Of a stretch of DNA of 64,000 bases, positions 1 through 64,000 are shown piece by piece. The stretch comes from Mucidula mucida (taxonomy: Eukaryota; Basidiomycota; Agaricomycetes; Agaricales; Physalacriaceae), in NCBI GenBank assembly GCA_015501055.1, contig JADNYV010000081.1:1-64000 (forward strand), given 5' to 3'. Numbering within the stretch: position 1 is the first letter of the stretch; each line of letters starts with the position of its first letter. The position numbers and the translations under genes were made by a program. The notes under the pieces were generated by a model. That model was not told where the DNA came from. It did no database searches and worked only from the letters and a program-made list of their open reading frames with translations.

Positions 1-545
1 CATCCTGATAAAACCGTACACCCGTGGAATACACTTGACATTGGCGCTTTTTAAGTAAGCGTAAACAGAGTACTCGTGTCGTAGTCGACATAAGCGACTG
101 AAAGTCGTCGCTAGCTTCACTATCGGTCCGTGCTTAACATTCGGAATGGTGGCCGCGAATACATCACCCGTTGCACCTGTCCCGAGCCGAGAGTTCAAGA
201 CCAGCGTGAGATAACTAGTGGGAGGGTAGGCCACCCTGCGCTTTGCCCGGGTTGCAGAAGAATCGAAGGTGTTGGAAGTTATATAGCCCAAATCGAATGT
301 AGATGGCGATCACAACGTGTCAAAGAACGAGGTTTTGAGATTCTGCAAAACGGTTAGTGATACACTGTTAGAGAAACAGACAAAGGAACATTCATGCGTA
401 GCTGTGCCTGAAAAAGAGCAACGACCTTCATGGTTATCGTTAGTAGGACTGAACTTATGAACCGACGGGCCTTATCATGGTCTATTGATTTATCTGTTTT
501 TTCCGCCAAAGACTGAGAGGGTATTACTGGATGAGTAGCAATGAA
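1..545. other. No gene recognised at the left edge
   Basis: Only short reading frames without recognisable motifs are present. I see no repeat, RNA gene or regulatory element I can support. Confidence 0.5.
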
Positions 546-1927
546 CTAGAGGTTTTGTCTCACCTTTTCACGGTTCGTGGTTGTTTCCCCTTGCTGTTTG
601 ACGTACCAGTTGTGGCGAGTTCGCTGAACATGATCAGGATTCTTCAAGTAGAATAATTGTAGCACATGCCTTGCCACCAGATTTGGCCCGCACTGTGCGC
701 TTTGCTTTTTTGTTGGCACCTTCTTCGGTATCTGGAAATGCACGCTGAGACCAGGAGTAGGTACAGGACGCTGCGATGCTAGACAGAGCTGATAGTGTTC
801 CATCAAATCCTGTGCAATAGCAATGTGCATACCAGCCCAAATCTTCCCATACGCAGGGTTCTGGGCATGACACACATCGAGTAAATCAGACAAGATCAGT
901 GTTTGCGTCTCGCGATGTCGAATTCCTATATGTAGATAGTTCCACAGTTGAAGACAATGACCGATGTGTCAGCTCTTACTGTGATTGCCCACGTCTGCAA
1001 CAAAATGTAACCAAAGTATACGAGCTGAAGTCAACTCACTCTTTGAATGTATTGAGCAGGGTTGTCACGCCACTTTTCCTTCCCAAAGGGCTTGACACGA
1101 CCAGGCGAGCAGTAGTCCACGACGGGAGAATCGGTACGTGAACTACGTCGGATGTGGTCATCGCAAGACGGGGCGGCATCAAGCTTAGGAAGAGTCCATA
1201 ATGGGTGAGGGTTATCAGGAGGTCGTGGCACCTTTGGCGTCGAAGACGGATTGGCTGTTGTTGAATTAGCGGTTCAAGGAAATTCCTGTGTCTCTGCGAC
1301 ACGGTCCATTTTTTGAAGCAGTTCATGCGCAGCTGGACAAAAGAACATGGCAGTAGCGCAGTGAGGATATTTCTTTCCGATATCCAGCATTTTAGGTCGC
1401 ATTTCTGGATGAAACCGCTGTAAGTAGCGAGGCTCCATCGCGCGATAGTTGGCGAAGCGAAGAAAGACATGTTCAACAAGGAAGGCGTTTGATGAGTTTT
1501 GGTCACAAGTATCCAATTGAGAATATCCCCATCCAAGTGGTGTAAAGATCTTCGGCTGCTCGGGGTGTATATATATGCTAGACGCGAGTTGTGAGCCCAC
1601 AAAACCAGCACCCAGTTGGTGTGTCATGGCAATAGGCTCCGCCGAGTTTACATCGTCCGAACTCTGATACTAGTCCTGGGGCCGCCCAAAGAAGTCATCT
1701 GGTATTAGGTGGCGTTTAGAAAAACCACCAAGTTTTGCATTGACAACGTTTGCTAGCGCTGTTAGCAGAGGATGATGTAGCACAACGCGCCTCAAAACAA
1801 GATTCTCGTCAATGTGAGTGTTGAGAAAGTTTTCCGGGGGATACTTAGGTCTGGGAGATGCTACACCATCGCGTCCATAAGGCGGGGGGTTGAGGTTCAT
1901 GAACCTCGCTTCACGTGTCGTGGTCAT
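546..1927 (-). CDS. Hypothetical multi-exon protein, possibly broken
   Basis: I do not recognise the family. The likely start is the Met beginning MTTTREARFMNL at 1927. The first exon ends near 1668 at a GT donor. A CGTCTAG acceptor near 1580 joins it in frame to a segment reading IYIHPEQPKIF. The frame runs to a TGA at 1274-1276 and then continues in the same frame as TANSTTANPSS to a donor near 1036 (AGA|GTGAGT). A last exon at 546-893 carries a Lys/Gln-rich tail. The in-frame TGA is not removed by any obvious intron, so the gene may be a pseudogene, contain a sequence error, or be two genes. It lies just left of the copia element and is transcribed in the same direction. Domain content and function are unknown. 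Confidence 0.35.
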
Positions 1928-2157
1928 GGTAAGATGAAGAGCCCAACCAACCACCCTTGATTGCCGGTACATAATGTTGTATATTCTCACGCACGGACGA
2001 GGGGTGACAGTCAACACTCATTTCAGCAGACTCAGAGAAAAATCATAAATGTGAACCGGCCACAGTTCAAACGTGTACCACTGCCGGTGAGGTGACTAGT
2101 CTCATAACGCCGCCTCTCCTCACACACGCCGGCTGGAGCTTCGTCGTCCATACCTAA

Positions 2158-2444
2158 TGTAAGGAAATGGAGTCGGTAAGCTTCTCAGTCGATACACAAT
2201 GGTAGAAACGACTGTATTAAGGTCGAGTACTATACCTAATGTAAGGAAATGGAGTCGGTAAGCTTCTGTAAGATATATAAGTACGAGGAATGATTAGGTT
2301 AATGTAAATAGGCTCACCTCAGTCGATACACAATGGTAGAAACGACTGAGGTGGCGTGAAACGATCGAGAGGTATATAAATGTACGTATAGGAGGCATGT
2401 CCATAAAAGGAATTCACCGCCCGTCGTCGGGTCTACTTCCAACA
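2158..2444 (-). repeat. 3' LTR of the copia element
   Basis: This appears to match 6957-7243 base for base over 287 bp. The sequence just outside it on the minus strand, TTAGGTATGG, resembles the sequence that follows the 5' LTR (TTAGGTTATGG). Confidence 0.93.
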
Positions 2445-2453
2445 CTCCCCCAG
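2445..2453 (-). other. Polypurine tract
   Basis: The minus strand reads CTGGGGGAG immediately upstream of the 3' LTR, the expected position of the plus-strand primer. Confidence 0.7.
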
Positions 2454-2462
2454 ATCCGACGA

Positions 2463-5400
2463 CTACCCATCAACCTCTCCAATATTCAACGCGGCAAGGC
2501 AACGATAATGGGCGTCACGAGGAAGAGGCTTGGTGAAGATATCCGCTGGGTTTTCGTTACCGCGGACGAAGTTGAGCTTGATTTCCTTCGCCGCGACGAG
2601 TTCCCGAATGTAATGATGACGGATATCGATGTGCTTCACCTTCGCGTGGGATTTGGTGTTCTTCGTCAAGTCGAGCGCGCCTCGATTGTCACCCCATAAG
2701 TCGCCCGGTTTCTCTTGTGCCAACAGGATCTCCTCCAGCCACGAATACATCCATCGCATCTGCTGACCGGCCTTCGAGGTAGAGACATACTCGGATTCAA
2801 CAGTGGAAAGAGCAACCGTCTGTTGACGCTTCGAACTCCAAGACACAGGCGCCCCGGCCATCATGAAAACTTGACCGGAGGTGGAACGACGCGTATCCTT
2901 GCATCCCGCATAGTCAGCGTCGACGAATCCGACTGGCACCAATGGTTGGTCCGATGAGAAAATGAGCCCGAACTTCACGGTTTGGCGAATGTATCCCAAC
3001 ACATGGAGCAACGCCCTCCAGTGTTCCAAGCCCGGATTCGTCTGGTAGCGAGATAAGACGCTGACTGCGTAGGAGAGGTCGGGACGAGTGGTGAGTTGGC
3101 CCCACATAACCTTGCCAAGAAGGGTGCGATACGGCTTATCCTTCATGACCTGGCGTTCTTCGTTGGTAGTGGGCGACATGTCGTTAGAGAGGGATGTTCC
3201 AACGGGGAGGGGAATGGAGCGGAGAGGAAGGTTCTCGAGACCGAATTCCTTGAAAACCTTTTCGAAGTACGCGCGTTGGGATAAGGTGATGGTGCCAGCT
3301 TCGTACTTCTCGATAATCGTCATTCCAAGGAGTCGCTCCTGGTCGGTGACTTCGCGAATATCCCAAATCCTCCCCATCTCTGCCTTCCTAGTCTCTGCTT
3401 CAGGCAGCGACGCTGACGCTCCCATAACGTCATCAGTATACGTCGCAGTGAGGGTGTACTCGCCATTATCTCCCGTGCGGACGCGTACACACGGGTCCGC
3501 TCTTGACGTGGTATATCCCAACTCATCGTACGTCCCGTTCAACGTTCCGGCCCAGTCATGGCCACCTTGCATCGTTCCGTAAATCGTCTTCTTCAATCTG
3601 CACTTCTCCCCCTCGTGTCCTTCCACCTCATACCCACTCGGCTGATCCATCCATATCTCCTCCGTCGTGTCACTGTTAAGGAAAGCGGCTTCAAAATCAA
3701 TCAGCCAGATATGAAGACGTTCAGCAACGGCCACAGCAGCCATCATCCGGATAGACTCCATCCTCGCTACCGCTGCCCACGTCTCATTGTAATCCACCCC
3801 CAATTGCTGAGTGAAACCTTTACCAACCCAACGAGCTTTGTCGCGCATACGTACACCATCACCATTTTTCTTGACGGCGTACACCCATCGACCAGCCATG
3901 ACATTCGCACCGGGCGGTGGTATCCCCAATTCCCACGTGCCCTTGCGTTGATGAAGGTCCATCTCGACGTCCATCGCGGCTGTCCAACGGTCGGCATCCA
4001 AAGACATTGCTTCTTTATACGTCTTCGGTTCATAGGTATCGTCGTCGGTATGTCCCAACAACGCGACAAAGTCGTCCAAGTCGGCGGACGCGTTCCAGGC
4101 GGCGTTAGCGGCGGGTATCTCCGTGGCCCAATCTTCACCGGCGGCACGGGCTAGGTCTTCGCGTCTCTCATAGGCGGCGTTCTCGATGGCGGCACGAGTC
4201 GGGACAGGCGTACGTGATGAGCGTCTAGGTTCAGGCTGAGAAGGCGGCTGGGAAGGTGTGTCGTTAGCCGAAGGACCAGAAGAAGAAGAGGATGAGGTAA
4301 TAGAAGAAGTAGAAGACTTAAACTTTACTTCGTCACCTGGAGCGACCACTTTAGGTGGGACACTGTTAAATGCATCCGTGTGCACCGGTGTTTGAAGCTC
4401 GTTCTCATCTCCACCTCCAAATATTCCTTCATCTCCCCCCTCCCTGCGGTATCCCTCGTCAAACTCCACGTTACGACTGACAAACTGGACTCCGCGGTCG
4501 TCGACAAGGACGTAATTACCCGCACCAACTCCGTACCCAATCAGAGTGGCCGAGATTCCGCGGTCATCCAGTTTGCTCTTCCCATCCACCCTAATCCCGT
4601 TCACAACGGGTGCCTTGGCCTTACACCTACTCCCCCAGACGCGGAAGTGTGCTACGCTCTGTCGACCACCCAACATTTCCTCGGCCGGAATTTTGCCAGG
4701 ATGGCGCCGTGTTGTCATACGGTTGCGAACATGGATACTCGCCGCCGCCGCCGCTGCCCAATATTTGTGAGGCAGGTTCGAGTCGTGAAGACCCGTACGA
4801 ACGTCCTCGAGGACAGTCCGCAACGCTCGCTCTGCCAGCCCGTTCTGAGCAGAGGAGTAAGGTGCTGTGGTCTCGTGTACAATGCCGTGAGTCTTGAAGT
4901 ACTCTGACCATGCATGCGAATTGAACGCATTGTCAGTCCGGACGCGTTTGATCTGCTGTCCAGTCTGCTTCTCCAACAAGACCCTATAATCGTCGAAGGC
5001 CTTGATGGTAGTATCGTCGCTCTTGTCTTTGAGAAAATCGCCGTACTTATACGACGTCCCAGAGTCGACAATAATCATCATGTAAATGTTTCCTCCCACG
5101 GACGGCGTGCGCGACGGACCCCACAAATCCATCGCGACTAGTCCAAGAGGAGGTACGTCCGGATCGGTATGGTTATCATACGGACGTGTATGCTGACGAC
5201 CTGCTTGACAGTCGGGACAACGTCCATCGACAGTCAAGTTGGTGATCCTCAAGTCGTCAACTAGGCCCTTTGCGGCCATCTCGCGAATGCGTTCGACGTC
5301 GGAATGAGCGAAGCGTCGGTGCCACGTCTGCAAATCGACTGGCGCTGAGGTCGACAGCATCGCCACACTTTGCGAGGAGTCAAGGACATACATCCCCGAC

Positions 5401-6824
5401 GATCCACGGCCGTGTAAAATTGGCGTCCCACCAAGGCCCTTCGTAATCACTACTCGTCCCCCACCGAAGAGCGAGTAATAACCACCGCGGTCAAATTGAC
5501 TGACGGAGATGAGGTTCGTCGAAAGGGATGGTGCGTGTAACGCATTCTTGAAGGTAAGCGTGATTTTCTTTCCTTCGACGTCGTACGTCCGAGTGACAGT
5601 CCCCTTGCCCACAATAGGAAAATCACCCTCGGACGCTAACGCTGATTTGCCCGTACGATACGGCAGTGACTCATACTCGGCAAAGTCGTCGCGATCGCGA
5701 AAGAAGTGGTCGCTAGCCCCAGAGTCGAGGAACGTTAGGGATATGGTCGACTTGACGCCCTCAAAAGTACGACTAACCGTCGCGGTATCTGCGACAGGCG
5801 CGTCAACAACATACGCGACAGGACAGATACACGGGGATAAAGATGGGAGGGGATCATTGATGCTGTTATCTTCGCCGTCAATAGAGACAATGATGGAAGA
5901 ATCAGATTCGACGCCATCGGTCCAAGCGGCGAGGACGACGTGTGATGTGGAAGGAGTTGTGGCGGGCGTGTTCGAGGATGTTTGGTTCGCTTGCGCCTGG
6001 GATTGCTTCTTCCTCTGGCCAAAGCCGGGAGGAAACTGCCCTTCTTTCCCGCCTCCTTCCCAATAGCAGTCGATGACCCAATGACTGCTACGATCCTTCG
6101 CCTTGCACTTGGGATTTGTGCAGTGGCGCTTCCCTGTAGCTGCCGCGAAAGCGGTCGACCCACCAGTGGGTGCCTTGGGGAGCTTAATCGTGGCGGCATA
6201 CGTCTGGATAGCACCCCAGACGTCTTCAGCTGTGGGATAGGGAAATAGTTGGGCGATGAGGGGAAGCCACTGGGGGTTTGTGGCGGGAAGGGACCGGATC
6301 AGGACTCCCTTGAGATCCTTATCGGTGACGGTCTTCCCGAGCGAGCGAAGGACCGCGACTTGGGCGTTGAGATCCGCCCAGTGCGCATCGAGTTCGTCAG
6401 TGGAAGTGCCGGCGAACGCAGCGGTGTTGAAATTATTCTCGGCGTTGGATAGGGCTGCATCGCTCTTGGGTATACAGAGTCGCTCAAGGCGAGTCCAGAT
6501 TTCGGCGGATGTTCCTTCCACGTTGAGTCCTATGGCAACGGGATCGATGATGTTCTGGACGACGAGTGCTGTGGCGCACCCATCGCGAAAGTCCCATTCG
6601 TCGCGGGATGGCGCCTTCGAGTAGAACGGGGTCTGGGGTTCGGTTTGACCAGGGCTGAGGATGACGATGGGTGGTCGGGTAATTGCCCCGTCGATATATC
6701 CCTTGAGACCTGTTCTCGTAGCGGATTGCTCGATACGAATCTTGAAGGACGCCCAGTTGGTCTTATCGTTCTTGAGCATGAGCTCGTAGACGAACTGGGG
6801 GATAGCAACGATTCCAGAAGACAT
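2463..6824 (-). CDS. Copia Gag-Pol polyprotein
   Basis: The 1453-residue polyprotein has all copia domains in order. A Gag region comes first (about 1-230). A Cys/His cluster follows at C235, C240, H248 and C253, with wider spacing than the usual CX2CX4HX4C. The aspartic protease motif DSGAS is at 367-371. The pre-integrase HHCC finger is at H502, H507, C536 and C539. The integrase core has Asp near 566 (MDLWGP), Asp near 631 (RTDN) and Glu near 665 (NGLAER). A Ser-rich linker lies near 840. The reverse transcriptase covers about 950-1200, with LIDFEAAFLN and a YTDD catalytic box at 1129-1132. RNase H covers about 1298-1420 (VDADYAGC). There is no stop or frameshift. Integrase preceding RT defines the Ty1/copia class. 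Confidence 0.96.
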   Translation of the reverse strand: MSSGIVAIPQFVYELMLKNDKTNWASFKIRIEQSATRTGLKGYIDGAITRPPIVILSPGQTEPQTPFYSKAPSRDEWDFRDGCATALVVQNIIDPVAIGLNVEGTSAEIWTRLERLCIPKSDAALSNAENNFNTAAFAGTSTDELDAHWADLNAQVAVLRSLGKTVTDKDLKGVLIRSLPATNPQWLPLIAQLFPYPTAEDVWGAIQTYAATIKLPKAPTGGSTAFAAATGKRHCTNPKCKAKDRSSHWVIDCYWEGGGKEGQFPPGFGQRKKQSQAQANQTSSNTPATTPSTSHVVLAAWTDGVESDSSIIVSIDGEDNSINDPLPSLSPCICPVAYVVDAPVADTATVSRTFEGVKSTISLTFLDSGASDHFFRDRDDFAEYESLPYRTGKSALASEGDFPIVGKGTVTRTYDVEGKKITLTFKNALHAPSLSTNLISVSQFDRGGYYSLFGGGRVVITKGLGGTPILHGRGSSGMYVLDSSQSVAMLSTSAPVDLQTWHRRFAHSDVERIREMAAKGLVDDLRITNLTVDGRCPDCQAGRQHTRPYDNHTDPDVPPLGLVAMDLWGPSRTPSVGGNIYMMIIVDSGTSYKYGDFLKDKSDDTTIKAFDDYRVLLEKQTGQQIKRVRTDNAFNSHAWSEYFKTHGIVHETTAPYSSAQNGLAERALRTVLEDVRTGLHDSNLPHKYWAAAAAASIHVRNRMTTRRHPGKIPAEEMLGGRQSVAHFRVWGSRCKAKAPVVNGIRVDGKSKLDDRGISATLIGYGVGAGNYVLVDDRGVQFVSRNVEFDEGYRREGGDEGIFGGGDENELQTPVHTDAFNSVPPKVVAPGDEVKFKSSTSSITSSSSSSGPSANDTPSQPPSQPEPRRSSRTPVPTRAAIENAAYERREDLARAAGEDWATEIPAANAAWNASADLDDFVALLGHTDDDTYEPKTYKEAMSLDADRWTAAMDVEMDLHQRKGTWELGIPPPGANVMAGRWVYAVKKNGDGVRMRDKARWVGKGFTQQLGVDYNETWAAVARMESIRMMAAVAVAERLHIWLIDFEAAFLNSDTTEEIWMDQPSGYEVEGHEGEKCRLKKTIYGTMQGGHDWAGTLNGTYDELGYTTSRADPCVRVRTGDNGEYTLTATYTDDVMGASASLPEAETRKAEMGRIWDIREVTDQERLLGMTIIEKYEAGTITLSQRAYFEKVFKEFGLENLPLRSIPLPVGTSLSNDMSPTTNEERQVMKDKPYRTLLGKVMWGQLTTRPDLSYAVSVLSRYQTNPGLEHWRALLHVLGYIRQTVKFGLIFSSDQPLVPVGFVDADYAGCKDTRRSTSGQVFMMAGAPVSWSSKRQQTVALSTVESEYVSTSKAGQQMRWMYSWLEEILLAQEKPGDLWGDNRGALDLTKNTKSHAKVKHIDIRHHYIRELVAAKEIKLNFVRGNENPADIFTKPLPRDAHYRCLAALNIGEVDG

Positions 6825-6941
6825 AGGGGTAGTGTGCAGCAGTAGCAGTGGGATGTGGGTAAAGTGGGTATTGTATGAGTCGCGTTTGTGTGGGTACGGG
6901 TATGGTGTGTATTGAATCGACTTGTTTGAGATTACGCTTCG

Positions 6942-6953
6942 GGGCCCATAACC
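6942..6953 (-). other. Primer-binding site (half-tRNA-iMet type)
   Basis: On the minus strand, three bases after the 5' LTR, the sequence is GGTTATGGGCCC. This is the complement of the anticodon arm of initiator tRNA-Met used by copia-type elements for minus-strand priming. Confidence 0.8.
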
Positions 6954-6956
6954 TAA

Positions 6957-7243
6957 TGTAAGGAAATGGAGTCGGTAAGCTTCTCAGTCGATACACAATG
7001 GTAGAAACGACTGTATTAAGGTCGAGTACTATACCTAATGTAAGGAAATGGAGTCGGTAAGCTTCTGTAAGATATATAAGTACGAGGAATGATTAGGTTA
7101 ATGTAAATAGGCTCACCTCAGTCGATACACAATGGTAGAAACGACTGAGGTGGCGTGAAACGATCGAGAGGTATATAAATGTACGTATAGGAGGCATGTC
7201 CATAAAAGGAATTCACCGCCCGTCGTCGGGTCTACTTCCAACA
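6957..7243 (-). repeat. 5' LTR of the copia element
   Basis: The 287-bp LTR spans TGTTGG to TTACA on the minus strand. It contains TATA-like stretches (GTATATAAATG, GATATATAAG on the plus strand). It also holds an internal duplication: the roughly 30-bp block starting TGTAAGGAAATGGAGTCGG occurs twice, and a block around CAGTCGATACACAATGG also occurs twice. Confidence 0.93.
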
Positions 7244-7523
7244 TTACTTACATGCAGTTACCACTCGTATTTAATGGTTTCATGGACTAGTAGCATACAA
7301 CACTGGGTCAAGGGCGTGGAGCATCCCTAGTGGAAACGCGTATGGACAAGGAGTCCCAAACACGGACTTACTAGTATATAAGCAGTAGTGTAGTATCATT
7401 GTACTTTAGTTCCGATCTCGTTTATACACCTGGCCTAGCCTAGTCTTACGAACGCGAACACTTTCTTCCTTAGTTCTTGCTGTGGTACCTGGTTGAGTCT
7501 CGTGGCTTAGTCAGTCGCTAACA
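7244..7523 (+). repeat. Truncated Ty3-type LTR, abutting the copia 5' LTR
   Basis: This 280-bp stretch is the reverse complement of 35044-35323, the first part (plus-strand reading) of the LTR of the element at 35-38 kb. It ends at CGCTAACA, the LTR terminus. Its other end is cut exactly at the copia LTR boundary. The missing half of the LTR is not found left of the copia element at 2157. Confidence 0.85.
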
Positions 7524-8599
7524 TTTTAAGGTTGAACTCAGAGCCACAAGGTAAAATTTGACTGAGAGACCCTTTGGACTCTTGTCCCATCATTCTAGGA
7601 CCTTGCTAAGACTGACAGAGCGCAACAATGATGCAGAAGACAACACAGAAGAGGCAGCATGCTTGTAGCGGCCAACTTTAGCGGGAAAAACATACAGAAC
7701 AAGAAGAAAAATAACATAACACATGACAAACAGCGGCAAAAATGGGCCTTTTCAGGTATACTTGAGCCAAAATTGTTGGCCTTTTTTGGGCTTCACCATC
7801 GCCGGAGGTTGAGAGGAGGTTCCCGGGTCCTCCGGTGAACGATTGACAGTGCGTCTTCGGCCCAGACCACACAGGGAGTTCCTGCATTCAGGAGAGCTAG
7901 AGGAGGTCCAAGGCTACCGAGCTGCTCTTTTGGGCCACTGGGGCTGCTCTTGAAGAAGTGAATGCCCATGTCGCCATTCTTTAAGTTTGTCAAAAGTGCA
8001 GCGATCGGACATGTGCGCGTTATTACCTCATTTTCGGGCCGGATGCAAGGCATTGTGTTTAGCTGTCCAGCGCCTTACCGCTACTCTTCACCAATGTGGC
8101 TTTCAAGTTCTTATATTGCATAATAAACCCGCCATAAGTACTACGGAGTACATTCCGCCAATAATTCATCTCAGCAGTCGCCGTTGGCGGCCGTTCAGGC
8201 GTGATCGACGACCAGAACAATATTCATGGACAAATTCAAACAACATCGATGGGCTGCTGTAGCTACATATGTCTGTCAACATGTCTTCCTGTGAATGCAC
8301 CCTTTGTGATATCAGCTCCTTTTTCTCTCCTCGTAACGCGGAAAGCCAATGCGATACAAGCTCCCCGCCAACAGAGACATTGCCCAGACTTTTAATGCAA
8401 GAAAAACGGCTTTTTATACAATACAAGAAAACAGTAATAGATCAGACAAAAATTAGTATTTTACAAGTGTCCCATGGAGGGAAGTAGGATCCCGGTGAGA
8501 AATACTCATGACGAGGCCTGAAGGTGAGGTCGTCGGCGACTTCAAGTTTGTCGGGATGCCTTAAAGTTACACGGGAAGGTCAGTCTGGGGAGTACTAAC
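7524..8599. other. Intergenic, no gene recognised
   Basis: About 1.1 kb with only short, motif-free frames between the LTR fragment and the 3' end of the F-box gene. Confidence 0.5.
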
Positions 8600-10912
8600 T
8601 CAGGCGCGAAAAGACACGTACTCGTGGCAGAAATGCGCCTTGAAGTCGTTCCAACCCCTGGCGATTTCACCATATGTATCCGAATCCTTCAAACACGGGA
8701 TGCAGTGGAAAAATTGCTGGCAGACCTGCGTGTTTTCAACAAGTGTAATCTGCTGAAATTCAGGCGCGCGGAAGGGCATAGTTCTAATCTTATTGCTGTG
8801 CAGCGCGGTCATCATTTCAAGGGGCTGTTTATAGAATGCATGAATCTGGAAACAAAACATCAGACGATACCTCATCGCAAAGAAAGAAGCTCACGAAAGC
8901 GCGCCATCCATAGAATTGCTGACCCGTCCTGAAAACGGTCCTCGGTCGTCGAAGCACATCTCCTTCCGCATTGCACCAAATAAACAGATCCAACTGGTCG
9001 AGGTCCAAAACCGTGGCTGTCCCAGGATCCAAACGGAAAAGGTCAATGACGTCGCACACCAGGCGCCGCGTCTCCTTGCATATCTCGAACCGAGCAGCTG
9101 ACCAACTATCAGGAGAATCAGGCACAGGTCCAGACGTCCAGCCATCCGACGGGTTACATCGATGGAATATAATTTCGGGGAAGAACACTGGTTCTCCGCA
9201 CGCCTTGCAATTGAGAACTTTGGATGGGAGGAGAGATGCAACGAAGTCATCTGGACTGTTTAGCTGGCCAGACACTTCGCCATCGGACGCAACCTCTACA
9301 AGTTCACGACAAGCCCTAACCGCCCACGCATCCTGCCCCTCATCGAGCTGGTCGAACAGCGCTTGGATGGGGAACGACGTGATGTCAAAGGGCGAAGCGT
9401 CATCGTCATACAACTCAAGAGCCTCCTTGATAGTTGGATCTCGGTCAAGCTCCCATGGATGTTCCCCAAGCAGCAATGGCATCGGGAATGTTAGTATATC
9501 TGATATCGGAGGGACTAGGAGCTTATGTCTAATCCATCGCAGTTTCGATGGGAGGATCACGTCTTCTCGAAGATCATCCATGCGCATTTGAAGAGCGTGA
9601 TCGCGTTCACGTTGCAGCCTGCGGACGCGCTCTTTCTTGAGGAACGCGACCATGTCCTTTTCCAAGAGCGCCTGTTCTGGTTACGGTGAGCCAGATTCAC
9701 GAATTATGACGCTGAGCATACCTTGGTCGCTCATATACGAGACATGTACTGTCCTAGGATCAAACCGAGATTTCATTGCAGGCGATTCTTTGAAGAGCTC
9801 GACTTCAGCTTCGTATCCGAGCGTAGACATTTTGGCAAACATTCTGATGAAGTATCAACAGAATTCTAATTGAGGGAAGCGCAGTACTTACTTATCCAAG
9901 CGAGCCTGGACGCGACCTTCTCGTATGTACAACACGTCCTCAAACTCTGCAACGATATGTAGTTGTCTCCATTTCTCCGCCGTCTCAGCTTCCTATAGGG
10001 GGTTGAAAATCTGAGCGCCAGTTGATACGATAGACTTCTAACCTGAATTATACTTTCAAAGCTCACTTGCTGCATAAGGCGTGCTAAGAGCAGGGTCTGA
10101 CGATCGTCATCCGCGAGGGGAAGAACAAGATCCAACGTCTTTTTGAAATCCCGGAGCACGCAGACATCTTCAACGATTGGTTCTTCGCCTAACTTTTTGA
10201 ATATGCGCTCTACAGAACACAAGGTTAAGGTTATGCGTGTCTCTGAGTACTGAGCGAGGGTACCCACTGCTCGTCGGAAGGGTAGCCATGACCTCGGCAA
10301 TCGTGTCATCTCCAAACGTCTCTGAAGGAAAGAATGCTTCAAGTCCTTCCAAAGTGGCGAGTCTGCACATCGGTGTTAGCTTTATCCAGACAAACTCAAG
10401 GTCCAAAACGCACTCTGAACGATAGCAGCTTGGACAGCAGACGACTCTAAGAACCAAGTCTCGCTTTATAGCGTTATCCGCTGAAGGATTGCCGCAGAAC
10501 TGTGTATAGTTTAACATCATGGATCGATACCTTGAGCAGGGACGTACGGTACAGTTCTCGCTAAACAGGAGAGTTAACCACGATGCAGGATTTATTCCTC
10601 GAGGGAACCCAGGGAAGGGCGGTCCAGGAAGGTTGGATATAGACGCGTTCCAGATGCTTAATGCAGAGTTGCGAAGAAAAAAGTCGCGTGTTTCGTGATT
10701 TGTCCGAATGAGACGAAGGATATCTCTAGGGTGGAGAAACTTGACAATCTGGGTATGGTATGAGCTATAGCGTTCTTCAATCAGGGTGAGGGGCGCACAT
10801 CGGTCAGAGTTTCCAACGGCAGATGCGCCAAATTGTTACGACCTCGGCGAATCATACGGCTTTGTGAGTGGCTTGGAGTTAAGCGCGCGGTACGCGTTCT
10901 GCCAACAAACAT
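8600..10912 (-). CDS. F-box domain protein (agaricomycete type)
   Basis: The N-terminal part carries an F-box: AHLPLETLTD is joined through an intron (donor GTGCGC, acceptor CCCAG) to IVKFLHPRDILRL. This matches the LPxEVLxxIFxxLxPxDLLxL pattern. It is followed by a conserved RDFFLRNSALSIWNAS segment. Later exons hold Cys pairs (CCPSC, CKAC with a downstream HRC), typical of basidiomycete F-box proteins with a zinc-binding tail. A long exon spans about 8876-9665. A final segment (8600-8875) may be joined by a very short putative intron; without it the protein ends at 8829. The start is either the Met at 10912 or the one at 10855. Such proteins recruit substrates to SCF ubiquitin ligases; this one's target is unknown. 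Confidence 0.68.
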
Positions 10913-11748
10913 CAGTTCAAGCTCGTATACAGTACGCAGAGTAAGATTACTACAGGGAGCGTGCTGAAGGCGTGCCTTGGGTGTAAACCACCGCACCAGT
11001 GGCTGGGGGTAGGTGACGGTCGAAAGCAAGGGCGAAAGCAGTCGAACAAAGAGACAATGAGGGCCGGCACACGGACCGGAACTCCGCTTGTGGGTCCAAG
11101 CACCCAGGGCTGTTGTATGCATGCGTGGCTGTTACGGGTTCCTACCGCCTTTTACATCGCCTCTACTCTATCGCCCTCTGCATACGTACCGCACCTGGCC
11201 CGCCTGCAGACTCCCGACCAGCATCGACTCTTAACTGGCCCCACGCTCTTCATCGCCGATGTCACGACAGGAATGACATCCCAAAGTTGGCATGATTGGA
11301 TGACAATCTCGTCTTGCGAAATTGAGCTGTGTCAAGGCTCGCGCTTCAGAGAGCTCCAGCGCGCTTTGCGTGGGGCCAACAATCTCATAAGGCTCTTTCT
11401 CGACCCGTTTCCCCATCTACGGATGGAGAATTTCGTCACCGACTATGACTCTCCAGACTTTCCATACGAGAATATATGCTGATTGCTATTCTGATTGGAG
11501 GGATTCAGAGATTGAACAATATGACGTTCTCTGGGCTGAACTGCCGGGATATTTTTGGTTGGGATCATGGGAAAATATACGTGGTTTGTCCTTCGCGAAT
11601 GATTTGATCAAAGGTTCTGACGTCCGCGTAGATGAGCCAGTTGAGGTTTGATGCCGCTTCTTGTAGTCGCGTAGCTGTTTGCACAATGAACGAATACTGT
11701 ACCCTGTTTGTTGCAATGTCATCGCCGTTGTTTGAGTTTGTTTTATTG

Positions 11749-12019
11749 GACCCTGTAGCGAGCCTCGGCCTCCACGATGATGACCCAAGGAGGAGACGTA
11801 TCGACGAGTCCGCCGAACCTGCTTACACGACCAAGGACGCAGACATTTGGTTCGACGATGGAAACATCATCCTGGTCAGTGCTGGGTCCACCGGATATCG
11901 CGTTCACCGCAGCGTCCTCGAATCATAAACTCACGAGGCACTTTCCGATGCAGTACTCGTTTGTGATTGTCTTGGGCGCGCAGCATGAACTAGTGCTCGT
12001 CTTCGATACCCTTGAGTAA
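11749..12019 (+). pseudogene. BTB/POZ domain relic
   Basis: The frame ends in KDADIWFDDGNIILV followed by YRVHRSVLES. This is the first strand and helix of the agaricomycete BTB fold (KDxxFWFDDGNIIL...FKVHRxVLS). It then stops at 11926-11928, where a functional protein would continue for 200 or more residues. The following 90 bases read in another frame and give no further BTB match. I read this as a truncated copy; upstream (10961-11650) I cannot assign a function. Confidence 0.5.
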
Positions 12020-12109
12020 TCACGATCGAATCCACAACTTGTTCGTTATTATTGCTAGTTTAGGAATGTATACTACCACTTCTCTATGCTATATCGCTTC
12101 GCGAGCCTA

Positions 12110-14600
12110 CTAATTCTCGGACTGCTGAGCCTTGGTCTCCGCAACGATGGCAGGAGCTTCGGAGAACCGAGGCGTTAAAATGCACCGGAAAGGCAGAGGT
12201 CGTCTAACTCCGACATGAGTAGTAGTCGCGCGTCCGAGAGGATACTGTACTTACAAAACAAGACCTTCGCTGAAGTACTTCAGGCTGTCAGGTACCATGC
12301 GCTTTCCCTCGGCATCCTTCGGGACATCGACATTAAGCGCCCATAGTATGCCTGAGGAACGTTAAGATGACACCACGGACGGTATGGAAGGGGACCTACA
12401 AGCGATATCGATGAAAAGAGAGTTGGTAGCGACGTGTCTACCAACGCATAGGCGACGGCCAAAGCCCTTTTAAGGGAGTTAAACCAAATGAAGGATGAAC
12501 AGCACGTCAACTCACAAAGGTCAAATGTCCTGATCGCGTTGATGACATTCAGAAGCGAAAACATCAATCACCTTTTACGACTTACCTTCTGCAAAGACAG
12601 TCAGAAACTACATCGTGATGCAAAGAGACAACTTGCCATCCTTTGTGTCTGCCAAAGCCTTCGCGAGGTTTCCATCAGGTGTAATGTGCCGTCCAGGATT
12701 AAAGTCAGCCGCGTCTTGGCCCTATCGAAATGTTCAGTGCAGTCCTCCCAAACAAGGACACGCATACATATATCGCGGAGTCCATGTTCATGCCCCAAAT
12801 GTTAGCCATGACAATCGTGCTATACCGAATTAAGCAAACAGTCGGATGCTAGAACAGACTTGCTGACCCTTTGGGAATCCAGTACCCTTCGTACCAGTCA
12901 TCCTACCAATGTAGATAAGCACTATCTCGTATCGGGAGCAAAGGTCGTACCTGAGTGAGCCTGTGGGGAAGTCCTGAACATATCCATTAGACCCCGGCAA
13001 CGCTTGCACTGAAGCTGTTTGCTCACCAACTGGGTCAATCGGCTTCCAGCGGAGGCATTCCCGAACAGTAGCCGAAATGTATGGCAGGAAGTCGCGGTCG
13101 GCGTACGTGGGCATGCGCGACCGACCAACCACGGCGTCCAGTTCCTCTTGGCACTTTTTCTGGATCTCTGGGTACTTGACCATGGCGACCATGAACCATT
13201 CCAGTACGGCAGCAGTCTAAACGCGTCTGTAAGCGGAAGATGAGGGTATCCCGGAGAGGCACCGTACGGTTTCAGAGCCAGCGGCACTTCGCGGGATTAG
13301 CAATCTCTCATCAAGGAGTACTAGATTAACTCACTAAAGAGTGGCGGACAGCCAAGCGGCTTCCTTCTGATTTAAGCCGTGACGTTTCTTCTCCTTGACG
13401 AGGGTGGCGGTAAAACTGGGACGAGCATCCCCGTTGTCCTAATACAATCAAATGGTGTTCAACCTTCTTTCTCATTCACTTACAACGCGCTTCTCGACGT
13501 CGTCATAAAGGGACTGGAACAGAACGGAGTCAACCTTGTGGTGGTTCTCGGCGTCGCGCTTCCACATGGCGATAGAGTTGGGTAAGTATCGCATCCAAGG
13601 GAAGAACTCGACGAGGTATTCGCCAGGGAAGGCAGACCGCGCGAGACGTTCTGACGACATGTCAGACCAGTGCAAGAAACGAACCGACTGGATATTTACC
13701 AACGAAGGTGTTGACAACACCGATGGACGGGTTGTGGCAGTCTTCAATGATAGGTGCATCGTAGACGACAGCCATGATCATGGAAGCAGCCGCCCTAGAA
13801 AGGTATGAGCCTCTCCGTCGGCGGGAAGCCTGAAAATTACGCACCGCCTAAGCTCCTCATCCCAGTTTCGGTCGTCCTTGATCAAACCATCGACCATGAA
13901 AACGGCTTCTTTGATCTGAAGAGATTGATACGTCGGCGCAACAGCCTTGTTCACGCCTTCGTGAGCAGCACGACGCATTCTTCTCCAGCTGTAGTACGAC
14001 CCAGTCAAATAGTGTTGCACCGGGAGCGGTTTAGAAACGTACACGTCACCGTAGCGGCTGAACACAACGAGGAGGCCACCGGTGAGGATTTCGGAGGCAA
14101 CTGAAGTGGTAATTAGCCTCGAAGATTACAGTTAGAAGGACACAGCGTACCAATCCATCGTGGTCGATCACTGTAGATAGTAGCGCGGCGATCCATCAAG
14201 TCGGCAGTCACCTTGTGACTGTTTAATACGAGGATGCTCTGGCCCGCGACGTTTAGATAGATGAGATCGCCTTGAAGTTATTGTGAAGTGAAAATCGTGA
14301 TATACAGGAATGGGAAAGAGCGTACCGTAGATCTTCTTCCATTTCGTGAAAGTGATCCAAGACTCATCGGCCATGTACAAATCGAAAAGGTTGCCAACTA
14401 TCGGCAGGCCTTTGGGTCCGGAGGAAGTTTCCCCAACGATTTGAGCCTCAAGTGGTTGTATGCGAAAGCGCGAGGGCGAAGCATCCGAAAAGGATGCCCC
14501 AAGGTCCGAAAAGCTGTGTTCGAACGAGTTCAAAAACCTTACTGTCCTTTAAGATGACCGCATACGACGGCGTGAAGAAGGCTTTGTCAAAAGAAGACAT
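12110..14600 (-). CDS. Cytochrome P450 no. 1
   Basis: A haem-thiolate monooxygenase with an N-terminal membrane anchor, built from at least ten exons. It starts at MSSFDKAFFTPS (14600), followed by a hydrophobic segment and the hinge GPKGLPIVGNLFDL. The C-helix reads WRRMRRAAHEG. The K-helix ExxR is RECLRWKP (about 13060). A downstream segment FNPGRHITPDG precedes the haem loop GFGRRLCVGRH, with Cys as axial ligand, in exon 12400-12466. The last exons are 12255-12351 and 12110-12203, ending KAQQSEN. Just before the haem loop lie a 3-nt exon (12586-12588) and a 14-nt exon (12516-12529). Two single missing bases are needed near 14464 and 14420 (KLPPG expected). It resembles agaricomycete P450s annotated as O-methylsterigmatocystin oxidoreductase-like; the substrate is unknown. 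Its nearest neighbour is Zn2Cys6 regulator no. 1. Confidence 0.88.
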
Positions 14601-14658
14601 GATGTCAATGCGCTGAGGGATGTTTGAGATGCAGAAACAATACGCAGTGCCAGCGCGC

Positions 14659-14665
14659 TATATAG
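14659..14665 (-). promoter_or_regulatory. Possible TATA box of P450 no. 1
   Basis: CTATATAGG lies about 60 bp upstream of the predicted start codon on the minus strand, a plausible core-promoter distance. The call rests on position and sequence only. Confidence 0.35.
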
Positions 14666-15885
14666 GTATAGCTAAAGACGAGGCAAGGCCGTCCAAGGGA
14701 GACTCAAACCGCATAACGAACCTAGACAATATTCGTTAGAGTAGCCGCTGGCGAATTTTGATGATGACGAACCGAATATGGGTTACGCAGGTGGAGGTCT
14801 AGAGCATAAATAGGAATACGCGCCATCAACAGAATAGAGTAACTCGGCGATGTTGATGCGAGTCCGACTTATTACCCCGCAGATCATTTCAACTCCCTCA
14901 CCGAGTTCAATTCGGCGGTCGGCGTCCCCCAAAGAGCCTGGCTGTACATCTGGACGAAGTCGAGTCCTCCGTCCTCGGATGGGTATCAGCGTGGGGATCC
15001 GCTAAGCGGACATTGTATAGCTGAAGTAGATATGTCGCGTCCCGGAAGTCTTTACAAATGGACGCAGTATTGCAGGAATCGAAACGAAAAGGCGCTACCT
15101 AAGGCCATCCAGTTGCGACGGAGAACGGTGTGGGGGGATAACGTAGGCGTAGATGCGGCTGGTGCCCTGTCAAGGATCGAGACTGTCGGCGAAGCTCTTT
15201 CATTCTCTGTGAGTCATGATCGACAGGTACATCTCGTTGGTTTCGAAAGTCGCTGACCTAGATTTGCGAGTTAGAGTGACTTTACGAAAGAGAGGGTTCC
15301 ATATCAGATAGACTTACATGGCTGAGATCCCAGTTTGGTACAGGGGCACTAACCCTGCAGGACACTTTGCGCCACGACGATTCGGGACGAGGGGAAAGGA
15401 AAAAACAACAGACATCACACCACTACTCTGAAAGCCTTTCATGGAAAGAGTTTGGTACAAAACCAACCTGGATAAGGGCTTTTTGCCGTACTGCTGTGTT
15501 GCTAAGATTGATTGCTGGAATTGATTGTGTCTTCAGTACAATTTTAATGAAAGCAGCAGTACCCACCCCTAACAGCTCCATTCCATGCTCAAAGATTGTT
15601 CACCGCTAGAGGATACGATGTGGAATCCTCGCAGTCGGTATACAGTTGCCCTACTGATTGTTACTGTCAGCGCTTTTGCTATTCGAATAAGACGAAAACG
15701 AAAACGAACTGAGAACTTCGTGCCATAATGATATCAGTGCGCTATCATTTTCTCGCGCGTGGGTTACAGAGCACCACACTGAGAGTAAATGGAGACAGGA
15801 TGGAGGTTAAGAGCAAGTAGGGAGGGAAAGTTGCTCATGATCAACTGCTGACTAATCAAGGTGATGTCGAGCCAAGATGAGGAGC
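14666..15885. other. Intergenic between P450 no. 1 and regulator no. 1
   Basis: About 1.2 kb without a recognisable gene or repeat. Confidence 0.5.
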
Positions 15886-17126
15886 TCAAACGCTCGCTAC
15901 ATTCATAACACTATTAAAAATCTCTAACAAAAAGCCCTCCTCCTCCTGTATGGCGCTAATCGACAACCCGGTGTCCCAATCCATCCACAACGCCCATCTA
16001 TGGTCCAACACGGATGATATTGCCATCAATTCAGCATTCCAATCCCTCTGCGTCCACCATGGTCCGTTTAAGCGATTCATGATGGCGCAATAATGCCCGA
16101 ACAAAATCATAGCCCGGGATCGTCGCTCGTGCAGCATCTTCATGAAAGAGTCCGAAGACAGGATCAACCAAAAAAAGGCCGCGTGCATGTGGTAATCGGG
16201 ATAAGACGAACATATCCACGAGCGACGTAGGAAGCACACAGAGTGTTGGTAAGTGGCGGATACACCAGCGTCCCGGATTTCGTCTACATCAGGCGAGCCG
16301 TATAACGGGTGTGCGAGCGTTGATAACGAATGCGGGAAGGGAGAACAGGATTCCGTCGGGTCACTGAGGTCCAGAGGTCCAGTGATCCAAGGGATGAGCG
16401 GAGCGACTACCGCCTGCTGTAGTCCGGACAGTCGAGCGCGGAACGTCGATGAGGACGTCCGAAGTATGCGCAACCAGTCACTCGGCGCGTGCACGGACTG
16501 CGAGGTGGCAAATCCATAAATCCCGATAAGCAGCTGCGCGATGAAGACAGACCCGTCATCGGCATCGCGGTAGTCGCCGGAAGGTATGCTATTGACAGCT
16601 TCGTTGAAATGTGCTAATGCAGAACACGAGTACTGAAGGGCAAGGGGGTGGCTTGGATTGAGGGTACAGAGATGTAATGCAGAGACAGCTAGAAGAGCGT
16701 GAAGAAGGAAGGCGTTGTCGCCTAGGATGGCAATGCGGGGCACGGTGAGTTTCCACACCTCCAATGCCGACGTTTCTTGGCAAAACGTGTAGCAGGTGCT
16801 CGTCGTATACTGATGCATGAGTTCTATTCCTTGCACGTCCAATGCCGTCGAAGCCATGATAGACGGAAATGACGACACGAATGTGGGTGATGGAAGCGCG
16901 CGTAAGTTGGTCTGTGAGGATGACTGCGTGGGCGATCGGGGCGGGTCACCCCAGACACATTCTATCTGACGGCGCGTGCAGTTTTTGCAGACGGGAGAGT
17001 CTTCGTCACACTGAGGGCGCATTAGAGAAGAACAGAAACATGCATATAAATCCGCACCTTGACTTTTCGACGCCTGCAGGTCTTACAGCCCGTGCGAGAT
17101 TTGTGATGGGCGCGAATTGGTGCCAT
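15886..17126 (-). CDS. Zn2Cys6 fungal transcription factor no. 1
   Basis: A Gal4-type binuclear zinc-cluster regulator of about 400 residues. Exon 1 (17058-17126) encodes MAPIRAHHKSRTGCKTCRRR. A 47-nt intron (17011-17057) joins it to CDEDSPVCKNCTRRQIEC, giving the CX2CX6C-type cluster followed by a second CX2CX6C half. The rest is one exon with the degenerate middle homology region common to fungal regulators, including the conserved block ELMHQYTTSTCYTFCQET and a Trp-rich tail (GPWWTQRDWNAEL). It is intact. It is closely related along its whole length to the regulators at 48318-49463 and 50614-51765, so the three arose by duplication. It is presumably nuclear and DNA-binding; targets are unknown, but P450 no. 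1 lies next to it. Confidence 0.92.
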
Positions 17127-19220
17127 GAATATGAGGAGGCGTTTACTTCTGGAAGAAAGTACGGCAACTTATATGCTGAATTCAATCTCAGAAGGGTAAC
17201 GTTGATTTTGAATTAGATCGCTGTCCATTCAAAGATTCCTGCACAAGGGCTGTATGGGCCATCAAAATATCAACTGGAGGTGTCCCCGAGTAGTTCACGC
17301 ACGCCCAGGAAGTATCCCGTCCTACGAATTAGGGAACCTGGTCCCGAATGATGAAACAGGAGATCTCGCCGCGTCCAGAATAGAAGCAGATGGAAGAAGC
17401 GTTGCCGTTCATCCCATCTGAGAGCTCCATACCGCGTCGAGACCACACACGAGTTGAACGTTGAACATTGAACGCCTATTGAAACGCCTGAGAGAAGGCC
17501 TCTAGAAACAGTGAAAGCCCGTCCTTGGCAGCTTGGCGAAATACGGGGGAACTTACGTTTGACTATCATAGGATACTCCTACGGAAAGGCGTACCTTGAG
17601 CAAGATTGTGATCATCGCGAGGGTCGTACTGTTGTCGACAATTACAAGCGTTCTCCGGGCACGGCGTACGAATCTCATTCACGAAAGCCGACCGCTTCGA
17701 GTGATATGTAACGCCTACGCAACGACTTGTAAACGAGGAGATACTGTAACGCAATGGGTGCAAGAGGAAGAGGAAGCGGGCCGAGCGATCCAGTTAGGAA
17801 TGATCCGGCGATCACGCATTTTTCTCCAAGACTTTCGCCCCGCCCAAAATTTACAATTCCGGCATTACTCTACCTGCAGGTGGCGCACTCCGTTGCGCAA
17901 CCAACAAAACTCGTTTTACCTGAGTAGTGGTGCCAATGATATCCGCTTTGCCGACCCCCCAAGCGGACTATACTCACACGGACGTAAAAATACCTGTGAA
18001 GTCATTCTTGCTTGACATGCAGCGCCTGATGCTCGTTATTTTTGGGTTTTTGGATGCCTTATGACAGATGGTTATCCAATGGGGCTGAAATCCAAGGCGC
18101 AGTATGCTCTACTAGCATAGGTATCGATTCAGAGCACTAGGAAATGTAAAGCGTTCGAAATCCTGATGTGTGTCCAAGTAGACAACAATGTGAGCCCATG
18201 GCCGAGCGCTTGCCCGAGCGTATTACTGATATGCCCGAGCTCTGCCCGAGAAGTCTTCGGTATCTCCAGAGGTCTGCCCCTACGCCGCTGCTTCTGATCA
18301 AAGCTCACAAAAACTCAGTGACCCTTTCCCCGGAGTACACTGGGATCCCGGTACTGAGACACGACGGGTCCTTATCCTTCAGGACAACCGCATAAGTCGG
18401 AGCATGACTTTTTTGTACTTGCACATACTTTTCGTGGCAGCCCGGCATTGAATGGTGACTGCACCACTCTCATTGGTCTCAAGAAAGAACCAATTGGAGT
18501 GGAGAGGCAAAAGCCGAAGCGCTGTGATGAGGCTGGGCAATTGTATACCATTTAACTAACAAGGTGTCATATCAAGCCACCAATAAATCAGCGCTCATTC
18601 CTCCGGATTTAGACGTGAATATGGACAAGTCCGACCTAACCAGCAAGGCCAAAGGCTTCTGCTTCGCCTGACTCCGGTACACCACTTCGGCCACTTCGTT
18701 CCCTGCCCGGATTGTTGATCCATCATGATAGCCCTCCGCTCGCGCAGGTAATCTAGCGAGTATCGTGAGCGGCAGAGAAGAGATCTCGCGCCCATGACCT
18801 CCCGTTCACGTTATCATTGGTTTCGCGGTAAAAGGCGTTTTCCGTCAGTGACAAGGAACGCATCTTCGGAGGACTTCCGTCTATTTAGTCCCACAATCAA
18901 CGTTCCATCGCCGAGCGGTTTCATTCTGATTGGCTTACCTCGCTGCACTGCCACCGCCACGATCAGGGTCCTCTGAATCCGCGGTCTCCTCTCGGATATA
19001 TCGCTTGTGGTCCGAGGCGTTCGCGCGCGTCAGGATGTGATATGGTCTATCAAGGTGGAGGTTCCGTCATTATGATATGGATTGAATGGCCTTTACGAAG
19101 TGCACGAATGGATGCTGTGAAGATGCCACGGGATATCGTTATCAAGTCTTGTTGCTTGAGGAAGTATTGTCATTAAATATTGGCTTTCGCGCTCATTTTC
19201 TCCTTAGTTTTCGTCTTGAC
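17127..19220. other. About 2 kb without a recognised gene
   Basis: Short frames only, none with a motif I can name, and no repeat shared with the rest of the window. Confidence 0.45.
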
Positions 19221-19415
19221 AAATGGGAGTACGGATCCATGGACAAGGAGTCGAGCTTCAAGATTCTCGATGCGTATCTCGATAACGGCGGCAACTTCAT
19301 CGATTCCGCAAAGAACCAGCGACTTATTGTTCCTCTATCTCTATCAAGCGTTGATCGCTGACCGACCGTACTAATAGTCAAGACGAAACGTAGGAGAAGG
19401 TCATTGGGGAAGCGG
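19221..19415 (+). pseudogene. Aldo/keto reductase relic
   Basis: The frame reads DKWEYGSMDKESSFKILDAY then GGNFIDSA. This matches the N-terminal region of fungal aryl-alcohol/norsolorinic-acid-reductase-type aldo/keto reductases (GDKW..GSMDKESSFKLLDAF..GGNFIDTANxYQDExSE). After a disruption, QDET, a stop codon and EKVIGEA follow near 19380-19412, again matching the family (QDEQSExxIGEWM). No catalytic Tyr/Lys/His region or barrel remains. I read it as a degenerate fragment of a metabolic enzyme. Confidence 0.6.
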
Positions 19416-20840
19416 TCTACTTACCATGCAGTAGGGTGATGGATCTGCACCCATGGCTCTACGATGACCTCTATCTAGACTGCGCAGCCGCCAGCGGTGG
19501 CTCACATCCGGCCTTGAGCGCCCCGCCCGCCCTCCAAATATGCCCATTTTCACAGCGATGTTGACTATATAATGATCTTTCCAACAATAAATTGGTTCAT
19601 TACCTTTACGCTGTAGAAAAATTGCCCGTCCTGAGATTGAAATGCATGCAGAAAGGCGCACGTGATCGCAATGCCGTCGGATCAAGAACTTGAAGAAGAT
19701 ATATCTCCTGCTTCCACCATCATGCACGGTCAATATATCGCAAGAGGCCTTTTCCTCGCTCGAGCCTCCTAGTATCACGATGAATACTGCCGCATTGTTG
19801 CCCAGCGACTCCTTTTTGAACTGCACCAACCCGATTGGGGCGATGTCGCGTCCGGATGTCTGGATTAATACTTGCTGATGGGGTCTTGTTAGTCTTCATT
19901 TCCCGACTCTATGAGGAGTAAGAAGATAATCGTTCTTACTTTACTATCGAGGGTCTTGTCTCGTCTACAAGGTATTGCCTTTATCTTCGGCCCTCTGCGC
20001 ACAGCGCTGACAGGAGCTAGAGACTGACTGAACCATATGGCCCACTTACGGAAAAACGTTCTCTCTGCGAGCCTCCGTCGTTTTTGTCGTTGACCGACCT
20101 CTTTATGACGAAGACAGATCAAACCATGGTGCCCAGCTGTTGCAAGCGTTAAAGCGCTGTATCATGCGGCATAGCTTTGCGTGTGGCCAAGGTATCATGG
20201 GACGAGGTAAGAAATTCAGCCGTACTGCGTGGAAATGTGTCTGATAGGTCTGTAGTCTTTTACTGAACCTGAACTGTTCTTGCGATCTGCCAAACGTACG
20301 GAGGTTTCCGGAATGATGCTGCAGTTTCGTCTTGTTCTCTGCGCGGGCAGCCTTTTATGGAGTATGTATTCCCGTCCTTATAATTGCTTTTACCTTTTAA
20401 GTAACTCTACCAGCCCTTTTTCCTATAAATTTCTCCTTTGCCGCTGCATAACCTCTCTCCGGAACCTGTCTATCAATACTCATATCGTCGTCTGGCCAAA
20501 AGGCGTATACCGACGAAGGCCGTGTTGGCCTGTATAGTCGTCGAGCGTACATTGTCCTCGTATGGTTAGGCGTTTCGCTCCCCCACTCTTCTCCGAGACG
20601 TACCGACTCCAACGCCTAATGCAACGTGGCTCGGCTACGAGTAGCCTATAGCCCTGATCGTGCTTCCTGGAGTCGGGTTGTGTTCGCACTCGCGCGGACC
20701 GGGAAGGCGCACCAATACTTGATATTGACGGACGATGGAAATGGTCTTTGGTTGGGAGTGGAGATTCCACTTAAAGGCTAGTACGCGGGACACAGGTGCT
20801 AGCGCTCTTCGTTACCCACCACGAAGCACCAGTGTCAAGG
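19416..20840. other. Intergenic, no gene recognised
   Basis: About 1.4 kb. Several short frames lack recognisable motifs or clear splice continuity. Confidence 0.45.
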
Positions 20841-21523
20841 ATGTTCTCCCTCATCAGGGTCTTCACCGCGGCTTTCGCCCTCTGCGCTGCCGTCTACGCT
20901 CAGCCCACATTCACGAAGATCTTCAATGGCCTCCTTGGTTTCGATGATATGGCCACAATTGACGGTCCCTTTGGTACAAGAGCCTTATACACCTTCACTG
21001 GGTAGGTCTGCCATATTATTAAGAAAATGCCACCTTTGACGCGTCGTTAAGTGGCAATCTCACGGACGTGAACACTGGCGCACTCGCAGGGACCTTCCTG
21101 ACTGCTGGAGGAGGCGATCTTGGTATCGCGTCTTCGAACAACGGCATTTTCTATGCGAACATTCGGGGCATCGTGCAATGGACGGACGGTAGCTACGCGT
21201 ACTTGGAGGCGCAGGGCAGCGGGGCCTTCACCGGTACAGTTGCCAACACTTACCTGTGGGTGGTTCGCTTTGCATGTCGACGGTAGTCTGATGTCGTGTA
21301 GTCATATTGAGACCAACTCGTCCACATACTCTGGCCTGGAGACGCAGTTCTTGTTCATGGATCTCGATGTGACAACGATGCCGAACGTCATTGGTATATA
21401 TGCTTTGGTGCGTTTATCCTTTATTTGTCTTCTCCAGAGGAGGTGTTGCTTCGCTGTCAGAATTAGGACACCCGGGCGACTGGCACGGGTACTCAAGGTA
21501 GTGTAGTGGCGGTAGGAATATAA
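20841..21523 (+). CDS. Secreted DUF3237-family protein
   Basis: The start MFSLIRVFTAAFALCAAVYA is a classic signal peptide with a cleavage site near AVYA|QP. Exon 1 ends at FTG. A GTAGGT...AAG intron joins it to GNLTDVNTGALAGTFL. A second intron after TYL leads to HIETNSSTYSGLETQFLF. A third (GTGCGT...CAG) leads to the end TGTQGSVVAVGI and a stop at 21521. The beta-rich pattern, with the NGIFYANIRGIVQWTDGSY block, matches secreted basidiomycete DUF3237 proteins. Their biochemical role is unknown. All splice junctions keep frame, so the gene looks intact. Confidence 0.75.
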
Positions 21524-22349
21524 AGTCGGACTGTTTATGGTATCACTGGTGATTCAATATTCATACCATCAGTGCATCGACTATGACAAGGCTATCCTTA
21601 CAAACGTGTACATAGAGATTCTATGCGAGGAGTACCTCTGTATACATCGTAATACCTTACAGTAAGGTTTTGGGCGTTGCCCTCATGCTCAGCGCTGTAC
21701 GATCTGCTGAAGATTCGTTCGAAAGTGCTAAACCACAAAATCATACTGCTTTCAGGGAACTTTCGCCCCATCCGATATCCTGAATGCCCTCTACGCTTCA
21801 GTTCTCGTGTCTCCAGTCCCGTCTCCAGTCCCTGCATACTCCTCCTCATCCTCCCCTGCCTATGGCATTGTCGACTACAGAACGCTGAGGAATGCGGTCA
21901 GAACTGCTTTGTCTACCGGGAACCCCGTACGCGTCATTATCGATATACCGCACAAGGATTGGTTGGACTTGCAGCGGGAAATGGCACCATTATTTACGAG
22001 ATGCAGCTCGACGGTCCACCTTTCGGATGCTCAAATTCGTCTGCCTCAGAGCAAAAAATGTCGCCAAAGACTGTGGTCTTAATACAAGACTCGCCTGGTG
22101 TACACCTGGTCTCAGGCCTTGCTCTTCCAAAGCTAATTTCTTTCACAGCACACCTCAACGGTGGCGACGTCGACATAATTATACTCATACATAAACGTGT
22201 ACTTTCAGAATGGAACTCTTCCTGCTGAAGGTACCGTCTGCACCATAGATAACGAGTCAGTTCCAGGTAGATGATCAGCGGAAAAGAATGACATAAATAT
22301 ATATGAATAAACATAAGTGCATTGCTCCCAAGTTTGTCTACGGCGCAAT
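21524..22349. other. Unassigned, coding-like in patches
   Basis: A plus-strand frame near 21750-21990 begins GTFAPSDILNALYAS and has a Ser/Pro-rich stretch. Another frame near 21960-22200 reads AAGNGTIIYEMQLDGPPFGC. I cannot splice these into one gene or name a family. Confidence 0.3.
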
Positions 22350-23467
22350 CTACTCTTCGCGCGTTCGCTTCGTATTTCTGGGCTTCGTAACGGATAGGAC
22401 CGGCCGTGTCTCAACAGGAAGCATGACCTGCAGTGGTCGCGCTGCCTCCAAGGCGTACGAACCAATGTCCTTGTCATTGCCAACACAGGACTGGAAGTCA
22501 GCGGTTGCGCAGTCCGCCACCCACTTGCAAATGTTTTTGCCATTTGAGCTGGGCGGCGTCGATAATCTAGGTCGTTTTGGAGAAGGCTCAGAATCGTCAA
22601 AGGACAACGAGGATGACGATGTCGATGACGAAGAGGTACAGGCGACTTCAGGGAGAGGAGGCACCTGTCGCTTGAGGTGGCGATATTTGAAAGGCATGGG
22701 CCGCCCGAACTGACCGGGATAAGCGTCCTTGAAGAAGTCGAGAGGAGCGTCCATGAACCAAGGGTTGAAACAGCGAATAAGACTGTCACCAAGATTGATT
22801 TTGACCATTTTGGGGGGATCGATGAGTGGACGTGAAGCATGAGTGAGGACGAATAGAGGGTGGGCGTCGGATGTAGCCAAGTGGTAGCAATTACGCGCTG
22901 CCTTCAAGGCAGACACTTTGGACGTTTCGGGATTGAATGCGAAAAGTTTGACACCCCGCTTAAGAGGGATTACGCGGTATTCACATGTTTCAAATGGGAA
23001 AACCTAGGTGAACTACTCATCAGTATCTTTCATACGCCTGGTACGTCTTTGAGCTCGTACCTCGGTAAATGGTTGCCGCTGTGTGACTGGGACTCGACGA
23101 TTGTGGGTTTGAAGAGTATAAAGGCGATGCAAGATGTTGTCTGGAGGGAGCAGGGCTACCTGACCAGATTCGATGGCCTGCTGAAGGTCTGGTTGGACTG
23201 ACGTGAAGAGTAAGCGGTATATCGAAAAAGTCAAGAGAAAGCGCACTGCGAAGAAAGTTTCCGGTTTCATTGAAGTAGGACGCGATCTGGCCTCTGTCAA
23301 TACCCCATACAAACTCGTACGAGTCGAGCTACAGCGTGCGTCAGAAACCATGTTGGCGGCAACGACACCGGTAGGCGTACCATCAAATTTTTGTAAGTCA
23401 TAAGCGGAACGTCTACAGGTTCATCAAAGGAACGAGTAACGTTTAGGTGTTCCAAGGCGAAGGGCAT
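22350..23467 (-). CDS. Hypothetical protein with a Ser-rich, basic C-terminus
   Basis: The likely start is MPFALEHLNVTRSFDEPV at 23467. After one apparent missing base in an A run near 23390, the frame continues DGTPTGVVAANMVSDARC and on through LQQAIESGQVALLPPDN. An intron-containing middle leads to the exon at 22350-22916. That exon includes ARNCYHLATSDAHPLFVLTH, a poly-Ser stretch, a probable nuclear-localisation patch (PSPKRPRL) and the end KRTREE. I do not recognise a family. The basic and Ser-rich tail suggests a nuclear or regulatory protein, but that is inference only. Confidence 0.45.
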
Positions 23468-23890
23468 TGCGAATAGTATCGATGCACGAGTGCTGGTGGT
23501 ACGAGAAAGAGATGCGAAGGGCCAAATCAGTAACAATGAGGGGTCACGTGGTGTGTGTCCTTGTTTGGCCGTTCGATCGACGATCAAATACTCTTGAGTC
23601 TGGCTTTTGCTTGTTGCCTATCGTTGTCATCTTCATTGTAACTCTTTGTCGTCTTCATTGTATTTCTTTCTGTGAGTCACGCCCTTACACACCGAACAAT
23701 GCTTACGGCCCCGTTTGAAAAATGAATGGACAGGCGCCATTGTTGCATTGTCCCGGTCAACGTGACTTGGTTATTTGCGCCAAACATGCCACGCTTCTAC
23801 CCATAGGGCTGCAGGGGGTGCGCTTGTACTTTGTCTCTCCCCACATCTCCCTTTCTGGTGCTGGGCGCTGGCGCCACACTTCGGCGACGT

Positions 23891-25057
23891 ATGGAACCGG
23901 CGAACCTTCGAAGGTCAGAGCGAGTGCGCAACCAGGGTGCATCTGTTCCGAAAGACCCATCCTCTCCCGAAACTCCTGGACCCCAACCTCGCAAGGATTC
24001 CGATTACGACTACTCACCAAGTCAAGAAAACGACCGTGACAACGACAACACACTGAGCAGTGAAGCCTACATCAGTCCAAATAGAAACGTACAGTGGAAA
24101 GAAAAGGTCAGAAAAGAAGCTCGGGATGCTGTGCTAGAGGACTACCCACACGGCGATTGTTGCGCGATCTGCGGCAAATCGAACATTGGGGGCAAGACGC
24201 ATAATATTGCCCACCTTCTTGACCAGGCCCTCGCCGGTGATAAAGACACGGTCAGTACAGAATTGACCCTGCTCCATGATTCTCACTAGGCTCTTGGCAG
24301 ATCCGGCGTCTTGAGTGCCACTGGGGCCTCAAAAAAGGAACCTTCTTCCTCCACTCTCGATTTAACATGTTTATATGTGAGTTTATTCGCCAGGTTTATA
24401 GCTCTGTCTTATCAAAAACTCTTTACAGTGTGTCCTGACTGTCATTCGCACCTCGACAAGGGTATCTTGGGCGTCATTCCTTTGAGAGAAGTGCTATTGG
24501 AACTGAAACGGTTTACTTCATTGTCCATCGACAAGCGCAGGAAAAATCCAGCGAACAATGTACAACTTCTCGAGTCAGAAAGATCTTATCTGACTGTCAT
24601 TAATAGTTGTTCCGCTACAATGTCGGTGACCCGGCTCACCATCGAGTGATCTTCCTTCGTTGGCCGGTCAAAATGCCTTTCGCAGTTTATGTTCAGGGAG
24701 ACAACGATATGTTCAAAATCAAGTCATATCGCGCTCCTTTCAAGCATCACTACTTCAGCAGCATCGAGCTCCACGTCAATCCGTTTTACTTGACATGGAA
24801 CATGGGATACAAGCTTATGTCCGAGGATATCGATCTCGAGGAGCTCGATGTCTCTAAGAGCGTCCGAGAGGACTTGTTCACAGTTCCGAGCTGTTTACTG
24901 CGTGGAGCAACGAAGCCCCAGCTCCACAGGAGTCCTCTCGACGCGCCAAGCGTCCTAGAGATGTCTCTCCAAGCGAAGAAGCTCTTGCCAGAAAGACTGC
25001 CAGATCAACACAGAACGCTGCTTCTTCCTCCCGCGCTAACGGTCCTGCGACTTCTTG
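23891..25057 (+). CDS. HNH-nuclease-like domain protein
   Basis: The N-terminus is charged and disordered (MEPANLRRSERVRNQGAS). A zinc-binding HNH-type core follows: CCAICGKSNIGG, then HNIAHLLDQAL, then through two introns IRRLECHWGLKKGTFFLHSR and LCPDCHSHLDKG. This layout matches the agaricomycete HNH-nuclease domain family: a Cys pair, His near NIAH, a tryptophan-containing LExHWG segment and a CxxCHxxxD end. The C-terminal part reads MPFAVYVQGDNDMFKIKSY and ends in a basic tail (RRAKRPRD ... RANGPATS). One missing base near 24886 and an unclear join near 24610 are required. Function is unknown; such genes are abundant and often of unknown role in mushrooms. Confidence 0.55.
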
Positions 25058-26176
25058 ATATAACGACTAATGACGCTCACTTCCCTCCATTCAGTGTATC
25101 AAATCTTTCCCTCTATCTTTGTAATGCATCCCAGATATAACATGTTCAAATACTCGTATGTCGAATAATCCATGAATGATGCATCTGAGCGAGTTATATA
25201 CCTGAGAACAAAACTAAACCACGTGAGGTAATTCATGGAAGAGATAAGATTGCGAACACGCTACGCTTCTGGGATAACAACTTTGTTCAAGTTCATCCAA
25301 TCACAATCAAACTAAGACGTGAAGTTGTGGTCGATGACACGTTAGTATCGAGGGTCTTCAATTAGAGTGCACGGTAGCATCGGATCCTGGAGCGCGCCCC
25401 TTCTTTTATCAACCGTTCGTCAGAGAGTACGTGGAGCACGCCGAAACAGACGTGACCATTTATCAACATCCGAAAGGATCATCGAAGTTTGGCGTTTTTG
25501 ATTTTGATTCGACTGGAACGGTATGGACAGTACAATTTGCCTTGGTCGTCGATGGAGTGAAGAGATGGGAGTATGTGCACAAGTGGAGGCCTAGTACCGT
25601 CCAATAGCTCCGCAGTACTACGTGTATATCATGTAGAGCAGTAGATGAGCATACAGCCTGCGCATAATGACTATAATGTGGCGACAAGTTGTAGACATAC
25701 ATTGCCTAGAACAGTACGCAGAGTCGAAAACCTTGTTTGGCCTCCAAAGAGCAAAAGACCAGTGCAGCAGCTTATCTTTATTTGTACCGTTCATAAAGCA
25801 TGATCCCTCAACTTGAAGTCAACGTAGAAGCGCACTGTATTCCATGCTTACAGCTTCGTGATACACAACTTCACTTTTATTCTTACCGAAAATCACCGTG
25901 AACGTCCTCGATCATCCAAGGCATCGAGGTGCACTTCAATCCGTGTGATCCTTCTGTTCTCTGTTTCTCATCACAAATGTCACTTTTACAACGCAGAGGG
26001 GCCTTTGCACCATCCGCAATCGGATCCTTCCGTGATCAGTGAGGTAGTCATTCACAGAAGGACGCGTACCTCATTTCATATTCATGTCCAAAAGTCGCAC
26101 AATTCAAACTGCCTTGTTTTTCCCATACAACGTATATATTTTCTGGCACTACAGTTACGTCCTATCATGGCGTCTA
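25058..26176. other. Intergenic, no gene recognised
   Basis: About 1.1 kb of AT-richer sequence with only short frames. Confidence 0.5.
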
Positions 26177-27570
26177 CTACGCAGTGTAAATACCATGGTC
26201 AGTGCTCGCCTGAGCAGATGTATCGTCACGGTCGGAGAGATCACGTAGAGAGTGCAGAAGGTTGCTGGCCGTAGGTCGATCTCTCGCGTCCTGCGCAAGA
26301 CATCTGACCAATACCTCCCACAGTTCATTACACGGAAGTTCGTCCATGGTTGGGCGAGGCGGCATTCGCTTCTTGACGATAACTTCGTTAATGACTCCGA
26401 TGTCGGTTCGGATATTCGAAAATGGAGGTTTCCCAGTGTACATCTAATGAGGCCGAAATGAGTCGAAGAGCGTGGGATACTCGAGCTGTTAGCACACCTC
26501 GATGACTGTACAACCGAATGAATAAATGTCCCGCGCTGGGAGATAGGCCTTTTCAAAAAGCGACGTGTCGATCATTTCTGGAGGCAGCCAACGAGTTGTG
26601 CCCTGTGAAAGAGTGGTGCTTCCTGGAGCCTGCGTCTCTGCCATGAGGCTTATACCGAAATCCGCCAGGACACAGTGAAAGTCATCGGATACCAGAACAT
26701 TGGCCTAGACGCGTTGAGTTCGCGTGTAACTTCGAGAAGCGGAGTACATACACCACGGATGTCTGCGTGAACGATTTGAGGATCAAGGTCATGCAGGTAC
26801 CGAATACCTTCTGCGATATCAACGATCTGGAGATGCGTCAGGACAACCGCGGAGTACAGGAAATATAGCACACCGATTGAAGGCGATCGTGATTTGGATG
26901 GTCGAGGAGGAAGCCCATGATGTTGCCGTTCTTCATCCACTCCGATATGAGACAAAAACATGGCGCGAAAAGATCATTGTTGATGCCTACGAACGGTAGG
27001 ACATTGGGATGCCGAAGCTGTCGCCACACTAGTGCCTCGTGGCATACAGCCTATCAGAGGGCGCCTTCAGCGACAAATACAGGGTATAAGCCTAAACGAT
27101 AACGCACTTTGAACATCTTTGTCCGGTCTGTAGTGACGAATAAGCGTAGAATCTTCAGGCATACGGGCTTCCGAGTAGTAGACAACGTTCCTTGCCAGAT
27201 ATCCTTTGATTACTGTCAGGAACTCGCCAAGAAGACGCATTCATGGAAGACAATCACCGCGAAACCGCCGCCCCAGATGGCGCTTTCTCCTTCTTTCTTT
27301 ACATCACGACAGATAAACGAATCTGGAAGCAGGTCGTATTGCCGCCCGAGGGCTCTTAGACACTTGATACACGTAAAACGATAAGTGTCAATTGTCGTGG
27401 AAGCGTCGAGTTCCTATATCAACTGAATGGCAGGCATATGAGAAGTAAAAATTAACCCATACTGTTTGTAGGAACTCCATCACAAGCGGGGCGACATCGC
27501 GTGATACACCGCCAATCGTTCTCCACACAGCCGCAGAGTCGGATCTTAACTGAGAGCGGACTTGGGCCAC
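26177..27570 (-). CDS. TKL-type protein kinase
   Basis: A protein kinase split by several introns. The N-terminal exon (about 27470-27570) reads LRSDSAAVWRTIGGVSRD. Then come CIKCLRALGRQYDLLPDSF, a Gly-rich loop region (IWGGGFA|DIWQGTL), the catalytic Lys in VCLKILRLF and the alpha-C region VWRQLRHPNVLPFVGI. The catalytic loop reads IVHADIRGAN, with HAD replacing HRD. The magnesium motif is ADFG (LADFGISLMAE), and the activation-segment end is RWLPPE. The C-lobe includes ARDIYSFGCTVIE and YTGKPPFSN. HAD in this position is usual in the large basidiomycete TKL family. It is probably a cytosolic Ser/Thr kinase of unknown target. Confidence 0.85.
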
Positions 27571-27679
27571 GAATTTGAGCCTTTCCTGTTCGTTCGCTTC
27601 ATTGGGGAGAGGGAGGTCATGCCAGGTGCGCTACATATCATCAGAATCTCAAATCTCTTGGAAATCGCTAAACCTGCTT

Positions 27680-28711
27680 TTATCTTCTCCTCGTTTGCCA
27701 TCTATACCAACGATCAGAATGTAAACTCTTTCGTTGAAAAGACAAAAGCACTCGCTGAACAAAAGCAATCGCTGACAGGGCGGATATATGACTCTGGAGA
27801 CGTGCTGTTTCGAACCGGCGCTCCCACTGATTCCAGGCTTCCTTCGCTCTTTCAAGGACCTTCTCGTCAACGTGCTCGCCATAGTGCATGCAGTCCACCG
27901 TGCGGAGGAGTCCGTACTTGCCCATCGGTTCCAGATCGAGCAACTGGTGTCGGACATGCTGCGTCAGATGGGCAACGGCGTGCCATATCCATGCCGACAT
28001 GTGGTAGCTGTTTTGCTCGACTACGTTATAGGATGGAGCGACGTCGGATGTGTAGAAGGCAAAAAGAGAGGCCAGGCGCTCGAGGTTGAAGGGATCCTGC
28101 TCGGGATGGAGAAATTCCATGATAGCCTGAGCTCTGAGGGGAGGACGTTGAATGGGATTCCCGCCGGCACGGTGAATAACCATGTTGTCCGCGGCATTAC
28201 ACGACAACAATGATAACGAGAACAATGAGAAGGGATGTCGTATAGCGTTGAGAAGGGATTGTGGCGTCGGGGTATTGTGTTGCTGGGCCTCGGGACTCAC
28301 GCCAAACACATTGGCACGAGGATCATCACGCAGAAGCGCAGCAAAGTGTCCGTTGCCACTAGACTGCGGCGCGTCGGCGTCGATGTAGCGCAACAAGTCC
28401 ACCTCTACGGAGAGCTCCCGATGCAGAACTCCGTCTATCAAAGGTGCGACGTGAGCCGTAAGGTATTCGTTCTGCGAGAAGTCTCTCATTTTCGAGTACA
28501 CGAGGTGCGTGAGCGCGCTGTGATACGCCAGATTGATACCTAAAGAACGACTGGCATCGACGGTTACGTTCAGATACGCGCGAGGGTTCTGAACGATTGG
28601 GTCGTCCCTCTGGAATAGATGGATATTCGCTACCGTCAGGTCCGCCGACAAAGAGACAGAGGAGCTAGAGCCAGACGGCAATGCGTGTGACGAGCTGTCA
28701 GAGGCGCTCAT
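27680..28711 (-). CDS. Hypothetical protein, 343 residues
   Basis: An uninterrupted frame starts MSASDSSSHALPSGSSSS, a Ser-rich disordered N-terminus. It is followed by a mostly helical body (LAYHSALTHLVYSKMRDFSQ; HMSAWIWHAVAHLTQHVRHQ). I recognise no domain. The last roughly 30 codons after RFETARLQ look unlike the rest, so the true C-terminus may be spliced onward. It precedes the TKL kinase in the same orientation. Function is unknown. Confidence 0.5.
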   Translation of the reverse strand: MSASDSSSHALPSGSSSSVSLSADLTVANIHLFQRDDPIVQNPRAYLNVTVDASRSLGINLAYHSALTHLVYSKMRDFSQNEYLTAHVAPLIDGVLHRELSVEVDLLRYIDADAPQSSGNGHFAALLRDDPRANVFGVSPEAQQHNTPTPQSLLNAIRHPFSLFSLSLLSCNAADNMVIHRAGGNPIQRPPLRAQAIMEFLHPEQDPFNLERLASLFAFYTSDVAPSYNVVEQNSYHMSAWIWHAVAHLTQHVRHQLLDLEPMGKYGLLRTVDCMHYGEHVDEKVLERAKEAWNQWERRFETARLQSHISALSAIAFVQRVLLSFQRKSLHSDRWYRWQTRRR

Positions 28712-29580
28712 GGTTACTCGCCAGCTTCCAGAGATCCTCGATTGTTATATGCTGCCTACCGTGCGAACACATTCTAATCTTGTCCTCCTCTCTAAAAGCG
28801 ACTGAGGAAGCAGCCATGTCATGGGATAACGATGGCGCACATACACGTGTGTCTTCCACGGAATACGAAACACCGAAGTGAATGGCCTGTTGCCATTTGA
28901 GAGAGACGTTTTCTCAGAACGTTCAGCTTTCTCACATATACAAATTACGGAGGTTATACTTTCAGTATGATACCGCGGAAGGAAGCGCAGGACGTAACGA
29001 CTGACAGTGAGAAGTAGTGCGTGTAACTTTTACGTGTGGCGCCTGAATTAGGCCTCCGCTAGATCGCTTGAAGCCTTGAGGGACAATTCTCTGGGTTAGG
29101 GTTAAACATGAGGGTGAAAAGATAAGATTACATTGCCTACGGCATAAAACTTCCGGCTTCGCGGCGGATTTTGCCGCGGCCCTCTTTCCGCCCGCCATGG
29201 CTATCTTCCTTCCTGCACCCATCGGCGCGGATTTACGGTCTGTCCAAGGGGGCGAGACCAGGGCTAGAAGTACTCTGGGATTTTATATCTCTCCGTCTCT
29301 TAATACACCCACACTACACGAACCTTCCCAAACGCTAACTGCCTAATCGAATAAGGCAAGCCTTGGAATCTAATGCTCCTGCTTCGTTTGACAACAGCTC
29401 GTCTCCTTCATTAGGTCGTATATCCTCGCGACATCTGAAGTGAATTTTACAAACCAAGCGACGCTTAACAGCCCGAGTCGGCCTTTTGTCGATTCGTTAT
29501 TATTCTCCTTGTAATTGGCCGCGGTGTGTAATTATGTCTTTTTCCTGAGATTTCTTATTCATAGACGATGAGTTTAGATC
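28712..29580. other. Intergenic upstream of the D-amino-acid oxidase
   Basis: About 0.9 kb between divergent genes, presumably holding both promoters. No motif is strong enough to name. Confidence 0.4.
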
Positions 29581-30507
29581 ATGGCGCCCACTATCATCGT
29601 TGTAGGCGCGGGCGTCATTGGACTCACCACCGCCATCCGCATCCTGCAGTCTTCATCTGAAGCGAAGGTTAGTATATCCTCTCAGTCGTTGCTTGTCTCA
29701 CCTTCCCTTAGGTCATCATACTCTCCAAGGACCTGCCAGGAGACCCTCTCATACCGACCTATGCCTCACCGTGTGCCGGAGCCCATCATCTGTCTTTCGC
29801 CGCCGACGATGACATTCTCCAGAGGAAAATTGACAAGCGTACTTTTGACGTGATGTGGGCACAGATAAAGGCGGCTGCAGAGATCACATCGGACAAGTGG
29901 GAAAGGGAGTATGGCGAGCATCTTCTCAAGCTTAGGCAGGCCGAATTCTATTGTCATCCCGGCGACAAACATATCGCATTCTTCGAAGATCTTCCCGACT
30001 TTCAGGTCCTCGAGCCCCCAGAGGACGCCCATCCCCCGATTCTTCACAGTGTGTCGTTTACGAGCATGACGATGGATACTGGACCGTACCTTGACGTCTT
30101 GGTGAAGCATTTCGAGGCACTGGGAGGCGTCTTGAAAAGAATTCAGCTAGGATCCTTGGCCGAATCTATCAACCATCCGGCGGTGGTTGCTCTCGCCTTA
30201 GAATCCCTAAATATTAAGCAGACAGTGCGTATTATTTAGTGCTCTATAACTTTGCACCGGTCTAGGGTCTATTCACCTCTCCGACGTCAACGACACCTCC
30301 ATGTACCCACTCCGAGGGCACGTTCTTGTCCTCGACGCTCCTTGGGTGAAGGAAGGTCGTACGCGCCAGGTCGGATCGCTCGCCGCCAGCGAAACCTTGG
30401 CGTCCGAATCGTCGTCAGCTGCAGAAGAAGTGGGTGGCGGAGAAGGCGGCGAACGCACGTACGTCATTCCTCGCAAGAGCGGACAGGTCGTCATCGGCGG
30501 CACGCGC
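29581..30507 (+). pseudogene. D-amino-acid oxidase, 5' part (cut by inversion breakpoint)
   Basis: FAD-dependent oxidative deamination of D-amino acids to 2-oxo acids with release of hydrogen peroxide; the family is usually peroxisomal. The N-terminus has the dinucleotide-binding motif VVGAGVIGL. Intron 29668-29711 is followed by SKDLPGDPL and GAHHLSFA, the usual AGAHxxSFA region. Further on are CTGLGSIHLSDVNDTSMYPL, GQVVIGGTR and a low-complexity Ser/Glu/Gly insertion. Two single-base losses between 30225 and 30254 must be assumed before CTGLG. At 30507 the homology ends at IGGTR. The missing C-terminus, beginning VGDWSATPDP, is at 42356-42045 on the opposite strand. The cut is at a codon boundary, and the two parts rejoin in frame. 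Confidence 0.85.
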
Positions 30508-30511
30508 GCAA

Positions 30512-32502
30512 CACATAGTGGTCACCCTTATATTCGTAGCGGCAAACGAACATGACGAGCACGTAAAACAGAGATTCCAGGTCATGCCGGTAGAGATGAC
30601 GGACTTGGGACTTATGGGGGTCTTGAAGGTCAATGGCCATGAAGGGAGGTGTTCCCGTGCGGCGCAGCAACGTATCGGATGCGTCATCTGAAAGCAGAGC
30701 AGCGAGGTCAAAGTCATTCGGAACGCCGTAAACATTTCCGTCCTCATCCTCGCGGATCATGATGTTGGACATGCTTAAATCGCGGTGGAGGAGTCTCGGG
30801 ACATCATACAGCCATTTATGAGCTGCAGACTAATTGGCATTGGAAACGAATGGGTTATATAGACGTGGAACTCACTCTGAAGGATGTCTAGGAAAACTTG
30901 GGCGATCTTGCGCGCGCTGGTCAACCTCGTTATCGCGTGCAGCTCTTCCGAGACGCAGATGTGCAGACAACGGTCTTCATAGTGATAAGTCTTCCCATCC
31001 ACGTATTCAGCGCTATTGACAAAGTCGCGCATGCGGGCTTGGGCAGAGTCCTCGGCTATCACGACGTCTTTGGAAGCGATCATGTTCGGGAGGTGGTTGA
31101 GGACCCAGGCATGTTTCTCGTCCGATTCGGCACACTGTCGCGCTCCTTGGATGAGGTCCATCTCTCTGGCGCGTGACTTGGGTGGAAAGCAGAATTTAAC
31201 GACAAAGCGCTTCTCGTCGGACGGACGTATGGCTCCAACGACGCAGGTGGCGCGCCCGATCAGACCAGGCTGGCGGAATACGATCTCTTTGAGAGTGTAC
31301 TCCGTATTCTCGATGTTCATTCGCTGATTGTAGAAGATTTTGCGCCAGTCGTGGGAGCCATTCTCTTCCGCGAGTTCGCAGGCCGATTGAGAGTTCGTAT
31401 ACAACGTCCACGAATCTTGGACGACGTTACGAAGCCCGAGATCTTCGGGAGTGAGGTGGCGTAGACCGTACACCATCAATATGAAGAGTTTCTGACCCTC
31501 TTCTGTCGAGAGGTCGACGGCGGTGGAAACAGCGACTATACTCCGGTCATAGTACTGCAGTTGGAATCGGTGGCGGTCGAACAATGTGACTATGCTGTGA
31601 GCGCGAAAGATGACGTCCGACAAGTGCTCCATGGCATATCGTGCGCATTCCATTTCCGTACGTTTCTGTGCCCAGTTATGATGACTTTCTTGTGTATTGT
31701 TTGAATCCGCATTCGAGGCTACGTTCGGCGCAATATGATCACTCGACGTACTCCCGTCGACATCGTCTTTCGGGCGCTTTCGTTGATTAGACGTAGGGCT
31801 GAGTTTTGTACCGTCGGAAGCAGCAGACCTCGAAGTTGGCGTGCTTGCCGGTTTGGTTAGGCATGGGTCCACACCTGAAATAGAGTAAGAATAAAACCGG
31901 CGGAAGTTCATGAATTGAAAGTTACCTTTATGTAGAACCCGGAGCTGGTGGTCGCTGCGGGACCAAGCCATGACGGTGTCTTCTCCTTCAACAACATGGA
32001 CGAGATCCAACATGGAGAAGGCTCTGTCGTGAATGCCGCCGCCGCCGGGTACAAGGTTTTCAACGAGGTTTCGACCTTGGTTGTTCGGCAGGGGATCAAG
32101 TTGCTCGATCAGGTTCATTACAACGCTGTAGAGGGAAATAATGACGCGGAAAAGCCCGTCTCCGGGGGCGGGACCTTTGATAGCCATGAAAAAGTCATTC
32201 AAGACCTTCTTGAAGTCTCCATGGGCAATGAGAGACGTCAAGAAGTTAACGAACGATGAAGCTTTGTCCCAGCTGGCAGGCGTTTCAAACACGAGTTCCA
32301 CAAACTTTTCGGCGTGCAAGAAGACGCGATGGTGCTGCAGGTCGTGGACTTTGCTCTTATATCCTCTGACGCCAGGTACGTTGCTGAGAGCCTGAGGTGT
32401 ACTGGGACTTGTAGAACAAGTATTGCTCGACATGAGAGAGAAAGCGTCGGGGTATCCCGTAGAAGCTGTTGGATCACTCGGAGGGACAACATGCATAAAC
32501 AA
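30512..32502 (-). pseudogene. FunK1 protein kinase, 5' part (cut by inversion breakpoint)
   Basis: Exons 31926-32502, 30876-31874 and 30512-30822 are separated by 51- and 53-nt introns with GT..AG ends. The N-terminal part contains the FunK1-specific region, including a Pro/Thr-rich insertion with basic patch QRKRPKDDVDG. The kinase core has FVVKF (catalytic Lys region), the catalytic loop LLHRDLSMSNIM and the magnesium motif NDFDLA (DFD in place of DFG). The C-lobe reads RHDLESLFYVLV, the FunK1 signature HDLESxxYV. At 30512 the frame ends at GDHYV. The expected C-terminal tail LKPPFDDWFDW begins at 42357. FunK1 kinases are a mushroom-specific expansion linked to multicellularity; substrates are unknown. 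Confidence 0.88.
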
Positions 32503-33521
32503 GCCGCCTCACTGAGCAATGCACCACCGACTTATTGGTCGACAGTATCTTTCCGTGTACGGGTTAAAATGAAAGGTCATCTACTATCACAGTATCCTGA
32601 GTCGTGAACAATCCGGTCTGCAATTTCCATCCATTCCACAGGGATGCCACCGACGTTGGGAGTGGATGGCAACCGCCGTCACCTCCTAGAAATGGTGACT
32701 CTAGCGTTCTGTGATGTTTCAATCATCCGTAGGCTGAAATCAAGTTTCCGAAGACGACAGGTAAGCCGGTGGTGTGGTGTGTTCGGATTACTGATGAGAT
32801 GTCAGCGTGCAGCGGGACAGCAAAGATTTCACTACGCACTTGGGACACGATACCAAATCGTCAAGTCTCTATTGACGTGCTACTCGAAGTGCGTGCCTCT
32901 GTACCTGCTCCTCTACCTTTCTTCATTCGGGAAGAGTGAGAGCCAGCGCATTCTACAGTATGCAAAAGTGTCAGGTCATTCTCTACGATTGAAGGAGTTA
33001 CAAGCACTGCTGTAAACAACATTGAAAGCGGCGAGTTCGAAAATTCTCAGCGTCTTTGATTGAGGACAGGACACGGGAGGCATGAAGAACACGGTCAAAG
33101 TGGCTTCATTTTAGGCTAGACGCACATTGAGTCATTACGAAGTGTCATTCACACCGTGCTCCTTCCGTTGTGTCCAGTTTCCGGAGCCAAAATTAGGCCG
33201 CCCAGTCGGACTTGTCATCCCAGGTGTGTAGATGGTGGGTTATCATAATAGTCATCGATTATCCGCTAATAGCTAGCCCAAGCCTTCTCGGAGATCTTAC
33301 AAAACCTGGAGTCCTATGAGCGTCTCCCCAGACCTCATTCACGACATCCTTTGCAGCTCTTTCATTGGTCATGACTTCAGGCCATGCATCAGATCCAGGC
33401 GCGCTAAGGATCCGGCACGCGCATTCTTCTATCACGCCCTCGACGACATAACGCTTCCGTTACGTAGATTGTGTACGAATCGTGAGAGAAGTCGCGCCCC
33501 AAGAACGCTCAGTACTGTTAC
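32503..33521. other. No gene recognised
   Basis: About 1 kb upstream of the kinase start, with short frames only. Confidence 0.4.
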
Positions 33522-34370
33522 TTATGGTTTCCAGAAATTTGAACCTGGGCCTGTGCAGTGATAGGCTGCACGACATGCCAGAAGGATAATCCGCTCAAAG
33601 AAAGTCAAATGACTCCTTCGTAAGTTACTCTGTTCTTTACTCGCATCCATTGAATCCAGAAGGCTGTACAAAGACATCTCTAGTCCTCTCAGGAGCCGCC
33701 TGAGAGAACCACCCAACACCACATGGGTTGCAACCTCTGTATGAATCACTAGGAGAAACAAATTCAGCCGTGGAACGTCTACGCTCACTCCTGTCATACG
33801 CCTCGTGTGGTCATGTTGACCTGATGTTGATTTGTCCATCCACACCAACTAAGTTTGCTCCACCTTCGCATTTAACAACAGCTCTTTAAATTTCTCATTT
33901 ATCCGGGCATCCCGAGAACTGATCGAAAGGGGACGAGCCTGGCGTATGAGGAAGTGTTCAAGCTCACAGGTATCACCTAACTCCGCAGTCCAATGAGCTC
34001 CCTTCGGCATTCGCCCATGTTCAACAGACTCAATCCCAATCCAATTACCATGCATCATGTCTCGGTCTTTTGTATCCGGAGAGATTTTGTAACTCTTCAC
34101 AGCCCTATCCCGGCGTTCCAGGAACCTGCATCAAACGAACCGACAAAGACCTCCTCCCGAAATGGACAACATGGCCCGAACTTTTGTGTCAAGTACACAT
34201 GAGGGTATGCGCGTGATTTGTGTGCGTAGGATACCCACGAGTTCCAGGTATTTCTGTGAAGTCTTGTCAAGTTGCTGATTCACTGCTTTTAGCCGCCAAT
34301 TTAACCCAAAAGATGCCAGCGTAGGACGTGCCTCCCATCTCCTTGCTTTGCGACCCTGGTGCGGGGTCAA
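33522..34370 (-). CDS. Hypothetical protein, fragmentary
   Basis: Three neighbouring minus-strand frames (34131-34370, 33849-34100, 33522-33848) have coding-like composition. The first two share one frame and are separated by a TGA and a few codons. I recognise no motif. It may be an intron-containing gene or a decayed one. No function is assigned. Confidence 0.25.
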
Positions 34371-34719
34371 CCGAGCCCATGAGTCGCAGCGACTAGGTAC
34401 CCTGAACGTATGCTGACTGCCTCCACATCAAAGTCTATCTTCTATCACCGTGTGTCACCGAACGTGCTTCTAATAACTCTCCTCCCCAAGAGACGAGTTG
34501 TAAAGGGGTTGACAGAGTCGATAGTCAAAGACGGCCGTGGACTGGAGATAAGAGTGGGGAGCTTTATAGTACGTGATTGCACGCCAGTCTTGAGCATGCC
34601 TAATATAGATAAGAGTGACCTTGGCACGTAGTACATACTAATACTTTATGGCACTGTTTGTGTGGGACATGAGCTAATCAAATAAAAATAGGTTTATTTT
34701 GCCGCCGTTGTCGCCCCAG

Positions 34720-35043
34720 TGTCGCGACGTTGAGCTCTCCATGTGACCGCGATCGGGGTTGGAACGTGGCTCAAGTGTCGATCGCCTTTGACCACCATCA
34801 TGACAAGATGACACTCCCCAATGGCACGACGACCTTCACGGTACACGCGACTTACTATGGTTTCTCTCCTCTCTCATCGTGTACGTCGTAGATTCCGGAA
34901 GACCTCCCTAATGGTTCTATTGTCGTCATGAACGGCGGAGAACCAAAAATTATGTCTCGCGAACATCTCTTCAAAGGGATCCCGGAGCGCAAGCCTCTTG
35001 TTCAATGTTGTGTCGGATGCAAAACTAAGTCAAGCAGGGAGGG
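34720..35043 (+). pseudogene. Unknown spliced gene, 5' part, interrupted by an LTR element
   Basis: The frame RGWNVAQVSIAFDHHHDKMT continues to NGTTTFT. A GT..AG intron (GTACACGCG...GTCGTAG) leads to IPEDLPNGSIVVMNGGEPKI and then PLVQCCVGCKTKSSRE, a Cys-rich stretch. The LTR element begins exactly inside the following codon. With one copy of the 5-bp duplication removed, the reading frame continues into 38106 and beyond. The acceptor at 34719 suggests further upstream exons I cannot define. Family unknown. Confidence 0.5.
35039..35043 (+). repeat. Target-site duplication, left copy (GAGGG)
   Basis: GAGGG directly precedes the LTR start TGTTAGCGAC and is repeated at 38101-38105 after the other LTR. 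Confidence 0.85.
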
Positions 35044-35571
35044 TGTTAGCGACTGACTAAGCCACGAGACTCAACCAGGTACCACAGCAAGAATTAAGGA
35101 AGAAAGCGTTCACGTTCGTAAGACTAGGCTAGGCCAGGTGTATAAACGAGATCGGAACTAAAGTACAATGATACTACACTACTGCTTATATACTAGTAAG
35201 TCTGTGTTTGAGACTCCTTGTCCATACGCGTTTCCACTAGGGATGCTCCACGCCCTTGACCCAGTGTGGTATGCTACTAGTCCGTGAAACCATTAAATAC
35301 GAGTGGTAACTGCATGTAAGTAATAATACTGAAACGTCCATGTGTGCTACGAGTGTCGGCGGTGTGTATACAATAGGGAGTCCATGAGGTATCGGCATGT
35401 ATGATGTCATCCATGTGTTGGGTGTGTGTCCGACATGAGTACGGCTTCGGTAATGAAAAGGAGTATGATCGGTGACGAAACAGATGATGAAACAGTCTGT
35501 TGGTTGATAAGACAAGCCCCCCGATAAGATATGATAAGATTGAAAATGTGAAAATATGGCGATTCATAACA
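35044..35571 (-). repeat. LTR (3' LTR on the element strand)
   Basis: 528 bp, starting TGTTAGCGACTG and ending TTCATAACA on the plus strand. It is flanked outside by GAGGG and is nearly identical to 37571-38100. Confidence 0.9.
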
Positions 35572-36114
35572 GAGTCCGTTCTTCTCGACGAATTCTTTAT
35601 TGACACAAGAACCCGTTGCTCCACTGTCAAGAAGGGCACTCGTTTCCCATTCAGAGCCTGTGTGTACGCTCTCTATGGTTACTCGGAGTTTCATGTCCTG
35701 CCCCTTTGTTCCCCGGATGTACTTCCTCGACTTTTTCAACTCCGTCACAACTTCCACCGCAGCTTCCTTTGTCAACGCTCTAATCGCCATCACCTTCTCC
35801 TCTGTCGCTTCTCTCTCTCTCCGCTCCGGCATCCATGCTCTCAAAATTCCCACTGCTCTCGGCACATCATCCTCTCTTAGACGTTGTGCGATCCACTCGG
35901 GCGTATTTGGCTCAAATCTTTCTTTCGCAGGTTTTGGTGGTAAAGTCGTCGATGATATTTTAGATGTTTCAGTACCCGTACTGTAAATAGATTCTGCATC
36001 TGACGACCCTTTCCTTGATGACTGCTCCGGCAGGACTGCGTCTACTGCGGGAGCTTCGCAAAACCCAGCTCTTCGGCCAACTTCTTCTTCTCCTTGTCGT
36101 TCATTTCGGTCCAT
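35572..36114 (-). CDS. Truncated retropepsin frame after Gag
   Basis: This frame overlaps the end of gag in a different frame, as in Gag/Pol frameshifting elements. It contains a charged linker (FEPNTPEWIAQRLREDDVPR) and then the protease active-site motif ALLDSGATGSCV. After VEKNG it reaches the LTR boundary, so the protease lacks its flap and C-terminal half. The frame runs on into the LTR for some codons without protease similarity. Confidence 0.75.
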
Positions 36115-36971
36115 AAACCCCGAATCGTCTGGGGTCGACCCTTCTTCGGACAGAACCTGCTAACGTAACCATGTTCGCCACAACTGAAGCAGAGTCCCCT
36201 TCGACGTGCATTATCAATGTCCATCGGCCTGCTGGCTCCTCCATAGGTAACGCCGGTGGCATCTTGTCGTGTGATCGGCGTCGGGGGTGGGTTCGTAGGA
36301 TTAGCTCTTGATGTAGCCACCTGCGGAGCTTGAGGCCGGGACTGCATTCCGGACCTCTTGCTCGCCGCCCGCCTTCTCCACAGCTGATCAATCTGAAGGA
36401 TCTGTGCCTTCCAATCCTTGTACTTCTCTGGCAACCCATCTCGGCTGCCATAGATCTGGTCGATGATCTTCTCGTTGACATTGGTCTCGAGAAGTCGCAC
36501 GACGAATGCATCATCCTTCGAGTATCCTGCCTGAGTGAGCAGGACCTCGAACTTCTGGAAGAAATCTTGAGCAGTGTCTTGCCCCTGGCGCAACCGCTTG
36601 ATCTGGTCTTGCGCGTCTCGCGCGAGGTTGGAATCCACAAATCGCTCCTTCAAGTCTTCCTTGAACTCCGTCCAAGAAACTGTCCATTCCTCTTCTTCCT
36701 CGTCGAAGTTCTGGTCCGAGTAGTTCTGGACCCATGCATCTACATGATCTCCTCGGATATAGGAGAGAACAACATCGATCCTTTCGGAGTCAGATGTGAG
36801 GTTGTTCTTCTTGTCACGGATGTATGTGAACATTGATCGCCACCAGCTCTTGTACTTGGACTTGTCCCCGTCATAGTCGTAAGGCTTGTTCACAAGGGAT
36901 CGGCCTTTGATTTCGGCATCGGCATGATGAGCGGGTGTGTGAGGAGCGGTTTTGGGTGCTTCGTTGGACAT
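36042..36971 (-). CDS. Gag protein of the non-autonomous LTR element
   Basis: 309 residues. A capsid-like retrotransposon Gag domain spans about 28-200 (YDGDKSKYKSWWRSMFTYI; DQIKRLRQGQDTAQDFFQKF). A basic Pro-rich linker leads to one zinc knuckle, CFSCGEHGYVSRFC, near residue 277. The third ligand position of a normal CX2CX4HX4C knuckle is Tyr here, with a His two residues earlier, so zinc binding may be altered. It is intact and resembles Gag of fungal Ty3-type elements. Its role would be particle formation and RNA packaging for retrotransposition. Confidence 0.9.
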   Translation of the reverse strand: MSNEAPKTAPHTPAHHADAEIKGRSLVNKPYDYDGDKSKYKSWWRSMFTYIRDKKNNLTSDSERIDVVLSYIRGDHVDAWVQNYSDQNFDEEEEEWTVSWTEFKEDLKERFVDSNLARDAQDQIKRLRQGQDTAQDFFQKFEVLLTQAGYSKDDAFVVRLLETNVNEKIIDQIYGSRDGLPEKYKDWKAQILQIDQLWRRRAASKRSGMQSRPQAPQVATSRANPTNPPPTPITRQDATGVTYGGASRPMDIDNARRRGLCFSCGEHGYVSRFCPKKGRPQTIRGLWTEMNDKEKKKLAEELGFAKLPQ

Positions 36972-37570
36972 GATGAATCGAGGTGATAAGATCAGAGAGT
37001 GAAAGGGTGAAAGTGGGGATATGGGAGATGCAGATCTTGATGAAACGGGTGAGGGAATAGAGGTTTGGATGAATAAGGAGGAGTTGCCTAGATCTGAAAT
37101 AGAATCCAGGACTTGGTAGGGTGGGGAATGATGATGTGTATCGTAAGGTAAGTAAAGTAGGTAGGTATCGTAACTGTCTACGCTATTTTACCGACTACTG
37201 ACTACGTATCTACGGAGCCCAAGAGCTCGTCACAAGTTCGCAATTGCCCAGCCGACGTCCCTCTGGTGTGAGGTAAGCCGAAGTTTTCCTGGGAACGGGG
37301 GTTGACCCGTAAACAGCGCCCACTGAAGTGCAACTGCCAAAAGTTCGTTCTCGTGAGAGCGGCTACTTCCAGCACCCGAGGCAGTTATCTCTAACTGTTA
37401 GCCGGCGCTACTGGGACCAATACACACGTATGCGGACATGCGCTGGAATTAGAAGTCCGTCGATCTGTAAACAGGGAAAGGGAATAGGGGAATGTGCGAT
37501 GATCAAACAGCGAAGTGCTGATCGACGATCAGGGATGTGTGGTAGGTGGTAGAAAGTAGTTCTGATCTTC

Positions 37571-38100
37571 TGTTAGCGACTGACTAAGCCACAAGACTCA
37601 ACCAGGTACCACAGCAAGAATTAAGGAAGAAAGCGTTTGCGTTCGTAAGACTAGGCTAGGCCAGGTGTATAAACGAGATTGGAACTAAAGTACAATGATA
37701 CTATACTACTGCTTATATACTAGTAAGCCTGTGTTTGGGACTCCTTGTCCATACATGTTTCCGCTAGGGTTAACTCCACGCCCTTGACCCAGTGTTGTAT
37801 GCTACTAGTCCATGAAACCATTAAATACGAGTGGTAACTGCATGTAAGTAATAATACTGAAACAACCATGTGTGCTATGAGTGTCGGTGGTGTGTATACA
37901 ATAGGAAGTCCATGAGGTATCGGCATGTATGATGTCATCCATGTGTTGGGTGTGTGTCCGACATGAGTACGGCTTCGGTAATGAAAAGGAGTACGATCGG
38001 TGACGAAACAGATGATGAAACAGTCCGTTGGTTGATAAGATAAGCCCCCCGATAAGATATGATAAGATGTGAGAATGTGAAAATATGGTGATTCATAACA
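37571..38100 (-). repeat. LTR (5' LTR on the element strand)
   Basis: 530 bp, with the same ends as 35044-35571. I could not identify a convincing tRNA primer-binding site next to it; the minus strand there reads GAAGATCAGAACTACT. Confidence 0.9.
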
Positions 38101-38105
38101 GAGGG
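38101..38105 (+). repeat. Target-site duplication, right copy (GAGGG)
   Basis: Matches 35039-35043 exactly. Confidence 0.85.
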
Positions 38106-38810
38106 CACAGGAAAGCCCTTCTCCATGTGCTCGGCCTGTAAATAGGCAAAATACTGTAGGTGCGCCGCCATTTGTTTCGTGGTGATGCTCTGCAGTCTGA
38201 TTTTCGGTAGCACAGCTTGCCAGAAGTCAGTTTATATCTGATACGCGTTATTTCGCATCCTTGATGGTCCTAGGAATGACTGGCGAGGACAAAGCAAGCT
38301 GTCTGCAGCGTCAAGCACAGAATGCGCAACTCAAGGCAAAAGAGGAAATCTGCGCAAAGGAAGGACGTCGATTCAAGCAACCCTCTCGCACTCTAGGCGT
38401 GATACCGGAAGAATCATAGCGCCATTCAATACGCGGTACACTTTCATGTCCCTCTGAGCCTCCAACCACCCATGTATTGTAGATATGCAATGCTCTACAG
38501 CTCGACAAAGGCCGCATGTCACCTCACCAGATCAACGAATATGCAGCTGCCTTTGTACTTGAGCGTGACAATTCAGCGCCGAACGATATCGGGAAGATGT
38601 GGCTCACCAGAATTGATGCGGCACCGTTATACATAGTGAAAAGCTTTCTTTCCGTACGTTTCCTTTCGGACTCCTGTTTCTACCCTACTGTATGATACGC
38701 AGGATGCTTCATTTGCGACCGCGACGAAGAACAATATGATTTTTGTCTGGCTAATGGAATCCGATCCCAAGCTTTTTATGTTGAGTATGGTGGAATCGGC
38801 CCCGCAATTT
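38106..38810 (+). pseudogene. Unknown spliced gene, 3' part, after the LTR element
   Basis: This continues the frame of 34720-35043: GTGKPFSMCSA, a 73-nt GT..AG intron, then SQLARSQFISDTRYFASLMV and KASCLQRQAQNAQLKAKEE. An intron after RTLG (GTGATA...TTGTAG) joins in frame to ICNALQLDKGRMSPHQINEY. A third intron (GTACGT...CGCAG) joins to DASFATATKNNMIFVWLMES. The frame then enters the CACGGTAG repeat cluster near 38811, so the gene is cut a second time. Three consistent splice junctions across the insertion show this was one gene. Family unknown. Confidence 0.55.
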
Positions 38811-39186
38811 GGCCGTGGCCGCTACCGTGCATGCACGGTAGCGGCTCACGGAGTTGCGCCACCTTCCACGTCCCCAGGAGCATCTACTTTCGAGCGGACG
38901 AGTTATGCGTCGGCTATAACATATATCAATGAACATATCTTGGTAAGATAACTTTGTGTGGTCAGACCAAAAATCACCGAGAATGAGCAAAGTTTTTCTC
39001 ATGGCCGCTACCGTGCGCACGGTAGACCCTGCACGGCCTATGGTCGCACGGTACTCACGGCAGCGGTCACGGTTGTCTGCACGGTAGCGGCCACGGTACT
39101 CTTACGTCATGCACGGTAGCGGCAGTAATGCGAGCACGGTAGCACGGTAGCACAGTAATCGCACGGCACTGACACGGTAGCGGTCA
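38811..39186. repeat. CACGGTAG-rich repeat cluster, left
   Basis: Begins with a perfect 26-bp palindrome split around CCGTGCATGCACGG (38819-38844). It continues at 39003-39186 with imperfect copies of GCACGGTAGCGGC in both orientations, separated by 0-30 bp. Confidence 0.8.
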
Positions 39187-39450
39187 TGGGTGTGACAGGT
39201 GCGTGACGACCTGTTACACCGGCGTTACCGTTTAACTCTCGTCTCTTCGTCGTTGATCAGGCATTGTCATTAGAGCAGAGACTAGGTGCATAAAGGTATG
39301 TCCACCGCTGTCTGGCACTCTGAACTTCCTTTAGCTCCTAACTCTACAGGTCTGACATCCTTTAGCTGTGGGATCACTCCTGGCAGCTTGCTCTATTCAA
39401 TCCGGACCCCACGACAACGTCTTGATTCCTGACACGACAGCCTTGAGTCG

Positions 39451-39959
39451 TTGAGCTGGACAGGGCCTCATGGGGCATATAAAATGGCTTGCCCTTCCAA
39501 GCTCAATCTTGAACAACGCGTAAACACGGTAACAATGAGGGTAAGTTCTTATCATGCCTTCGGCCTTTTTGTACTAATCAACTTGTTGCTTCGGCTTGCT
39601 ATTTACTCGCGCTTGCACACTCGCTTGCGTCTTTTTTCTCAGTCTCGTTCATCAATCCCCTTACGATGGCCTGATATATAATTGTTTCTTATAATGGCTT
39701 GAGAACACGGTTTACTATCTCTCATGCCGGGTTGATGCTGAGCCATGCTGGTGATGTCTTGCATGACACAGCTCTTGCTGCGTCGCCACTAGGTGTGTTT
39801 CTTATAGTTCTGCTCTATGTTCAATACATCGTGCCAGTAATGTTTTTTATACCCACCCTACTTACTTCTTGTGCCTATGTAGATTCACCCTCGAGTTTTG
39901 AGACATGTAGTCACTGCAAACGACCTCTTCAAGTCGGCTCCTAGCTACCCTATTGGATT
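39451..39959 (+). CDS. Possible small spliced gene inside the candidate DNA element
   Basis: A short exon begins MACPSKLNLEQRVNTVTMR at 39484 and stops at a GTAAGT donor. Further on, HDTALAASPLGVFLIVLLYV is followed by a GTAATG...ATGTAG intron, and IHPRVLRHVVTANDLFKSAP ends at a stop near 39966. I cannot establish the joins between the first and later exons. The middle is hydrophobic. It shares a DTAxxxxPLGVxL pattern with a frame near 43245. Family unknown. Confidence 0.25.
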
Positions 39960-40163
39960 CGCCTAAGGTTACAGGTATTATCTCAACTTGTCGAGTGATC
40001 TTTTAAGAGGTGTGAGGCCGGCAGTGTAGTATGCCGCTGTGCTAGTCACAGCATCCGATTTGTCCCCACCCTTTGAGGGTTCATTGCACCCCTCAACAAT
40101 CACTTCAATTCAATGTAGACTCAAACACCGAAGTCAGCACCATGGTGCACACCGTTGGTGCTA

Positions 40164-40319
40164 TCACTTAGCCACCTCCTCAACTCCGCCAAGGAGGAGG
40201 GTGGAAGGTGTAGCTGCGGAAGCACTTCCACCACCAGTTGTGCATGTTACTTGACTGAAAGGTGTTCTGATTGCCACTGTAGCGGGAAGAAGAGATAGGA
40301 GGGAGAGAAGAGCGAACAT
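40164..40319 (-). CDS. Small putative secreted peptide, 51 residues
   Basis: MFALLSLLSLLPATVAIRTP is a good signal peptide. It is followed by a short Gly/Ser/Ala-rich mature part with one Cys and a stop at 40164. A donor near the end could extend it. No family is recognised, and chance is possible. Confidence 0.3.
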   Translation of the reverse strand: MFALLSLLSLLPATVAIRTPFSQVTCTTGGGSASAATPSTLLLGGVEEVAK

Positions 40320-41203
40320 TTTGTTGAGTAAACCTATTCAAACATGTACAATATCCTTTTTTTTAATCTTAAAAGCCATCGGGATGAATATACGGACAAT
40401 AAGACCCTGACAGGCCCACTACACGTCTCGAGTTCTAAAAAGCGTCTCGCGGTACATTTTGAGAGAAGCCAAGTTCGTGTAACTACCGGAATCGCAACGG
40501 ATGAGCGAAACAAACTGAAATCTGTGGCAAAGGCTATTCCATATAAACTACAGGCTGGAGAAGAAGAAAACTAGATATATTCATGGTTTACATAGGCTCG
40601 TCGTGATGGATGGTGATGGACGAGAGGCAAGCTGCAATCGCGTAGGGAGCGAAACGAAAGAACCGCCCGGAAACGGAAGGATTCGTACGAAAGGCCCTGA
40701 CAGGGACATTCGTACGAAACTTTCGTATGAAGCGCGGTTGATCGCGAAAGCCACGCTACACAGCCACCTGTTAACCCTACGCCTCACATTCACAAGGTCA
40801 GCCATTTGTCGTCTTGAAGCTTCTCACCGTGTCAAAAACAATTTTATCATGCAACATTAAGTATGTAGCAGTCTATGTCCATAATATTCAACATAGCTCT
40901 GAACTCTCAATATAGACACATTGAGGTGTATTGAACGTCGCATAGCGCAACACAAAGACAACACAATGGACGTAGTGGCTACGGCTATGCTGAGGTCACC
41001 CATCACGAAAACCGCCAAACCGTGTGAATGCGCCCGTTTCGTCCGTGTCCGTGAGATCGCGGTACGGCACACCCGGATTCGCGAAACTCTAAACCGTTTT
41101 GGTCCCTACGATCGCGCCATAGCAGCGTTACGCCTTCAAGTCACAGTGTGACCATGTTCGCGTAACGCTGCATGCCACAATAACAGGGTCCATCACAGCA
41201 GTG

Positions 41204-41275
41204 ATGCACGGTAATGATGCACGGTAGCGGCTACGGCCACGGTAGCGTGCACGGTAGCACGGTAGCGGCCACGGC
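41204..41275. repeat. CACGGTAG-rich repeat cluster, right
   Basis: Five CACGGTA copies in 72 bp. The last part is the inverted partner of 38812-38830. Confidence 0.75.
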
Positions 41276-42044
41276 ACTTTTGTGGTGCCCTGTCGCAGCA
41301 TCTGCTACGTCTTGGGTGCCCGTCCTTACTACTACGTCTGAAGCATTTCCTTTATTCAAGTCCATATCTGATACGTCCCTACTGCAATAGGAAGTCAGGA
41401 CTCGCCACGGATTTCGTGCGCTGCCAGATTGTCAACGCTGTCCACCAGGGTGTCTTGCCTCTGTTACTATGAGCGCCATGAGCGGTCTACACGAGATTCA
41501 TTGTGCTACTCATCTTAAATGGAGAGGAGGTATGATACGCATCTACGCATGGGAACATGGCCCCACAGCTGTCCATTTGTTCCACATCTTTCCGTGGACA
41601 TCATTCAGGTACCGCCGGACTCAATTCTAGTTATAAGTCCGCTTTCCTCATGGATGACCCACCTCATCTTTAGCCCTACATCCCCACTACACATCCATGT
41701 CACCAAGAAAGGACACGAACGGCTGCATCGAGTCGTCTGAAGCTGCGGGATATATCATTACGATTGAGGCGCCGAGTCGGAATCCGAGCCCAATGCCTCT
41801 TGCTGCTACAGAAAATCTGCTGGAAGGATCGAGGTTTGACGCAGGGGATATTGTCCGACGAGAACGACAAAGAGAAAATGTGAGTATCCAGAAAATGTGT
41901 ACATTGTAAGCTCTGACGAAGAACACAGACGTGGCGACAATGGCAAATGATAGACCTGTAGCAAATGTGACAATGCCTGTACAATGATATACACTATACT
42001 TCGTCCTCTGATACGTAAGGAAAAGCACTTTCAAAATTGCTTGG
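41276..42044. other. No gene recognised
   Basis: Short overlapping frames on both strands (41519-42034) without a motif or splice support. Confidence 0.4.
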
Positions 42045-42356
42045 CTACTCCTTTAGCAACACAACGACCTCCTCCGCACATCCCCAAGATGCTTGCCATC
42101 CTGCACCAGAATGTCCGTAGTTATGGATTACCTTAACGCCAGCGACCGCACTTCCTTTCGCCAGTCTGAGCCCATCTTTCCTAGCCGGCCTGAACCCAAC
42201 GACCTCCTTCAACACAATGGGGTCTAGGTCTTCCGGTAAAGGCTTCCTCGTCGGCGACTCCAAATAGGCAGGCGACAGCTCCGGAAAAATCTCCAGTGCC
42301 CTACGCTTGATCGACAACGTAGTAGCCGGATCTGGCGTTGCGGACCAATCCCCAAC
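42045..42356 (-). pseudogene. D-amino-acid oxidase, 3' part
   Basis: The frame begins at the breakpoint with VGDWSATPDPATTLSIKRRA. It contains VGFRPARKDGLRL, the conserved substrate-contacting Arg region (GxRPxRxGxR). It ends with VIHNYGHSGAGWQASWG, the family's C-terminal FAD/active-site signature, and EEVVVLLKE before the stop. There is no start codon or upstream exon on this strand. Joined to the 5' part at 29581-30507 it completes a normal-length oxidase. The chain does not end in an SKL-type peroxisomal signal. Confidence 0.88.
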
Positions 42357-42860
42357 CTAAAGCCACCTTTCGATGATTGGTTCGACTGGACAAAGTCTTG
42401 GGCGGACCTAAAAAAGACGAAAACCGACTTCTTCCATGTGTCCAATGCGACATCTATTGCCTCCCGAATTGCCCCTGGGCTCAATCAATTTGAGCCCTGG
42501 GTCCTCTCCCTTCTGAGTGAACTTCGCAAAGGTTTCAGAAACAAGCAGGATGCGGAGGCTCCCATCCCGTCTTTCATCCCCGATGAAACGATGTTACAGG
42601 CCATAAAGGCTGGTCTTCTCGAGGCACCGGTCGTGAAACAGCCGTTGAAAACGGACGATGAGACACTAGGAGGAAAGGTCACTTACTGGACCTTTTACAA
42701 GTACATGGTTCGGCTTGGTGGCGAACCTCTAGAGGTGCGATGCCCCAACCTCGCCTTCCCAGCCAGTAGTCCAGTATGTATGTCGCGACTCGGAATAGTT
42801 TTGAATAATGTACTTCTCATAATCTCATTGTGTATTTGTGATCTGTGTTTCGTGTTTTGA
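42357..42860 (+). pseudogene. FunK1 protein kinase, 3' part
   Basis: It begins at the breakpoint with LKPPFDDWFDWTKSWADLKK. This is the tail following the HDLESxxYV helix in FunK1 kinases (xPPFxxWF...W..L...K..F). Then come LNQFEPWVLSLLSELRKGF and an extension through GGKVTYWTFYKYMVRLGGEP. It ends at a stop at 42858-42860, or earlier if the GTATGT at 42774 is a donor. There is no start codon of its own. It completes the kinase whose 5' part is at 30512-32502. Confidence 0.82.
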
Positions 42861-43632
42861 ACTCACCACCGGCGCCTTTCTTGTCTACGTGACTTCGTGA
42901 AAGATATGACAGGCTTTAGTCGAGTAGACGATTCTCAGGCTATGTAGGATGCCCTGCTCAATTTCACCAGGGAAACGGTGCAGTTCCCTGTGATGGTCGA
43001 AAATGGGTGGATTTGAAATACAACACGCGAACAGGTCACACCACATGACCCTCAGTCACGAGAAACCAACTTCCTTTCAAACCGAACTTGTTTTCTCACC
43101 AGCGCCCATTCCTTACGCAGTATGCCAGCGGATACCATACATCCATGTCATGTGCAGGCCTGTCATCCGTAGCGTTTCTCCGGATTCAATATCGCACTCG
43201 GTCTCACTCTGTCTTCGCTCATTGACTATGGCAGACTGGTGACACAGCTTTTGTAGGCGCTGGCCCATTGGGCGTGCTTCTTGCGCATACGGATTCTGTA
43301 TCCACAACAATCCCCGTACTATTCGGCTTCCGTATATGCTATGTCGTGACATATATGCTTACAGCTACCACCCATCCAAAAGGTGATTCGCTCCAGAAAC
43401 CGATATGGCATGAGGGGGGGCTGCTATGCCGCCGCCGTCACCGTACGCTCACCCAGTAGGTAACGCCACTACCCTTTCTCCGATTCGCACCTACGTGTCC
43501 GCTGCGATGAATTGCTGCTACGATCCAGTATGCCGCTATTTAACGGATGGGCATGCCTCCAATCTCTGCAACCGCTCGTCCACAAGGCTCTAGAACGAAT
43601 ACTTCGCTCGATTCATCCTCGACTCTTTTTCA
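42861..43632. other. Intergenic with possible short coding remnants
   Basis: A frame near 43241-43400 reads GDTAFVGAGPLGVLLAHTDS. It resembles both the start of an FAD-binding motif and the pattern in the short gene near 39750. No complete gene could be assembled. Confidence 0.3.
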
Positions 43633-45230
43633 ATGCCGTTGACGCCTTCCACCACTCTCGTCTACCCAGAAAATCCTATTTGGACTGGGCCGACCCGGAC
43701 ACCCTTCGACTTGTGGATGGCAATGATTTAGTCCTGCAGTTTGTCGTACGTCGATTATTCTTCGTCTGCCGATGAATCACGGAGCATCTATAGCTGAACT
43801 CATGTCACGTTGTCCCCGGTCCCATCGACGTGGAACGATTTTGCAAAGCTGTCGGTATCACTGTAGGACGTTTCCCTCACACCGCCGGAAGACTGAAGCG
43901 CGATGGTGATTCTTGGAGGGTACGTCAAATTTGCTCCAGCATTTCTCAGTCTAATCTCTCGACCAGGTTGACTTGACGAACTCTCCCGTTCCCGTCACCG
44001 TTGTTGACGACGACACCCTCACCGCCCCATTCCCTGACGAAGACCGTTATCACATCATCCAAAAGAGCATCCTTCCCTTCGTCTGCGAGGTACCCATGCG
44101 GGAAGCCTTCCTGGGGGAAGACGTCCCGCTCCTCTCCTTCAAACTGACGCGCCTTCTCAAAACTGGCGAAACCGTCATTGGCAACTCGTGGAACCACACT
44201 CTGGGAGACGGAACGACTGTTCACAATTGCATGCATACCCTTTCTCAGGCGTATTTGGGACTGGAACTACCGCCGCTTCCCTCGTACGTCAAGAGGAAGT
44301 GGCCGGACCCGAGGAAGGAGATGGGTCTTGGCGATGAAGCGTTCAAGCAGGTTACACCGCACGTCGTGCAGGACTTTACATTGGATGAGCTACTAGCGAG
44401 ATATGAGAAGGAAGCGAAGGAAGCTATTATGATGGATCTCTGTTTCACGAAGGCAGAGTTGGACGCCATCATGAAGAAGACGAAGGATGGTGCCGAGGAA
44501 GGCGTGAAGCTTTCTAAGCAGGATGCCCTCTCATCGTACGTTGTTTCCCTCCACAATCGGATTTTAGATCGCCCCATTGTCACCGTCATGAATTTGATGA
44601 ATGTACGTCCTGCGTGCTTTTTTGTCGTCGCGATGTATTGATGTCTTTTTGTTTGTAGTATCGCACCCGTGATATTGATCCAGATGCTCTATACCGCCAC
44701 CCTCAGAGCGCTGGTAACTGCACAATCACCGCGTTCGCAGACGTCACGGGAAAGACTCAGTTGGACGATATCTCAGAGATGGCTGTCGCCATCCGCAAGG
44801 AGACCAACAAATGCCGCACGAACGACTGGACAGCGCTCTACCTGATGCTCAACGGATACCAGTTTGAACAAGCTATCAAGAGTGGGCGCTTCCACATGAG
44901 CCCTCATCCAAGATATTGCATTATCAATTCTCTCCTAGGGTATGTTAATCGTTGTCTCTGTCCCTGTGGCGTGTATCCTGAACTTGGCGTTCCTCTAGAT
45001 TGGACGAGAATGGGCTCAGGAGTTTTGGGTACAAGGGGCGGAGCCAGTACTATACGGAGACTTCGTGGGAGCGCATGTTCCGTGTACATCCTGCTAATCC
45101 TGTACGTCAGGCCGATGGGACGTGGGAGACGAACGAGGGAAGCGTCGTCGTGTCGTTCCGATTGCGACCACATCTAAAGCAGAAGATGGTGGATATGAAG
45201 AAGGCGGATATGGCATCTTTGGGTCTATGA
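43633..45230 (+). CDS. BAHD-like O-acyltransferase no. 1 (Transferase family)
   Basis: Acyl-CoA-dependent acyl transfer to hydroxyl or amine groups of small molecules; the cytosolic fungal members include trichothecene 3-O-acetyltransferase-like enzymes. Exons: 43633-43745, 43794-43919, 43967-44602, 44659-44939 and 44999-45230, with all introns GT..AG and 47-59 nt. The catalytic HxxxD motif is SWNHTLGDGTTVH in exon 3. The C-terminus includes LRSFGYKGRSQYY, at the DFGWG-like position. A single base is missing near 43710: LVYPENP is in one frame and LVDGNDLVLQF in the next, both matching the paralogue at 61140. It is otherwise intact. It lies beside the F-box gene and regulators no. 2 and no. 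3. Confidence 0.82.
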
Positions 45231-45814
45231 GATGGTCAGAAGACGACTCGGAGAATGGACTACTGATGGATACAATAACACTCTATGATGATTATAATTC
45301 TCTGTACGATAGAGACGTGATATACTTCCTCTGCTATCTATCCGACGGAATCTGCTATCAACGATGTTTCTATTTGAACGTCTAAGTATATAAGACACTA
45401 CTATCGTATCAAATGACTCATCGGCTGGGTAAATGGAAGTGAGGAAATGTTCAAGTCCCTAGTTTACACTTTGACATACACGTCAAGACCTGTATTTGGC
45501 AGCGCACCATCCCGTATTCCCGACTATCTCCAAGTGACACGCCACGGCGAAAGAAGCTTTGATAGTAGGCACGCCGCTGCCGCTGCTGATGAAGCTGCGT
45601 TCATTTATAGCTGTCGCCACATGATCGTTTAGAATACCGGAACCGACCGCGATTCATGATCCCCCGTTCAATGTTTCGTATTGTGCTGACACTACGTGTG
45701 ACTCGGAGAATGATGCATACAATCGATGTATGTGCACACGGGCCGTATAAAGTGCTCCTTCATCGTGTAACATCGATATTAGATGGCGCAAGCGCGGGTG
45801 TCCCTTCCGGATAA
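45231..45814. other. Intergenic, convergent gene ends
   Basis: Lies between the 3' ends of acyltransferase no. 1 and the F-box gene. No gene recognised. Confidence 0.5.
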
Positions 45815-47095
45815 CTACATGCCCGACTCGGACATCAATCTATATGCTTGTCGCTGAGCGATGTCAGACAAGAATTCGACAACGGGTGGAGGAATTGACG
45901 CGTGTACGTCAAGCTCCAATATTATAAGCGTGTCCCGCTGATTTTCCAACACGCCGATCATCCCGTCCTCGTTGATACTCCCCGCCTTGAGTACGAGCGA
46001 CAACAGCGCGCATTTCGACCGGCGGAAGAACGCGACGCTGCGACGCCCGGGCCATGCAGTGAGCTCGTTCCCGGATTCGTCGGGCGGCGAAACCAGGCTC
46101 TTAACGAGCGCCGTGATGTTGAGGTGCTGTAAAGCCGGGAGTGACAGTTGATCGAGTAACATCTCTACCGGAATCCAAGGAGCCCTGGTGGTCGATGGAC
46201 TAGGGAGCACATCCCCATGTCCAGTCCCCTCAGTGCATGCGCCACGAATAGTTAGGCGACGAAGATAGGATAGGAAGATCTTTGAGGGTGGAATGGAAGT
46301 CGCGGTGATCTCGAGAGGCTCGACGATATCGATAAGTGCCAACTCCTCCAACTGTGGTATCTGCTGGAGAAGCTTTAGCACGGAGGGAAAGAGAATATGC
46401 TGTACAGAGAGAGTTGTCAATGTGGCGGTGGGAATTCGCTGCACGTCCAGGGATCCTAAGGCTTCGTGAGGAATGCATAACTCGAGGTCGCGGATAGAAT
46501 GCACACGAAATAGGAACTCTTGCTCCCATAGACTGCGACCGATCCTCAACGTGCGAAGTCCCGTCGGTGCCCCATATGTGCGCGCCAACGGCGATGGTTT
46601 ACCCGCCAAAGGCCCGTCGTCCCACTCATCTCTGAACTCCACGTCCATTACTAAGTGTTCCACGCGAGGAAGCACGTCGAGAAACATTTGAAATAGTCTG
46701 ATGGAGTCTTCAACACTCGCAATATGCCACTCGAAGAATTGAAAGGCCAGCGTCAATGGAAGGTCGCCGGAGCGCTCCAGGCGCTCCTTCGCGATGTGGA
46801 AATAGGATTGTTTCTCCTTCGTGCCGCGACGAATATCCGACGAAGCCTTCATGCAAGATGGAACATACAACGTCATGGTCGCCCACATGCGCGGATCCGC
46901 GAGTGTTGTCGCCCGCCATAAGCGACAGACTTTCTGTATAATTATGCGCGCGCTCTCTAGAGAGTATATCGATGTTTCGAAACAGCTGCAATCCGCATTG
47001 AGGGGATGATAGATGTCGCAATAGGATTGAAAGATGCGGGAGAGGACCTCGGGTGGGAGCGAGTGGATCGGGCTAGATTTGACGGGCAGAGGCAT
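45815..47095 (-). CDS. F-box/LRR-like protein
   Basis: A single-exon 426-residue frame. The N-terminal F-box-like domain reads IHSLPPEVLSRIFQSYCDIY followed by VCRLWRATTLADPRMW, the standard basidiomycete layout. Irregular leucine-rich stretches follow (LRTLRIGRSLWEQE; LEELALIDIVEPLEI; LQHLNITALVKSL) to a stop after SESGM. This is an SCF ubiquitin-ligase adaptor by family; the target is unknown. It is intact and one of hundreds typical of a mushroom genome, so proximity to the metabolic genes may be accidental. Confidence 0.85.
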   Translation of the reverse strand: MPLPVKSSPIHSLPPEVLSRIFQSYCDIYHPLNADCSCFETSIYSLESARIIIQKVCRLWRATTLADPRMWATMTLYVPSCMKASSDIRRGTKEKQSYFHIAKERLERSGDLPLTLAFQFFEWHIASVEDSIRLFQMFLDVLPRVEHLVMDVEFRDEWDDGPLAGKPSPLARTYGAPTGLRTLRIGRSLWEQEFLFRVHSIRDLELCIPHEALGSLDVQRIPTATLTTLSVQHILFPSVLKLLQQIPQLEELALIDIVEPLEITATSIPPSKIFLSYLRRLTIRGACTEGTGHGDVLPSPSTTRAPWIPVEMLLDQLSLPALQHLNITALVKSLVSPPDESGNELTAWPGRRSVAFFRRSKCALLSLVLKAGSINEDGMIGVLENQRDTLIILELDVHASIPPPVVEFLSDIAQRQAYRLMSESGM

Positions 47096-48317
47096 GGTAT
47101 GCGGCGACGAGGGCTAGGAATACGGACGTTCGTCATTAGTCAGCGCAGATAATTGTGAATACAACTGACCACAACGCGATAACAGTTCCGCCAAGCGAAT
47201 TGCAGTGAAAGTGGGGGAGGGTACGAGACGACGTTAGCGTTCTGGATTGACGTGCATGCTGGTACTAAAAACAGTTCTAAATGCATCTCCGGGTGCGGGA
47301 TGTGGGAATTAACCGTGTCTGAGGTAGAAAGCCGGACGCCGAGTCGGTGTGGCTCCAAATACAAAATGACACATCACTCGAAGCAGAAGGCAATACAGTG
47401 CGTTTCGTCGCAATTATGTAGTTCTTCCAGAATATTGAGACTTTTGTATGACCGGCAAGCCTGGAGGACTGCAGAGCGCCGACCGGCGACGCTGCCTCGC
47501 AATACGAAGCTGCTTTCTGCTTCCGTCTGTAAGCAAGTATAAGTAGTAGATAGGCAAGCAGATGCAGTACATTCCACTCGTGCAGGGATATCGACGTTCC
47601 TGAGGCGCTTTGAGTGTCATGTACACGATGACAGACGTAGGACCCAGGTTCCGGTAAAATCGCATTTAAGCGGTTTTCAAGCCGGCGGTAGAGCGATGTT
47701 AGCCATCTCGTAGTACCCGGCTACTACCTTAACCAATACTAAAGAATGTGCGGGAGCAAGATCTAGAAATATATGTGGGCACAAGTCAAGTGGATGATGA
47801 GTTGGGCTTGATGTGCCGCGGCATCTTTTAAACTCCGCCTACATGTACAAGGACCTACATCTTGAGTCTGAAATGAATGACCGCACTCATGGTCCAACCT
47901 CGAAAGTCTTCTTTGGCTTCATACTTCATAAGACTCTTTTACGGCTTTGAGCCTACATCGTCTACCTGGTAAGAATATCGGTGAAGAGGTCTGGGCCCTT
48001 AACGACTATGAAGCTGCAGCACTGCACTGGGCAAACGAATAGGCGTTGGCTAGGCATTGGCGCACCTTTTCCTCGCTCTGCTCATGTTTAACCAAAACGC
48101 TCTCGGCTTATTGCCGGAGTCAATCGGAGATTGAATTACTCTGAGTTCCGCCACCCTTTTACTTACCTCGTCAATCCCTCTCAGACGATCAATTTTAAGG
48201 TGGAGAATGAAGGCTATCACTCTTTCAAAGCCTTAAAGTATCAGATTGCCGTTTCGATAGTCACTACTTACAGGCGATGAACAATGCTAGATATGATGAA
48301 CGAAGTCTGCGCTATTT
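47096..48317. other. Intergenic, no gene recognised
   Basis: About 1.2 kb with only short frames, upstream of the F-box gene and downstream of regulator no. 2. Confidence 0.5.
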
Positions 48318-49463
48318 TCACTCCCAATTCATCCACACAGCCCATTGTGGATCCAGACGAGACGAAATCTTGAACAGCTCCGACTTCCAGTCTTTCTGCA
48401 TCCACCACGGTCCGTTCGATCTGTCCATCGCGACACAATAATGTCCCAGCAAAATCAATGCGCGAGGTCGACGCTGGGCGAGCAATGACATGAAGGCATC
48501 AGATGATAGCATCAGCCAGAAAAACGCCGCATGCATATGGTAATCGCGATGGAAGGAAGCGGCCCACGACCTGCGCAAGAAGCATAACGAGTGCTGATAT
48601 GCGGCAGAGACCGACGTGTCGAGGACTTCGCTCATCTGAGGAGCGCCATCTACTGGCAGTGGAAGGGTGGATAGGGACTGTGGGAGGCGACGTGCAACAT
48701 CTTCAGACTCACCCAGATCCAGAGGAGCGGTGATCCATGAATCAATCCGGCTACGCTCGAGAATGAAGCCAGACAATCGGCTACGAAAGGTCGCCGCTGA
48801 CGCTCGCAGGACTGTCAACCACGGGCTGGGGTGTGCACAGAGGCCGAGGACGCAAAACCGTATATTGCCATCAACATCTGGGCGCAAAAGTGGGCGCCAG
48901 AGTCCATACCGTGGCGACCGCCAGTGGCTTCTGAAGCGCGCAGCGCGTCATTGAAGTACGATACCGCAGCCGTGGAGTATTTAATCGACCAGGATGGTGG
49001 CATTAGCGTGTAGAGATGGAGCGCCGCTACTGCCAGAGGGAGTCGAGAAGGGGCTTGTTTTCTATCATGACGGCCAAACGTGGAATGGTGAGCCGCCAGA
49101 GATCAGAAGCGACTGGATCCTCACAGATGGTGAAGCAGGTGCTCGTCGTGTACTGATGCATCATTTCGATGCCTTTTAGGTCAAGTGCCGTGGATGCGAA
49201 GATTGGGGGAAACGAGGAAGGACCGCTATGGATACGAGGATAGGCAAATGAGTGTTGGTCTATTGACGGTTCGCCCCACAGACATTCGATCTCCCTACGA
49301 GTGCAGTTCACACAGATTGGTCGTGTCTCGTCGCACTGTCGGAAATTTGGTAGTTTGATTAGAATTGGAAAACGGAATGACGAAGGAGGACATTCACCTT
49401 GACTTTACGACGTCTGCAGGTCGTGCAGCCAGTTCTAGACTTCGTGTACGTTCTGGCGGCCAT
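48318..49463 (-). pseudogene. Zn2Cys6 transcription factor no. 2, frame disrupted
   Basis: Exon 1 (49398-49463) encodes MAARTYTKSRTGCTTCRRRK. A 62-nt intron joins it to CDETRPICVNCTRREIECLW, completing the zinc cluster. The body matches regulators no. 1 and no. 3 (EMMHQYTTSTCFTICEDP; SLCFLRRSWAASF; GPWWMQKDWKSEL). Two single missing bases, near 49034 and 48825, are needed to connect the parts. The frame ends at WMNWE, about 30 residues before the end of no. 1. It is either a recently disrupted paralogue or an intact gene with sequence errors; the clean similarity between the breaks favours little decay. Confidence 0.78.
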
Positions 49464-49490
49464 GATACGCCCATCCTCGGCACGTCCTCG

Positions 49491-49498
49491 TATTTATA
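49491..49498 (-). promoter_or_regulatory. Possible TATA box of regulator no. 2
   Basis: TATTTATA lies about 30 bp upstream of the start codon at 49463. Position and sequence only. Confidence 0.35.
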
Positions 49499-50269
49499 CT
49501 CCTCCCTCCGCCACATACAACGAGCCTGATATACGTTGAACGCCAAGGATTCGACTTCCTCCGAGTAATCTCACTTGGGACCACCACACCTAAGGTTTGA
49601 TAGAGTGGGCCAAGCTGGAGCGTTGAGGGAATAGAGATTTATACCGACGTTCCGCTAGATACAATCACGAGGACCTACGCGCTTCATCCAGCTGACGATG
49701 CACCACAGTCTAGAGCAAACTCCCATAAAGCGCACGTCGACGGCCGCGATAGTTCGTGCTTGCGGCGGTGCGTCCGGATTTCAACTAGGGCGCATAGATA
49801 GAAAACTGCAAAGGATGCGATAGGTCAAGAAAGTTCCATGACGCATTACGTAGTCTCATTGGCTTGGAGAGCTTTAGTTTTTGCGACAGTCGCGCACCTT
49901 CGGTAATCACGAATTTGACGGGCATTGGACGGACACGTACAGAACAAGGCCCTCATTGAAGTAAAGTGCGCTGTTCGGGACTAACCCGCCGTCATTCAAC
50001 ATTTAGACAGGTACGAGATCACACTGCTTCGCAAGGATTTTGACATGACCACATGAGAAGTCCTGATGCGGGGATAGGTAATGTGTCGAAAAGTCAGCTG
50101 ATCGTTATACTGCAGCGCGTACCTTCTGTGGCGGATGATTTAGCAGGTTTGAGGTGTACCAAAGTCTCCACTCATCCTTGGGTCATTCCAGAGGGTCGTA
50201 AGATATCTGCAGCTAGTGTTGAATCGTTCGTTCGCCGTACAGGACTCCACTCAGCATGGCATTGAGGGT
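49499..50269. other. Intergenic, no gene recognised
   Basis: About 0.8 kb without supportable features. Confidence 0.45.
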
Positions 50270-50500
50270 ACTAGGTGCGTTTTAGGTGTCATTTTAACCG
50301 GCTTTCCGGTCGTGGGATGCCTAGAGAGTCTTTGCGGACGGAAGAGCTGAGAGTGACAGCAACCTACCAACAGGATCAATCGGTTTCCCTCAAAGACACT
50401 GTCGGGCAACGTACGGTAGATGCCCTTGTCGGCGAACGTGAGCATCCGAGAACGTCCAACCACAGTGTCAAGTTCTGCAGGAGAAAAAACTGACGTAATG
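50270..50500 (-). pseudogene. Cytochrome P450 relic (J'-K region)
   Basis: The frame contains ELDTVVGRSRMLTFADKGIY. This aligns with EELDAVVGRSRMPTYADRDF of P450 no. 1, the region before the K-helix. The following residues lose the ExxR helix in this frame, and no haem loop or N-terminus remains nearby. It is a decayed copy sandwiched between regulators no. 2 and no. 3, which supports an ancestral regulator-plus-P450 duplication unit. Confidence 0.6.
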
Positions 50501-50613
50501 TATTCTCGCGCAAGCGGATCGCTGCATTCGGTCCACTTAGCTGCGCAGGCGACCCGTTGATTCGCAGATCTATAGAACCAGGAGATATGTATAGTATCGA
50601 AGACAGTCATAAG

Positions 50614-51765
50614 TCAATACAGGTTTGATGACTCCCAATCAGTCCATCGCTGCCATCTATCTCCCAGAACGGAGGTTATTCGCGTCAACTCAAAATTCCA
50701 ATCCTTCTGCGCCCACCAAGGTCCCTTGAGCCTCTGCATCATCGCACAGTAATGCCCAATAGAACTAGCGCTCGAGGTCGTCGCTCAAATAGGAGCTCCA
50801 TGAAGACGTCTGACGACAGCATGAACCAAAGGAACGCTGCATGAAGGTGAAAGTCTGGATAAAGAGACGCCGCCAAGGATTTCTTCAAGAAACGAACGGC
50901 ATGCTGATATGTCGCCGAAACCGCGGCGTCGCACACCTCGTGTATTTCTGGGACGCCATTGATGGGTAGAGGAAGTGTTGTAAGTGATTGGGTGAACGCG
51001 GTAAGAGGCAAGCCGGCATCCTCGTCATGCGGGCCCGTGACCCATGGTATTAGGGCAGCGACGACCGTATACTGCAGGGAGGCGAGAGGATTGCGAAAAG
51101 TCGGGGCCGTTCTACGAAGGATACGGAGCCAATCGCTCGACACGGGCACGCTGGGAGACGTCGCGAATCCGTAGATCCCAATCAGTAATTGGGCAGTGAA
51201 GACTGTGCCGTCGTCTGCACCACGTAGATCGGAGTCTGGGAGCGTGCTGACTGCTTGATTGTAATGGGAAACCGCGGCGCAAGAATACTGCACGGCGAGG
51301 GGATGAGTGGGATTGAGGGTGAAGAGATGAAGTGCAGCTACGGCGAGTATCGCGTGGAGGAGGAAGGAGTTGTCGGGCAGTATGGCAACGCGCGGAAGAG
51401 TCAACTTCCACACGTCTAATGACGCACGGTCTTCACAAAGCGTGTAGCAAGTGCTAGTAGTGTATTGATGGATTAGCTCAATGCCCTGTAGATCTAATTC
51501 CGTTGACGACATGATCATTGGAAACGAATGCATGCTTGGTGAGATATTGGCGCATATGGATGAGGGCAGCGCTGGTGGATCGCCCCATAAGCATTCTACT
51601 CCTCTCCTCGTGCAATTCCTGCATATAGGCGATGCTTCGTCGCACTGAAAAAGTTCACGGTTGGTTAGTTGTTGATACGATGGACTGAATGCCTACTTTG
51701 ACCTTTCGTCGCCGGCAGGTTTTACATCCTGTGCGTGATTTTGTGTGTGGACGAGGGGGTGCCAT
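50614..51765 (-). CDS. Zn2Cys6 transcription factor no. 3
   Basis: Exon 1 (51697-51765) encodes MAPPRPHTKSRTGCKTCRRR. A 52-nt intron (51645-51696) joins it to CDEASPICRNCTRRGVECLW, a complete Zn2Cys6 cluster. The body shares the conserved ELIHQYTTSTCYTLCEDR block, WLRILRRTAPTFRN and the tail. The frame reads RALVLLG and then needs one missing G in a GGG run near 50756. It then continues HYCAMMQRLKGPWWAQKDWN to a stop at 50614. Paralogous to no. 1 and no. 2. It is likely nuclear and a candidate regulator of the neighbouring P450, SDR and acyltransferase genes; this is inferred from position only. Confidence 0.85.
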
Positions 51766-53078
51766 GGCGAATTCGTAAGAGTGCAAGAGGTCAAAACCGT
51801 CGACCATAAGTACTTCCTCAGAAACGCAGCCAATAACCTAAAGGGTAAGTTGCCGCGTCATGCAAATCAGTTCCGAACGTGGCGACCTGAACAACGTACC
51901 AGACCGACTTGGCCTGCCTGCCGGCCCTCCCGAGGAGACCGTGACGAAAGGTGGAATATGCGAGTTCACCTCGGCTACCTAAGGGCAAGTGTATGAGCCA
52001 CGAAGACGATTAACTTCTGTAAGGGCATTTTCAAAGTGCTTGGTTCCCCTTGCACGGGAAGAACAGATACCAATTGGCAGCTGCGAGTCGGAGAGTCCTG
52101 TAGTCAAATGCGTTTTCAATTGCAAGCGGATAGACGGCATGACCATGATGGCGGGAGACCGAAATAAGTCGGAACGTACAGTAGCAATTGGGGTACGAGG
52201 TATAGACATAAAAAATGGGATGCAGGAATGAGCATCTAGGCAGACAACGAGAAAGGACTCAAGTGTCAGGTAGCACGCTCCAAGACTGCTCTGCAACGAC
52301 GAATGTATGCAGGTCTTCAAATTACGGAGATGAACGACTTGACATAATCAATAGCGGCCCTGGGTGTTGAGCCCGAGCCTCACCTTGAAAGGAACCATCA
52401 CTCAATTCAAACACTCCCCCAAAAGTTACTGTGTGTTCGCGTCCGACGTGATCTGTCAATTGAGTCAAGTGGCAGGTGCGGACCACGATGACGCTCTAGG
52501 CGCCTAGAAATTCCCTTTAGAGTTCAAACCTTGGTTCAGAGTTCACACTCGGGCACAGAACCGCTGAATTGCTGGGTTTCAGTCTTGGGCACGACTCGTA
52601 CGTACCATGCGATACTCGCCAAGTCTGTAGCTCAGGAAAACCCATAGTATGTCAATGATGGTCCGAGGGATAAGTGAATAATAGTTTGCTCTACTACAAC
52701 CGACACGGTGGGGTTGTCCTCAGGATCTACTAGGGATTTTCACAAGAAGACAAGAATTTTACCCACGATGGAGCGCCATGGTTCTCTGTGGCGTAACACA
52801 TGTGACGATGCCTACCACTGACTGTTGCGATACGGCACAACTCCACGGGGCCCTAATTCATGCGCCAAGTGCTGCCGGCGGGACGATCGTGTATGGGTCG
52901 ACTTACTATCGAACGCATCGATTACCGGGTATCCGCTCTGACTTTCCTGACGCCCAGACTAGATCCGAGAAAAAAGTCAACTTTACTCTCTCATTGGACA
53001 ATTACATACCTAAACTAAACTACAATACGAAGAAATAGAAAGAAGCTTCACTATAATACTACCTGAAGAAGACACTTT
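51766..53078. other. Intergenic, no gene recognised
   Basis: About 1.3 kb between regulator no. 3 and the 3' end of P450 no. 2. Short frames only. Confidence 0.45.
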
Positions 53079-55171
53079 CTAAATGACCGTAGCCCACTCT
53101 CGTCCAGGGCGTACGCTGATGTCACAATTGAACGGCAGCAGTTGACTATTGCCGTCAGTCAGAATCCGGAATAAAACAACGGGACGCAAGCGCAGACATA
53201 CCATAAGAATCCAGGACCCAGCTCCATTCGCGGATTAATCTCTCGCCCGAACTGATCTTTACACTTGCGAATGTCGAACACCGCCAAGATGTATACCACC
53301 GCAAGCCAGAATGTGTCGAGAGCCATGTCTTTCCCCGCGCACGACCTATTTCGGAACGGCGTAAGAATGAAATATACATGAAGGGGATAACACTGCGACG
53401 AACCGTCTTCCGTATCCGAAGACAATATGCGGGTCGGGGAGATTCTTGTCGCCTTTCAAGAACCTTTGTGGGTCGAACGCAGAAGGGTTCACGAATACCT
53501 TCTCATCGTGTAGAATAGCCCTTGAAATGAACGTGAGGATCCACTTACCATACAAAGGGAAACGAACATACCAGGTGTTAGGCATGATTGTGGCGCCCGC
53601 AGGGAGCCAGTAATCGCGGTACTTTTCCCCTTTGATAGCGCGATGGGGTACAGCCAAAGGCAACACTGGGATCCATCTTCAATACACAAACAGAAGCACG
53701 TCAGCATAAGCATGCCGATGTCAGAGAAGAGGACGAAAGGCCGACGTACCGCAACACTTCCTTGATTACCGCCATCACTGTCGGTAGATTTGGGCATCTG
53801 TGAAGTCAGGGAGGCGGTTCTGTCCTATCACGGCGTCGATCTCGACTTGGCATTGCTGCACAACTTCGGGGTGGGTGACCATCGCAAACATGAAGTTCGT
53901 CAGGGCGGCCGCGGTCTGTATACAGTATGAGAAACAGTTGACGATAAATTACCCCGAGGACTTGCCGTATCGACGCCCGCGGCGTAAGCCACTGCTGCAG
54001 TATTCTTGATGAGGGTCTCGCTGATGCCTTCCCCACCGTTTTGCTTATCCTCGAGACACGTAGATACGAAGGAAGGCTCAGCAGTTCCACTCATCTACAT
54101 CTTCGTGAGTTCCGAATTCGAAGTGGGTAAAATGCGTGCACATACGACTTTGTTCTTGGCAGCGTTGTACGGCACCTCAACCATCGCTTCGGAGAGCTGC
54201 CGCCATTCCTTGGCCTGTTTCTTGAACCCGGCGCCCGGCATCCAGTCCGGAACGTGTTTGACTGGGGAGCATGAATAGAGATACGGCGTTGTGAATGTGT
54301 GTGAAAAGGAGGCTCACGAATTGGGAAGGTATCTACGAGGAATCCAGGCGGGTTGGCTGCGGTCGAAGTGCTTTTGGTGGCTTTCTCTACGAGTTCGACA
54401 AAAGGGTCGTTCTCTGGAGCGACAGAGTGTCCATAGCTGGGGTGGGAAGAGTATCAGATGTCAGGTTATAACTGAATAAGGAGCAGCTAACGTTCGCTTC
54501 ATGATAATGGTACCGGTGTAACTGTGATGACGGTTAGACGGATATCAAACTGCCTGAGAGGGATACTCGCTGATTAAGATGAGCAAGGAAATCGGACGGC
54601 GACTTGGCCATTCGTCGAAGGAGATGTTCGGCAGCGGGGACTTGGATATCGCGCTGGAGAGATTGGTTCTGGAAGTGGGTCATGAGACCTTGCGATGCTC
54701 GCGCCACGAATCACCATAGCGCATCAAAGCAAAAGTCCATGTCCAGCCCATTCTTGGAAATGGATTAGAACAACTAAAAATGTCGAGGTGAAAAGGGCAT
54801 ACAAATCTCTGATCATGGGCATGTCGGGACGGTCGGAGAAATTGGCGCTGCGCTTCTCGAGAACGTCGTTGACTGCTTTCATTGTATTCAACACAATAAT
54901 CTTAGAGCCGAAGACATCCACGGATATCACGTCGCCTGTTATGTACATAAGAACTTTCGACATCTTTAGCCGATAGATGAGACATACCATATGTACGCGA
55001 CCAGTCCCTGAACTGAATCCATAGAGATGGGACGTTCATCTGCAAGGCATTCCCTACAACAGATAGACCAGGGGGTCCAGGAGGAAGTGGTATTGCGTAA
55101 CGGGCGCGTCTCCAGTAGAGCGCGCCAGCGAAAATAACAACCGCGAGGAGAATGAGGATGGTGAGTGCCAT
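53079..55171 (-). CDS. Cytochrome P450 no. 2
   Basis: The N-terminal anchor MALTILILLAVVIFAGALYW is followed by the hinge PLPPGPPGLSVVGN. The first introns are standard: TYG|DVISVDVFGS, RDL|MGWTWTFALMRYGDSWREH. The I-helix region is TNFMFAMVTHPEVVQQCQVE. The K-helix is VMAVIKEVLRW. FDPQRFLKGD precedes the haem loop FGYGRR|SCAGKDMALD, which is split by an intron; Cys is the axial ligand. The C-terminus is PGFLCQLLPFNCDISVRPG with a stop at 53079. Single missing bases are needed near 54689 (RKGLMTHF expected) and near 53790; the segment around 54560 is also unclear. It differs clearly from P450 no. 1 and is nearer the O-methylsterigmatocystin-oxidoreductase-like group. Substrate unknown. Confidence 0.85.
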
Positions 55172-56430
55172 GGTAGTAGTTCAGAGGGAATAATGAAGTT
55201 GGCGACAATCAGGCTTTTGTACAAGAGAAGCACAACCATACGCGGATTATCGGTATGACTTCAAGAAAACTCGCAGGTCAATCAACCCATTCGGCTGCGC
55301 ACACCATACCAAGGTGATGACTGGACGAAGCAACATCTGCGAATCCCGAATGAATGATCTAAGTGTCCGGAGATACAGAAGAAGACGTGTGGTGTTGGGA
55401 GTGCAGAACAGAGAACAATGCGACGTCGGTGGTGATGGTAAAAGAACAGAAAGTGATCTGATGCAGTTCGGCCGAAGCCGATGCTGATCACAATTTCAAT
55501 TTCCCACGTCTCTTCCTGCTTCCATCCCGGGTGATTGAGTCTCCTGTATCCTCGAGATAGCAAAAAGAAATACAAGGCCTCACCTGATAAGTGTGGGTAG
55601 ACCGCACAGCGACGACTTACCTCCTGCGTCCTGCAGTGATACTTGCCCGGATAATGATGTCGTTCGGTTCGGGTGATGCGGGTTTGTCCCAGGTGGAGTA
55701 GCCCATATCGGATCCTCGCGTCTCTGTGATGAACGAATTCAAATGACACGGCCCAGCCTTGACTTCCCGAACGAATACTAGGCTACATAGTCACCCTGTA
55801 TATCTGCGGGGTGCATACCTCCGATTCAAGTCTCGCCAGTCGCTCGGGCGGTCAATCTGCAATCCATCTTTTTATCGTTTAAGCGTATGTGTACAAGTAA
55901 TTGCACGAAGATAGGGCCTCCTTTTGATATATATCATCGGAGCACTGACTTCACCAAGTTGTGTTACTTGCACTTCATTCGATTCAGCCTTCCTGTTGTA
56001 CATCGTGATCAATGATTCTATCAGTATCTACTATAGCGCTTCTCCGTTATTTTCAAACACTCCTACCTTCGCCGTCACCATCTTTATCTTTCCATTCAGT
56101 TGAAGGATGACATCTGTGGCGATGAGGGTAAGGTCGCGAACGATGCCGACTTCGCACGAATGGGAATAAAGATGGAGGAAGCGACGGGTCATGCGGCGCT
56201 CTCAATTGTGAGAGATGCGTTTACGAGGGCGACTGAGGCTGCCTCGATTTTGGAGTTTTCGGACTGCGGGAAAAGGGGAAGAGAGAACGCGCAAAGAAAC
56301 ATGCCGGTGGAAAGGCTGTTAGCATTTGTCGATACGGTGAGAGTATCAATTTGGATTGGACATGAATGGATTCAATGATATTCGTGCGTGTATAAGAAAA
56401 CTGAAAGACGAAAAGAACGATCAATCAGCT
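55172..56430. other. Intergenic, no gene recognised
   Basis: About 1.3 kb. Frames at 55282-55749 are His/Arg-rich without a motif. Confidence 0.45.
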
Positions 56431-57665
56431 TCACAAATCCTTGACTTGCTCCTCCAACCAGGTCCACACCTCTTTACCAAGCTTCTCATCCCGACTAAGC
56501 GGACTCGGCTCACTCAAACGCGCCCACGGAATGAGATACTGCGATTATCATAAGTACAATCGATTAACGCATCTCAGAAGTACACACCTTTCCGCCAAAA
56601 TCGACTCCCTCGGGGCTAGTCCCAGCATACAACTGCGTCAAGGCACCCATAGGGACAGGGTGTATAAAATACTTGATGATATTCTCCTGCCACTTCGGGA
56701 CATGCTGTAAGAGGTTGGTACGCAGGTTACCCGGGTTGAGCGAGGTCGAGATGATGCCCTTGTCTCTGTACCGGCGGTCGATCTCGTTGGCGAGGATCAC
56801 ATTTCCCTGGCGCAAACATCAACACGATGACTCCCTGACAAGGACTAGGATGGCTTACCAGTTTACTATTAAAGTAGAGCTGTTGCGTCGTCAGCTTGCG
56901 CCTCGCCGGACCGTCCTTCAACGTATTAAAGTCGATCTCCCCGAAGAGGTGCCCAGAGGTGGCGGTGTTTACAACGCGGACGTGCTTGTCGGGGGATTTC
57001 TCGGCAGTGGCGATCAGGGTGGGTATGAGCAATTTTGTGAAGTACCAATGGCCTACGATGTGCTTAGGGACTTGGCGCGCTGCGTCATGGAACGGACTTA
57101 CCGACAACGTGTGTGCCCCATTGCATGTCGTAGCCATCTTTGGTAACCATCTCCACGGGACACCACATGAGTCCACTTGGCGGAGGTCAGTTGTAGTTTC
57201 GCGTCGAAGTGATAGAGAGACTTACGCGTTGTTGAAGAGAATGTGTAGTTCGGATTCCTTTCTATAGTAACCCCGTTAGAACGAGAACAATGGACATGGT
57301 ATACACGAACGATAGAAACTCGTTGACTGCCGCCTTGACTGATTTCAAGCCTTGTAGATCCAGCTTCAAGAAAATGGCCTCCTGACCCGTAGATTCTTTG
57401 AGCTCTTTGATAGCCTCGATAGCCTTTTCCGCGCTTCTGCAAGCAACGTAGACTTTGGCGTTGTGTTGTAACAGAGCCTAATAACGATCGTCAGACATAG
57501 TGGGATGAACGTCAAAGGGCTACTAACGCGGACAGTCTCGAAACCAATGCCACTGTTGCCTCCAGTAACGATGACGACTTTTCCAGTGAGATCAGGTATC
57601 TTGTCCGTAGACCACTTGGCCTTGGGCGGGTACGCCTGGTTAATCATAGAGAGCCAGTTTCCCAT
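56431..57665 (-). CDS. Short-chain dehydrogenase/reductase no. 1 (retinol-dehydrogenase-like)
   Basis: NAD(P)H-dependent oxidoreductase. It starts [18 protein letters not shown] at 57665. The Rossmann motif is [16 protein letters not shown]. Then come [12 protein letters not shown], the NNAG motif ([16 protein letters not shown] across an intron), [13 protein letters not shown] and the catalytic YFNSKL (YxxxK, next to the Ser region NTATSGHLF). [13 protein letters not shown] follows and the end is [11 protein letters not shown]. All five introns keep frame with GT..AG ends, so the gene is intact. About 330 residues, typical for the family. It may act as a tailoring reductase beside P450 no. 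2; the substrate is unknown. Confidence 0.9.
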
Positions 57666-58452
57666 CTTCGACGACGGGGGTGGTGCGAAGGTATCAAGTA
57701 AAAGTCGGGGGTGCTAGAATTTCCTGACAAAGATGAAGGCATATAAGAGGGTGCCTTATGCGTGTGTGATATCTCCGAGAGCTGTCTCGCATCCGTCAAC
57801 AAATGATGCGAGTGAATGAGGAAGCATTCTCGTAAAGGGCAGTGATGGCGTGTGGTGCCAAGGAGCCATATGGTGTGCGGCTTGCTATGTGCAGCGTAGC
57901 TACCTGCTGCGACGACAGTTTGAGGGTTTTCATGGCCTCGGAGATCTACCCGGTATATAGTCTCATTTGCCAGGCGTTTCACAAAGGACTACAAAGGACG
58001 AAGTGGACGTTGGAAGTAGTTTTCCATATCCCCGTTCCGGGGACAAATCCGGCGGTAACTTCTGCCGCGGAGATGAGTGGCCGCGGCATGTCTCGGGTAT
58101 CGGCCAAGCAGAGCTGCCAAGACCCGACACGGAAAAGAAGACTCTCTTTAGTCACCGACAGCATTAACCGAGGCACAGTGCCAGCAGTGGAGGCTGAATA
58201 GACTCGACAGCACGATAATGTGGTATCATAAGTGATACATCCTTGACTTCTTCAACCACCTCCCGTAACTGTTCGTCCTTACCTCTGGGTTTGGGTCGGC
58301 CGGACGCGCTACAGAATGAACTACGATGGAAGGAACGGGTGCATGACACTAAAAGTATACATATGATGATATTCTCTTGCTAGCGTACGAGTATTGCCCA
58401 TAGGGCAATGAGGCTCAACTCGATTCAGTAAGGTAGGAGTGGCTCATAATAA
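57666..58452. other. Intergenic, no gene recognised
   Basis: About 0.8 kb. A TATA-like ATATAAGAGG lies at 57741-57750, about 80 bp upstream of SDR no. 1. Confidence 0.4.
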
Positions 58453-59349
58453 TTATACATCGAACACCTTCGTGCGCATGTATTCCATGTACTCCTCATC
58501 AGTCGACGACTCGTACTTTGCCTTCATACTCCCAAGATGGTCCGGCCCAATGAAATACCTCAGCTGCTTCTTCCCATCCGTCGCAGCCTCATAAATCAGC
58601 TCTGCGACGTCCTCGGATGACATCTCTATAGCTCCTTCCATCGAGGAAAACTTTTTCAAGCATCGCTGCACAAACTCTTCATACGACGGAGGATATACTC
58701 CATCGCTGAGCACCGCATCGCTCTGAGAGCGGTTTCCAAAGCTCGTAGAAGCGACGCCGTCATGTGGTACGACGCTCTTGACAAAAATATTCTGCGATGT
58801 GAGTTCGTAGGAAAGAGCTTCTGTGAAGCCCTCCAGCGCGTGTTTACTGGCGGAATACATAGTCATCAAGGGCAATCCAAAGAAGCCGGACCCGGAACTG
58901 ATATTGATAACGCCACCTCCATTGCTGTTAGCGCGAAGGTGCGGCAGTACAGCACGCGTTACATCCATGGTACCTGTATTCCGTTAATCCGAATCGGCAT
59001 GAGCAAAAGTCATGGACTTACCGAAGACATTGACATCGAATTGGGCTTGAACGGTTTCCCTCGGGATCGCTTCAAAGACGCCGTACAGCCCATAGGCAGC
59101 GTTGTTGATCAAAATGTCGATCTGGCCAAATCGCTTGACACCCTTGAAGACGGCTGGCTCGATGGTTTCAAACTTGGAGAGGTCAAGGGAAAGGACGAGC
59201 ATGCGGTCTGAGAGAGCATCGGCGGATAGGATGGTGTCCTTGTCGGGAGAGCGCATAGTTGCAATTACATTCCACCCTTTCGCGTAGAACAGTTTTGCGG
59301 TGGCAAGGCCAATTCCAGTGCTGGCGCCAGTGATAAAGACAGTGTTCAT
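58453..59349 (-). CDS. Short-chain dehydrogenase/reductase no. 2
   Basis: Classical SDR of about 282 residues in two exons (59022-59349, 58453-58973; 48-nt intron). The start MNTVFITGASTGIGLATAKL at 59349 is preferred over a Met eight codons upstream, because a TATA box lies about 35 bp above it. Cofactor motif TGASTGIG; NNAA at the NNAG position; catalytic Ser in INISSGSGFFG; YSASK active site; the substrate-side loop follows. The end is EYMRTKVFDV. It is intact and its specificity is unknown; the sequence resembles fungal SDRs annotated as ketoreductases or hydroxysteroid-type dehydrogenases. It is co-oriented with SDR no. 1 and P450 no. 2. Confidence 0.92.
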
Positions 59350-59382
59350 GGTGATTAATGTTAGGCAATGCAACAGGACATG

Positions 59383-59390
59383 CTATATAG
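59383..59390 (-). promoter_or_regulatory. Possible TATA box of SDR no. 2
   Basis: CTATATAG, about 35 bp upstream of the start codon at 59349. Confidence 0.4.
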
Positions 59391-61139
59391 CACTATACTT
59401 AGTCGCTCAGTCAGCACTGGCAGCAGAAGCAGCCAATGCTGCGAAGCTGGGAGCATCTCCATGATCGGGGTCTTGGCAGCGCTTCGGCCGAAGAGGGCAT
59501 GCCGTGGAAAGACGTCCGCGGCAATCGTTCCGGCGGATTGCATTTGTGCTTTGTACGTCTTCTATAGCACGGTGGAAAAGTCTGCAAACCGCGCCAATTA
59601 ATCCTACGTCTCGCACATGCACTGGGGTACAAACTGCCTCGGTAAGCTTCCGCTCCGGGGCGACGCGCCAAGTCGCCAAGCATGTACTCAGCCTTACGCC
59701 CAGGTTCTAATTCCAACTCTGAGGCAAGATAATGTGTATAAGTGTACTTCACGCATCTACTTGGTGCACTCTTCTACGCGTCTTTGAGGAAGGACGACAA
59801 GGCGCTGATCATACGTCCTGCAGAGGTAGCGTTAGTTCAGATTCATATTCGAGGAGAAAGTATCAGAAGAAAAGAAATGGTCTCGTCATGCGCAAACCTA
59901 GTACGTCGAACGATGAAGGCTCCTATCATTAAAGCATCATGGAGGGAGAGAGAATGAGGGAGGATACCGACCTAGGCAACATTACTCAAGAAGTAGCACG
60001 CAAACAAAGAGATGCATTTCATCAAACGACAAGTTGGCTCTTTTAAAAGCTTGTACTTAGCTGGACTTCAGTGTCCGAGAATTCGTGTAGGCATAGTCCT
60101 TGCTCTCGTTGATTCAGACTACCGAGAGTCCCAGGTCTCAAGCTTTTCGGTGCCGAGTGAGTCGGTGCCGTCACGGTGGGCCACAAGTTTCTCTCCAGCT
60201 TCTTAATCTCAATTTCGTTGTGGTTCGTAAATATTTCAGAACTTGCGCCTCGCAACTTGCTTTTCGTCGGGGAGCACATTTTCTTACACGACAAGCTGAA
60301 GCGGGCGTAAGGCAAGGAATGTCTCCTCCTCGTCCTGCTGTCAACCTAGGCGTCTGTTATTCAAGTGTTATGGTTTCTCAAGGATATCGGGCTCCTGCGA
60401 TCCTTGTCCTTTGCCGTAGTCGCCAATTGATCGGGGAAGACAATAGACCACTCTACGTTTACTGTTTATGTTGCCTACGCGTCTATCGATGGAATGGTAC
60501 ATGGGCTATTCATGCGGATTTCAATAGAGTAACAAAGTAACTCATTACAGATCGACATCGTCGACACACTTCTCTTAAGTGGCGCTGAGAAGGAGAGGTA
60601 TGATATCCAGCTCTACCGAACAAGTGAGCAAGGACAGAGTACCTCGATTGTCGGGATCCTTAGCTTCCGTCCCTTATACGCAGAATACCAAGTGACTCCC
60701 CTGTAGCCACCAATCCGATGTAAGGATGCTCTTTGACCATTTGGCGTCCCACCAAAAAGAGAACCCGAAAAGTTATTGAAGACGTCCGTCGCTGCCTCGT
60801 AGATACTATCGGAGGGGACGTTGAGGTCAACAATTAACTGCAGTTCACGAAGCGAACCCATGACCTCGTATCCCGCTGACCATACCGCAACCTATACCCA
60901 AGGCTCTATGAAGCGTACGTCAGATACCTTCATCAAGAAATCGCGGAAGCCGAATCATCATACGCACCGCTCGGTATTCGGGCGGAGTGCATAGCCATCA
61001 ACATTGATTCGCGTTCAGTCGCGAACCCGATGATCGATGTTCCCGCCACCGTGTGGGCGGCGGCAGCATCAATGTAACAACCAGAAGTATTAAGTACCGC
61101 CCGAGGTCCGCCCTGAACATAAGTTGTCTTCTTGTAAAC
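59391..61139. other. Intergenic, no gene recognised
   Basis: About 1.7 kb between divergent SDR no. 2 and acyltransferase no. 2. Several short frames on both strands, none with a family signature. Confidence 0.45.
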
Positions 61140-62701
61140 ATGCCAGAATTTCTCGTCAATCCAGAACCACCTGTGACGCTCGTTGGCCATGAGACCTTAC
61201 CGCTCGTTGATGGAAACGATTTGGTTCTGCAGTTCGTGGTATGTGTCCAACTTTATCACTTCATTTTTCTGCCAGTAACATTTGTGTCCTAGTTGAACTC
61301 GTGTCACGTCGTTCCTGGGCCCATAGATGTGGAGAAATTCTGCAAAGCCCTTGCGATCACACTTGGACGTTTTCCCCACGCTGCGGGACGACTGAAACGC
61401 ACTGGGGATGACTGGCGGGTGAGCGCTGACACAAGCTTCTTTCGAATATGATATCTCACCTCTATCCAGATCGACCTCACAGGCTCCCCAGTCCCCGTCG
61501 TAGTCGTCGAAAATACCGACTTAGACGCACCATTTCCAGCAGAACACCGCGCCCACGTCATCCAAAGCAGCACTGTCGACTTTGTCTCCCTTGTTCCCTT
61601 GGAAGACGCCATCAAAGGCAAGACGTGCCCCTCATCTCGTTCAAGCTCACCTACCTCAGCAAGACCGGGGAGACGGTGATCGGCAACTCTTGGAACCATG
61701 TCCTGGGAGATGGGAATACCGTGCACCATTTCATCTACACACTATCTCAAGCGTACCAGGATCTCCCTCTTCCTCCTTTACCTGTGTTTCACAAGCGCGC
61801 TTGGCCGGATCCACCTGCAGGGGAAGAAGGCGAGAAACTGTTCAGGACGATTACTCCGCATGTCGCGAAGTCGTATCCGCTGGAGCAGGTGCTTGAGCGA
61901 TACGGCGCTGAAGTAAGGGATACATCGTTGTTGGACTTGTTCTTCACGGGGACGCAGATCGATAAGCTTCATGAAAAGGCGAAGGAGGGTTTACCGTTTG
62001 ACGTCAAGGTTACAAGACAAGACGCATTGTCCGCGTACATCACGACGCTCCACAACCGCTGTCTTGAGGAGCCGATACATTGCGTGATGAATCTAATGAA
62101 TGTGAGCTTTTCTTTAATAGCGTTGTGGATATCGCATCTAATAACCGTCAAAGTATCGTACACGTACCCCAGATGAATGCGCGCTATATCGTCATCCACA
62201 GAACGCCGCGAACTGCACCGTGATTACATTTGCCGATCTGGAAGGGAAGACGGATCTCTCTGGTATCGCGCAGTCCATTCGCAAACACACTGTCCGCGCG
62301 CGCGATAACGACTTTGTCGAGACGTATCTCATGCTTAATAGTAACCGCTATCAGCAGCCGTCAAGGATACGCGCTTCTATATGTATCCCGCGCCTGGCAT
62401 TGTTCTCGTCAACTCGCTTCTTGGGTGAGTGTTCCATCGCATTGCCACGCATACGTCTGACGAAGTCTGTAGGCTAGATGAGAACGGGTTGCGCAGTTTT
62501 GGATATAAAGGAAGGACACAGTATTATTCCGAGGTTTCGTGGGAGAGGATGTTCCGCGTGCATCCTGCGAATCCGGTGTGTGCGGCGGATGGGACATGGC
62601 AGACGAATGAAGGTGCGGTGGTTGTGTCCTTGAGGGTGCGGCATGCGCATAAGGAGAAGATGATTGCCTTGATGAATAAGGACATGGATACATTCGCCTG
62701 A
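61140..62701 (+). pseudogene. BAHD-like O-acyltransferase no. 2, frame disrupted
   Basis: A paralogue of the gene at 43633-45230 with the same exon plan. Exon 1 (61140-61238) reads MPEFLVNPEPP; exon 2 is 61293-61418. Exon 3 (61470-62101) carries the active-site motif SWNHVLGDGNTVH. Then YRTRTPDECALYRHPQ leads to the last exon, with LRSFGYKGRTQYY. Two single bases are missing: near 61619 between EDAIKGK and DVPLISFKLT, and near 62358 before FYMYPAPGIVLVNSLLG. Apart from these the protein is well conserved, so decay is recent or the breaks are sequencing errors. It would be an acyl-CoA-dependent tailoring enzyme; the acceptor is unknown. Confidence 0.8.
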
Positions 62702-63312
62702 ATATACGTTTCTATCGTCTTTGAAATATTATGATAGCGCTAGGGAGAAACGTTAGTATAGGAGAAGCCAATGAGTCGGATGAATGTTGAATCTTGAACA
62801 CATGCACAGCGCTGCGCCTACCATTGGAGTCTTCGATGTAGTGAGGAATTCGGTTTCTGGGGGAGCAGGAGAAAGTCGAAGAGCCTAGAGTAATTCAAGG
62901 ATTTAGCGGCTGAAGGAGAAAGAGGCAGTTATTGCACCGTATGCTTTTGAGAAGTTGATTAAGCTAGTAGCTGGTCGTAGATAGACGAAGGGAGGCACAA
63001 TTTTGTGTCAGATGCTGTGACTCCCACGCGTCCCGCCGAAATCCCCACAAAGTCTTATAATATCATCGTGCGGATGGCAAAGTGCTGCAAGTAAGCAAGG
63101 ACTTGACTTTTCCAACACGCAACAATCCAGAAGCGACTTTAAGTTTAAATGCTAACTAACCTTCCGACTAGATTGTGTTCATCGCTGCAAACTTCAATTC
63201 GTAAAAAGACGTTGATTTAAAAACGATAGGTAACTACGACAACAAATCGAGTGAAAAGAAACCACAAAAGTCCAAGGGTATGTAAGTAAATAATCTAGAG
63301 ATAGTCCCTTTT
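62702..63312. other. Intergenic, no gene recognised
   Basis: About 0.6 kb between convergent genes. Nothing supportable seen. Confidence 0.5.
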
Positions 63313-64000
63313 TCATCTTCGAGCAGCAGCAGGCGGGTCAGCAGCAGCATTCGCAGCGCAGCCAGCTGGTACCGCCACATCATTAGCGTCCCAAGCATCA
63401 GGTAATCACACCCAGGAACGGTGGTCGGCGCAAGACCAGTATCCTGCGCATAGAACCACCCGCTGACTGGAGTGCCACCACTAGTCGCTGAAGGACCCGG
63501 CAAAGTGTGAACAGACCCAGTAGACGTATACTGCGGCAGATCAGCCGCAGGATCATCGGCGCCGTTGAGCTGTGCTGGAGGGAAGGGAGTACCAGCAGCC
63601 GCAGCGACGATAGTCCCAGCGCCAACACCTCCCGTCATCCAAGGTTCGTAGTTGCCGTCAAACTGGGGAAGGTCGGCGCCGCACTTGCCCGCGGCCGTGC
63701 GAGGGTCTTCGGCAATCCATCCCCCGCCAATCCCAGCTGGTACGACCAAAGCGGTGCTTGCACAGTGCCGGCGGTGGAATTGCCAATCTTCCATGTCCAG
63801 AAGAAAAAGTCCTTGAAAGCGTCCATCTGGCCTTGGTTATAAGCTAAGACACCGGCTTTGGTCGCATCATCCCATGTAGTAGAATCCTCCCATGCACCAC
63901 AATCTCCGCCGTACGTGTGGGTACCACCGACACCATTGAGGAAGAGCCCACAGTCGTTATATCCGTTACTCCATTCACCAGCATAGTTGAAACCGAACGC
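63313..64000 (-). CDS. GH5 exo-beta-1,3-glucanase, C-terminal part (runs off the right edge)
   Basis: The visible frame begins FGFNYAGEWSNGYNDCGLFL. The Glu in GEWS is the expected GH5 nucleophile by comparison with fungal exo-1,3-glucanases (GEWSxxxxDC). Then come DAFKDFFFWTWKIGNST and APLWSYQLGL, the conserved FFWTWK..PxWSYxLG region, and GWIAEDPRTAAGKC. The Pro/Ala/Thr-rich C-terminus ends VPAGCAANAAADPPAAARR at 63313. Two single missing bases (near 63723 in a G run and near 63400) are needed. Known family role: secreted glucanase acting on cell-wall or extracellular beta-glucan. The N-terminal half lies outside the window. Confidence 0.85.

Follow-up and report, generated by a model that had tools for sequence, protein, structure and literature searches.

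On one contig of the Mucidula mucida assembly, two unrelated genes, encoding an oxidase and a FunK1 kinase, are each present as two separated pieces, which raises the question of whether a single inversion cut both of them and how the broken ends were joined. The window, i.e., the complete stretch of 64,000 nucleotides analyzed, represents C838:1-64000 of the 149,929-base contig C838 and was compared with the whole assembly, comprising 59.9 Mb in 1047 contigs. A preliminary description derived from the letters of the window had proposed an inversion of approximately 11.8 kb breaking both genes, reversal of which would repair both in frame. Features of the locus are compiled in Table 1.

Table 1. 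Features of the split oxidase and kinase genes and of the very probably inverted block between them (window coordinates; C598 and C838 are contigs of the same assembly).
Feature	Position	Strand	Remarks
Oxidase 5' part	29581..30506	+	Exons ~29581-29667, 29712-30224 and ~30253 on; limits deduced from the C598 paralogue
Oxidase deletion region	30208..30262	+	Window 39 bp shorter than C598
Left inversion junction	30504-30506		GCG common to both parent sequences
Kinase 5' part	30504..32590	-	C838:138390-140466, 88%; PF17667; runs through the break into RACRR-stop
Presumably older junction	33154..33159		Switch from kinase-cluster DNA (to 33153) to oxidase-downstream DNA (from 33160)
LTR retroelement in the inverted block	35044..38100		LTRs 35044-35574 and 37571-38100; gag; 5-bp target duplication GAGGG
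Dispersed repeat, ends partly inverted	38797..41289		Not in C598, where 239 bp of unrelated sequence take its place
Oxidase 3' part	42045..42358	-	Stop codon 42045-42047; matches C598:17052-17735; Pfam DAO 277-351
Right inversion junction	42358/42359		No shared base
Kinase 3' part and 3' flank	42359..42903	+	C838:140467-141012, 94%; protein homology to ~42758

Split genes and their unbroken relatives

The oxidase frame on the plus strand ends with IGGTR at 30507, and the minus strand, from 42356, encodes the C-terminus of the enzyme (VGDW...HNYGHSGAGW). On the minus strand, the kinase can be read as far as GDHYV, the last codon of which occupies 30514-30512; the kinase tail, KPPFDDWFDW, is encoded on the plus strand immediately past 42357. 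Both split genes thus lie where the preliminary description had placed them, and its arithmetic of the flip proved correct. Past the break, the kinase of the window now terminates in a few foreign residues, RACRR.

An unbroken paralogue of the oxidase was detected on contig C598. Window positions 29000-30506 correspond to C598:17738-19285 (minus strand) and positions 41700-42358 to C598:17052-17735, with the two halves only 2 bp apart (17738/17735) and within a single 216-aa open frame. Splicing at predicted sites yields a protein of 393 aa, residues 4-390 of which align, at an E-value of 1.3e-82, with the D-aspartate oxidase structure 9vpf; the next-best structure was 7ct4, a D-amino acid oxidase (E 1.4e-34). 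By sequence similarity, the gene product is predicted to be closest to D-aspartate oxidase, an FAD-dependent enzyme of the DAO family (PF01266), a resemblance that the preliminary description, which named a D-amino-acid oxidase, had not noted. The C598 paralogue matches this family over its full length, whereas the window copy, which carries an additional 39-bp deletion, matches only as two pieces. The 5' piece covers positions 200-270 of the profile with an E-value of 0.00087, which falls short of the curated cut-off, and the 3' piece yields an E-value of 4.6e-8. A protein search returned 765 oxidase relatives, of which 120 were listed and 12 of those aligned. All 12 aligned homologues continue across the proposed join, as the preliminary description required, yet the rejoined window halves are one residue short: each homologue possesses one extra residue at this position (glutamate in 11, aspartate in one), and C598 also encodes one more. 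The break therefore removed the equivalent of about one codon at a site where the oxidase is conserved.

Within the kinase 5' part, the FunK1 domain (PF17667) was matched in two pieces (E 1.8e-23 and 4.9e-13; 83.4 and 49 bits versus a cut-off of 24.1), and no Pfam match was obtained for the C-terminal tail. The family has many relatives in the genome, where scoring of 107 out of 442 candidates gave at least 116 exon-level matches, and the window copy is distinguished by being separated from its tail. In all seven paralogues examined base by base (C838 at 140 kb, 83 kb, 92 kb and 133 kb; C523; C132; C119), the kinase halves abut (window 30504-31500 and 42359-42903), two bases remaining unaligned by BLAST in one of them owing to a mismatch. 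These seven are not independent, the C523/C132 and the C838 pairs being near-identical. Counter to the simple picture, the halves of two kinase copies on C860 are separated by approximately 45-52 bases that do not align, and homology confined to the 5' half was seen at about a dozen further places. Six kinase relatives, including named proteins of Hymenopellis radicata and Mucidula mucida, were also inspected across the join. The expected continuation in frame was observed for four of the six, but P0006 continues in a shifted frame and P0003 is unaligned over the tail.

In summary, two unrelated genes are each split into complementary halves and each is contiguous in an un-inverted relative, i.e., on C598 for the oxidase and in seven of seven examined paralogues for the kinase. 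Beside three shared bases, 0 bp of the kinase and 2 bp of the oxidase are missing. The complementary breakpoints and the intact arrangement of each gene, as well as the junction bases, were determined by comparison with paralogues. Judged from these comparisons, complementary cutting of two unrelated genes is far above chance, and it is what a two-break inversion predicts. An inversion of approximately 11.85 kb, extending from about 30504-30507 to 42358, is very probably real, and the joined halves in the paralogues bear out this part of the preliminary description. An un-inverted copy of the fused oxidase-kinase locus was not detected in the whole assembly. Searches for second copies of the outer flanks returned only paralogous stretches of 81-82% identity and short matches for 42900-50000, and a single 76% stretch for 20500-25398.

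Junctions and mode of joining

At the left junction, identity to the oxidase runs through 30506 and identity to the kinase begins at 30504; at the right junction, the oxidase extends through 42358 and the kinase starts at 42359. Taking C598 as parent, the net loss amounts to 5 bp, since the three shared bases were retained in one copy only and 2 bp of the oxidase are missing. Because both parent sequences are readable in one genome, the scar left by the repair can be described at single-base resolution. The preliminary description had assumed blunt ends at both junctions and a 4-bp filler, GCAA, at one of them. Neither assumption held, as the left junction has three shared bases and the GCAA at 30508-30511 belongs to the kinase, with one substitution relative to most paralogues; a junction "filler" deduced from sequence alone can hence be parental sequence. 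The GCG overlap is compatible with microhomology, of which it is no proof, the chance of three or more shared bases at random cuts in these two sequences being 5.5%.

No inverted match exceeding those in shuffled sequences was found within 50, 200 or 500 bp of the breaks, and within 1000 bp the longest one measured 12 bp (shuffled mean 10.5, maximum 14). The earlier statement that repeats are absent from the breaks is in accordance with this result. Likewise, three and zero shared bases and a net loss of about 5 bp, i.e., little or no junction homology and a small loss, point to end joining, as originally suggested, and not to repeat-mediated recombination. The same data bear on the possibility that the block was flipped in the assembly only. 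Repeats inside the block and a large inverted duplication further along the contig would be in line with such an artefact, but an assembler flip normally requires an inverted match at the breakpoints, where none beyond the shuffled expectation was present. Moreover, the window contains no N, and the two joins, which lie inside genes rather than repeats, are reciprocal with a discrepancy of no more than 5 bp, so that an assembly artefact is considered very unlikely.

The oxidase break falls in an 8-bp CG-rich palindrome, CACGCGTG in C598, and the kinase break likewise in an 8-bp CG-rich palindrome, TGCGCGCA in seven of seven kinase paralogues. Furthermore, the left flank of the window (25399-29775) recurs on C71:71949-76395 and C291:31341-35777, where oxidase homology ends inside the gene at window position 29775, unlike the break in the window. 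Because palindromes occur at both breaks, the oxidase on C71 and C291 is cut elsewhere and an inverted duplication is located downstream in the kinase cluster, the region could be a site of recurrent breakage that is sequence-directed rather than random, although this reading appears doubtful. Beyond the oxidase segment on C71 and C291, putative transporter-like frames were noted by reading of the frames.

PMC11152077 describes 87 inversions in Fusarium graminearum, ranging from 156 bp to over 2.6 Mb, and reports rearrangement breakpoints inside coding sequences of fungi. As far as these accounts extend, known two-break, end-joined inversions of fungi and Drosophila likewise feature non-repetitive breakpoints, reciprocal junctions, few bases shared or lost, and cut genes. 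The present case differs from them in that both breaks lie in genes and that the ancestral bases were obtained from paralogues of the same genome and not from another strain. The literature listings searched contained no report of this locus. The event represents an ordinary kind of chromosome damage and implies no new mechanism.

Order of events and contents of the block

A third junction, at 33153/33160, was absent from the preliminary description. It joins kinase-locus to oxidase-locus DNA and, at the position matching 33160, the oxidase-downstream DNA of C598 and C920 runs on into other, unrelated DNA. Oxidase and kinase were therefore not ancestral neighbours in those copies. The junction is presumably older than the inversion.

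The best explanation of the locus, with a probability of roughly 0.8, is that two double-strand breaks, one per gene, were followed by end joining among mosaic segmental duplications. An earlier segmental duplication and fusion would have placed one oxidase-locus copy and one kinase-locus copy side by side on the same strand. Later, one double-strand break in the oxidase and one in the kinase would have freed the block of approximately 11.85 kb, which would then have been reinserted in the opposite orientation. End joining may have sealed the left junction at three shared bases and the right one without any, at a net cost of about 5 bp, depriving the oxidase of its C-terminal quarter and the kinase of a C-terminal tail of approximately 133 residues.

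Alternatively, a single complex repair episode could have joined oxidase- and kinase-locus fragments from different places, creating the three junctions (30506, 33153/33160 and 42358) in one step. The entry of the C598 and C920 sequences into unrelated DNA at 33160 would suit this scenario, and both histories require an equal number of breaks. However, among the eight orders and orientations possible for two fragments, the one observed is the exact inversion of a fused pair, for which a fused intermediate accounts without luck. A one-step origin is hence regarded as unlikely, and fusion followed by inversion is preferred.

The block also contains mobile DNA. The two LTRs of the retroelement differ at 4.5%, and the element is missing from C598; comparison with a plasmid collection gave no match, a search that is uninformative for a fungus. 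Given this element and the dispersed repeat with inverted ends, the inversion could be attributed to alternative transposition or to recombination between inverted repeat copies. Neither element reaches a breakpoint: the edge closest to one, at 41289, is still about 1.07 kb away from 42358. In addition, positions 30504-30506 and 42358 showed no element ends and no target duplications. These observations make a transposon-mediated inversion extremely improbable.

State of both genes and surroundings

Reversal of the block was expected to repair both genes in frame. The halves do rejoin, but approximately 5 bp are gone on balance, including the position of the conserved oxidase residue, and the oxidase additionally carries the separate 39-bp deletion. 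The latter takes away the predicted splice acceptor of intron 2 together with the beginning of exon 3, is independent of the inversion and eliminates codons for a motif conserved in solved homologues. Together with the missing codon, it implies that un-flipping alone would not restore the oxidase.

Between the window and C598, 3.2-6.2% of the aligned bases differ in four main blocks, compared with 0.93% (C71/C291) and 0.65% (C920/C598) between presumed allelic contigs. Based on these values, C598 is disfavoured as an allele of the window copy and is treated as a paralogue; it may nevertheless represent a highly diverged haplotype. The 0.65% of mismatches between C920:12300-13539 and C598 is accompanied by 37 gaps in 1.2 kb, suggesting indel-rich sequence quality. 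Relative to C598, the 5' part of the oxidase has a dN/dS ratio of approximately 0.20 and the 3' part one of approximately 0.10. Such low ratios suggest that the copy was probably constrained for most of its history and functional until recently, and the break is probably young.

The two halves of the window kinase are about equally distant from their nearest paralogue, with a divergence of 6.8% for the 5' part and of 6.1% for the 3' part. Other paralogues are uneven, with 8.9% and 28.1% for C119 and 22.0% and 7.2% for C523/C132 (5' and 3' part, respectively), which indicates exchange within the kinase family and hence a mosaic family. In the preliminary description, two genes were considered lost in one event. 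Both genes were indeed cut, but the loss was overstated in view of the unbroken C598 oxidase and the many FunK1 copies. Because these remain, the presumed loss of function of the window genes need not have a strong effect. The locus illustrates decay by rearrangement of segmental duplicates, in this case of an oxidase and an expanded kinase family.

Downstream on the same contig, the FunK1 cluster includes an inverted duplication, either real or an assembly fold-back, in which C838:73875-85393 pairs with 138394-149929 and 89500-93833 with 132189-136518. Its arms are 98.2% and 97.1% identical, and approximately 38 kb of mostly unpaired DNA lie between them. At 2138-7243 of the window, a Copia-like element was observed, with a single 1506-aa open frame at 2463-6983 and, on either side, 308-bp repeats that are 98.7% identical. 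Furthermore, a scan of ten frames at 43955-62000, five of which were without a match at 0.001, revealed matches to a transferase family, a P450, a short-chain dehydrogenase and a fungal transcription factor, perhaps representing a secondary-metabolism region.
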